Of a DNA stretch of 33,464 nucleotides, positions 1-33,464 are shown one piece after another; positions within the stretch are counted from its first letter, which is position 1, and each line of letters begins with the position of its first letter. Origin of the DNA: a virus. Location of the stretch: positions 1 to 33,464 of IMG/VR virus record IMGVR_UViG_3300043543_000508; one strand, written 5' to 3'. A program made the translations under genes and the position numbers. The notes beneath the pieces are model-generated. The model was not told where the DNA came from. It did no database searches and saw nothing but the letters and a program-made list of their open reading frames with translations.

Positions 1-1329
1 CAGCAGGCAGCCGAAGCCCGTGCCATGCACCGCCGCGACCCCCGTCCCTTTCCGGGCGAACGTCTCGAAATTGGTCCCCCACGCCAGCCAGCGGTCCGGC
101 TGCCAGCGGTTCCGCAGCGCCCCCGAGACACAGGCCACGTCGGCGTCGAGCGCGCGGAACAGCCGTTCGAGCGCGTCGCCTGGTGGCAGAACATCATCCT
201 CCACGATCAGCAGCCAGTCCCCGGCGACGTGGCGTCGGACCGCGGCGTAGAGGCGCACCATGACCCGCTGCACGTCCCGGATGATCGGCTGATTGCCCCA
301 TCGCTGCTGGTCGGCCAGGCCCGGCCGGGGGCACGGGACACGGCTGAAGGCCGTGTCGCAGGGGAGAGTCGCCAGCCAGCGGCGGACCAGCCCGGCGAAG
401 TCACTGTCGCCGCTGCACTCGACCGCGTGCACGGTGATTCCGTGCCGTCGGGCCGCCACGGCTTCGCACCAGCCGCTCAAGCGCGGCCACCAGGTCCTGC
501 GGCCGGACAGGGGCAGGACGACCGTCACGGGTTCCTGCGCCAGGCCGGCGATCGCGGAGTAATCCAGCGGCGCGCCATTCCGCAGCATGGCCGCCGGGTG
601 CCGACGGTATTGATAGACCGCCGGGGATTTGGCGGCCTGCCAGCCCGTCCGCAGGAGGAGTCGCCAGACCTGCCAGTCGGCGTGCGACTGGACGGTCGGC
701 TGCCACTGTTCGTCCACGGCGGCGAGCGCCGCTTCCCACGCCTCGCGGCGAACGATGGCCCCGGCGTGGATGAAGTTGGTCCGCTCGATGTCGCCGCCGG
801 AAAACTGTCGCAGGGCCGAGGACTCGCCGAACTCTTGCACGTCGGAATAGACCACCCCCACCAGGGGGGAGCGGAATTCCTTCAGCCCCGCGGCCAGGTA
901 GTTGGGGGGGAGCCGGTCGTCCGCGTCCAGGCAGACCACGAAGGGAGCGCGGGTCACGGCGAACGCCCGCTGGCGGGCGCGGAACACGTTCCGGGCCTCG
1001 ATCCGCTCGTACCGCACGCCCCGCTCTCGGTAGCGGGCGGCGACTTCCGGCGTGTCGTCGCTGCTGGCGTCGTCGATCACCACGGTCTCCGCCGGGGGGA
1101 GCGTCTGCGCCAGGACCGAATCCAGGGCCTCGGCCAGATAGCGGCCGTAGTTGTGGCAGATGACCGCCACCGCGCAGGGAGCGCTGGGACGTGCGACGGG
1201 GCGGGTCGGCGGGGGCGGGGGGGCGCAGGGGAGTGAGTCCAGCGCCACCTGCCGCGGATCGGCCACCTGGCCGCACCGCGTGCACCGGACCAGCTCGATT
1301 GTCCGCCAGTCGCACTGCCGCTCAGTCAT
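1..1329 (-). CDS. Two-domain family-2-type glycosyltransferase, 3' end cut by window edge
   Basis: The reading frame opens with ATG at 1329 and stays open for 443 codons to position 1, so the C-terminus lies outside the window. After an N-terminal CxxC segment (residues 16-19), residues ~53-250 look like a GT-A glycosyltransferase: the start AVAVICHNYGRYLAEALDSV, then IDDASSDDT (85-93) and LDADD (134-138), the usual nucleotide-sugar and metal-binding acidic motifs. A second sugar-transferase-like unit follows, with WLLIVEDDVLPP around residue 373-384. It lies directly downstream of distal tail genes, so it probably adds sugars to tail fibres, host surface polymers or phage DNA. The acceptor cannot be read from sequence. 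It is the last leftward gene seen in the late operon. Confidence 0.75.
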   Translation of the reverse strand, partial: MTERQCDWRTIELVRCTRCGQVADPRQVALDSLPCAPPPPPTRPVARPSAPCAVAVICHNYGRYLAEALDSVLAQTLPPAETVVIDDASSDDTPEVAARYRERGVRYERIEARNVFRARQRAFAVTRAPFVVCLDADDRLPPNYLAAGLKEFRSPLVGVVYSDVQEFGESSALRQFSGGDIERTNFIHAGAIVRREAWEAALAAVDEQWQPTVQSHADWQVWRLLLRTGWQAAKSPAVYQYRRHPAAMLRNGAPLDYSAIAGLAQEPVTVVLPLSGRRTWWPRLSGWCEAVAARRHGITVHAVECSGDSDFAGLVRRWLATLPCDTAFSRVPCPRPGLADQQRWGNQPIIRDVQRVMVRLYAAVRRHVAGDWLLIVEDDVLPPGDALERLFRALDADVACVSGALRNRWQPDRWLAWGTNFETFARKGTGVAAVHGTGFGCLL

Positions 1330-1348
1330 CACGGACCCCAATCCACCG

Positions 1349-1906
1349 TCACGGAAATGCAGACAGGTGCAAAAAGAACGCGGCCTGGGGGCCGACCTGA
1401 CCACCCGTGCCGCCGCCGCCACCACCACCGCCGCCGCCGTCGACCTCAACCACGAGCTCCAGCGCGTAGAGCCGCACGTCGGTCCCACCGATCGTCTCGT
1501 TCCGGCGGGCGAAGACCAGCATCAGGATGGACGGCGCGCTGAAATCGTAGCTGCCGGGAGTGACCCACAGCGGGAACGTGTACAGCCCTTCCCCGACGAT
1601 GTGGTCCGGGAAGTAGGTTCCCGACGCCCATTGCCCGCCCCCCGCGGCGGTGAGCCGCGCTTCCAACAGGCGCGCTCCGTGGATCAGGCGGTCGGCGTAA
1701 ATCCGCAGCGTCGCACTGGACGGGAGCGCCGACGGGGGCTGGACGAAGAGATTCAGGACCTTGCCGTGCAGCGACGTGAACTCGGCGTAATCGCCGAGGT
1801 CGGGCGCGTCGGGATCGTCGTCGACCGCCGACCAGACGGGTCCGGGCGGGACGACGGTCCAGCCTTCCGCCCCAGCGTCGGCGACGGGTCGGAGCGTCTC
1901 GGGCAC
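1349..1906 (-). CDS. Distal tail or fibre-associated protein with polyglycine C-terminal tract
   Basis: A 185-residue protein starting with GTG at 1906, directly after the stop of the upstream gene at 1908; a GGAG element lies just before the start. No family is recognised. The body (residues ~25-150) is rich in beta-strand-like segments and aromatic residues, as in fibre or receptor-binding accessory proteins. It ends in a run of ten glycines encoded by repeated GGC/GGT triplets, followed by a short hydrophobic end. Gly-rich tips occur in phage adhesins, so a role in the tail tip or host contact is inferred from position and composition only. The glycosyltransferase start follows 20 bases downstream, which suggests co-expression. 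Confidence 0.6.
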   Translation of the reverse strand: MPETLRPVADAGAEGWTVVPPGPVWSAVDDDPDAPDLGDYAEFTSLHGKVLNLFVQPPSALPSSATLRIYADRLIHGARLLEARLTAAGGGQWASGTYFPDHIVGEGLYTFPLWVTPGSYDFSAPSILMLVFARRNETIGGTDVRLYALELVVEVDGGGGGGGGGGTGGQVGPQAAFFLHLSAFP

Positions 1907-1907
1907 G

Positions 1908-2570
1908 TCAGTCTCCGTAGTTCTTGCCCAGCACGAACCCGTCGTAGAGGGCCTGCCCGTAGCTGTCCAGGCCCACGCAGAGGAACCCGTACCAGTCCCA
2001 GCGGCGGGGGGTCGAGGTGATGGTCGGGACCACGTTCCCCGGCCAGCGGATCCCCGCGAACCACTCCAGCGCGTGGCCGCCGGCGTCGTCCTGGGCGATC
2101 CGCACGGCGAACCGCTGCCCGACGGAGACCTGGGAGACGCTCAGGGTCGCGTCCTGGTCGAGGGTCACGAGCTGAATGTTGTCCGCCAGCAGGTCGAGGA
2201 CGATCGTCGCCGCCGGGGTCGGGGCGTGCAGCAGACTGTACGACGAGCGGCCGCGGAGCTTCCCCGCGTCGGACAGGAGCCAGTTGCTGTCCTTCAGCAG
2301 TCGGCCCGTCGTCCCGTCCCAGCGGACGAGGGCGGTGTCGGTCGACGAGTCCGGGCCGCGGACGTCCCCCGCGCCGTCGGCCAGCTCGGCCAGTTCGGCG
2401 TCGACGTAGTGCTTGGTGGCCGCGTCCTGCGGGTCGACCGGATCGGTCAGGTTCGTCAAGCGAAACCCGCCCACCGACTGGTTCGCGGTCCAGACCCGCG
2501 AGCCGTCCCGGTGGATCACCTCGTCGGCCAGGTCGGCCACGGTCGGGGGGAGCGTTTCCAGGAGCAGCAT
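1908..2570 (-). CDS. Tail fibre-like protein
   Basis: A 220-residue protein, ATG at 2570. Residues ~31-60 read FRLTNLTDPVDPQDAATKHY, the motif seen again and again in phage tail fibre proteins, where the shaft repeats the pattern 'L-x-N-[LV]-x-x-P-x-x-x-x-D-A-x-x-K-x-Y-V'. The middle carries a GDVRGPDSSTDTALVRWDGT stretch, also frequent in fibre and tail-needle proteins. The C-terminal third is probably a beta-structured receptor-binding or attachment head; its end (WDWYGFLCVGLDSYGQAL) is aromatic. It sits between two other distal tail genes in the late operon. The assignment is strong at the family level, but host range and receptor are not readable. Confidence 0.75.
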   Translation of the reverse strand: MLLLETLPPTVADLADEVIHRDGSRVWTANQSVGGFRLTNLTDPVDPQDAATKHYVDAELAELADGAGDVRGPDSSTDTALVRWDGTTGRLLKDSNWLLSDAGKLRGRSSYSLLHAPTPAATIVLDLLADNIQLVTLDQDATLSVSQVSVGQRFAVRIAQDDAGGHALEWFAGIRWPGNVVPTITSTPRRWDWYGFLCVGLDSYGQALYDGFVLGKNYGD

Positions 2571-2583
2571 GGTCGGGTCCCCG

Positions 2584-3228
2584 TCAGGCGTAAGCGAACT
2601 CCGCGATCAGTATGCCAGCGGCGACGCGCAGACTGAAGCGCTCCCGGTCGTCCCGCGGCCGGACGTCGGCCGGCGGCAGGTGGGCCTGCACCTGCACCTC
2701 GACCGCCGGACCCGGGTTGCCGTTCGGTTCGGCGTCGTCGCGGGGGGTGATCCGCACGACCCACAGCCCCGCCGAGGCCAGCGGGGGGAGGTCGAAGTCG
2801 TATGGCTGCTCCCCGCTGTACGGAACCAGCGCCAGGACGTGGGACGGATCGACCGGTGCGCCGGCGCTCCGGTTGGCCGTGATCTCGAACGCGGTGGCGT
2901 CGGGGGGATAGTCGGCCGCGGTCCAGGTGAGCCGGTAGCGGTGCCAGGGGAGCGGGGGGAGGAGGTGGCCGAAATCGTGCCCGCGCAGGCCGGGGCGGAC
3001 GCGGAGCAGGGTCAGGGGACAGGGGGCGTCATCGACGAGGAGCTGCCCGCTCACGCGGCGTTCGCGGGGGGCCGCCGTGGCGCCGATCAGCCGCCGGCCG
3101 GCATAGAGCTGATAGACCCAGCCCGTGGCGTACTCGGACAGGAAATCGACGTACACGGCCCGCGGCCCCAGCCAGCCGGTGCGATACGCCGTCAGACCGC
3201 CGAAGTAGTAGGGACTGTTCAGGACCAT
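2584..3228 (-). CDS. Distal tail (tip or baseplate-type) protein, unknown family
   Basis: A 214-residue protein, ATG at 3228, placed 6 bases after the stop of the gene before it and 13 bases before the fibre gene. It has no motif I recognise. It alternates aromatic and charged beta-strand-like segments, for example WHRYRLTWTAADYPPDATAF, consistent with Ig-like or beta-sandwich domains common in siphovirus tail tips. Position downstream of the tape measure is where lambda keeps M, L, I and J (tail tip) genes, so a tip or hub role is inferred. No enzymatic motif is visible. Confidence 0.55.
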   Translation of the reverse strand: MVLNSPYYFGGLTAYRTGWLGPRAVYVDFLSEYATGWVYQLYAGRRLIGATAAPRERRVSGQLLVDDAPCPLTLLRVRPGLRGHDFGHLLPPLPWHRYRLTWTAADYPPDATAFEITANRSAGAPVDPSHVLALVPYSGEQPYDFDLPPLASAGLWVVRITPRDDAEPNGNPGPAVEVQVQAHLPPADVRPRDDRERFSLRVAAGILIAEFAYA

Positions 3229-3234
3229 GGTGCG

Positions 3235-3618
3235 TCAGGCCGGAGTCAACTCGCGAAACTGCAGCTCGGCGAAGACCGACCAGCCGTAGTCGGCCTGCGG
3301 GGGGATCCATTCCTCGTGCGTGAAACGGAGGAACTCCACCTCGGGCCAGACGGCGGAGACCGTCCCGGTCTGCACGAGGTCGCCGATCACCCCCAGTCGT
3401 CCCCGCAGGGACCGCAGGAAGGCGAAGAGCTGCGGCTGCGTGAAGCCGTTGAAAATCCACATCGGAATGGTGAACTCGCGCTTCACCAGCCCCCCCTGGA
3501 GCACGCCGGTGCCGTGCAGGCCGAACACGGTAATCTCCGCCTCGTGGAATTCCCAGGCGGGGAGCGGGTGGGGGCGGACGATGCCGGGGATCGTGAAGCC
3601 AGCGTGGATCAGGGGCAT
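3235..3618 (-). CDS. Small minor tail protein downstream of tape measure
   Basis: A 127-residue protein, ATG at 3618, 9 bases after the tape-measure stop. It contains IPMWIFNGFTQPQLFAFLRS and a C-terminal segment ending LQFRELTPA, a pattern like the lambda M/HK97-type minor tail or distal-tail (Dit-like) beta proteins that begin the tail tip. It is inferred to join the tape-measure end to the tail tip because of its exact location. The size fits gpM-type proteins (about 110-130 residues). No catalytic residues are seen and the specific family assignment is uncertain. Confidence 0.55.
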   Translation of the reverse strand: MPLIHAGFTIPGIVRPHPLPAWEFHEAEITVFGLHGTGVLQGGLVKREFTIPMWIFNGFTQPQLFAFLRSLRGRLGVIGDLVQTGTVSAVWPEVEFLRFTHEEWIPPQADYGWSVFAELQFRELTPA

Positions 3619-3627
3619 GGGCGGCGC

Positions 3628-5406
3628 TTAACGGCGGGCAGCGGCCCGCGGCAGGGGTGCGGGGGCGGTGTTCGGACGGTGCGGGTCGCCGAGGACCTGC
3701 GTGTTCTTGCGGGTGTCGGCGCTATTCCGGCGGGTCTCCTCGGCGAGCTGCCGGACCGCCTGGGTATTCTGCTCGAGGGCCCCGACGAGGGCGCTGTTCC
3801 GGGGGGTCTCTTCGGCGAGCCGGCGGCCCGCCTGGGCAGGCGGCTCGACCGCCCCGGCCAGCTTGCGTTCAACGCCGCGCTTCACGTCGGCGGTGATCGC
3901 GCTCACGCCGCCGCCGAGCAGTCCCTGCGTGGAGACGGCCGCGCCCAGCCACGCGGCGTCCAGCGGACTCACTCCCACTGTGCGAGCCACGTGATACACC
4001 CCTGCCGCCGCCGTGCGCTGAAAGGCGATCTGACCGAGTGCTTCGAGGCGGGCCTGCAGTTCCTCGCCCACCAGGTCCCCCAGGTCGTCCCGGGTGACCG
4101 CCCGCCGTTCGCGGGCCACGGCCTGCCGGCGGGCCGCGGCGGCCCGGCCCCCGGTGGCGATCGCCACGTCCTCCGCGAACCCGCGGGTATCAGCCATGGT
4201 TTCGAGAGCTTTCCCGATCTCGGCCCGGTCCCGGAGCAGCCCCTCGATCGGGGAACTCGCTTCCGTCCCGAAGAGCTTCTGGATCAGCCCGGCCCGGCGT
4301 TCCGGCGCGACCCGCTCCAGTCCGGCGGCCAGCCGGTCGAGGACCGTCTGCACGTCCTCGCCGAGCAGGTCCACGTCCTCGGGCCGGAGCCGCAACTGGC
4401 GGAGCACGTCCACACGCTGGCGGTCCTCGCGGGCCCCGCGGAGCCGGTCGCCGAAGATCTTGACCGCGGTCGCGGCCTGGTCCGCCCCGGTCTTCTCCCG
4501 CAGCACGTCGAACGTGGCCAGGACTTCCGCGGGGGACATCACCCCCGCCAGTCCCTGGACCTTCCCCGCGAGCTGCGACAGGTCGGAGACCTGGAGGTCG
4601 GTGGCCTTGAACAGGCGTTGCGCGCCGACGAGGGCTTGGCGAAGGTTGTCGCTGGTCTTCTCCTGCCCGGTGGCGGCCAGGAACTGGCCGAGGGCCTGGG
4701 TCAGTTGCGTCGGGTCCTGATCGAGCAGGTTGCTGGCGGCCAGTCCCTGGAGCAGGTGCCGGAGGGCGTCCCCGCTGGCGTCGGAGACCGAGAAGCCGGA
4801 CGAGACGAGCTGCGTGGCCGCCTTGCGGGCGAAGTCGGACGAGACGCCGGTCTCCTCGGCGACGGCGAGGATCCGCTGGTCCGCCGCGCGGCCTTCGAGT
4901 TCCCGCAGGCCCGCCTGCACGGCGAACCGCCGGGCCTGTTCGTCCGCCTTGGCGGCGGCCTGCTCGGCCTCCTCGATCGCCTGCCGGTTGGCGTCCATCC
5001 AGCCCCGGACCGCCGCCGTCACGCTGACGTAGCCGGCGGCCAGTCCGGCCAGGCGGCTGGTGAGCTGTCCGACGCCGCTCGTCGCGCGTCCGGCCTGCTG
5101 CTCGAAGTCCCGCTGCGTCTGCCGGACGGCGGCGGCGTACTGTTCCTCGGTGAGCCGGTTCTGCTGTCGGAGCAGGTTGAGCTGCTCGAGCTGCCGCTGG
5201 TACCGCTGCTGGGGCGTGAGGAGTCCCTCGATGATCCGGCGGGCGGCCCGTTCGTGGGCCTGGGCCGCCTGGGCGTTCTTCCGCTCGGCGTCGTCGATCT
5301 GCGCGAGTTCCCGCTGATAGCTGGCGATTTCCCGGGCGAGGGCCTGCCAGGCGCGGACCGCGCCGGCGTCGTGGGCCTCGAGCGTGAATTCCACTTTCTC
5401 AGTCAT
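3628..5406 (-). CDS. Tail tape measure protein
   Basis: A 592-residue, mostly helical protein beginning MTEKVEFTLEAHDAG. The N-terminal third (residues ~15-190) is coiled-coil and rich in A, E, Q and R (for example RQLEQLNLLRQQNRLTEEQY), as in tape measure proteins. The middle (about 220-400) resembles the TP901-type tape-measure core (VSDLSQLAGKVQGLAGVMSP). The C-terminus has two imperfect copies of a (R/Q)LAEET-RNS motif. It follows the tail-assembly chaperone and overlaps its frameshifted end by 8 bases. By the usual ~1.5 angstrom per residue rule the tail would be roughly 90 nm, an estimate only. It is short for the class, with no obvious lytic domain. Confidence 0.85.
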   Translation of the reverse strand: MTEKVEFTLEAHDAGAVRAWQALAREIASYQRELAQIDDAERKNAQAAQAHERAARRIIEGLLTPQQRYQRQLEQLNLLRQQNRLTEEQYAAAVRQTQRDFEQQAGRATSGVGQLTSRLAGLAAGYVSVTAAVRGWMDANRQAIEEAEQAAAKADEQARRFAVQAGLRELEGRAADQRILAVAEETGVSSDFARKAATQLVSSGFSVSDASGDALRHLLQGLAASNLLDQDPTQLTQALGQFLAATGQEKTSDNLRQALVGAQRLFKATDLQVSDLSQLAGKVQGLAGVMSPAEVLATFDVLREKTGADQAATAVKIFGDRLRGAREDRQRVDVLRQLRLRPEDVDLLGEDVQTVLDRLAAGLERVAPERRAGLIQKLFGTEASSPIEGLLRDRAEIGKALETMADTRGFAEDVAIATGGRAAAARRQAVARERRAVTRDDLGDLVGEELQARLEALGQIAFQRTAAAGVYHVARTVGVSPLDAAWLGAAVSTQGLLGGGVSAITADVKRGVERKLAGAVEPPAQAGRRLAEETPRNSALVGALEQNTQAVRQLAEETRRNSADTRKNTQVLGDPHRPNTAPAPLPRAAARR

Positions 5407-5533
5407 GCGGGCGGGCCGTCAGAAACTGGAGCAGGAACAGGTCGACGTGGGTCGGGACGTACCAGCGGGGGGCCAGCCCCCGGGCCCAGCGGAGGGCGGC
5501 TAGGATGGCGGGGTCGGCGGTGGGAACGCTCCC
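5399..5533 (-). CDS. Probable -1 frameshift extension of the tail-assembly chaperone (T-like)
   Basis: Relative to the chaperone frame, the -1 frame is open through the chaperone stop and ends with TGA at 5399-5401, overlapping the tape-measure ATG (5406) by 8 bases. It reads like real protein: ILAALRWARGLAPRWYVPTH, then a hydrophobic DLFLLQFL. Lambda and most siphoviruses make a longer G-T chaperone by a -1 slip near the end of G. The exact slip site is not certain. Candidates are the CTGGGAGCGTTCCCACC region (about 5523-5540) or the C-rich stretch after it; neither is a perfect X-XXY-YYZ heptamer. Separate translation from an unseen start is the alternative. Confidence 0.5.
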   Translation of the reverse strand, partial: GSVPTADPAILAALRWARGLAPRWYVPTHVDLFLLQFLTARPHD

Positions 5534-6177
5534 AGTTGCTGCGCTGCCTCTCGGATCTTCTCGAAGTCGGAATAGACGGCCAGGATCAGGAGCAGGTTTT
5601 CGCTCGAAAAGAGGCGGGAGGCGACCTCGCCAGTGAGGCGATAGTTCCATTGCAGGGCGGCCAGGGCGTGTTCCGCGGCGGCCCGCAGGTCGAGGGGGCG
5701 TCCCGCGCGGAGGAAGTCGAGGCAGGCCTGCGTGGCCCACAGGGCCGAGTCGATCAGCCGCGCGTACTGTGGATCGGGACGGACTTCCCACTGTCCCGCG
5801 CGGAACTCGACCACCTGGGGGACGCGCTGGGCCTGCGGGACCAGCCAGGCGTGCCCGTCCCGCAGCGTGAGGGTCCGGCCGTCGATCGGCCGCGCGCGGA
5901 GCAGGTCGTCCGGCGTGGGGGGCGCGTCGGTCGGCCAGCCGATCCAATAGCCGGCCCCGGCGATCCAGGTCTGCCCCGGTCCCAGCCCCCAGGCCTGGGC
6001 GCCGGGGGTGAGCCAGCTCCAGAGCTGCCCCCCGAGTCGGCCGTCCGGTCCCTCCCCCACCAGGTCCTGACAGGCGGGTTGCTGGTCGTCGGGGCGGAGC
6101 AGTTCCCCCAGCCCCGCGGCCCGCAGGTGGTCGAGGTCGGCCCCGCGGCGATCGGGGAGATAGATCTGAAAGTGCAT
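5500..6177 (-). CDS. Tail-assembly chaperone, G-like
   Basis: A 225-residue protein (ATG 6177) between the tail tube and tape-measure genes, the place where siphoviruses encode the tail-assembly chaperone (lambda gpG and its frameshift product gpG-T). The C-terminal half (RPLDLRAAAEHALAALQWNY and following) is helical. The in-frame stop lies at 5500-5502, about 95 bases before the tape-measure start, and a -1 reading frame stays open over this gap to 5399. Function is inferred from position and from this overlapping frame; sequence similarity to gpG is not obvious. The N-terminal half is Trp- and Pro-rich and unlike typical gpG, so another connector role cannot be excluded. Confidence 0.6.
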   Translation of the reverse strand: MHFQIYLPDRRGADLDHLRAAGLGELLRPDDQQPACQDLVGEGPDGRLGGQLWSWLTPGAQAWGLGPGQTWIAGAGYWIGWPTDAPPTPDDLLRARPIDGRTLTLRDGHAWLVPQAQRVPQVVEFRAGQWEVRPDPQYARLIDSALWATQACLDFLRAGRPLDLRAAAEHALAALQWNYRLTGEVASRLFSSENLLLILAVYSDFEKIREAAQQLGAFPPPTPPS

Positions 6178-6201
6178 GCCGAACTCCCGCGCCGCCGGAC
6201 C

Positions 6202-7071
6202 TCAGACAGTGATCGCGGTGGCGGTATTGAGCGTCAGTGGTCCCACCGGGCGGGCGATCAGCCCGGGTTGCACGTCGTCCCCGCGGCGGGCGGCGATCGT
6301 GCCGACTTCCAGCGTCCCGGAACAGCCGATGGCCGTGTGCACCGCCGCCGCGTAATCGGCCCCCACCTTCTGGAAGAAGACGACCACGGTGGCCGGGACG
6401 GCCCCCACGCCGAGCAGTTCCTGGAGGATGGCCAGGTTCTTGACCTCGATCGTGAGACTGGGATCGAGGTCCCCCAGCCGGCCGTTGCGGGCCACGATCT
6501 CGCCGTCGCTGCGGACCGGCTGGAAGTTGATCCCGAACTGGACGCGGACCGACTGCACGCCGGTGAGCTGGGTCCCATTCACCAGCACGGGACCGAGGCG
6601 GTACATCGCCGGGACGTCGGGGGTTCCCTGGAGGGCCTGGGTGACGACCTGCAGCGGGTCATTGGTGCCGTCGAACAGCGGGTGGAACGTGAGCGTGAGC
6701 TGGGCCGGTTCGGCGGCGTCCTGCGTGGCGGAGATCCCCTCGGGGATCAGCTTCCCGCGGGTGGCGACCAGCGTCACGTGGCCGGCCGTGTCGAACGTCC
6801 CGCCGAAGGCCCGCTTCTGGAACTGGATCTTGCTCGGGGTGGTCAGCGTCAGGCCGTCCACGATCGACAGGCCGCTGGCCCCGAGGTGGCGGAGATCGAG
6901 GCAGGTGATGCCGATCCGCGGTTCGCGGACGGCGATGCCGCGGGCCAGGACGTGGCGGCTCCCGGCCGACCGCCCGACGAGCTGTTGGATGCCGGCGTTG
7001 GGCTCGGTGTCGATCGTGTCGGGAATCACGAGGTCGCCGAAGACGCTGGGAAAGGGGGTGTAGAGCTGCAT
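6202..7071 (-). CDS. Major tail tube protein (gpV position)
   Basis: A 289-residue protein, ATG at 7071, directly before the tail-assembly chaperone and after the tail-completion genes, the position of lambda gpV and other tube proteins. It is beta-rich with many T, G and V residues (for example KIQFQKRAFGGTFDTAGHVT and LTLTFHPLFDGTNDPLQVVT). It ends in ALTLNTATAITV-like strand sequence, as expected for a tube subunit. The second half could be an extra Ig-like domain. The call rests on gene order and composition; I see no diagnostic motif. It should be one of the most abundant virion proteins. Confidence 0.65.
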   Translation of the reverse strand: MQLYTPFPSVFGDLVIPDTIDTEPNAGIQQLVGRSAGSRHVLARGIAVREPRIGITCLDLRHLGASGLSIVDGLTLTTPSKIQFQKRAFGGTFDTAGHVTLVATRGKLIPEGISATQDAAEPAQLTLTFHPLFDGTNDPLQVVTQALQGTPDVPAMYRLGPVLVNGTQLTGVQSVRVQFGINFQPVRSDGEIVARNGRLGDLDPSLTIEVKNLAILQELLGVGAVPATVVVFFQKVGADYAAAVHTAIGCSGTLEVGTIAARRGDDVQPGLIARPVGPLTLNTATAITV

Positions 7072-7074
7072 GGT

Positions 7075-7605
7075 CTAGCCTCGACGACGGGTGCGGTAAC
7101 GGAGGCCGGGGGCCTGGGCCAGGGCGACGTAGCGGGCGCGGAGGGTGTCCGCGAGAAACCGCCGTTCGTCGGGGTTGATGGCCTTCAGCTCCTGGATGAT
7201 CTGCAGGATCGTGCGCTGGGCGCGACTCAATTCCGTCTGGCCGCGGCGGAAGCGGAAGCGTCCGCTGCCGCCGGCCAGGGGCAAGCGGAGGATCAGCGTG
7301 GCCCGGTGTTGCGTGGCGGTGACCTGCCGCTGGCGGGTGACGGTCTCCCGCGTGCGGCCGGTGAACACCAGCGGCAGCCGCAGCCCCAGCCGGGCCTTGA
7401 GCGCGGCGTACCGCCGGGAACGGGGGCGATAACCGTATTTGGCCGCGGCGAAGGCCTCGAAGTGCCAGGGAATGTGCCGCTCGTGGTGGGTCTCGACAGC
7501 CCGCCGGAGCGCGTCCCGCAGGAACCGGGCGTGGTCCCGGGCCAGCAGCCGCGGGTCGCGGGGGAAGTTCTCGGAGACCTGCAGGCGGGGGGGGGCGGTG
7601 GTCAT
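7075..7605 (-). CDS. Neck or minor tail completion protein (lambda gpZ/HK97 gp10-like)
   Basis: A 176-residue basic protein. ATG at 7605 is preferred because AGGAG lies five bases before it; an upstream in-frame ATG at 7626 falls inside the previous gene. The central segment runs EAFAAAKYGYRPRSRRYAAL, then KARLGLRLPLVFTGRTRETV. This 'Y-x-P-R-S-x-x-Y ... K ... PLV-x-(T/S)-G-x-x-R' pattern recurs in head-tail neck proteins of the gp10/gpZ type. It likely joins the connector to the tail. The C-terminus is rich in arginine. It ends 3 bases before the tail-tube start. Confidence 0.65.
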   Translation of the reverse strand: MTTAPPRLQVSENFPRDPRLLARDHARFLRDALRRAVETHHERHIPWHFEAFAAAKYGYRPRSRRYAALKARLGLRLPLVFTGRTRETVTRQRQVTATQHRATLILRLPLAGGSGRFRFRRGQTELSRAQRTILQIIQELKAINPDERRFLADTLRARYVALAQAPGLRYRTRRRG

Positions 7606-7613
7606 CGCGGCTC

Positions 7614-8129
7614 CTATTCGACCCATTCCAGCAGGAACGCGCACCACAGGGCGTCGGGTGTCCCGAAGCGGGACTCGCTGGCGGTGAGGACCTGCGGGGC
7701 CACCAGTTTCCGCCAGCCGGTCACGCCCCAGTGATTTCCACCGGGATGCGGCTGCCGGGACAAGTCGAGCATCTGCATCAAGACGGCGCCGACCGTGTTT
7801 CGGAAGTCGAGCTGCCGCTCGGCGTCGCTGAGCGCGGGATCGACGGGGAGCAGGAATTCGAGGAGCAGTTCGCCGCTGCCGGTGCTCAGCCGTGGCCGGC
7901 GGTGGTCCAGCCCGTCCTCGTCGAGGAGGACGGCGCAGGGGAGCAGGTCGTCGCGGGGTTGGGCCCCGGTCACAGGATCGCGGGGATCGAGGTCGAACAG
8001 ATGGATGCGGGTCCGGGCGGCGGCGGCGGTGTCGACGCCGCACGCCTGTTGCCAGGTGGGACACGCCGCCAGCAGCTCGGCCGCGGCGGCGAAGGGGAGC
8101 GACAGGGGGCCGACGGGAGTCAGGGGCAT
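7614..8129 (-). CDS. Head-tail connector or tail terminator protein
   Basis: A 171-residue protein, ATG at 8129, 3 bases after the stop of the preceding gene. It contains WQQACGVDTAAAARTRIHLF and GELLLEFLLPVDPALSDAER, alternating strands and helices as in tail-terminator/tail-completion proteins such as lambda gpU or HK97 gp9 analogues. Position between the head-tail joining gene and the neck protein supports a joint role. No residue-level motif allows a firm family. It is probably translationally coupled to its neighbours, since gaps on both sides are under 10 bases. Confidence 0.5.
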   Translation of the reverse strand: MPLTPVGPLSLPFAAAAELLAACPTWQQACGVDTAAAARTRIHLFDLDPRDPVTGAQPRDDLLPCAVLLDEDGLDHRRPRLSTGSGELLLEFLLPVDPALSDAERQLDFRNTVGAVLMQMLDLSRQPHPGGNHWGVTGWRKLVAPQVLTASESRFGTPDALWCAFLLEWVE

Positions 8130-8132
8130 GGC

Positions 8133-8507
8133 TCAGGGGCTACGGGTGGAGCGCTGGGCGCGGCGGATCGACTGGTCGAGGACGGCGGCCACGAACACGT
8201 GCCAGGCGCCCCGCTCCTGGAGCACCCGCTCGATCGTCCAGCGGACGCCGCGGAGCACGAACCAGGCGCGGCCGTCCACCGCGAGGGAGATCGGACCATG
8301 CGCATCGCCGAGGGGGAGCTGGAGCAAGCCGCGGCGGCGTTCGCCACGGCCCGACACGTCGTCCTGGATGTCGGGGCCGGGGAGTTCGTCGAACACGGCC
8401 TGGAACACGCGCGGTGGGGCGTCGGCGTCGGCATGATACACGGCGGTTTCTACCAGTCCCGCGTCGCCGGCCGTGAGCAGTTCCCAGCCTTCCCGCCAGA
8501 TCGTCAT
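8133..8507 (-). CDS. Head-tail joining protein (gpFII-position)
   Basis: A 124-residue protein. ATG at 8507 has GAGG upstream and follows the capsid stop (8516-8518) by 8 bases. The middle is beta-rich (EPDIQ..., HGPISLAVDGRAWFVLRGV), then WTIERVLQERGAWHVFVAAV, and it ends with a basic tail. A small beta-barrel placed directly after the major capsid gene is the usual position of lambda gpFII or other head-completion stoppers. Function is inferred from position and size. A much longer reading in this frame (to 9293) overlaps the capsid gene and is not supported. Confidence 0.5.
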   Translation of the reverse strand: MTIWREGWELLTAGDAGLVETAVYHADADAPPRVFQAVFDELPGPDIQDDVSGRGERRRGLLQLPLGDAHGPISLAVDGRAWFVLRGVRWTIERVLQERGAWHVFVAAVLDQSIRRAQRSTRSP

Positions 8508-8515
8508 CAGCGGCC

Positions 8516-9520
8516 TCACAGGACGTTGGTGAGCAGGTGGCCGGCCTCGGGGCGGAGGATTTTCTGCTGGTAATTGAAGCGGGCGCGGATCACGCCGCCG
8601 CGGCGGGCCTCTTCGCGGTATTCCTCGATCAGGATGGCCCCCTCCCCGGCGTCGTCGACGCCAGGCAGGCCCCGCACCTGCTCCTGGAACAGGATCGTCC
8701 GGCCGAGGGACGGGAGCGGGTCCTCGAGCTGGTCCCCATTCGGCGAGTGGTGGAAGACCATGACCATCGACGTGTCCCAGAAGCGGGCGAAGCTCGGTTC
8801 CTGACCGGGGCGGGCGCTGTTCTTGTAGCCGTCGGCGACGAACACGTACTCGAACTCGTGCATTTGCCGCAGGGCGGCGGCCAGGGCGGGCATCGGCGCG
8901 TCGTCGCCGAAGGAGGCCTTCCACTGGTCCTTGACCTGATCGGTGCGGGACCATTTCCGCAGCGTGCGGCCGGTGAGCAGGATCGCGTTCGCGCGGTGGC
9001 CGCAGTTGTCCTCGACCTTGTCCATGGCCGCGTCGATGTTGTCGATCGGGGTGGCGGCGGCCTGATTGCTCCAGGGGGTGGTGACGGCGGTGGTCAGGGC
9101 CGCGCCGCTCCAGGTGCTGGTGTTGAAGACGGCCTGAGCGGCCTGGTGTTCGAGGGTCTGGAGCAGGCGGTTGATCGCCCGTTCGGTGTGGATCTGCTCG
9201 GTCCGCAGCACGTCGCCGTACATCTCGATGGTGGCGTCGTCGACCACCTCCTCGACGCCGTGCTCCTGCGTCGCGTAGCCGTCCTTCTCCCACTCGAAGT
9301 CGGCGCGGCGGTAACCCGTCTTCGGGGCGCGGGCCGTGTCCTCGATCGGGGTGAGCAGGGCCTTGGCCGGCAGAACCAGAAACTCGGCGCTCGATTTGGC
9401 CACGACGACCGGCGGGAGCACCTGCAGGCCGACGAACCCGAGGCGGTTCATGCGCAGATGAAATTCGGCCTGACTGAACGAGAGATCGAGTCGCGTGATG
9501 GCGACGGAGGGAGCGGCCAT
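8516..9520 (-). CDS. Major capsid protein (lambda gpE type)
   Basis: A 334-residue protein, ATG at 9520. It matches the lambda gpE-type capsid layout: an N-terminal stretch with LPAKALLTPIEDTARAPKTG, then RTEQIHTERAINRLLQTLEH in the spine-helix region, an A-domain segment AILLTGRTLRKWSRTDQVKD, and a C-terminal NYQQKILRPEAGHLLTNVL strand. Lambda gpE is 341 residues, so the size fits closely. It follows the decoration protein, as in lambda D-E. It should be the most abundant virion protein, about 415 copies in a T=7 head. Confidence 0.85.
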   Translation of the reverse strand: MAAPSVAITRLDLSFSQAEFHLRMNRLGFVGLQVLPPVVVAKSSAEFLVLPAKALLTPIEDTARAPKTGYRRADFEWEKDGYATQEHGVEEVVDDATIEMYGDVLRTEQIHTERAINRLLQTLEHQAAQAVFNTSTWSGAALTTAVTTPWSNQAAATPIDNIDAAMDKVEDNCGHRANAILLTGRTLRKWSRTDQVKDQWKASFGDDAPMPALAAALRQMHEFEYVFVADGYKNSARPGQEPSFARFWDTSMVMVFHHSPNGDQLEDPLPSLGRTILFQEQVRGLPGVDDAGEGAILIEEYREEARRGGVIRARFNYQQKILRPEAGHLLTNVL

Positions 9521-9586
9521 GGGTCGGGTTCCTGGTGGGGGTCTGTGGGGAAATCTGGTGCGGAGGACTGGCGGCGCGGGATGGCG

Positions 9587-9955
9587 TCAGGAGACGATCC
9601 GCCCCACGGCCGGGAGGACTTCGAGTTCATCGCCGTCGGCGGCGGCGGCGGTGACCGCCGTGCCCAGGAGCACGCTCCCGCTCCCGGCCACTTTGCCGTT
9701 CGCCGCGGCGTAGACGGCTGCTCCGCGGCTGATCGCCCCGGCGGCGACCACGCGGAAGCTGCCGGGCTGGTGGTAGGGGCGGACCGCGACGTAGGCGTCG
9801 GCGGCCAGCGCCCGATCGTCGAGCACCCCCAGGCCGAAGTCGGCGGCCCCGGCGTATTCGAGTTTGCCGCTGGCGTGGAACTTGACGCGGCGGTACGGGG
9901 CAAGGGCCGCGGACGCCTGGAACGTGAGGCTGTCCGGATTGACGGTGGCGCTCAT
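9587..9955 (-). CDS. Capsid decoration protein (gpD/DUF2190-like)
   Basis: A 122-residue protein, ATG at 9955. It is rich in A, G and V, with strand patterns DFGLGVLDDRALAADAYVAV, FRVVAAGAISRGAAVYAAAN and DGDELEVLPAVGRIV. The 'A-G-x-I-x-x-G-x-x-V-x-(A/P)-x-x-x-G-x-V' segment is characteristic of small capsid-decoration proteins related to DUF2190 and gpD. Its place between the protease/scaffold gene and the major capsid gene is the lambda gpD position. It presumably trims or stabilises the expanded head. Gaps of 59 and 66 bases flank it. Confidence 0.75.
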   Translation of the reverse strand: MSATVNPDSLTFQASAALAPYRRVKFHASGKLEYAGAADFGLGVLDDRALAADAYVAVRPYHQPGSFRVVAAGAISRGAAVYAAANGKVAGSGSVLLGTAVTAAAADGDELEVLPAVGRIVS

Positions 9956-10014
9956 GGGTCGAGTCCTTCGAGGGGAACGTGCGAGGGAGTACGTGCGAGG
10001 TCAGTGGTCGTCTG

Positions 10015-10503
10015 CTAGTTGAGCTTCTCCTGGATCATCCGCTGCGCCTTGCGCGACGGATTCGTTTCCAGGAGAAACGCCTGGTAGAGTTCCGGCTGCT
10101 CCTTGGCCACGGCCCGAATCGCGGCGAACCGCTCGAGGCGGGGCGCGGCGGCCAACCGCTCCCGCACCAAGGCATCGAAGCGGTCGATCGCGCTGCCGGT
10201 CGGCTCCGACTCGACGGCGGCGGTCTGCCCCGTGATCGGGGTCACCCCCGCGGGCTGCGCGGCCCGCGTGCGGTGCTCGGCCTGTTCGGCCCGCTGGGCC
10301 GCGGCCTGGACCTGCGCCCGGGCGGCCGCCAGATCGGCGCGGAGCTGGGCGTTCCAGGCCTGCATGGCCTGCGGCAGCGTGGCCTGGGCCTCGAGCTGCG
10401 CGAGGAGGAAATCGCTGGGGGCGCCTTCGCAGGCGGCCCGGAGTTCGGCCAGCGTGGCCGCGGTGCTGCTCGTCGACTGGTTGGCGGACGGCGTGTCGGA
10501 CAT
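10015..10503 (-). CDS. Nested scaffold protein (Nu3-like), internal start within the protease gene
   Basis: A 162-residue product from ATG 10503, in the same frame as the C-terminal third of the protease. The start has a very strong ribosome site, AAGGGAGG five bases before ATG, far better than needed by chance inside a coding sequence. The product is helical and A/Q/E/R-rich (AWNAQLRADLAAARAQVQAA) and ends KAQRMIQEKLN, as expected of a scaffold. In lambda, Nu3 is made in the same way from an internal start in C, so the protease carries the scaffold as its own tail. Both products would then enter the procapsid together. Confidence 0.75.
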   Translation of the reverse strand: MSDTPSANQSTSSTAATLAELRAACEGAPSDFLLAQLEAQATLPQAMQAWNAQLRADLAAARAQVQAAAQRAEQAEHRTRAAQPAGVTPITGQTAAVESEPTGSAIDRFDALVRERLAAAPRLERFAAIRAVAKEQPELYQAFLLETNPSRKAQRMIQEKLN

Positions 10504-11403
10504 GGAACCTCCCTTGGTGGTAACGGTCGTCAAGTTGCGGGCGCGGGACTTCGCCCGCTGTCGGAGTTCGTCGAGGGCGGCGTCGAGGGTCCCCACCTGG
10601 TCGATCAGCCCCAGGGCCAGGGCCTCCGGGCCGAGGTGGACGCGGCCGTCGGCCAGGGGAGCGAGGGCGCTCCGTTCCCGGCCCCGGCCGCGGGCCACGG
10701 CGGCGAGGAAGGCCTCCGCCAGCCCGTCCACCTGCCGCTGAAATTCGGCCAGATGGGCGGCGGTGACCGGGGCCCCGTCGGTCCCGGCCCCCTTGAATTC
10801 CCCCGAACGGAGGACGTGGACCTGGATCTTGAGCTGCTCGTACAGCCCCGAGGTGTCTTCCACCACGGCGAACACGCCGAGGGAGCCGACCAGGCCGGTC
10901 GGATTGGACCAGACGCGCTCCGCCTGGCTGGCGATCCAGTAGGCGGCGGAGGCCCCCAGGTCCTCGATGAATGCGGAGACCGGCTTGCGCTGGCGGGCGC
11001 GATACAGTGCGTCGGCCAGGTCCCCCGTCCCGGCGACCGTCCCGCCGGGACTGTCGATCAGGACCAGCAGGCCGTCCACCCGCGGGTCGTCGAGGGCGGA
11101 CCGCAGCGCGCGGCGGGTCTCGACCAGCGAGGTCCCTCCCAGGCTGGAGCGGTGCTTGAGGAGCGTCCCTTCCAGCGGGAGCACCGCCACGCCGTCGACG
11201 ACCGCATAAGGGCCGCGGCGTTTGTCGGCGGCCGCCGCGTCGCCGGGCGTCTGCGCGTGGTCCCGCACGTGGACGTGCAGCTCGAGCCGCTGGATCTGCT
11301 CCCACAGGGAACGTCCGGCCGTGGTCTCGATGGCCCACACGCCGAACCAGTCGGTCAGCCGGTGGAAGTCGGGGCGCGCGGTGGTGGTGGACCAGGTGCT
11401 CAC
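10015..11403 (-). CDS. S49-family capsid maturation protease with scaffold tail (gpC-like)
   Basis: A 462-residue protein starting with GTG at 11403. GGAAGGAG lies upstream, and the GTG overlaps the portal stop (GTGA). It matches the SppA/lambda gpC fold: LLVLIDSPGGTVAG (residues 112-125) is the oxyanion segment, DLGASAAYWIAS (148-159) carries the likely nucleophile Ser152, LVGSLGV (171-177) is the second SppA motif, and GEFKGAGTDGAP (201-212) carries the likely base Lys204. Residues 301-462 equal the nested scaffold. Lambda gpC is 439 residues, so the length is normal. It should cleave the portal and scaffold during head maturation. Confidence 0.85.
   Translation of the reverse strand: MSTWSTTTARPDFHRLTDWFGVWAIETTAGRSLWEQIQRLELHVHVRDHAQTPGDAAAADKRRGPYAVVDGVAVLPLEGTLLKHRSSLGGTSLVETRRALRSALDDPRVDGLLVLIDSPGGTVAGTGDLADALYRARQRKPVSAFIEDLGASAAYWIASQAERVWSNPTGLVGSLGVFAVVEDTSGLYEQLKIQVHVLRSGEFKGAGTDGAPVTAAHLAEFQRQVDGLAEAFLAAVARGRGRERSALAPLADGRVHLGPEALALGLIDQVGTLDAALDELRQRAKSRARNLTTVTTKGGSMSDTPSANQSTSSTAATLAELRAACEGAPSDFLLAQLEAQATLPQAMQAWNAQLRADLAAARAQVQAAAQRAEQAEHRTRAAQPAGVTPITGQTAAVESEPTGSAIDRFDALVRERLAAAPRLERFAAIRAVAKEQPELYQAFLLETNPSRKAQRMIQEKLN
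10504..10518 (-). promoter_or_regulatory. Strong internal ribosome binding site for the nested scaffold
   Basis: The leftward-strand sequence CCAAGGGAGGTTCC directly precedes ATG at 10503. GGGAGG is a near-perfect anti-Shine-Dalgarno match with five-base spacing. Sitting within the protease coding sequence, it supports independent translation of the scaffold. Confidence 0.75.
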
Positions 11404-12977
11404 GCGGGCGCTCCTTCCTGGGTCTCGTCGGCGGCCAGGAGGTCCCGCGCGAGCGGGTCGGTCCCGGTCAGCCGCAGGAATTCCCGCCAGTGGAGCCGCT
11501 CGAACACCTGGGCGTCGGGATGCCCCTGATAGCGGTCGATCAGCCGCCGGCGGGCCAGGACGGCCTGCTCGATGGCGTAGCTGTGGTCCTCGACGATCTC
11601 GTCGACGCCGGTGAACCAGTCGGCCCCCTTTTCGGCCCAGACGCGGCGGGGGCTGGTGAGGAGTTTGTCCAGGCGGAGGGCGTCGGCGGCGGCGTCCTTG
11701 AGGGGCTCGATGTAGCCGTAGCTCTGCGCGTTCCAGCGGTGCCGGAAGATCGCCGGTCCGATCCGCGCGGCGGCGGATCGCACCTGATCCCCCCGTTCCG
11801 ATGGTTCCTGGAGGAGGACGGTGACGCGGAACTTCCAGGCCCGCACGTGAAGCTGCTGGATGTAGTCCTGCACCAGCCGCTTGAAGCTCACGCGGGCCTG
11901 GTCGATGGCCCCGCGCCAGCCGGAGAAGTTCGTATTGCTCGGGTCGAGGAGCAGCACGGCCACCGGGATCCCCAGGTTCACCGCCAGGATCGAGAGAATC
12001 AGCAGGGAGAACGCCATCGAATCGGACGTGGCGATGTTGGGCGTGAAGCCGTGCAGCTTTTCCCCCGGCTTGCCGACGACCTCCATCCCGGGGAAGACGT
12101 GTTCGAGGAGCCGCGTCGTCCCGGCCGAGAGTTCGCGGAGTTCGGTCTCGCCGAGCGTCCCCGGCGGGCCGGGGAGCACGTCCGGCTGCCGCTCCCGCAG
12201 AAAGGCGATGCAGCTCGCCACCTGCTGCTTCACCAGCGTCGCGAACAGCGTGTCGTCCAGATACGAACCAGCACGGGCCATGGGGGCGAAGCGGGTCACG
12301 CCCCGCCGCTGGCTGGTCCGCTTGGGGTCGACGATCTGCCAGACCAGCGGCCGGCCGGCGGGATCGACCCAGGGAAACGCCTGGATCTCCTGGACGCGTC
12401 GTAACGGGCGGGAGGGTTCCAGGTCCTGTTTCGTGACCCAGAGTTCCTCGGGCTGGTCCTGGCCGTTGAGTTTGATGCCGTGAATCACGCGACGGCGGGT
12501 GCCGGACGGCGTGCGGACCCGGTGGGCCTCGACCGACCAGAGGGCCCCCGTGTCGGTGGGGAGCAGGAAGTGGTCGCCGTCGACGAGGAAGGCGGCCCGG
12601 AACACCAGCCGTTCGAGCTGCCGCCAGGTGAGCCGGCCCTCGGAATGGCAGGCCCAGGGATCGCCGGCCCACTCATTCCAGGCCGCCAGCAGCAGGTCGT
12701 CGGTCTCGGCGTCACCCGTCTGCGGGTCGGGGCTGACCCCCGACTGGAGCACCTGGTCGACCACGCGGTCGACCCCCTGGCCGATCAGCAGGTCGTTGCG
12801 GTCCATGTCGCGGGCGATTTCGATCCCCCGCAGGTAGTCGGCCTCGCTGCGGTAATGCCAGTCGGCCCCTGCCCCCCCGGGGGCCAGCCCCGTCCGCGTC
12901 CGCAGCAGGGACGAGCCGCGCACGAATTCGTAATCGGCGCGGAGCTCGGCGAAGGCGCTGGCCAGGCTGGCGGTCAT
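11400..12977 (-). CDS. Portal protein (lambda gpB family)
   Basis: A 525-residue protein. ATG at 12977 forms an ATGA overlap with the upstream stop. The lambda-family portal signature is present: LLLDPSNTNFSGWRGAID followed by QARVSFKRLVQDYIQQL (residues ~335-370), the conserved 'D-P-S-x-x-N-[FY]-S-x-x-R-x-A' helix-wing motif. An N-terminal part with RGIEIARDMDRNDLLIGQGVD matches the usual 'R-x-L-x-R-N' region. Twelve copies would form the head vertex through which DNA passes. It lies between the gpW-position gene and the protease, exactly as lambda B. Lambda gpB is 533 residues. Confidence 0.88.
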   Translation of the reverse strand: MTASLASAFAELRADYEFVRGSSLLRTRTGLAPGGAGADWHYRSEADYLRGIEIARDMDRNDLLIGQGVDRVVDQVLQSGVSPDPQTGDAETDDLLLAAWNEWAGDPWACHSEGRLTWRQLERLVFRAAFLVDGDHFLLPTDTGALWSVEAHRVRTPSGTRRRVIHGIKLNGQDQPEELWVTKQDLEPSRPLRRVQEIQAFPWVDPAGRPLVWQIVDPKRTSQRRGVTRFAPMARAGSYLDDTLFATLVKQQVASCIAFLRERQPDVLPGPPGTLGETELRELSAGTTRLLEHVFPGMEVVGKPGEKLHGFTPNIATSDSMAFSLLILSILAVNLGIPVAVLLLDPSNTNFSGWRGAIDQARVSFKRLVQDYIQQLHVRAWKFRVTVLLQEPSERGDQVRSAAARIGPAIFRHRWNAQSYGYIEPLKDAAADALRLDKLLTSPRRVWAEKGADWFTGVDEIVEDHSYAIEQAVLARRRLIDRYQGHPDAQVFERLHWREFLRLTGTDPLARDLLAADETQEGAPA

Positions 12978-13270
12978 CGGGTGAAGCGCTCGAAGGACAG
13001 TTGACGGGGGATGGCGGGGGGCGCGGCGTCGGGACATTCCCCGCGGAGGGCCGACAGCCAGGCGGCGGCGGTCTCCAGTTGCCGCTGGACCTGGAGCGGG
13101 TCCCACTGCACCTCGGACTGCGCGCCGCGGGAGCGGACCGGATAGAGGAGCAGGTAGCGGCAGGCCTGAATGAAGGCCGCCGCCTTGCCGCCGGTCCCGT
13201 CCGACTCGTAGTCGGCGTTCTCGCGGTAGGCGGCCAGGACGTCGTCGCGCGTGCTGGCGGCAGTGAGCAT
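12974..13270 (-). CDS. gpW-position head-tail joining protein
   Basis: A 98-residue protein, ATG at 13270, overlapping the portal start by 4 bases. It is helical (AAAFIQACRYLLLYPVRSRG and LQVQRQLETAAAWLSALRGE). In lambda, the small gpW sits here, between the large terminase and the portal, and closes the head before the tail joins. Sequence similarity to gpW (68 residues) is not evident, so the role is a position-based inference. The downstream overlap implies coupling to portal translation. Confidence 0.5.
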   Translation of the reverse strand: MLTAASTRDDVLAAYRENADYESDGTGGKAAAFIQACRYLLLYPVRSRGAQSEVQWDPLQVQRQLETAAAWLSALRGECPDAAPPAIPRQLSFERFTR

Positions 13271-13330
13271 GGCGTCACTCTGACAGCCGCTCGCCGCCGC
13301 GCGAAGTCCAACCCGGACCAGCCCGGGCTG

Positions 13331-13609
13331 CTAGGGAAGCTGCTGGCAGACCCAGCGGACCACGTCCCCCAGGCTGCGGACGGGACGGACGGGGTCATGC
13401 AGGCAGGCCCCGGCGCGCTGGAGTGCCTCGAGCAGCCGCCGGGCGGCGGCGGCCTCGGCGTGCGTCAGCCGCACGTCGACGTGGCGCGGGCAATACCCCT
13501 CCGGGGGGGCGGGGTCCAGCGGCGGCAGCAAGAGGACGGCAGGTTCAGCGGCCGACGGCAGTCGGTCGAGCGCGGCGTCCGGCTGAGGTTTCAGTTTCGG
13601 TTTTGCCAT
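13331..13609 (-). CDS. Small protein between terminase and portal genes, unknown function
   Basis: A 92-residue protein, ATG at 13609, 15 bases after the large terminase stop. It has a Pro-rich N-terminus (PKLKPQPDAALDRLPSAAEP) and a helical C-terminal half reading HVDVRLTHAEAAAARRLLEA then LQRAGACLHD. The C-terminal 'V-D-V-R-L-T-x-x-E-A-A-A-x-R-R-L' looks like a small DNA-binding or RHH-type module, but no family can be named. Its place in the head module suggests an accessory packaging or joining role. Confidence 0.5.
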   Translation of the reverse strand: MAKPKLKPQPDAALDRLPSAAEPAVLLLPPLDPAPPEGYCPRHVDVRLTHAEAAAARRLLEALQRAGACLHDPVRPVRSLGDVVRWVCQQLP

Positions 13610-13624
13610 GCGATGGTCCTGTGT

Positions 13625-15559
13625 TCAACGACGCTCGGTCACGAGAAACGGACGTCCGTCCGGCAGGGTGACCGCTGGCTGTCGGGGCGGTGGCGCGCTC
13701 GCCGGCGCGGCCGGCGCGCGGCGGATCACGTCCCAGAGCTGTCCCTGCCGGGTGTAGAGCTGGGCGGCGACCCAGGCGTAGCGGGCCGAGTCCCGCCACT
13801 CGTTCTGCCCGCGCTTCTTCCAGGTGTGGAATTCGTAGCCGTGCTGCGACTTGAGGGTGTCCGGGTATTCGTTGGTGAGCTGCTCGAGGAGCTGACCGTC
13901 CTCGGCGGCCTGGCGGGGGAGTGTCCAGCCGCGCGGATCGTGGGGCGCGACGTCGCCGGTCAGCACCCGCTCGATCCACCACTGGCTCTGCTCGCCGTTG
14001 ACGAGGACCAGGGCGCGACCCGCCAGGCGGCGCTGGAGTGCCTGCTGCCGGGCCGTCCCGTCGTCCAGCCCCGTGAGCCGGTAGGCCCCCGGAAACGCGC
14101 TCGACTGCGGTCCCTTGCAGGGCAAACAGCCCGGGAATTGCCGGCAGAACTGGTACACCGCCTGCGTGTGCTCGCCGTCGCCGGAGTCGACCAGCGTGAT
14201 CTGGGGCTGGAGGCGGCCCCCCCCCTCGGCGTGGGGATACGCCGCCTCGACGATCTCGCGGCGGAGCGCATCGTCCGACGGGGCGACCCCCCAATCGACG
14301 AGGGCGCCCCGCCCTCCGCGGCCCCAGGCCCAGACCGACCACCAATAGGTGTGACCGTCGGCCTGCACGTCGACGCCGCGGGTGAGGAACACGCTCCAGG
14401 CGGGGCACGTCCCCCGCTCGTCGGCGGTGCACAGCCGCATCGCCAGTTCCACGTGTTCCACCTTGTGCGGGGCGTCGTCCCAGGTCAGCGACTCCCAACT
14501 GTTGTGATAGTTGCGGCGTTGCTCGCGGTCGCCGCGGCTGGTGAGGAACTTATACGCGATCGAACCCCAGGTGATCGACGGGAGCAGCGAATAGAGGGTG
14601 GGGAGCGGACCGAAGCTGGCGTGCGGGACGGAGCGGAGCGGTCGTCCGCGGAGCTTCCCCGACCCGACCACCGTCATCCCTTCGGGGACCCAGACCCCCG
14701 CGTTCAGCAGCTCAAATCGCTCGCCGTCGAGGATCCGCCGGCTGCAAAACCGGCACTCATACCAGGCGGTCTGCCGGGCCAGGTCGGGATCGCTCCGCCC
14801 GCTGGACGCCTTCTCCCAGCGCAGTCCGCCGGGTTGCAGGCCGTCGCCGGTCCAGAGCTGCTGCCAGCCGCCGCACTGGGGACAGGGGACGAACCGGCCG
14901 CGGTTGTCGCCTGTCAGCCGGGCCGCCTCGATCCGCGAGCGGCCCCGGTAGCTGGGGGTGGACAGCCGCAGCACCTTGGCCCGCGTGAAGCCCTTGGCCC
15001 GTTCGGTCATCAGCTCGGCGAAGTCGGCCTCGTCCGACCGCCGCCGGGTGTACTTGTCGAGTTCGTTGAGCACTACCACCGCGGCCGCGTAGTCGGCGGC
15101 CGAGTTGGGGGAGCCGGCCCAGGCGCCGTGAATGAGAAACTCGGGGAACTCGATCTTGTCGGCGGCCCGCAGGCGTGGCGGCGGACAATGATCGGCCAGG
15201 GCCGGGACGTGGGCCAGGATCTGCCACAGCCGCTTCAGGACGCGCTCGGTCGACTTCTGGTCGGCATCGGCCCAGGCCATCGGGTTCGGGTTCGTCGCCG
15301 CCACTTTGGCGCAGCAGGTCTGGGCGCAGACGGTCTTCCCGAGCCGGCTCCCCCACTGGAGCGTGATCTCGGTGTAGTACTGGTCGTCGAACACGGCGAA
15401 GACCTCGCGGGCGTGCGGGAACAGGTCCAGCCTCAGCCGTCCGCGGAGTTCGGAGCCGCGGGGAAGGGTGATGTTCCGCTCGGCCCACTCGGCCGTGGGC
15501 TGAAAGGGGCGCGGCCGCAGGATGTCGCAGACCGGCCCGGAGAAACCGTGGCGGATCAT
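13625..15559 (-). CDS. Large terminase subunit (GpA family)
   Basis: A 644-residue protein. ATG at 15559 overlaps the small terminase stop (ATGA). The ATPase domain shows Walker A GSRLGKT (residues 70-76) after EITLQW, and a Walker B-like VVVLNELDKY (161-170) in which Asn stands where Asp is usual. A zinc-like pair follows: CPQCGGW and CRFC. The nuclease domain shows TRGVDVQADGHTYWW (the GpA 'G-V-D-V-Q' motif), LVDSGDGEHTQAVYQF, and DSARYAW near the end. It powers DNA packaging and cuts the concatemer. Lambda gpA is 641 residues, so the length is exact. It works with the small subunit just upstream. Confidence 0.9.
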   Translation of the reverse strand: MIRHGFSGPVCDILRPRPFQPTAEWAERNITLPRGSELRGRLRLDLFPHAREVFAVFDDQYYTEITLQWGSRLGKTVCAQTCCAKVAATNPNPMAWADADQKSTERVLKRLWQILAHVPALADHCPPPRLRAADKIEFPEFLIHGAWAGSPNSAADYAAAVVVLNELDKYTRRRSDEADFAELMTERAKGFTRAKVLRLSTPSYRGRSRIEAARLTGDNRGRFVPCPQCGGWQQLWTGDGLQPGGLRWEKASSGRSDPDLARQTAWYECRFCSRRILDGERFELLNAGVWVPEGMTVVGSGKLRGRPLRSVPHASFGPLPTLYSLLPSITWGSIAYKFLTSRGDREQRRNYHNSWESLTWDDAPHKVEHVELAMRLCTADERGTCPAWSVFLTRGVDVQADGHTYWWSVWAWGRGGRGALVDWGVAPSDDALRREIVEAAYPHAEGGGRLQPQITLVDSGDGEHTQAVYQFCRQFPGCLPCKGPQSSAFPGAYRLTGLDDGTARQQALQRRLAGRALVLVNGEQSQWWIERVLTGDVAPHDPRGWTLPRQAAEDGQLLEQLTNEYPDTLKSQHGYEFHTWKKRGQNEWRDSARYAWVAAQLYTRQGQLWDVIRRAPAAPASAPPPRQPAVTLPDGRPFLVTERR

Positions 15560-16038
15560 GGAGCGCCTCCGAGCGCCTTCAGGTCCTCGGCCAGTTGCGT
15601 CCGCCGGCGGTCGAGTTCCTCCTGGAGCCGCGCGCGGACCTTGGCGGCGGTCCGCTGGTTCGGACAGATGGCCGCGATCAGGTCGGGGAGCTGGTCGCAC
15701 CAGTCGCCGAGGGCCGAGAGGAGCACGGCGACCGACTGCTCGACCGCCTTGCGGGGAAGGAGCGTCCCTTCCTTGACTTCGAGGTCGAGCTGTTCCCGCC
15801 GAGTGCGGAGCTGCATCTGTCGCAGCTTCTCCGCGGTGATCGCCAGTTTGAGTTTGCGGGCCGCGTCGGCGGCCTCGGAACCCTTCCGCTCGTGCGCCTG
15901 TCGCCAGCGCTGGATGGCGTCGAGGTCGTAGCCGTTCGTGCAGTCGGGGAACCCCTCGATCTGCCGCCAGTCCCGCAGCGTGCGCGGCGTGACCCCCAGG
16001 CGGAGGGCGGCTTCGGTCTGACGGGCGACAACGGGCAT
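15556..16038 (-). CDS. Small terminase subunit (Nu1-like)
   Basis: A 160-residue protein, ATG at 16038. The N-terminal winged helix-turn-helix is clear: RQTEAALRLGVTPRTLRDW followed by CTNGYDLDAIQRWRQ, like lambda Nu1. A basic linker (ARKLKLAITAEKLRQMQLRT) and a helical C-terminal half for oligomerisation or large-subunit contact follow. It recognises the packaging (cos-like) site, whose location was not found. It starts the leftward structural operon and overlaps the large subunit by 4 bases. Confidence 0.85.
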   Translation of the reverse strand: MPVVARQTEAALRLGVTPRTLRDWRQIEGFPDCTNGYDLDAIQRWRQAHERKGSEAADAARKLKLAITAEKLRQMQLRTRREQLDLEVKEGTLLPRKAVEQSVAVLLSALGDWCDQLPDLIAAICPNQRTAAKVRARLQEELDRRRTQLAEDLKALGGAP

Positions 16039-16233
16039 TCATCGGGCAGGGGTGTTAGACGTCGGCGGCGAGAAAAAAAACGGAAAATCGCGGACCGAAG
16101 TGCAGTTTCGACTTAGCCGTCGGCGCGCATTTTTTTCCTGAAAAAAAGGCATTTTTCACCAGACAGCCGCGCGGAGCTTTCGTACAAGCAAACGTGAAAT
16201 TCAAGAGTTTCGAGAAATTGAAAGGGCGAGACA
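16039..16233. promoter_or_regulatory. AT-rich divergent intergenic region between late operon and rightward island
   Basis: This 195-base stretch separates the leftward small terminase from a rightward gene. It is far more AT-rich than the rest, with runs of 7-8 A or T and a near-palindrome TTTTTTCCTGAAAAAA around 16133-16147. It must hold the start signals of both directions and could also hold a packaging site. I cannot define -35/-10 boxes with confidence. Confidence 0.45.
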
Positions 16234-16689
16234 GTGAAGATTCCGAACGAGATTCGTGACGAGGCGAAACGAGCGGGGATTCCACTCGCTGTTCTCTCAG
16301 CGACATACCGGGAATTTCGGGAACTGGCACGAGCCGAGCGTGAGTCGGTCTGGCGGATTCGGCAGCGAGTCTGGGAGTTCTACGCATGGACCCCGCAATG
16401 TCGCGAGTTTTGGCGCCAGGGGATGCATTCCCGCTTCCGGCGCGCCTTCGAGGACGGGGACGCCACCAACATTCCCGGCTGGGACGACGTGGCGAAGTCG
16501 CTGGCGTGCGAATTTCCCGAACTCGCCGGCGAGGAAGACATCGGAGAGCGGCTGTTCGAGCTGATCCGCGAGCCGCATCAGACTATGCCGTCGAGCTACG
16601 CCACCTGGCGGGAAGCGCTCGAGTACTGTCTGGAACGGTATCCCGCCTCCGCGAACTCTGGAGTGGAGGCCGAGGCGGTCCCGTTCTGA
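16234..16689 (+). CDS. Unknown protein in rightward island
   Basis: A 151-residue protein starting with GTG at 16234; AAAGGGCGAGACA lies just before the start. No family is recognised. It is acidic, with several aromatic residues (EFYAWTPQCREFWRQGMH, TWREALEYCLERYPAS), and is probably globular and cytosolic. It is encoded opposite to the surrounding late genes and is followed 17 bases later by the ASCH-domain gene, so the two probably form one small operon. Both look like a moron-type insertion between the ABC-GNAT and terminase genes. Confidence 0.55.
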   Translation: MKIPNEIRDEAKRAGIPLAVLSATYREFRELARAERESVWRIRQRVWEFYAWTPQCREFWRQGMHSRFRRAFEDGDATNIPGWDDVAKSLACEFPELAGEEDIGERLFELIREPHQTMPSSYATWREALEYCLERYPASANSGVEAEAVPF

Positions 16690-16706
16690 CCAGGGAAATA
16701 ACAACC

Positions 16707-17099
16707 ATGCAAGCACTGACACTTCACCGGGAATGGGCCTGGCTGGTCGCGGCCGGGCACAAGCGCGTGGAGAATCGCCGCTGGTCGACCAAATACCGCG
16801 GACCGCTGGCGATTCACGCGGGACTGAAGTCTGATTCATCGGCACGAGTCCTCTGCGACCGGCTCGGGATCGCGCTGCCGGCGGAACTCCCGGGCGGCGC
16901 GCTCGTCGCCGTGGCGGAACTGGTGGACGTCGTCCCCTGGGGGACCCTCTGCGCGTTGGACTTGCGCCGCGATCCGTTCGCCGCCGGCCACTTCTGCTTC
17001 GTGCTGGAGCGGGTCCGCAGACTTCGCGAACCGGTTACGTATCGCGGTCGATGCGGGCTATTTTCGGTCCCGGATGATCTGGTCGACGACGTCTCCTGA
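16707..17099 (+). CDS. ASCH-domain protein
   Basis: A 130-residue protein, ATG at 16707. The N-terminus MQALTLHREWAWLVAAGHKR then VENRRWSTKYRGPLAIHAG (residues 1-39) is the ASCH-domain core: 'L-T-[LI]-x-x-x-W-A-x-x-I-x-x-G-x-K-x-x-E-x-R-x-W-x-T-x-Y-R-G-x-[LI]-x-I-H-A'. A second conserved part, GGALVAVAELVDV, is also present. ASCH proteins bind RNA or modified nucleosides; some are amidohydrolases of modified cytidine. The phage role is unknown. The gene is convergent with, and overlaps by 286 bases, the reading frame of the ABC-GNAT gene. Confidence 0.8.
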   Translation: MQALTLHREWAWLVAAGHKRVENRRWSTKYRGPLAIHAGLKSDSSARVLCDRLGIALPAELPGGALVAVAELVDVVPWGTLCALDLRRDPFAAGHFCFVLERVRRLREPVTYRGRCGLFSVPDDLVDDVS

Positions 17100-18202
17100 A
17101 CTGGGAGTCCGAACCGGCGGGCTTCGTCGACGCGCGCCGGCCCGACGTAGGTGAAACCGGCGGTGATCCGATCCACGGCGGCGTACTGGAACATCTCGCG
17201 AATATACCGCTTCGCGCTCCGGCCGACCGGGGAGGTCATTCCCGGGAGGCGATGCATCCGCCACAGGGGCGACCGGCGGCGGTGGGCGATCATCGCGGGG
17301 TTCCCGGTCGTACTGCAATACTTCTTACCAGTAGCCGCGAATAGACTCGCGACAAACTCGGCTAGCGCGTTCCCGATCCCGACGCCCTGGAAATCGGGCA
17401 GGCAGACCGTCCGGTGTCCACGCCAGTAGGTTTTTTGATTATTAACGGAATGAATCACCGACGTGAAAGCCACGGGCTGTCCACGGTAGAGGGCCGCGAA
17501 GCAGTAGGCGTTCTTGTTCAGGGTACCGGTCAAATAGTGATACCGACGGAAAAGCTGCCACGCCGAGTGATGGACGCGGACGATCGTGAGCGCGATCGGC
17601 GGTCGCCGCCTTTCCAACCTCCAATGGAACACATCCGTTTCCGGCTCGTAGGTCCAGTCGGGGTCCAACCAGTCGATGATGTCGTAGTGGCAGCTGACGG
17701 CCACGAACTGCCGATCGAGTCGGCGGATCGCCCTGGAAATCGCCGCGCTCCCGATCTGGGCGACCGTGCGGTCGACGACCGAGGTGAATTCGTCGATCAC
17801 GACCAGCGGGCGCGGCTCGGCGAGGGCCCGCGCCAGCGTCACGCGGAACTGCTCACCATTGGACAGGCAGCGGAACGGACGCAGCCAACTCGGCGGGGAA
17901 CTGAAGCCGACCGACGACAACACCCCGGTAATCTCCTTGATCGACATGTCCCGCGGGAAGGCGTCGACGATCGATTGGTGCTGCGGCCACTCGAAACCGG
18001 AAATCAGCGCGTCGCCGAAGAAGTGCCGGGCGACGGTGGATTTCCCGGAGCCGGAGCGCCCGACGATCAGGCCGATCCGCCAGGGGCGTTCTTCCAGCGG
18101 GAGGTGGACGTCCCGGACGAACTCGCTGCGCTGCGTCGGCGGAACGTCGAATAGTCCTTCGAGCTGCTGGACCCGCGGCGAACGCACCACGGGCACGGAC
18201 AT
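16814..18202 (-). CDS. ABC-type ATPase fused to GNAT (Mom-like) acyltransferase
   Basis: A 462-residue reading from ATG 18202, which shares one base with the ParB stop (TGATG). Residues 41-175 form an ABC ATPase: Walker A GRSGSGKST (48-56), signature LSNGE (113-117), Walker B LVVIDE (133-138) and H-loop His172. No transmembrane segments follow, so it is soluble. Residues ~205-325 form a GNAT acyltransferase with RRYHYLTGTLNKNAYCFAA, GQPVAFTSVIH and the cofactor loop QGVGIGNAL (272-280). The His-Tyr/Asn/GNAT pattern recalls phage Mom-type DNA acyltransferases. After residue ~369 the frame runs antisense to the ASCH gene and looks unnatural (Ser/Arg-rich). The true end may be near 17100-17060; see the findings. 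Confidence 0.75.
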   Translation of the reverse strand: MSVPVVRSPRVQQLEGLFDVPPTQRSEFVRDVHLPLEERPWRIGLIVGRSGSGKSTVARHFFGDALISGFEWPQHQSIVDAFPRDMSIKEITGVLSSVGFSSPPSWLRPFRCLSNGEQFRVTLARALAEPRPLVVIDEFTSVVDRTVAQIGSAAISRAIRRLDRQFVAVSCHYDIIDWLDPDWTYEPETDVFHWRLERRRPPIALTIVRVHHSAWQLFRRYHYLTGTLNKNAYCFAALYRGQPVAFTSVIHSVNNQKTYWRGHRTVCLPDFQGVGIGNALAEFVASLFAATGKKYCSTTGNPAMIAHRRRSPLWRMHRLPGMTSPVGRSAKRYIREMFQYAAVDRITAGFTYVGPARVDEARRFGLPVQETSSTRSSGTENSPHRPRYVTGSRSLRTRSSTKQKWPAANGSRRKSNAQRVPQGTTSTSSATATSAPPGSSAGSAIPSRSQRTRADESDFSPA

Positions 18203-18888
18203 CACGAGACGAGCGCTCGGCACGTTAGCCCCTCGGCTTCGAACCGTTCGAGCAGCTCCGTCTGGTGCTGCTCGTCGGTGCAGGTGATGACGATCTGCCA
18301 CTTCTCGATCACGGAACCTTCCGGATCAGTGTCGGAGCTCTTCCGCGCGGGTTTGCGGGCGGACTGACCGGCATCATCGTCGGCGGCCCCGACGCCGGAA
18401 GCAATGTCTGCGGCGTCGCGCGCGAGCTGGTCGAGTTCGGCGAGGAAATCGTCCCGCAGCCGAACCAGTTCGTCGTCGCCCGAGTAATCAACTTCGTCGA
18501 GGAGCGCTCGCAACTGTTCCACGTCCCATTCGGCGAGCTCCGCCGTGCGATTGTCAGCGATCGCGAAGCCGAGCGCGGTGTTGTCGTCGTGATCGACGAA
18601 CACCACGGGAAAGTGGGTGTAACGGCAGATTTCCGCGGCGGCTTGGACCGCCCCGTTCCCTGCCAGGATCCGACGGTCGGATCGGCGAACGACCGCCGGC
18701 TTACAGATCCCGTAATTCCGGAGACTCGCGGCGATCGCCGACAGGTCCCGCTCCGCGTGCTTCTTGGCGTTGCGCGGGTCGAAGACGAGCGACGCAATGG
18801 GCACGGCGAGCGGCCGGAGGGCGTCGGCGATGTAGGTCAGGTCTGGCTCTGCGCTGCTTCGTTTTGTCGAGTTTTTTCGTTTCGGCAT
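18202..18888 (-). CDS. ParB-like nuclease/CTPase-domain protein
   Basis: A 228-residue protein. ATG at 18888 is chosen because GGAG sits 8 bases before it. Residues ~28-115 match the ParB N-terminal fold: DPRNAKKHAERDLSAIAASL, RNYGICKPAVVRRSDRRILA then the 'G-N-G-A-x-x-A' loop, followed by VDHDDNTALGFAIADNRTAE and LAEWD. In phages this type is often tied to methyltransferases or other base-modifying enzymes. The C-terminal 35 residues (KWQIVITCTDEQHQTELLER...) form a small domain seen in this protein group. It is coupled by a 1-base overlap to the ABC-GNAT gene, so the two are expected to work together. Confidence 0.8.
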   Translation of the reverse strand: MPKRKNSTKRSSAEPDLTYIADALRPLAVPIASLVFDPRNAKKHAERDLSAIAASLRNYGICKPAVVRRSDRRILAGNGAVQAAAEICRYTHFPVVFVDHDDNTALGFAIADNRTAELAEWDVEQLRALLDEVDYSGDDELVRLRDDFLAELDQLARDAADIASGVGAADDDAGQSARKPARKSSDTDPEGSVIEKWQIVITCTDEQHQTELLERFEAEGLTCRALVS

Positions 18889-19011
18889 CGTCAGTCTCCG
18901 GAAGGAAGGAAGGAAGTACGTTTCACGGCGCCTTAGCAACAAAAAAACTTCGATAGGCGGAGCCGCGAACGTACGGGGGGCTCGGGGAAGGACCCCGGCG
19001 ACCTCGACACG

Positions 19012-19545
19012 TCACCGACGCGGCTCCAGGTCACGCGCACTGTGTTCTCGCGCCAATCGCTTAAGCTCGCCAAACGATCGGGCCCCGCAAATTAGCGTTC
19101 CGTCGGCGAATTCGATCACCGGATATCCGACGGTCTGGCCCGCGCGCTGGACTCGCGCCGGCATCGCGGCCAACGGGCGCTTCTCGACTTTGACACTGAC
19201 CTCGGAATCACCCGTCCCACATTCCCGCTCGACGCGCTGGCACGGCGCGCAGTAGAAGTCGGTCGGCGAATAGATCGTGACGCGCAGCCGTTCTACCGCC
19301 GCTTGCGCCGGGCGCGAATTCTCGACCGTACCCGACACGTCCCGTTCGGACGGTTGATCCGGGAGATCGAAACTCGCGAGATCGATCGCGCTCCCAGACG
19401 GGAGATCGAACGCCGCGAACGAGAGGGCGAAACTCTGCGCCGCCGGCGCATCGAACGCCTCGAACGAAATCGTCTCAGCAGCGTCAGCCGTCGCCATCGA
19501 CGCTACGAACAGAATCGATTTCCAGACGTTTCCTTGCGGGGTCAT
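19012..19545 (-). CDS. Exported thioredoxin-fold protein
   Basis: A 177-residue protein, ATG at 19545. A signal-like N-terminus (KSILFVASMATADA) is followed by a spacer with three copies of an SF-(E/A)AFD-x-P-type motif (residues 27-62). Residues ~85-165 are thioredoxin-like: LRVTIYSPTDFYCAPCQRVE with the redox pair Cys99-Ala-Pro-Cys102, and the cis-proline loop GYPVIEF (Pro142). The fold is clear. It should act outside the cytoplasm as a disulfide reductase or isomerase. It sits directly downstream of a membrane-anchored peptidase and holin-like genes, which suggests a part in lysis. The stop is 123 bases before the ParB start. Confidence 0.75.
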   Translation of the reverse strand: MTPQGNVWKSILFVASMATADAAETISFEAFDAPAAQSFALSFAAFDLPSGSAIDLASFDLPDQPSERDVSGTVENSRPAQAAVERLRVTIYSPTDFYCAPCQRVERECGTGDSEVSVKVEKRPLAAMPARVQRAGQTVGYPVIEFADGTLICGARSFGELKRLAREHSARDLEPRR

Positions 19546-19569
19546 CGTCGTTTCCTTTCCTCCCTGGAA

Positions 19570-20607
19570 TCACTGGAACGCATCCCAGTTGAGGTCGACT
19601 GGCTTAAAGCCCGGAACGGAACTGATCGCGATCACCACGCCGTTCTCGAGAATCCAGCGCGCGCCCGCTTCGTCGGTCCAGCAGGTCCCCGGCGGCTCCC
19701 CTTGCAGCGGCGGATGTCCTGCCGGCCAGCCTGCTCCGTGCGAATTGAACAGGCACCAGTAGCGGCGGCCCGTCGATCCGTCGAACCCGACACACGCCAC
19801 CTGGTGGCCGCCGCCGCGACCCCAGCTCGTGATGCACTGCCGGCCATCCTTGACGACGATTCGACCCGGGGCCCAGGGGATTGCGACCGTCGTAGCGAAC
19901 CCCGAGCAGATCGCGTTCTGCCACTCCTCGAGTGAACGAATCGGATACCAGCTCCCTCCACCGCGCGATTTCGCCAGCTCTCGCAGCGCGGCGGGCGGTC
20001 CCGTGCAGCCCCACTCATCGGCGAGCCGGCCGCTGTAGTTGAAGCCAGCCTCGCGGTAGCTCACCCACCCGCAGCACTCGAAGGCCTCGGCGGCGGTCGT
20101 CGGGTACGCCCCAGCCTGACCACACGGCGGAGACGGCCGGCCGTGGAGCGTCCGCGTCAACCCGTAAAGAAACGGTTGGAACGGATCGTCGACCGTCGTT
20201 CGCCCGGCGGCCAGCGCTTGCACCGCTCCCGTGTGGGCGAGTGCGGTTGCGAGGCCCCACGCCACGCAATCGCCCGTCTCTTGCGGACCCGCCGGGTGGT
20301 CCCGTCCCAGAGGCTTTCGCGGAGAACTCACCTGCCGCACGGCTTCCCAGAGTCGCACGTTCGAGCGCGAGTGATCTTCCTCACTCCCAGCGGCGAACGG
20401 CTCGGGCCGGGCGGCGAACGCCGCTTCGGCCACCGTCGCGAAATCGTCTGGTACGCCGCGAAACCGCTCGTCGAGGTGCGGCTCGACCCGGCGCGTGAAG
20501 ACATACACGATCGCCGCGACGATCAGGCCGGCGATCACCTGCGCCAGAACCAGTTCGCGGAAGTGTCGGCGGCGCTCCCGCCTAAATTGCTCGGCGTCTT
20601 CAGTCAT
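19570..20607 (-). CDS. Membrane-anchored papain-like cysteine peptidase
   Basis: A 345-residue protein, ATG at 20607 (overlapping the previous stop as ATGA). A single transmembrane segment, LVLAQVIAGLIVAAIVYVF (residues 19-37), follows a basic N-terminus, so the catalytic domain lies outside the cytoplasm. The triad of clan CA peptidases is visible: Gln109 and Cys114 in GPQETGDCVAWGLA, His268 in GGGHQVACVGFDG, and Asn288 in CLFNSHGAGW. The domain also holds several other cysteines. This is the only degradative enzyme in the lysis-like region; no glycosidase or amidase was found. It is likely to attack envelope proteins. Confidence 0.75.
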   Translation of the reverse strand: MTEDAEQFRRERRRHFRELVLAQVIAGLIVAAIVYVFTRRVEPHLDERFRGVPDDFATVAEAAFAARPEPFAAGSEEDHSRSNVRLWEAVRQVSSPRKPLGRDHPAGPQETGDCVAWGLATALAHTGAVQALAAGRTTVDDPFQPFLYGLTRTLHGRPSPPCGQAGAYPTTAAEAFECCGWVSYREAGFNYSGRLADEWGCTGPPAALRELAKSRGGGSWYPIRSLEEWQNAICSGFATTVAIPWAPGRIVVKDGRQCITSWGRGGGHQVACVGFDGSTGRRYWCLFNSHGAGWPAGHPPLQGEPPGTCWTDEAGARWILENGVVIAISSVPGFKPVDLNWDAFQ

Positions 20608-21500
20608 TTGGTTGCGTCGCGGAGCGCGTGCTCAATCACGTCTAACAGCACTGCCCACTGCTGGACGTCCTCGCTGCTTAGCGCCCCGGTCGCCAGGAGC
20701 ATCTGGAGCATCGTCTTACAGACGGTCAGCAGCCCGGCCCACTTTGGACCCGCCTTCTTCAGTTCCGCCGCAATCGCGTTCACCACGTCCTGGGGATGAG
20801 TGATCTGTCCCGCGCGGATCTGCGCGGCGAGGGCCTTGGCGCGCTCGGCCAGGGCCAACGCCCCGGCCGGATCGCCGATCTTCCGGGCAGCGTCGGTGAT
20901 GGTCCGCGCGATCTGAAACGGGTCACCCGGCGGGTGCGGGTTCGGCGCCGGCGTCGGCGGGGCTGGACTCGGAGCCGGGGCCGGACTCGGCGGTGGCGCG
21001 GGACCAGGAGCCGGCGCCGGACTCGGCGTCACTTCATGGCAACGGACGACGACCGTCTGCCGCCGCTCATCGAAACCGTCCTCGTTCGACACGAGGAAGC
21101 GGACCTGATACGTGCCGACCCGGGTCAGGAGCCGCACGCGGCGGCCCTGGTCCACCGTGTCGATCTGCTTCAGACCCGGCTGCCGTTCGTCGAGCGTGAC
21201 GTAGAAGCGATCAGGCGCTCCCTCGCTGGCGCTCAGGTCGAACCACACGTCGTCGCCGGCGATGGCCTCCAGCGGCTGACCGGCGATAACCGGCACAGGA
21301 CGCTCGTTGATTTCCGCGCGCACCACGACGACCGGCGGTTTCGCGGCGGCGCTCCCCGCCGCGAGCAGAGAGGCCAGCAGTCCGCACCCAGCGACACGGA
21401 GGCGGGAGTGGCGAGTCTGGTGTGCGAGACTCGCGCGCGCGGCGACCGAGAGCAGGGTCGAGCGAGAAGCGGGTGCGAACTGCTGGCGCAAGGCGGGCAT
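20604..21500 (-). CDS. Secreted Ig/PKD-like protein with PA-repeat linker
   Basis: A 298-residue protein, ATG at 21500. A signal segment (VAGCGLLASLLAAGSAAA, residues ~36-53) is preceded by an unusually long N-terminal region. A PKD/Ig-like domain follows (VIAGQPLEAIAGDDVWFDLSA, RVGTYQVRFLVSNEDGF), then a Pro-Ala linker (PAPAPGPAPPPSPAPAPSPA, ~158-185). A helical C-terminal domain completes it (KTMLQMLLATGALSSEDVQQ). The product should be periplasmic or surface-bound. Overlap with the peptidase start (ATGA) suggests joint expression. It could support lysis or bind the envelope. No enzyme motif is seen. Confidence 0.65.
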   Translation of the reverse strand: MPALRQQFAPASRSTLLSVAARASLAHQTRHSRLRVAGCGLLASLLAAGSAAAKPPVVVVRAEINERPVPVIAGQPLEAIAGDDVWFDLSASEGAPDRFYVTLDERQPGLKQIDTVDQGRRVRLLTRVGTYQVRFLVSNEDGFDERRQTVVVRCHEVTPSPAPAPGPAPPPSPAPAPSPAPPTPAPNPHPPGDPFQIARTITDAARKIGDPAGALALAERAKALAAQIRAGQITHPQDVVNAIAAELKKAGPKWAGLLTVCKTMLQMLLATGALSSEDVQQWAVLLDVIEHALRDATK

Positions 21501-21503
21501 GGC

Positions 21504-21827
21504 TCATCCGTCGCGAGACGTGGGAAACGGAAGAATCGTCGGCTCGTCCTCGGGGGGAATTCTCTCGAGCTGGTCGCGGAGCAGGGCAACCAGGCGTCGA
21601 GTCCGGCTGACGCGAAAGGCGGTCGCGGTCGGCACATTCCGCAGCGCGTCGCGCAGGGCGGCGACGATCGCCGCGCACACGATCCCGTACCCCGCGCGCG
21701 CGGTGTCGTCCGCCAGCAGGCCGGATAGGTCGCAGACGGCCCAGACGAGCAGCACGCCGCACGCGGCGAAGGTTTTCCGCCCCTCGAACCGAGCCGCCAG
21801 TGTCCTGAATCGCTTGGGCATGGTCAT
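21504..21827 (-). CDS. Holin-like small membrane protein
   Basis: A 107-residue protein, ATG at 21827 (another at 21821). It has two predicted transmembrane segments: FAACGVLLVWAVCDLSGLLA (residues ~21-40) and AGYGIVCAAIVAALRDAL (~45-62), then a charged C-terminal tail. Small two-span proteins before a lytic enzyme are typical phage holins, and the position upstream of the secreted protein and peptidase genes fits. The call is based on size, topology and neighbours; family membership is not proven. Confidence 0.6.
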   Translation of the reverse strand: MTMPKRFRTLAARFEGRKTFAACGVLLVWAVCDLSGLLADDTARAGYGIVCAAIVAALRDALRNVPTATAFRVSRTRRLVALLRDQLERIPPEDEPTILPFPTSRDG

Positions 21828-21862
21828 CTCTGATCGCGCGATAACTGCTTGTTACCCGATGA

Positions 21863-22486
21863 TTATCCGGCGGGGGCCGCCAGTTCGACCCGCGCCGGCT
21901 CGATCACGAATTGCGTCCCAGAGACCACGTCCAACCCCAGGGCCTGCAGCGCCTGCTGGCGTTCCCGCCCGCCGCGCCAGGCGTCCTTGATCCGCGGCTT
22001 GTTGAGCTCGGTTTTGACACGCACGACGTCGCCGGCGGTCAACGGACCCCAACTGGCCGCCAGCACCCGATCGACGAGGGCCGCCAGGTGGAACTTCCGC
22101 TCGACCGCGGCCAGGACCGAGGCCGCGTCGCAGCGCCGGCGGAAGCCGACCGCGGGGGGCGTCTCGCTGACGCCGATCCGCCCATGCGCCAGCTCGAGCG
22201 ACTTGCGGCCGGCGGGGAGCTGCCGCGGGAGTTGCCGCTCGGCCCAGTGCGCGAGGGCGCGCTCGAGCTGCTCGGCCCGCTCGGCGAGGGAGACGGTCTC
22301 CCCCTCGATCTCGCACGACATCCGCTCCGCCAGCCGCTGTTTGAGGGCGGCGATCTCAGCCTCGGCCTCGGCGTTCAGTGTCTCCCGGCGGGCGCGAATC
22401 CAGCCCAGCTCGTGGAGCGCGGCGTCGACTTCGGCCAGCGACTTCAGCCGCGGATCACGTCCGAGGGCCGCGGGGCGCGCGAGCAT
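21863..22486 (-). CDS. gam: Mu Gam-like host-nuclease inhibitor
   Basis: A 207-residue protein. The start is taken at ATG 22486 (AGGGATGCC upstream); a TTG at 22525 in the same frame lies inside a stem-loop and is less likely. Residues ~15-110 match the Mu Gam fold: LAEVDAALHELGWIRARRET, then a long coiled coil (LNAEAEAEIAALKQRLAERM). The 'E-x-L-E-R-A-L-x-x-W' helix is followed by ELAHGRIGVSETPPAVGFRR. Mu Gam is a Ku-like protein that coats DNA ends and protects them from RecBCD. A Gam of the Mu family in an otherwise lambda-like phage is unusual and suggests module exchange. Confidence 0.75.
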   Translation of the reverse strand: MLARPAALGRDPRLKSLAEVDAALHELGWIRARRETLNAEAEAEIAALKQRLAERMSCEIEGETVSLAERAEQLERALAHWAERQLPRQLPAGRKSLELAHGRIGVSETPPAVGFRRRCDAASVLAAVERKFHLAALVDRVLAASWGPLTAGDVVRVKTELNKPRIKDAWRGGRERQQALQALGLDVVSGTQFVIEPARVELAAPAG

Positions 22487-22524
22487 GGCATCCCTGCTCT
22501 TGCGGGGGCCGCGAGTAAAGACCA

Positions 22525-22558
22525 AAATCGCGGGGGAGCCTCCCTGCGCCCGCGATTT
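22525..22558. terminator. Stem-loop upstream of gam-like gene
   Basis: AAATCGCGGG (22525-22534) pairs perfectly with CCCGCGATTT (22549-22558) across a 14-base loop, with more pairing possible at the base. On the leftward strand it is followed by TTTTGG, as in a weak intrinsic terminator or attenuator. It may separate the gam-holin operon from the control region, or regulate it. Confidence 0.4.
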
Positions 22559-22573
22559 GGACCCCTGGCGGGG

Positions 22574-22583
22574 GCGTTAACGC
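22574..22583. promoter_or_regulatory. 10-bp palindrome in divergent control region
   Basis: GCGTTAACGC is a perfect 10-base palindrome between the leftward gam-like gene and the rightward regulator gene. It could be an operator for either direction; no second copy was noticed nearby. Confidence 0.25.
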
Positions 22584-22631
22584 TGCGTGCACTCTCGCAG
22601 CCGCTTTCGCTCCCGTCAAGAGGGCTCCGCC

Positions 22632-22919
22632 ATGGAAGTCGACGTCACAGTTCCAATGTCCAGCGAGCGCAAGCACCAGTTGCAGCGGATCGCCGCCCGC
22701 CGTCGCCGGCCCCTCTGCCGCGTCCTCGCGGAGTTCATCAACTGGCGGGCGATCGAGCGGGAAGCGCAGCGCGGCGCGCCCCTCGAAGCCGCGCGTCCCC
22801 CGCGGCGCGGACGACCGCCAGCGAGCGCGGAACTCCCGGCCGAGACGTTGAGCGCGGAAGTCGCCGTCGGCGACTGGATCGCCGCGGGGGGCACGCTCCG
22901 CGACCGCCGCCACGGCTGA
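22632..22919 (+). CDS. Candidate ribbon-helix-helix regulator with AT-hook-like tail
   Basis: A 95-residue protein. ATG at 22632 is chosen because CAAGAGGGC lies just before it; an earlier ATG at 22587 would give a poor N-terminus. The N-terminal segment MEVDVTVPMSSERKHQLQRI and the helix RRRRPLCRVLAEFINWRAIE resemble a beta-strand plus helix-loop-helix as in Arc/MetJ (RHH) proteins. The C-terminal RRGRPPAS recalls an AT-hook. It stands divergent to the late operon, where a repressor or switch gene is expected. No family match can be asserted from inspection alone. Confidence 0.55.
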   Translation: MEVDVTVPMSSERKHQLQRIAARRRRPLCRVLAEFINWRAIEREAQRGAPLEAARPPRRGRPPASAELPAETLSAEVAVGDWIAAGGTLRDRRHG

Positions 22920-23107
22920 CCCACGTCTCCCGCGACACGCCCCGCTCCCGCCCATCCCGCGCGCCGCGTGCACGTCTTCGCATCGCGACCCCTCCCGACC
23001 CACGGCGACCCCCGGCCCCGGCATTTTTTTTCGCGTCGCAACAGTCGGCCGCGCCGACGCTTCCGTGCCACCCCCGCCCTGCCACAACACAAATCGGATT
23101 TTTGTTG
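22920..23107. other. Non-coding stretch before the 23.1-kb promoter
   Basis: This 188-base region holds no convincing gene. It is GC-rich with one run of eight T (about 23025-23032) and a second AT-rich patch before the promoter. I see no terminator hairpin that I would defend. Confidence 0.3.
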
Positions 23108-23136
23108 TTGACACGCCGCCACGGCGACGATAGAGT
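23108..23136 (+). promoter_or_regulatory. Sigma-70-type promoter
   Basis: TTGACA (23108-23113), a perfect -35 match, is followed after exactly 17 bases by TAGAGT (23131-23136), a four-of-six -10 match. It points rightward to the gene starting at 23196 and is the clearest housekeeping-type promoter in the window. Confidence 0.7.
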
Positions 23137-23146
23137 GACGTGTGTT

Positions 23147-23165
23147 GACGATCAAGGTGATCGTC
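23147..23165. promoter_or_regulatory. Operator-like inverted repeat just after the promoter
   Basis: GACGATCA and TGATCGTC form a perfect 8-base inverted repeat around AGG. It lies about 10 bases downstream of the -10 box, so a bound dimer would block transcription start. The protein that binds it is unknown; the RHH candidate at 22632 is one option. Confidence 0.55.
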
Positions 23166-23195
23166 GAGGTCGAACACGAAGGCAGGAGAGTGACG

Positions 23196-23585
23196 ATGAA
23201 CATCACCAAGCTGGCTAAGACCGTTCGCGGCGACAGGATTTCCTTCGACATCGAGCTTGAAGACGGCAAGTTCGCACAGGGCTCGACGCCCTGCGACGAC
23301 ATCGAAGCCACGCCGCAGGCCTCCCCCTCGCGGAGCAAGGAGCGGCACATGGCGACTCCCCACGAATTCGGCTGGGCAAAGTTCACCGCCACGACGCAAC
23401 ATTTCCTCGACACTTCCCCGGCGGTGGTGCGCTATCGCACCGACCCAAAAGACCGCGTGGCCCTGTTCGAGTTCGACCCGCTGGTCGAGGTGTGGGACTC
23501 TCCGCAGAACGTGCACTTCAACCTCGACGAGGCACCGGACGAAGTGGTCGACCTGCTCGAAGAACTCCAGAGGCCGAGCAGATGA
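23196..23585 (+). CDS. Unknown small protein, first gene of rightward operon
   Basis: A 129-residue protein. ATG at 23196 is preferred because AGGAG lies seven bases before it; a GTG at 23190 is too close to that site. The N-terminal 50 residues are strand-rich (KTVRGDRISFDIELEDGKFA). The rest is acidic and aromatic (HEFGWAKFTATTQHFLDTSP, FEFDPLVEVWD, DEVVDLLEELQRPS). It could be a phage antirepressor, anti-host factor or structural small protein; nothing allows a choice. It ends with an ATGA overlap to the next small gene. Confidence 0.6.
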   Translation: MNITKLAKTVRGDRISFDIELEDGKFAQGSTPCDDIEATPQASPSRSKERHMATPHEFGWAKFTATTQHFLDTSPAVVRYRTDPKDRVALFEFDPLVEVWDSPQNVHFNLDEAPDEVVDLLEELQRPSR

Positions 23586-23746
23586 AACGCCCGCTGCAAG
23601 TGCTCCGCCCCGGGACCAGGTTGCGCGAACCGGTCCTGGGGACGGTCGGCACGCTGGTCATGGTGAATGAGTCGAGGTCCTCGGCCGCTCTCGGCCACGG
23701 GGAAAAAGCGGACGTTCGCAGTGAGCACGCCGTTAACACCTGTTAG
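23582..23746 (+). CDS. Very small unknown protein
   Basis: A 54-residue product. ATG at 23582 overlaps the preceding stop as ATGA. It is basic (MKRPLQVLRPGTRLREPVLG) with a strand-like GTVGTLVMVNE segment. No family is recognised. The overlap supports a real coupled gene, but the short length and low complexity leave room for chance. Confidence 0.4.
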   Translation: MKRPLQVLRPGTRLREPVLGTVGTLVMVNESRSSAALGHGEKADVRSEHAVNTC

Positions 23747-23871
23747 AGCCGGGCGCTCCGCTGTGCAGCGCCTCAGCACCGCTAAACCTGCGGGGCGTCC
23801 CGGCCTGACTAACGCATCGTCGCATTCCCGCCACGGCGATGCGGAGAAATTCGGCGGGGAAGGAGAAGAAA

Positions 23872-24123
23872 ATGGCCACAGTCTTGTGGGATGCGAAGGT
23901 GTGCGATTCGCCTATCGTCGACCGCGTGGTCGACGACAGCGGATGGTTACATGTTGTTCATGAGTGCGGCTGCTCCCGCACGTATGGCAAGTATCAAGGA
24001 ATTGGGTGCCGGACATTGCTTTCAACAACGCTGTGTGACGCCGCTTGCTCAGTCTGTCCGGAGTGTCACAAATTGACATATCCGTGGATGGATTGCGTGT
24101 GTAGCGAGAAAGGAATCACATGA
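23872..24123 (+). CDS. Cysteine-rich small protein
   Basis: An 83-residue protein. ATG at 23872 has GGAGAAGAAA before it. It contains ten cysteines in paired spacing: a CGC-type pair near residue 33, then LCDAACSVCPECHKLTYPW and DCVC near the end. This is compatible with a two-site zinc ribbon or a similar metal-binding fold. The ATGA overlap with the next gene suggests joint expression. A nucleic-acid or host-factor binding role is plausible but not shown. The upstream 125 bases (23747-23871) hold only weak 6-base hairpins. Confidence 0.6.
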   Translation: MATVLWDAKVCDSPIVDRVVDDSGWLHVVHECGCSRTYGKYQGIGCRTLLSTTLCDAACSVCPECHKLTYPWMDCVCSEKGIT

Positions 24124-24434
24124 CACGAAGTCGAGACACCGTTCACGAGGCGCTCCAGGCCTTGGAGGCGGTCGTCGCCGACCGCCGCCTCTCGACGCGG
24201 TCCCGCGCCCTGTGGCGGAAGGTGCTGATCGAGGTCCGCCGCCTGGCGGGGGTCCGGCTCGTCCGCGGCCGACCCGTCTGGGTCGATTATCGCCAGGTGT
24301 ACGCCCTGGCCCAGGCCGGGCATGGGACCCGCGAGATCGCCGAGCGGCTGGGGTGCAGCAGCGAGACCGTCCGCCGCGCCCTCCGCCGCGTCCAGGCGTG
24401 CCCCACGCCCCCCGCCCGCTCCGACAGGCCCTGA
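24120..24434 (+). CDS. Helix-turn-helix protein
   Basis: A 104-residue basic protein, ATG at 24120 (ATGA overlap). Residues ~57-90 form a clear helix-turn-helix: YRQVYALAQAGHGTREIAER then LGCSSETVRRALRR, like the DNA-binding ends of resolvases or sigma region 4. The N-terminal half (residues 1-50) is helical and Arg-rich. It is probably a transcriptional regulator or small DNA-binding protein. It ends four bases before the convergent stop of the leftward early operon, so its 3' end may overlap that operon's terminator. Confidence 0.65.
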   Translation: MTRSRDTVHEALQALEAVVADRRLSTRSRALWRKVLIEVRRLAGVRLVRGRPVWVDYRQVYALAQAGHGTREIAERLGCSSETVRRALRRVQACPTPPARSDRP

Positions 24435-24437
24435 CCG

Positions 24438-25031
24438 TCACCGCCGCCGACCCGGCTGCCGCGGCTCCCGCAGGCACCGCGGCAACTCCTCCGGCGGCCA
24501 GGCCGCGGCCGAAATCGCCGCCAGCAGCGCTGGCCGCCCGCCGGCGGCGTCGATCGCGCAGGCCCGGGCGATCGCCCGCAGATCGTCGTCCCCGCAGACC
24601 TCGAGCAGCTCCCGCGAGGGGCGGAACTGCCGAGCCGCGTCGATCCCCAGCAGGTCGGCCAGGACCCGCAGCACAGACAGCGGAAACGGGCCGCGACTCC
24701 ACGCCTCCCGAACGATCCCTAGACAGCGCTGCTCCCACTCCGCCTCGCTCAGGGGGAGCAGCAGGGCCGGATCCAGGTCCTCGGGGAGCCCGGCCAGCCG
24801 TCGGCCGTAGCGGCTGAAGCAGAACATCGCGCAGCGGGCCACGACCGTCCGCTGCCGGCGAGTCAGCTTCCCCGCCACGGCCGGGGCCAGGGCCTGCTGA
24901 TAGGCCCGCTCCCAGTCCCGTTCGAGGCGGTAGCGGAAGTAGGGCTCGTTCCGCGGCTGACCGGACGGCCCGGCAGACGCCGCCCGCTCGGCCGCCTGCC
25001 GGGCCACCGCGGCCGAACCCCACACCCTCAC
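24438..25031 (-). CDS. Candidate helicase-loader-like protein downstream of initiator
   Basis: A 197-residue protein. GTG at 25031 overlaps the initiator stop as GTGA. It is helical and Trp/Arg-rich (FRYRLERDWERAYQQALAPA, KLTRRQRTVVARCAMFCFSR, RCLGIVREAWSRGPFPLSVL). No P-loop is visible. Lambda P and similar loaders directly follow the O-type initiator and are about 230 residues, without ATPase motifs in P. The position and overlap fit that role, but similarity to lambda P is not evident. It is the last gene of the leftward early operon. Confidence 0.5.
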   Translation of the reverse strand: MRVWGSAAVARQAAERAASAGPSGQPRNEPYFRYRLERDWERAYQQALAPAVAGKLTRRQRTVVARCAMFCFSRYGRRLAGLPEDLDPALLLPLSEAEWEQRCLGIVREAWSRGPFPLSVLRVLADLLGIDAARQFRPSRELLEVCGDDDLRAIARACAIDAAGGRPALLAAISAAAWPPEELPRCLREPRQPGRRR

Positions 25032-26122
25032 GATTCCCCGCCGGCGGGCCCCGCGCGGGCCGCGAAGGCCTCGACGAGGGCGTCCCGCACCAGCGGCACG
25101 TCCCGCCAGCGCGGGCCGCACCGCAGCACCTCCCGGACGAGCCAGGTCCCCTTGTCGCGCACGAGGTCCGCCCGCTCCGGCGGGGTGAGCTGGTCGATCT
25201 CCGCCCCGCACGCCGCGAGCTGCCGCTCCCGCGCCTGCCGCCGCTCCGCCAGCCGCTGCCGCTCGGCGGCGTCCGCGACCGCCGCCGCGGACCGGGCCGC
25301 GACCGCCGTCGCGGCCTCCTGCCGCCCCCGCCAGGCCGGATGGTCCGGCCGCGGCCACTGGTCCGCCGCGAGATGCACCGCCGACGGCGTGGTCAGCCGC
25401 CAGTAGAGCCACCCCTCGGGGTTCTGGTACCGCTCCCGGCGGACCGCGTACTCGGCCAGGAGCTCCCGGATCGCCGCGGGGGCCAGGCCGTTCCGCAGGG
25501 CCTGCTGGACGGCCTCCGCGGCCGCATGCACCCCCGCCGCCGCCACCGCCGCCACCAGGTCCGCCTCGCTGGACGCTGGTTCAGCAGCGGCAGACGGCGG
25601 CGCTGATGGTGGCGCTGACGGGGCGCTAAGAGGGGCGCTAAGAGGGCGCTCTTCCTTATATGCAGTCCACGTGGTGGACTGACAGTCCACGTGGTGGACT
25701 GACAATCCACCTGGTGGACTGACAGTCCACGTGGTGGACTGACAATCCACGTGGTGGACTGACGGTCCACCTGGTGGACTGGGTCCAGCGGTCCGTTCGG
25801 CCTGCTGCTGGCCCTCCGGGGTGCGTTCCCAGAGGGCGCCCCAGCAGATCCAGAAGGTCCGCCGGCCGTCGGGGAGCTCGTCGCAGCCGATCAGCCCCTC
25901 GTCGTGGAGCCACTTGAGCCACTTGTACGCCGCGGACCGGCTGATTTCCGCCTCCTCGGCGAGCTCGTCGATCCGCAGCGACCACGAGCGGTTCCGGCCG
26001 ATGTGGTCGTCGAGCCGCTCCAGGAGCAGCTTGGCCAGCGGCCTGCCACCGAGCCGGCAATCGCGCAGGATCGCGAGCTGCTGGGCGCGGGTGAAGTCGA
26101 GTTCGAGCTGTTGTTCTGCCAC
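25028..26122 (-). CDS. Lambda O-like replication initiator containing the origin iterons
   Basis: A 364-residue protein, ATG at 26122. Residues ~30-95 form a winged helix-turn-helix (SLRIDELAEEAEISRSAAYK, WLKWLHDEGLIGCDELPDGR). Residues 115-153 are encoded by six tandem 20-bp palindromic repeats, giving a two-copy protein repeat PPGG-x-SVHHVDCQSTTWT. An Ala/Pro/Ser linker (residues ~160-180) and a long helical C-terminal half with an Arg-rich tail follow. Lambda O has the same plan: DNA-binding N-domain, iterons in the middle of the gene, helicase-contact C-domain. It should bind the iterons and start theta replication. The next gene overlaps by 4 bases. Confidence 0.8.
   Translation of the reverse strand: MAEQQLELDFTRAQQLAILRDCRLGGRPLAKLLLERLDDHIGRNRSWSLRIDELAEEAEISRSAAYKWLKWLHDEGLIGCDELPDGRRTFWICWGALWERTPEGQQQAERTAGPSPPGGPSVHHVDCQSTTWTVSPPGGLSVHHVDCQSTTWTAYKEERPLSAPLSAPSAPPSAPPSAAAEPASSEADLVAAVAAAGVHAAAEAVQQALRNGLAPAAIRELLAEYAVRRERYQNPEGWLYWRLTTPSAVHLAADQWPRPDHPAWRGRQEAATAVAARSAAAVADAAERQRLAERRQARERQLAACGAEIDQLTPPERADLVRDKGTWLVREVLRCGPRWRDVPLVRDALVEAFAARAGPAGGES
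25619..25652. repeat. 12-bp direct repeats beside iterons
   Basis: Two copies of a GGGGCGCTAAGA unit plus a third partial copy lie next to the iteron array and encode the Ser-Ala-Pro linker of the initiator. A short TTATAT patch lies between these repeats and the iterons, the only AT-rich spot at the origin. Confidence 0.5.
25661..25780. repeat. Six tandem 20-bp palindromic iterons, probable replication origin
   Basis: Six units repeat at exactly 20-base spacing. Each has the core AGTCCAC-GTG-GTGGACT or a near copy, at 25664, 25684, 25704, 25724, 25744 and 25764. Arms are perfect or one mismatch; units 3 and 6 carry CTG centres. The unit is not a multiple of three, so the coding frame passes through it in all three phases without a stop. 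The array lies inside the initiator gene, as the lambda origin does in gene O. It is not a CRISPR array: there are no spacers. Confidence 0.85.
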
Positions 26123-26149
26123 GCGATCGATCCTCCGTGACGCTGGTGC

Positions 26150-26353
26150 TCAGGCTGTGCAGAGCGGCTGTTCCGTCATTGGCGTATCGGTCGCGGGAGT
26201 GGCGTGTCCGATGAGCTCCGTCCGCACGATATTCAGGTCTGGCGGGGCGTCGATCCCGATCCGCACCGCCTCGGGTCCGATCCGCAAAATCGTGATCTCG
26301 ATCTGGTCGCCGATTTGGACCTTTTCTCCAGCCTTCCGCGTGAGGACGAGCAT
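26150..26353 (-). CDS. csrA: CsrA, carbon-storage RNA-binding regulator
   Basis: A 67-residue protein, ATG at 26353. It matches the family from end to end: MLVLTRKAGEKVQIGDQIEI, then TILRIGPEAVRIGIDAPPDL and NIVRTELIG. The RNA-contact residues, Leu4/Arg6 in LTR and the arginine in NIVRTEL, are present. CsrA binds GGA motifs in mRNA leaders and shifts translation and stability. In a phage it could alter host or phage gene expression after infection. Its own leader carries two close GGA motifs at the ribosome site. It lies 28 bases before the initiator gene. Confidence 0.9.
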   Translation of the reverse strand: MLVLTRKAGEKVQIGDQIEITILRIGPEAVRIGIDAPPDLNIVRTELIGHATPATDTPMTEQPLCTA

Positions 26354-26370
26354 GCGATTCCTTTCCAGTA
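26354..26370 (-). promoter_or_regulatory. GGA-rich ribosome site before csrA, possible CsrA self-binding
   Basis: The leader reads ACTGGAAAGGAATCGC immediately before the csrA ATG. It holds two GGA triplets, one inside the ribosome binding site. CsrA typically represses by binding such sites, so autoregulation is plausible. Confidence 0.4.
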
Positions 26371-26381
26371 GTAAGGGGGGA

Positions 26382-26720
26382 CTAATTCCGCGGAGCCGCG
26401 GCGAACGCGGCGTTGATTTCCGCGCACATCAAGGACACGTCTCCGACGCACGCGGCGGAGAGTGAATCCAGCGCCGAGTGCGGAAACACCAGCTCGAGGT
26501 AGAGGAACTTCACGGTCGTATCGAGGGGCTCGACCGGCGGCGCGATCAGCAGGGGCGACGGATCGCACAGGACCGCGGGCAATTCCGCTCCGGGGAGTTT
26601 CAGCAACACGGGAACCAGTGTCAGCTGCTCCCGGTCCGCGACGACGGGCAGCTCGCGCGCGAGCATCGACCACAGTAGGTGCGCCGTGGTGAGCTGCCAG
26701 CGCAGAGTGATCACGTGCAT
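26382..26720 (-). CDS. Unknown protein in early operon
   Basis: A 112-residue protein, ATG at 26720, overlapping the previous gene by 10 bases. Its N-terminus (MHVITLRWQLTTAHLLWSML) is hydrophobic-aromatic, followed by LPVVADREQLTLVPVLLKLP and VKFLYLELVFPHSALDSL. It is probably a soluble globular protein. No family is recognised. Co-transcription with csrA is likely (28 bases downstream). Confidence 0.55.
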   Translation of the reverse strand: MHVITLRWQLTTAHLLWSMLARELPVVADREQLTLVPVLLKLPGAELPAVLCDPSPLLIAPPVEPLDTTVKFLYLELVFPHSALDSLSAACVGDVSLMCAEINAAFAAAPRN

Positions 26721-27055
26721 TTCGCCCCTCCCTGGTTCAGTCCGCAGAGGGCGGTGAGGTACTCGAGCTCGCGCACCGTCCGTAACGGAAGGGGCAGGAA
26801 CACGCGCTGGTCGAACTCGGCCCAGTCGGAAGTGTTCCAGAGTTCGACGACCCAGGAACCGTCCATGACAGGCAAAAGATGGATCCCCGCGGAAGCCCCC
26901 GGCGTCCGCCGCGGGGCCTTTCTCCAGAAAATTCGCGGCCCCCGGCTGGCGCTCAGCCGCCAGCCGTGCTGCAGCAGGTACTCCTCGGTGAGCGGCTGTT
27001 CGGCCGCCGGCGGGTGCGGATCGACGGGTGCGGCTGGGGTCGGTGGCGTCTCCAT
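26711..27055 (-). CDS. Unknown protein in early operon
   Basis: A 114-residue protein, ATG at 27055, 15 bases after the transglycosylase-like gene. It has a Pro-rich N-terminus (TPPTPAAPVDPHPPAAEQPL), then LTEEYLLQHGWRLSASRGPR. The later part (HLLPVMDGSWVVELWNTSDW, LPLRTVRELEYLTALCGLNQ) resembles small phage proteins with an aromatic beta-hairpin and a C-terminal helix found next to recombination or replication genes. No name can be given. Confidence 0.55.
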   Translation of the reverse strand: METPPTPAAPVDPHPPAAEQPLTEEYLLQHGWRLSASRGPRIFWRKAPRRTPGASAGIHLLPVMDGSWVVELWNTSDWAEFDQRVFLPLPLRTVRELEYLTALCGLNQGGAKCT

Positions 27056-27070
27056 CAGACGACTCCTTCT

Positions 27071-27700
27071 TCAGGGGGAGGGTGGGTGTTCAAACGCCGG
27101 GTTGGTGTAGTGCGCGATCGAGTCGAACGAGTCCAGGCTGTCGCACTGCGCCCATTCGCGGAGGTCCTCGGCGTCCCAGCCCGCGCCGAGACAGTGCACC
27201 CACTCCGCGGCATACTCCCGCTTCAGGGCGCGAAACACGGACTCAATCCCCAGCAGTTTGGCTGGCCGAGCGCGCAACCCAGGATTGCTGACGCACCACA
27301 CGCTCGGTCGGCGCCGCGCGTATTCCGCCGCTTGCACGCGGGCCAACCGTTCACTGATCTGGCCGCGCGCCGCGAATTGGATCACGGGGGCGGCGCGGCG
27401 CGACCAGCCCCGCCAATTGTCGAGGGTCCGCTGCGGATCGAGGTACACGTCGGGCGCGACGGCGACGATCGGCAGGCGGTCGCTGGCCCCGTGGCGTTTG
27501 TAGTGCGCGCCCAGCCGGCCCAGGTAGCTGACATCCATCGTCCGGCCTCGTTGCGACAACCCGAACGCTCCACTGTCCAGGATGATGAACGTCTCCCCTG
27601 GCGGCTCAGGCTCCACGGGAAAGGCATACAGCCGCGGCTTGTCCAACAGCCGGCCGCGCAGCCAGGCCGGGACCGGATACACAAACACCGCCCCGCTCAT
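27071..27700 (-). CDS. TGT/DpdA-like base transglycosylase
   Basis: A 209-residue protein. ATG at 27700 overlaps the csf3 stop as ATGA. The pattern of the tRNA-guanine transglycosylase superfamily is visible: IILDSGAFG (Asp42; the 'D-S-G-G/A-F' base-pocket motif), VAPDVYLDP (Asp84), APVIQFAARG (Gln108), VHCLGAGW (169-175, like 'H-x-L-G-V-G') and CDSLDSFDS (187-194, region of the nucleophile Asp). The tRNA-type zinc site CxCxxC is absent and the protein is far shorter than TGT (~370 residues). This points to the phage DpdA-like branch that swaps guanine for a 7-deazaguanine in DNA. No deazaguanine synthesis genes are in the window. Confidence 0.6.
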   Translation of the reverse strand: MSGAVFVYPVPAWLRGRLLDKPRLYAFPVEPEPPGETFIILDSGAFGLSQRGRTMDVSYLGRLGAHYKRHGASDRLPIVAVAPDVYLDPQRTLDNWRGWSRRAAPVIQFAARGQISERLARVQAAEYARRRPSVWCVSNPGLRARPAKLLGIESVFRALKREYAAEWVHCLGAGWDAEDLREWAQCDSLDSFDSIAHYTNPAFEHPPSP

Positions 27701-28359
27701 GGTTCGACCTCCGCACCGGGGGAAGCGCACCAGGCGATGTTGGCTCGGTCCCAGTACGGCGCGCGCCACGCCAACTGCGCCACCTCCGATGCCCGCAGCA
27801 ACAAGGTCATGGGGATCGGCCGCTGCGCCACTCCGCCTTTGAAGAGGGACCAGTCCTCCTCCTGCTCCTCGACGTCGCAGCGCAACACCTCGCCCCATCC
27901 GACCCGATGGTCATTGCCGATCGCTGGGAGGGCGGACAAGACGTCGCGGCAGAGTTCCGTGTCCCCGCGCCCATAGAAGGTCACGGTCCGCGCGGGGCGA
28001 TACGTCCAATACATCATCCGATTGCGGAAGTGGCCGGCGGCCGTGTTCACGCGATCTCCGGGAAACTGCTCCGCCTCGAACCGCTGGAAGTACGCCAGCG
28101 TCGAGCAAGGGAGCGGCGGATGAAAAAACGAAATGCTGCCGCAGGGGACGCCGCGCCACTCCGCCAGCGGTGGACGCCCGATCCGCGTGACGATTTCCCG
28201 AACGTCCACCACCTGCTTCGTCGGGAGCGTGTAATACGCGCGTCCCAGCACGCGCAACATCGACGCGTGCAGCACCAGGGAATCCAGGTGCAGCCAGGGA
28301 TGGTTGAGTGTGAGGGGAAACGCGAGGTGAAATACCACGCGAAAGGGACGGTCCGTCAT
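27697..28359 (-). CDS. csf3: Csf3-like (Cas5-type RAMP) of type IV CRISPR effector
   Basis: A 220-residue protein. ATG at 28359 overlaps the csf2 stop as ATGA. It opens with a RAMP strand (FRVVFHLAFPLTLNHPWLHL) and 'D-S-L-V-L-H-A', as in Csf3. The segment GRPPLAEWRGVPCGSISFFH has the middle Cas5-like loop. A Gly-rich stretch near the end (NDHRVGWGEVLRCDVE) is typical of the RAMP fold. Csf3 binds the crRNA 5' handle in type IV complexes. It sits between csf2 and the transglycosylase-like gene in a chain of 4-base overlaps. Similarity is to family pattern, not to one named protein. Confidence 0.75.
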   Translation of the reverse strand: MTDRPFRVVFHLAFPLTLNHPWLHLDSLVLHASMLRVLGRAYYTLPTKQVVDVREIVTRIGRPPLAEWRGVPCGSISFFHPPLPCSTLAYFQRFEAEQFPGDRVNTAAGHFRNRMMYWTYRPARTVTFYGRGDTELCRDVLSALPAIGNDHRVGWGEVLRCDVEEQEEDWSLFKGGVAQRPIPMTLLLRASEVAQLAWRAPYWDRANIAWCASPGAEVEP

Positions 28360-29246
28360 GAGGCACCCTCCGCTCGCCGGTTCCGTTTCGTCGGGCCGTC
28401 GCAGCGCCGGGACAACTCGTCCAGCGCCTCCCCGATCGCGGCCCGCTCCGCTCCGACGTAAGCCCTGTACAGTTCGGGTGTGTGCTGCGTGGCGTAGGCC
28501 AGCCGCACGCGGCCATAACCGCTCGCGCTCTTCGCGCCGATGTACGGCTGCTCCTTCCAGAGTTCGGTCACGTGCGCCAGGCACGAGGCCTCCAGATCGT
28601 CGGCCTGTTCCAGGGCGAACCGATGCGCCAGCCGCGACCCGGCGATGAGACACTCGAACTCGATCTTCATCTGGGTGGCCTGTTCCCCCTCCTCGCGTTC
28701 TTCCCGCAGATCGTCGCGCCGCGTGGCGAAGCTGATGTCGGTGAACTCCCGGCACGATTTGAGCGCCCGTTTGTCGTCGCGCAGCGAGGGCGGCAACGCA
28801 AAGGCGTTCTCGCGGCAGACCAACCGTCCATGCCCCACGCGCAGGCAACTGGGGAGCATCTGATTCCCGACCGAGGCCCCGAACAGGGCCAGCGGCGGGA
28901 CGCTGTCGCGCAGCCTGCGGCGAAACGCCAGGTCTTCCCCCTCCTCGCCGCCGGTCGACTTCTCTAAGGCGCCGCCGGAGAAGAGCGCATGGTGCAGTTT
29001 CTTGGACTGCACGTCATAGCCGATCGCCGCCAGGAGGTCGCGAAAGGCCAGGCGGCGCAGCACGCCGCGGATCGCGTTGCCGCTCAGGAACGGTACGCGG
29101 ACCGTCTCCCCCGTCTCCTCGTCGTATTGATCGATGGCCCGCAAGACCGGCGTGGAGCCGGTCTTTTCATCGCCGCCGTGGTGCAGCGGCTCCAGCAGAT
29201 CAATCACGCCGTCAATCGTCAGTACTCGATGCACTGCTCCGCGCAT
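28356..29246 (-). CDS. csf2: Csf2 (Cas7-type backbone RAMP) of type IV CRISPR effector
   Basis: A 296-residue protein. ATG at 29246 has GCGGAG upstream. The Csf2 pattern is strong: IDGVIDLLEPLHHGGDEKTG at the start (residues 11-30), VPFLSGNAIRGVLRRLAF (51-68), KLHHALFSGGALEK (83-96), VPPLALFGASVGNQML (116-131) and a late Gly-rich loop GAKSASGYGRVRL (237-249). Csf2 forms the helical backbone that coats the guide RNA. It overlaps the preceding small gene by 35 bases and csf3 by 4. This is the best supported member of the cluster. Confidence 0.88.
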   Translation of the reverse strand: MRGAVHRVLTIDGVIDLLEPLHHGGDEKTGSTPVLRAIDQYDEETGETVRVPFLSGNAIRGVLRRLAFRDLLAAIGYDVQSKKLHHALFSGGALEKSTGGEEGEDLAFRRRLRDSVPPLALFGASVGNQMLPSCLRVGHGRLVCRENAFALPPSLRDDKRALKSCREFTDISFATRRDDLREEREEGEQATQMKIEFECLIAGSRLAHRFALEQADDLEASCLAHVTELWKEQPYIGAKSASGYGRVRLAYATQHTPELYRAYVGAERAAIGEALDELSRRCDGPTKRNRRAEGAS

Positions 29247-29577
29247 GGACGCTCCGCTTTCTTTGTTTGGCCGACTGGACCGCCAACATGGCGACCGTGA
29301 TGTGCTCCTGGTGCACGTGGCGCAAGAGCGCTCGTTCGTAAGGGACGAGCGCCTCATAGAGCGCAACGGCCTCGGGAGACAGCGACTGCAACCCAAACCA
29401 GTTACACAACCGCGACACGAACCCCCCCAGCGTCGGCCTGGTCGCCGCCGCCCGCACCCGATGGTTAAACACGTCCCACGGATTGCGGCTGGTCGACATC
29501 TTTCTCCAGGGGACGGACGCGTAAATCAGCCCCAGGAGTTCAATGAACTGTGCTTCCACCTCTTTAGGGACAGGCAT
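29212..29577 (-). CDS. Cas11-position small subunit of type IV-like effector
   Basis: A 121-residue helical protein. ATG at 29577 overlaps the Csf1-like stop by 14 bases. Segments VEAQFIELLGLIYASVPWRK, RAAATRPTLGGFVSRLCNWF, and EALVPYERALLRHVHQEHIT fit an all-helical small subunit. In type IV-B loci, a Cas11 gene lies between csf1 and csf2, exactly this position. The family is inferred from position, length and helicity. It would form the inner belly of the RNP filament. Confidence 0.6.
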   Translation of the reverse strand: MPVPKEVEAQFIELLGLIYASVPWRKMSTSRNPWDVFNHRVRAAATRPTLGGFVSRLCNWFGLQSLSPEAVALYEALVPYERALLRHVHQEHITVAMLAVQSAKQRKRSVHARSSASSTDD

Positions 29578-30235
29578 GGGCCAACACCTTCCAGGCAGGG
29601 TCGTGCGCGCACGCCATCGCCGTGCGCAGTGCGGGGAGCCAGCCGCCGTGGATCGCGACCTCCACCTGCTTCGGCGTGAACCGCCCGTCGGCCAACGCCG
29701 ACCTCGGCAGACGGTAGCCCCGCAAGAACTCGATCAGCGGCGCGTAGCGCGCGACGGTGTGCGGCGTGATCGGCACCGGCGCATCGGTCCAGTCCGTGCC
29801 GACCCAGGCCAGCCTGGCGCTCCCGACCTTGTGCATCAGCGTCAGCCAGCCCTGCTTTTTTCGGCCCAGCGTCTGATACACGCAAAACGGCGCGGCCGGC
29901 GGATGCACGAGGGCGTTCCACACGGTCCGGTCCGCGGCGCTCTCACGCCGCAACTCCCCATTCCAGGCCGCCCACGAGGTGCGGCGCAGCTCGTCGCGCT
30001 TCAAGAGGGCCCAGCAGAATTCGCAGAAACAATCCCCATGCGCCAGGAGCGGCCACGCGCTGAATTTGGACGAGGGGGACTCCGCGTGCCCGGCGGAGGT
30101 GCTCCGCGCGCACAGCCGGCATCGTCCGGCATGGCGACCAAGCACGGCGTCCGGACGCAGGACGTCGTACAGCGTCAACAGTTGGTCCCCGACCGGTCGG
30201 CTCGGCGACGGAATCTCGGGGAGGGAGAGGGCCAT
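29564..30235 (-). CDS. csf1: Csf1-like zinc-finger subunit of type IV CRISPR effector
   Basis: A 223-residue protein. ATG at 30235 shares one base with the integrase stop (TGATG). A cysteine cluster, C39-x2-C42 (GRCRLCARS) and C69-x-C71-x2-C74 (DCFCEFCWAL), forms a zinc-binding region as in Csf1. The second part follows the Csf1 pattern: HPPAAPFCVYQTLGRKKQGW (111-130), then LMHKVGSARLAW. Csf1 is the type IV signature large subunit. The gene runs into the Cas11-position gene with a 14-base overlap. The link to the integrase gene is discussed in the findings. Confidence 0.75.
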   Translation of the reverse strand: MALSLPEIPSPSRPVGDQLLTLYDVLRPDAVLGRHAGRCRLCARSTSAGHAESPSSKFSAWPLLAHGDCFCEFCWALLKRDELRRTSWAAWNGELRRESAADRTVWNALVHPPAAPFCVYQTLGRKKQGWLTLMHKVGSARLAWVGTDWTDAPVPITPHTVARYAPLIEFLRGYRLPRSALADGRFTPKQVEVAIHGGWLPALRTAMACAHDPAWKVLAHACP

Positions 30236-31302
30236 CACGGCGCTCCTTTCGTCAGCGTGAGCAGCAGCCTGGCCCCGCGGCGGAACTCGACCGGATTGCG
30301 CAGGCGATACACGGCGCGGAGCACCCGCCGGGTCGGGTCCTGGTAGTGCTCGGCATTCACGCCGCGCACGCTGTGCCCGGTGAGCCAGGCCCCCACGCCC
30401 GGCAGCACGTCGTCGTGCCAGGTCGAGCAGGTCTTGCGCAGGGCCTCGAAGGGCGCGCGGACCCCGGCCCGGGCGCAGATCCGCCGCCAGGCCGCATAGA
30501 AGGCCTGGTGCTTCCGAAAGCCGGGAAAGACCCATTCGGGATCGAGACCCAAATGGTGGACGTACTCCAGGTGCGCTCTCGCCACGCGGTTCAGCGGCGG
30601 ACGCTGGACTTTCCCCGTCTTGCGGGCGCGGTAGAACACCGCGCCATACCGAAAATCGTCCCAGCGGACGTCCTCCCACCGCAGCGCGAACAGGTCCCAC
30701 GTCCGCGGCCCCGTGTTCAGGGCCAGCACCAGCGCCGTCCGCCAGAGGATCGGCAGATGCAGTCCGCTGCGGCGATGGCCACCCGTCGGCCGGCAGGCCT
30801 CGGCGGCCAGATAGAGCGCGGAGAGCTCCCGCCGCGAGAAGACGAACGGCAGCCGCTTCTGCCGCGGCAGCGGCTGCGGAAAGCCGAAGTAGGGGACCAG
30901 CCCTTTCCCCTCGGGATTGTGCCGGTCGGCCGGCCAGAGGGGCGAGATCATCGCCGCCAGCGTCCGCAGGATTTTGTTGATGGTCGCCGGCGAGCGACGG
31001 AAGCGTTTCCGCCCCCGGCGGCAGGTCTCCTCGGCCAGCCGCTGCCGGAACCGCTTCACCGATTCCCGGTCGATCCAGGCCACCGGGCCGTTCTCGGTGA
31101 GTCGCTCCCAGTGGGCCAGCGTCGACCAGTATTCGGCAAGCGTCGCCGGGCGGCGCTCGTCGAGATGCGGCAGGACGTGCACCTCGAACGCCTCCCGCAG
31201 CGTGGAGTGGGGCCCCACCCGCTCGGCCGGGTCGCCGAAGAGTTTCAGGCGGGGTGATGTCGCCGGGGCCGGCGACGACGGAAACAAGACGAGTGACGAC
31301 AT
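30235..31302 (-). CDS. int: Tyrosine integrase (site-specific recombinase)
   Basis: A 355-residue protein, ATG at 31302 (GGGGAGACCCCGC upstream). Residues ~35-145 form the SAM-like core-binding domain. The catalytic domain shows Arg200 in NTGPRTWDLFALRW, Lys228/231 in RARKTGK, Arg289 in FEALRKT (with Glu286 at the usual His position), His310 in LTGHS, and nucleophile Tyr320 in NAEHY. It integrates and excises the phage. It is the first gene of the leftward early operon and overlaps csf1 by one base. The att site could not be defined. Confidence 0.88.
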   Translation of the reverse strand: MSSLVLFPSSPAPATSPRLKLFGDPAERVGPHSTLREAFEVHVLPHLDERRPATLAEYWSTLAHWERLTENGPVAWIDRESVKRFRQRLAEETCRRGRKRFRRSPATINKILRTLAAMISPLWPADRHNPEGKGLVPYFGFPQPLPRQKRLPFVFSRRELSALYLAAEACRPTGGHRRSGLHLPILWRTALVLALNTGPRTWDLFALRWEDVRWDDFRYGAVFYRARKTGKVQRPPLNRVARAHLEYVHHLGLDPEWVFPGFRKHQAFYAAWRRICARAGVRAPFEALRKTCSTWHDDVLPGVGAWLTGHSVRGVNAEHYQDPTRRVLRAVYRLRNPVEFRRGARLLLTLTKGAP

Positions 31303-31825
31303 GCGGGGTCTCCCCTCGGCGCCCGTGCCGGTCTGCCCGGCACCGCTCCGTCATCCCCTCCGTGACGGGTAGCCATTTGAAAGTCCACGCCCGCGATGAT
31401 CGCCTCCCGCGCTGGCCAAACTTTGGAAGCAGACAGATCAACAGGTAGCACACGCGGATCGCCATGCGCACTAGACCTCGTTGACGCAGCGCGAAAGCGG
31501 AGGCCCGCCGCGGGCGGGGAAACCCGCGGCGGGCAAGTTCCCTGGCCGGGGCGACGGCTGGCAGGAACCCGCTTTCCACTCAGGGCTGGGAGCCGGCAGC
31601 AAACCCCGGAGCACGAGATCAGGGCCGGCTCGTCGATCTGTCACGATCGAGGGCCGCGGCTCCCGGCGGGCTGAGAGAAGCCCGAGAAGTCAAGGTCGCC
31701 CGATCGCGCTCACCACACCCTTGCTACTGGGTGGCAGTCCCACGACTGCGGCGGGTAGTGAATCGCGCCGGCGGGGACTTGTCAACCGGAAAACGGAAAA
31801 TCCGCGCGACCGGGCCCGCGTGCGG
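31303..31825. other. Non-coding region between lipoprotein gene and integrase
   Basis: These 523 bases hold no convincing gene; short frames on both strands have unnatural composition. The region must contain the leftward integrase-operon promoter, possibly the phage attachment site, and a strong stem-loop (31503-31534). No -35/-10 pair is clear enough to name. Confidence 0.4.
31503..31534. terminator. Perfect 12-bp stem-loop
   Basis: GCCCGCCGCGGG (31503-31514) and its exact complement CCCGCGGCGGGC (31523-31534) flank an 8-base loop. There is no T-run on either side, so it would be a poor intrinsic terminator. It could be a Rho-related, pausing or protein-binding site downstream of the leftward lipoprotein gene. 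Confidence 0.4.
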
Positions 31826-32581
31826 CTACGGTCGATCCGGGGACGACGGCGCGTCGTCCAGGTCCCGCGCCATGGCGCGGGCCGCCTCGACCGCCTCGTC
31901 GGTGGCGGGCCGCCCGTCCCACCAGACCCAAAACCGCCAGTGCAGGCGGTCGAGATCGTCGTCGGTGAGCTGGTGGCGGGCGAGAAACTCCCGCCGGCGG
32001 ACGCCCCGCAGCGCGTCCCGCTCGGCCTCCGGCACGTCCAGGTCGGAGACGGCCACGAGTTCGTTCAGCCACTCCAGATAGAGCTGCTCGTCGCGCGGAC
32101 TGGGGCGCGTGGCGGGGTCGCGCGGCTCGATGGTCAGGATCGGCGGGGGCCAGGGAGCGAGTTTCGCTCCCGCGGACCTGCCGCTGGCGCATTCCGCGAA
32201 GGCGCGTCCAGATCGGTACTCGACGCGGGAGGTCGCCAGCAGGATGCGGATCCGGCGGTGGCTGCCGTTCGGGAGCTTCCGTTCGATCTCCGCACGGTAG
32301 GCCTCGTAGGCGCGGCGGAGGAAGGCCTCGACCGGCTCCCGCTCCAGCGGGCCGTGCCAGACCAGGCGGACCTGGCGGTGCATCACGCCGATCAGCGGCG
32401 CGTCCTTGTGCAGCACCTCGAGGACTTCCACCAACGGCGCGTCCTGGCCGAGGACTTCGGACAGCGACGGCGCGGCGTCCGGCGCGTGCGGAGCGGGGTC
32501 GACTGGCGTGGTGGACGCCGGCCGACAGCCCGCGGCCGCCAGAGCGAGGAGCAGACAGGCGAGAGTGAGCGTGCGCGCCAT
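31826..32581 (-). CDS. Predicted lipoprotein of unknown function
   Basis: A 251-residue protein. ATG at 32581 is chosen because GGGAGGT lies six bases upstream. The signal MARTLTLACLLLALAAAGCR has a lipobox (AAGC; Cys19). The mature part is soluble, Trp/Arg-rich (RQVRLVWHGPLEREPVEAFL, RRRIRILLATSRVEYRSGRA), with DRLHWRFWVWWDGRP near the end. No family is recognised. It may be a host gene at the integration site or cargo of the flanking element. Its long leader (32582-32700) contains an imperfect GC hairpin (CCCGGCCCCCGGA ... TCCGGGGCCGGG). Confidence 0.65.
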   Translation of the reverse strand: MARTLTLACLLLALAAAGCRPASTTPVDPAPHAPDAAPSLSEVLGQDAPLVEVLEVLHKDAPLIGVMHRQVRLVWHGPLEREPVEAFLRRAYEAYRAEIERKLPNGSHRRIRILLATSRVEYRSGRAFAECASGRSAGAKLAPWPPPILTIEPRDPATRPSPRDEQLYLEWLNELVAVSDLDVPEAERDALRGVRRREFLARHQLTDDDLDRLHWRFWVWWDGRPATDEAVEAARAMARDLDDAPSSPDRP

Positions 32582-32620
32582 GACGAGACCTCCCGAGCTG
32601 GTGCTGCTCCAGGAAAGACG

Positions 32621-32655
32621 CCCGGCCCCCGGAGGAAAGAGTTTCCGGGGCCGGG
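32621..32655. other. GC hairpin in lipoprotein leader
   Basis: CCCGGCCCCCGGA pairs with TCCGGGGCCGGG across a short loop, with one bulged C. It lies about 40-75 bases upstream of the lipoprotein start and could be a leader regulatory fold. No riboswitch motif is recognised. Confidence 0.3.
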
Positions 32656-32752
32656 GAAAGTCAAACCACACGCTTCGGCCGTGCGGAGAAGACGAACCGC
32701 CGCCGAGGACAGCCTGCCACGAATCGCCTGCCGGCGAAATGCTGCGGCGGCC

Positions 32753-32781
32753 AGAGCACCGGATATGCAATCCGGTGCTCT
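32753..32781. repeat. Perfect 12-bp hairpin resembling a tRNA anticodon arm
   Basis: AGAGCACCGGAT and ATCCGGTGCTCT are perfect complements around ATGCA. On the leftward strand it resembles the arm and loop of a tRNA with a GCA-like anticodon, but no T-arm or acceptor follows. The sequence TCCGGTGCTCT-x-x-TCTGC recurs at the tRNA-Asp fragment 220 bases to the right. It may be tRNA debris left at a recombination site. Confidence 0.45.
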
Positions 32782-32950
32782 AATCTGCACGTCCGATCAG
32801 GTGTGTAAGCTGGCGAGAGGGTAGCAAACCGCCGGGGCGGGAGCACGATCACGACCGCCGCCGCCAATCCCCCAGCCCTGACGACTGGGGCCTCATCGCC
32901 AGTGTTTCCTCCGCGGGAGCGCGGTCCGCACACTCCCGTTTGAATTCTCA

Positions 32951-33004
<54 letters not shown>

Positions 33005-33029
33005 GTCTGCCTGGCGGCGCGGGGGCCGC

Positions 33030-33464
33030 TCAGCCTTCCCGCGGCGGCTCTTGGCCGCCATCGAGCGCGTCAACGTAGTTCACGAGATCCTGCGTGTCCT
33101 GGTGGACGTAGCGCTGGATCGTCTGTAGGCCGGCATGACCCAGGACCGCTGCCGCCGCGGCGATCCCCTTCGCGCGACACAGCCGCGTTGCCAGGTGGTG
33201 GCGTGTGCTGTACAGCACGACGCGTCGGTCGACCAGGCACTTCCGGCGCAGCTCGCGAAAGGTTTGCGACAGGCGGGAGACCGTCCATCGCCGGCCGCGG
33301 GGCGTGACGAACAGCGGGCCGGCGCGGCGGCCCGCCACGTGCGCGTCGATCACCTCCAGGCACGCCTGCGACACGGGAATCAACCGCGGACGCCGTGTCT
33401 TCCCCGCCGTCTTGTGCCTGCGGCACACGATCACGCGGCGGGTCCGATCCAGATCGGAAATTTG
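33030..33464 (-). CDS. Second tyrosine recombinase, N-terminal part outside window
   Basis: The frame is open to the right edge; only the C-terminal ~145 residues are seen. The catalytic domain is clear: a beta-hairpin with the lysine (CRRHKTAGKTRRPRLIPVS), box II YSTRHHLATRL (His/Arg), GHAGLQTIQRY with the 'G-H-x ... Y' nucleophile region, and a short C-terminal tail. It belongs to a different element from the phage integrase at 30235-31302. The gene ends 25 bases from the tRNA-Asp fragment, consistent with an integrase next to its attachment site. Confidence 0.8.
   Translation of the reverse strand, partial: QISDLDRTRRVIVCRRHKTAGKTRRPRLIPVSQACLEVIDAHVAGRRAGPLFVTPRGRRWTVSRLSQTFRELRRKCLVDRRVVLYSTRHHLATRLCRAKGIAAAAAVLGHAGLQTIQRYVHQDTQDLVNYVDALDGGQEPPREG

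Follow-up and report, generated by a model that had tools for sequence, protein, structure and literature searches.

The window analysed here is the entire IMG/VR record IMGVR_UViG_3300043543_000508, 33,464 bp in length. It holds a caudovirus gene set, and nearly all of its genes are carried by the minus strand, as judged from GC3. The main genes are the following:

8516-9520: major head protein gene
11400-13106: lambda-type portal gene
13625-16042: GpA-type terminase gene
18202-18942: gene for a ParB-like protein (phrog_620, 3.5e-26)
21863-22525: gene for a Mu Gam-like protein
24438-25031, minus strand: gene after the initiator gene, 197 aa, with its coding signal in frame -1
25028-26122, minus strand: putative replication initiator gene, 364 aa, GTG start, containing the iteron array and open through it
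30235-31302: phage integrase gene

The presence of the integrase gene suggests a temperate phage. A second integrase fragment (33030-33434; phrog_216, 2.6e-16), additional to the phage's own integrase, adjoins a tRNA-Asp (32951-33021), and the two are possibly an attachment-site border or part of a neighbouring element; when an attachment site was sought as a direct repeat with the tRNA-Asp region, no repeat was found in the window. The early region encodes a protein resembling the RAMP superfamily (28356-29396, minus strand; weak match to PF03787, phrog_22746 at 1e-31), a copy of which, with 46% identity, occurs in another viral contig, L006. CRISPR systems are the main known source of RAMP proteins. 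The ParB-like protein has further matches to methyltransferase- and nuclease-associated ParB-domain families. A 495-aa protein (16814-18301, minus strand) joins an ABC-type ATPase stretch to a GNAT acetyltransferase stretch and strongly matches phrog_11143 (1.9e-101), whose function is unknown.

Immediately upstream of the initiator gene lies a gene for a CsrA-family regulator (26150-26353, minus strand; PF02599, 4e-21). On the other side, the start of the 24438-25031 gene overlaps the initiator stop codon (GTGA), the position that P occupies in lambda. Its product gave no match in Pfam or PHROG, and the structural model was all-helical at low confidence (pLDDT 49). We regard this product as a candidate helicase loader; among the window proteins scanned, none could be recognised as a helicase or as a loader of one.

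A palindrome array within one reading frame

The putative initiator gene contains a set of tandem palindromes:

25663-25781: iteron array, six 19-bp palindromes at a 20-bp pitch
25663-25681: iteron 1, CAGTCCACGTGGTGGACTG, arms 8/8
25683-25701: iteron 2, CAGTCCACGTGGTGGACTG, arms 8/8
25703-25721: iteron 3, CAATCCACCTGGTGGACTG, arms 7/8
25723-25741: iteron 4, CAGTCCACGTGGTGGACTG, arms 8/8
25743-25761: iteron 5, CAATCCACGTGGTGGACTG, arms 7/8
25763-25781: iteron 6, CGGTCCACCTGGTGGACTG, arms 7/8

Every unit consists of a 19-bp inverted repeat, with 8-bp arms and a 3-bp centre, and one linker base after it; the common form is CAGTCCAC-GTG-GTGGACTG. Units 1, 2 and 4 are identical, while units 3, 5 and 6 carry two, one and two substitutions, respectively. 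Three units have fully complementary arms (8/8), the other three have one mismatch (7/8), and the plus-strand arm GTGGACTG is unchanged in all six. Tandem repeat analysis (TRF) returned a period of 20, with 5.9 copies, 91% matches and 0% indels. The first-pass annotation had described six exact 20-bp palindromic iterons at 25661-25780: the number of units and the strict 20-bp spacing hold, but the palindromes measure 19 bp, only three of the six are identical, and the true span differs by 1-2 bases.

No further iteron copies or clusters of half-sites were found in the whole 33,464-bp record, so that the array is a single discrete site. A search of IMG/VR with the unit as a DNA pattern gave no match. 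With up to three mismatches allowed, the core pattern matched 13 times, against 0.69 expected from shuffles. In a palindrome-array scan of 1.18 Mb of viral DNA the window array scored 142 and the runner-up 53, compared with a shuffled maximum of 20.5 (the best among three codon-shuffled controls). Among 5000 synonymous recodings, palindromic sites reached at most 7 (10 observed) and the 20-bp periodicity at most 74% (91% observed). A chance origin of the array is excluded.

The array lies within the gene, as the first-pass annotation had it, and occupies codons 115-154 of 364 in a single open reading frame. The coding signal, expressed as GC3-GC2, was +0.33 to +0.38 in either flank of the array, with one frame shared by the two, and dropped to near zero inside it. 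Because the coding frame is the same on both flanks while the codon signal is gone within, the constraint acts at the level of DNA, as the synonymous-recoding test also indicates. The arithmetic of the repeat leads to the same point. As had also been noted beforehand, the 20-bp unit is read in all three frames, three units together encoding a 20-residue repeat; three does not divide 20, and one and the same sequence therefore yields three different peptides, which argues for selection on the DNA. For the same reason the reading frame is kept only by changes of three units at a time, unless compensated elsewhere.

The regularity of the array bears on the least credible of the explanations that we considered, namely that it is an accidental tandem expansion in a disordered linker, devoid of any function as DNA: the low-confidence, probably disordered linker and the frame-preserving length of 120 bp would suit such an event, but the palindromic arms are held in six of six units at constant phase with all three frames open, and unrelated palindromes occupy the corresponding place in other phages (see below), so that we give it almost no credence.

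The putative initiator protein and the weak duplex beside the array

The array lies between two parts of the protein, a predicted winged helix before it and a helical C-terminal part after it, in keeping with the order of domains that the first-pass annotation had proposed:

25829-26089, minus strand: predicted winged-helix DNA-binding domain, residues 12-98 (AlphaFold2 single-sequence model)
25055-25567, minus strand: helical C-terminal region, residues 186-356 (from secondary-structure prediction alone, pLDDT 36-87)

The AlphaFold2 single-sequence model of the full protein was of low confidence (mean pLDDT 53). Its winged-helix portion shows the order H-H-E-H-H-E-E, with a core pLDDT of up to about 80, and helix-turn-helix profiles match residues 49-78 with scores under the curated cut-offs. 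The stretch encoded by the array is probably a disordered linker, judging from the model, and the C-terminal region is a candidate for the part that contacts a loader or helicase.

In profile searches the protein matches phrog_270, "replication initiation protein", over residues 27-310 (E 9.9e-8), and in a genome-level search the match was confined to the winged-helix residues. We downgraded this match as proof of initiator function and give it little weight, because the same profile also finds matches in most control genomes (10-12 of 14). In a leave-out profile test the protein ranked first among non-seed ORFs, at an E-value of only 0.005. It falls below the HTH_36 cut-off, and tblastn against the phage collection gave no match; direct homologues were likewise found in none of the phages, plasmids, IMG/VR records and genome contigs searched. 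The gene had been called O-like in the first pass. This is apt for its architecture only, given that Pfam PF04492 (Phage_rep_O) does not match the protein at E 0.1, as against 5.7e-36 for lambda O.

Foldseek searches of the PDB gave weak winged-helix matches, including MarR and the N-terminal domain of DnaD; as a clue to identity these were set aside, being generic winged-helix regulators and none of them specific. Matches in BFVD were also weak, and although several carried the names replication protein or replication protein O, they were not relied on.

Next to the array, on its C-terminal side, the duplex is weak:

25638-25664: candidate DNA unwinding element, in the gene sense CATATAAGGAAGAG... 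(nearest-neighbour stability)
25620-25650: short tandem repeat, in the gene sense GCGCCCTCTTA-GCGCCCCTCTTA-GCGCCCC (direct reading of the sequence)

By nearest-neighbour calculation the least stable windows of the gene are 25638-25661 (24 bp) and 25649-25664 (16 bp), and its least stable 30-bp stretch starts within the final five bases of the array. The weak element itself, CATATAAGGAAGAG in the gene sense, is short; GC-rich DNA comes after it, where GCGCCCCTCTTA is repeated two and a half times. The tandem repeat is possibly part of the unwinding element, or else merely coding for Pro, Ser and Ala; similar tandem 11-14-mers follow the arrays of other phages. The GC skew of the window, which had been proposed as a check on the origin, gave no clear signal.

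Comparison with other phage initiator genes

Since no close relative was detected and the phrog_270 match is generic, the architecture was tested comparatively. Related phages were gathered through their terminases, and their DNA was scanned for arrays without regard to genes. In the 1.18 Mb of viral loci, convincing arrays lay mostly within initiator genes, directly past the N-terminal domain. Besides lambda and the window, such arrays were found at L106, L031, L035 and L104/L023, where loci L104 to L109 had been chosen by phrog_270 hits and L023, L031 and L035 had not. The L031 protein matches another initiator family, phrog_9474 (1e-16).

Named relatives of the L104 and L035 initiators were also examined. 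In the Pseudomonas phages JBD68 and vB_Pae_U2, Lactococcus phage 63301, Acinetobacter phage Ab105-2phi and Parageobacillus phage JGon-2020a, the best-scoring array of each locus lay inside the initiator gene; the scores were 27-71, whereas shuffled sequence reached at most 19. The palindromes are unrelated. The initiator gene of vB_Pae_U2 is directly upstream of annotated DnaC-like and DnaB-like genes, and that of Ab105-2phi is directly upstream of an annotated replicative helicase. With the same detector, no convincing in-gene array was seen in the similar winged-helix genes of Rhodobacter, Labrenzia, Rhizobium and Salinibacter phages; the layout is therefore common, not universal.

The weak duplex also tends to keep its side. 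Among the 11 genes with enough sequence (window and lambda included, JBD68 and vB_Pae_U2 being near-identical), nine had their least stable 30-bp stretch at or just past the C-terminal end of the array, the exceptions being L031 and Ab105-2phi.

The closest terminase relative of the window phage (G004, 41% identity) has a candidate initiator gene, L098:13760-14509, picked by a weak profile score, in which 12-bp-based direct repeats are followed by three tandem AT-rich 11-mers. The order of parts is as in the window, whereas the type of repeat is different. The end of this gene is overlapped by a gene for a 188-aa protein, possibly a helicase loader.

In lambda, two O proteins bind each iteron, an 18-bp inverted repeat, and the adjoining AT-rich region is prone to unwinding (PMC6022878). 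Lambda gene O has four of these 18-bp iterons, at codons 117-145 of 299, a relative position similar to that of the six 19-bp units in the window gene. In both genes an N-terminal DNA-binding domain is followed by the array and then by a C-terminal part, the weak duplex is on the C-terminal side of the array, and the next gene overlaps the stop codon (P over O; 24438-25031 over the initiator). The two differ in pitch (20-24 in lambda, exactly 20 bp in the window) and in the unwinding element, which in the window is short, set in a gene of 74% GC, and weaker than lambda's 39-bp AT-rich tract. Moreover, the window protein stands outside the Pfam family of lambda O, and its neighbour gene has no match in Pfam or PHROG.

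The Stx phages P27 and 933W have six iterons in gene O, adjoining an AT-rich region, and footprints revealed efficient binding at only four of the six (PMC7466680). Their O proteins are lambdoid, unlike the window protein; the iteron count is the same, and six iterons are thus not special (PMC7466680). In SPP1, gp38 binds origin repeats, and the oriL repeats and an AT-rich unwinding element are inside gene 38 (PMC6316719). However, oriL is described with direct repeats instead of palindromes, and a further SPP1 origin, oriR, lies at another place, whereas the window has no second copy of its array. The initiators of the phrog_270 or HTH_36 type (JBD68, vB_Pae_U2, 63301 and Ab105-2phi) again combine a winged helix, three or four palindromes and a C-terminal part. 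Their pitch varies from 18 to 40 bp, and the window array is more regular, has more units and differs in sequence; the unwinding element is on the same side as in the window in three of the four. As for the architecture class of lambda O and SPP1 gp38, with its at least three in-gene iterons, the window gene has six in one ORF, a predicted N-terminal DNA-binding domain before them and easily melted DNA beside them.

A predicted origin and its alternatives

The array and the adjoining low-stability DNA are, in all likelihood, the replication origin of a probably temperate phage, located within the gene of its own initiator. The origin is very probably of the lambda type, with iterons and unwinding element inside the gene, its activity and the binding of the protein being what the layout would predict. 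The lambda-like reading that the first-pass annotation had offered thus gains support from the continuous coding sequence of the gene, the relative position of the array, the side of the weak duplex and the arrays in independent initiators.

By analogy with lambda, dimers of the N-terminal winged-helix domain would bind each palindrome, and six bound dimers would assemble into an O-some-like nucleoprotein complex that strains the DNA, whereupon the duplex would open next to the array, over 25638-25664 on its C-terminal side. Recruitment of the host replicative helicase may then fall to the C-terminal part of the protein, alone or together with the 24438-25031 product. The array sits in a probably disordered linker, where additional DNA would be least harmful.

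Could the palindromes instead be operators, through which a winged-helix regulator binds inside its own gene and controls the operon, with no role in replication? The domain is generic, its nearest solved folds are MarR/ArsR-type regulators, and any dimeric winged-helix protein would suit palindromic sites. Yet the array is about 340 bp into the gene and not at a promoter, an operator of six contiguous units would be unusual, and neither in front of the gene nor anywhere else is there a copy or a cluster of half-sites. Two features fit an origin instead: the weak duplex is on the side that it has in lambda, and arrays recur in initiator genes beside helicase genes. We consider a purely regulatory function improbable; autoregulation might still be a second role of the array beside that of origin.

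Even less probable is a centromere-like partition site for the ParB-like protein. Clustered inverted repeats are common in partition sites and the window does encode such a protein, as its phrog_620 match (3.5e-26) indicates, but no ParA-type partner was recognised among the scanned proteins, and the ParB-like protein also resembles the ParB-domain families associated with methyltransferases and nucleases. The array, moreover, is 7 kb from the ParB-like gene and within a winged-helix gene, and the integrase gene at 30235-31302 suggests an integrated prophage.

Returning to the origin reading, in-gene origins are already known from lambda, the Stx phages and SPP1, and the window is a further case, unusually regular and in a GC-rich phage that lacks close relatives. 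For a phage with no cultured relative, it predicts precisely and cheaply where the origin and the binding site lie. The more interesting point is the recurrence across initiator families. Tentatively, and with some doubt on our part, the placing of palindromes and an unwinding element in the winged-helix linker might have arisen, or been reshuffled, on separate occasions in several initiator families that are not homologous, with origin and initiator forming one gene-sized cassette in which only the palindromes are retuned; the window would be the GC-rich, short-element case, with a helicase recruiter of no recognised family. The general rule suggested is that, for many phages, a palindrome array just past the N-terminal domain of the initiator could mark the origin, and that the duplex would open at the C-terminal end of this array. 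If true, the rule would be an aid in annotating initiators labelled "helix-turn-helix" or "hypothetical", and would allow the specificities of initiators and sites to be paired across families.

Unrelated arrays of their own are present in the initiator genes L031:257-1126, L035:3755-4177, L105:5115-6122, L106:3661-4701 and L113:2980-3756, for which the palindrome types listed are ATGCTGTCAGCAT, GTGACANNNNTGTCAC, TGTCCGGANNTCGGACA, GTGAACCNGGTTCAC and GTACCGAAATTGGTAC. Each of these arrays is likewise a predicted origin and binding site.

Follow-up and report, generated by a model that had tools for sequence, protein, structure and literature searches.

A viral type IV-B csf operon with a TGT/DpdA-family gene in the place of cysH

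We analyzed a virus record of the IMG/VR class, 33,464 bases long and possibly incomplete (the whole stretch is called the window here), and found in it a type IV-B csf operon whose cysH slot holds a gene for a 209-amino-acid (aa) protein. Sequence comparisons support membership of this protein in the TGT/DpdA family. We consider the locus a real type IV-B variant in which the hallmark accessory has been replaced by a TGT/DpdA-family enzyme.

The complete effector set csf1-cas11-csf2-csf3 lies on the minus strand (PADLOC E values 1.5e-21 to 3e-69). The csf1 gene (29564..30235) encodes a type IV Cas8-like protein of 223 aa with a CxxC...CxxC zinc-type motif (typeIV_Cas8, 1.5e-21; NCBIfam cas8u_csf1, 1.1e-5, under cut-off). 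Its end overlap with cas11, the gene of the 121-aa small subunit (29212..29577; typeIV_Cas11, 7.5e-29), is 14 bases, and cas11 in turn overlaps by 35 bases with csf2, which encodes the 296-aa Cas7 backbone (28356..29246; typeIV_Cas7, 3e-69). The start of csf3, the Cas5 gene (220 aa; 27697..28359; typeIV_Cas5, 5.5e-41), and the csf2 stop share an ATGA overlap. All NCBIfam matches to the window's csf genes were under their cut-offs, and cas11 was not matched. Upstream of csf1, on the same strand, is a tyrosine integrase gene (30235-31302); its stop overlaps the csf1 start at 30235 (TGATG), and csf1 may thus be translationally coupled to the integrase. At the other end, two small minus-strand ORFs matching no family follow the 209-aa ORF, one at 27055-26711, starting 15 bases past it, and one at 26720-26382.

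No CRISPR array was found at the locus in a search for direct repeats in 24000-33464 and for tandem repeats in the whole window. The sole array near the csf genes is made of 20-base units and is spacerless. At 25663-25781, within the coding region of a replication-initiation-like gene (25028-26122), a palindromic 20-base unit (CAGTCCACGTGGTGGACTGA) is repeated head to tail about six times, resembling an iteron origin. Elsewhere in the window, ARAGORN predicted a tRNA-Asp(GTC) at 32951-33021; the integrase fragment beside it (33030-33434) lies at the contig end. Since Rfam matched nothing in the window at its gathering scores, this tRNA is unconfirmed. An ABC-ATPase/acetyltransferase-like ORF overlaps a ParB-like gene at 16814-18942 (phrog_11143, phrog_620); the opposite strand has an ORF with an ASCH domain at 16386-17099. 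ParB-like genes stand at or close to dpdA in several known phages.

The 209-aa ORF (27071..27700, minus strand) occupies the cysH slot, directly 3' of csf3. As the preliminary description had noted, it starts inside the csf3 stop codon, its ATG and the csf3 TGA forming a four-base overlap (ATGA, 27697-27700). The start is preceded by GGAGG, and the codon-position GC content of the ORF (0.69/0.53/0.84) resembles that of the csf genes. The transglycosylase motifs attributed to the protein are all in place (DSGAF at 42-46, D84, Q108, HCLGAG at 169-174 and CDSLDS at 186-191), and in alignments with DpdA/TGT proteins the columns of D42, D84, Q108, H169 and D187 or D190 are all kept. We take the D42, D84, Q108 and D187/D190 columns to be those of TGT D102, D156, Q203 and the nucleophile D280, and the H169 column to be that of the DpdA histidine. 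The GG loop is replaced by NPG. The tRNA TGT proper has a zinc site, CxCxxC...H; the 209-aa sequence has no CxC, and the C-terminal domain is absent as well. Because of the missing zinc site, a canonical tRNA TGT was dropped as the identity of this protein.

At E 0.1 the 209-aa protein matched nothing in Pfam, PHROGs, PADLOC or NCBIfam, and phmmer against PDB sequences gave no match at E 10. As the family libraries were silent, we compared the protein with an alignment of phage DpdA/TGT proteins. The first profile was built from 13 proteins of named phages (a 14th was fetched and left out). Against it, HHalign gave the single 209-aa sequence a score of 54.4 (E 9.6e-8, probability 94), whereas the best of 200 shuffled sequences reached 23.3. 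As a second control, we sampled 400 ORFs of 150 to 300 aa from the six-frame ORFs of other loci, not all of which are genes. Two of them scored 37 to 38 and the third best 24.3; the top two are adjacent pieces of a split TGT-like gene in locus L044 (loci carry L numbers throughout) and were taken as true positives. We also used a second profile, built from 57 DpdA proteins of viral origin: the 209-aa protein scored 54.1, the best of 150 ORFs 25.1 and the best of 60 shuffles 21.9. ORFs of the window and of L001 were left out of the control counts for both profiles and of the pairwise ranking described below, and the second-profile counts also leave out the L062 ORF and the two L044 pieces. The motifs thus go beyond chance, and the family membership that had been proposed from them is borne out by both profiles with their controls, the fold of the model being consistent with it.

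Close relatives of the protein were not found. The 209-aa sequence alone retrieved no relative from viral contigs or from contigs of cellular genomes, tblastn in 50,697 phage records gave no match at E 0.1, and the whole records behind L199, L002, L024, L033 and L040 contained none (0/5 at E 10). Two plasmid matches (E 0.4 to 0.6) fell on response-regulator genes and were taken as chance. The two TGT/DpdA-like gene pieces of L044 lie next to each other at 608-1760 of a virus contig that bears csf and cysH, about 5 kb from csf1.

The predicted fold is in line with a TGT/DpdA assignment. AlphaFold2 (AF2) run on the 209-aa sequence alone gave a useless model (pLDDT 36.5), and with 58 other sequences added the model reached pLDDT 67 and pTM 0.64. 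The added sequences are DpdA relatives, so that the fold leans to DpdA and is not independent of the profile result. Among the 50 VIA-align matches listed, 47 belong to TGT, many of them to a single protein, and one to a DpdA. The top TGT aligned at Z 10.6 over 178 residues and the DpdA 7ui4 at Z 10.3 over 163 residues; the best non-TGT barrel listed had Z 9.9, a difference of less than 1 from the TGTs and thus a tie. Foldseek of the model against the PDB returned nothing at E 0.001, its top two rows being a glucanase (E 0.008) and Cap10 (E 0.03, not significant). A structure search of viral models gave 13 matches under E 0.001, of which six are named queuine/queuosine tRNA-ribosyltransferase, six are uncharacterised and one is nameless.

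The slot was surveyed in other type IV-B loci. Csf2 searches yielded 40 viral loci and 14 from cellular genomes, which together with eight plasmid or phage loci made 62. In 57 of these csf3 is seen with room downstream; in five it is not. A PAPS-reductase-family ORF lies downstream of csf3 on the same strand within 2.7 kb in 55 of the 57, and in 45 of those 55 its stop is at most 900 bases from the csf3 stop. The cysH of L009 is divergent and upstream, and L062 has no cysH match on its 4.6-kb contig. A csf3 search found 28 loci, 26 of them on contigs already in the set; the two new ones, L199 and L217, have cysH (profile E 2.9e-107 and 1.9e-121, respectively). A further Csf2 scan gave 39 loci that were taken as the same contigs and left out of the counts. 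In total, csf3 has a PAPS-reductase-family ORF downstream of it in 57 of the 59 other loci whose slot can be read. These loci are not independent, several being near-identical and L046 and L047 being parts of one contig. Comparing the scores with one CasCysH and one DUF3440 protein, we found 55 of the 57 to be clearly CasCysH-like; L010 was equivocal, and L005 has solely a distant DUF3440-type ORF, 2.6 kb away. A cysH-like gene is therefore the usual type IV-B accessory, as had been assumed. The closest relative of the window that we found, L199 (49% identity in Csf2, 46% in Csf3), is itself cysH-bearing. In the window, a cysH profile matched no ORF of at least 50 aa at E 0.01; since the record is a 33-kb piece and maybe incomplete, the virus may have a cysH elsewhere.

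Several of the surveyed loci have further genes, for candidate modifying enzymes, between csf3 and cysH. These include an N6/N4 DNA methylase (L045, 9586-10236, 8.6e-14), a SpoU-like RNA methylase (L029, 9586-10056, 8e-5, under the Pfam cut-off) and methylase-like proteins under the cut-off in L035 (8751-9398) and L027. Glycosyltransferase-like proteins occur there in L027 (9525-10813, PHROGs 3.3e-8), in L038 (6963-7721, Pfam, under the cut-off) and, by resemblance to L038, in L039 (1580-2275). A longer PAPS-reductase-like ORF is present close to the csf operon, besides cysH, in L011, L019, L022, L023, L024, L048, L049, L050, L055, L057 and L058, and without a cysH beside it in L005; that of L057, the one given to Pfam, matches DUF3440.

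L062 is a second candidate for a replacement of cysH. This 4.6-kb contig of a Thermoprotei metagenome-assembled genome (MAG) has the order cas11 (profile E 1.5e-29), csf2 (1.3e-95), csf3 (4.1e-59), an ORF of 177 aa and csf1 (2.3e-55). The motifs of the ORF (VENMAF, VAPD, VVQEF, EWVHVLGA, ADSIDF) parallel in order those of the window protein (LDSGAF, VAPD, VIQF, EWVHCLGAG, CDSLDS); the counterpart of DSGAF is ENMAF, in which E replaces the first Asp. BLASTP of the two proteins gave E 5e-4 as a single comparison, and their local alignment scored 60 against 30.8 ± 5.0 for shuffles, none of 3,000 reaching 60. By pairwise score against the 209-aa protein, the L062 ORF came second among 920 ORFs of 120 to 320 aa; the one ahead of it was judged from its sequence to be a coiled coil. 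With the 13-protein profile the L062 ORF scored 23.9 and was not separated from the controls, since three of the 400 ORFs scored at least 23.9 (two being the L044 TGT pieces) and its own shuffles reached 25.4. With the 57-row profile it scored 30.2 (E 3e-4, probability 39), against control maxima of 25.1 and 20.8. On these comparisons, the L062 ORF is probably akin to TGT.

Further relatives of the L062 ORF were not obtained: Pfam (E 1), PHROGs (E 0.5) and phages (E 1) gave no match, 398 genomes of its phylum held no convincing relative (the best other match, at E 0.0017, has internal stops), and an alignment of the ORF with the 209-aa protein retrieved nothing from viral contigs. Csf2 at E 0.001 had four matches in 300 genomes of this phylum, namely L062 itself and three weak, partial ones. 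A tree of 60 Csf2 sequences joins L062 to L043 with a support of 0.94; L043 carries cysH at the position, between csf3 and csf1, that the TGT-like ORF takes in L062. The window falls in another clade, among cysH carriers (0.94 for the large clade, 0.55 to 0.57 for its exact place). As the two thus stand apart among cysH carriers, an accessory that is otherwise almost constant seems to have been lost to a replacement on two separate occasions, the replacement in L062 being probable. The csf3-TGT-like arrangements found are these two, of which L062 is the more weakly supported.

We tentatively favor the reading that the window encodes a type IV-B operon in which cysH has been replaced in its slot by a minimal TGT/DpdA-family enzyme acting as an accessory of the Csf ribonucleoprotein (RNP). 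In the mechanism that we propose, a filament of Csf1, Csf2, Csf3 and Cas11 would bind RNA, and the enzyme would take guanine out of nucleic acid that the Csf complex holds or targets, and put in a 7-deazaguanine supplied by the host. The transglycosylase would then be a stand-in for CasCysH, doing the same job by a different chemistry. That the enzyme is active, acts with the RNP and does so on nucleic acid, and that CasCysH too modifies nucleic acid, we infer; if the slot serves to modify nucleic acid, a base-exchange enzyme would be a fitting replacement. CasCysH is a PP-loop protein. None of the preQ0/7-deazaguanine synthesis genes folE, queD, queE and queC was seen among the subset of window ORFs given to Pfam and PHROGs, so that the host would have to supply the base. 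The studied type IV-B complex binds heterogeneous RNA, and assembly of an RNA-bound Csf filament is known for Mycobacterium JS623 (both as described in PMC7937560). A more specific version, in which the Csf filament selects the nucleic acid and a swappable enzyme (CasCysH, or here the transglycosylase) marks it, amounting to guided deazaguanine insertion instead of cleavage, we regard as unlikely.

The main and serious rival is that the gene is an ordinary singleton phage DpdA which protects phage DNA with 7-deazaguanine and is mere cargo behind csf3, the loss of cysH being incidental and the two parts not cooperating. This is quite possible. Some phages are known to carry dpdA on its own (PMC6884629), and we found dpdA relatives in 257 phage records at E 1. 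No csf2 or csf3 was present within the flanks (up to 2.5 kb) of viral dpdA in any of the 80 loci kept, of 83 found. The preliminary description had proposed that its idea would fall if related phages carried the csf genes without the enzyme and the enzyme stood elsewhere alone. The csf relatives, which have cysH, do manage without a DpdA-like gene, and distant DpdAs occur without csf, both of which count toward refutation; on the other side, the second csf3-TGT-like arrangement, in L062, argues against pure accident. The ATGA overlap also speaks against stand-alone cargo, as does the fact that cysH has been replaced exactly in its slot, to all appearance in two Csf2 lineages independently. So does the distance of the 209-aa protein from known phage DpdAs, for which tblastn in the 50,697 phage records gave no match at E 0.1.

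Alternatively, the target of the enzyme might be a Csf protein, which it would modify or bind, a precedent being Cap10 and the deazaguanylated CD-NTase of type IV CBASS. Cap10 is described as an enzyme of the TGT family whose remodelling lets it bind a protein N terminus bearing 7-deazaguanine (PMC11996544), and it ranked second for our model in Foldseek, without significance. NDG, however, is reported to attach to an N-terminal glycine (PMC13279940), whereas none of the five operon proteins starts with Met-Gly (MALS, MPVP, MRGA, MTDR and MSGA), and no QueC-like ligase was seen in those window ORFs that were run against Pfam and PHROGs; we consider this reading improbable. A non-catalytic TGT scaffold serving as a structural or RNA-binding subunit seems very improbable. 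The protein is very short, lacks the zinc site and has NPG for the GG loop, and in its L062 relative the first Asp is an E, but the window protein keeps the catalytic Asp and DpdA His columns. That it is no TGT relative at all, the motifs being chance in GC-rich sequence or belonging to another (beta/alpha)8 protein, is in our view extremely improbable: the silence of Pfam and PHROGs, the glucanase on top in Foldseek and the non-TGT barrel close behind in VIA-align would agree with it, and the HHalign result with its shuffle and ORF controls, the collinear motifs and the viral-model matches argue against it.

The accessory reading that we favor bears on the function of type IV-B systems and of their near-universal CasCysH. 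That nature has exchanged CasCysH for an enzyme whose family has a known chemistry hints at the kind of job done in this slot, and the question of function becomes an assay: is 7-deazaguanine put into RNA or DNA by the Csf complex together with the transglycosylase? Should the answer be yes, base-modifying systems would be found among the complexes derived from CRISPR. In agreement with the earlier remark that no described system of this type was known to its author, we came across no report of a csf3-TGT-like arrangement in the open-licence papers searched, PMC10848311 among them; the main text of the 2025 classification (PMC12669027) contains neither "CysH" nor "transglycosylase."

Like Cap10 of type IV CBASS, the 209-aa protein is a TGT-family protein recruited into an immunity operon. 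The Cap10 system, however, includes a CD-NTase and a Cap9/QueC partner, neither of which was seen in the window, and its target is an N-terminal glycine, which is absent from the proteins of the window operon; the neighbors of the 209-aa ORF are csf genes, an integrase and ORFs without assigned function, a different set from that of a Cap10-type operon. The Zymomonas TGT structures match the model at Z 10.6 over 178 residues (3.5 Å, 9% identity), and the window protein has, as in TGT, a Gln at the Q203 column, but it is without the zinc site and the C-terminal domain. With the phage DpdA, the DNA preQ0 insertase, it has in common DSGAF, D84, the His, the DS motif and, as modelled, the barrel core, the best pairwise scores among the 13 being those of the actinophages Godines, Finch and Knocker. 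Phage DpdAs are longer (240 to 433 aa) and mostly have PVxH where the window protein has Gln; the GG loop that it lacks is also absent in some of them. Unlike the phage dpdA loci, the window gene has no adjacent ParB or preQ0 gene and lies in a csf operon. Finally, the locus resembles type IV-B in its csf1, cas11, csf2, csf3 order, in having no array nearby and in its place on a mobile element. It differs in that cysH was not found in the window, and in that its slot is filled by a TGT/DpdA-like gene.
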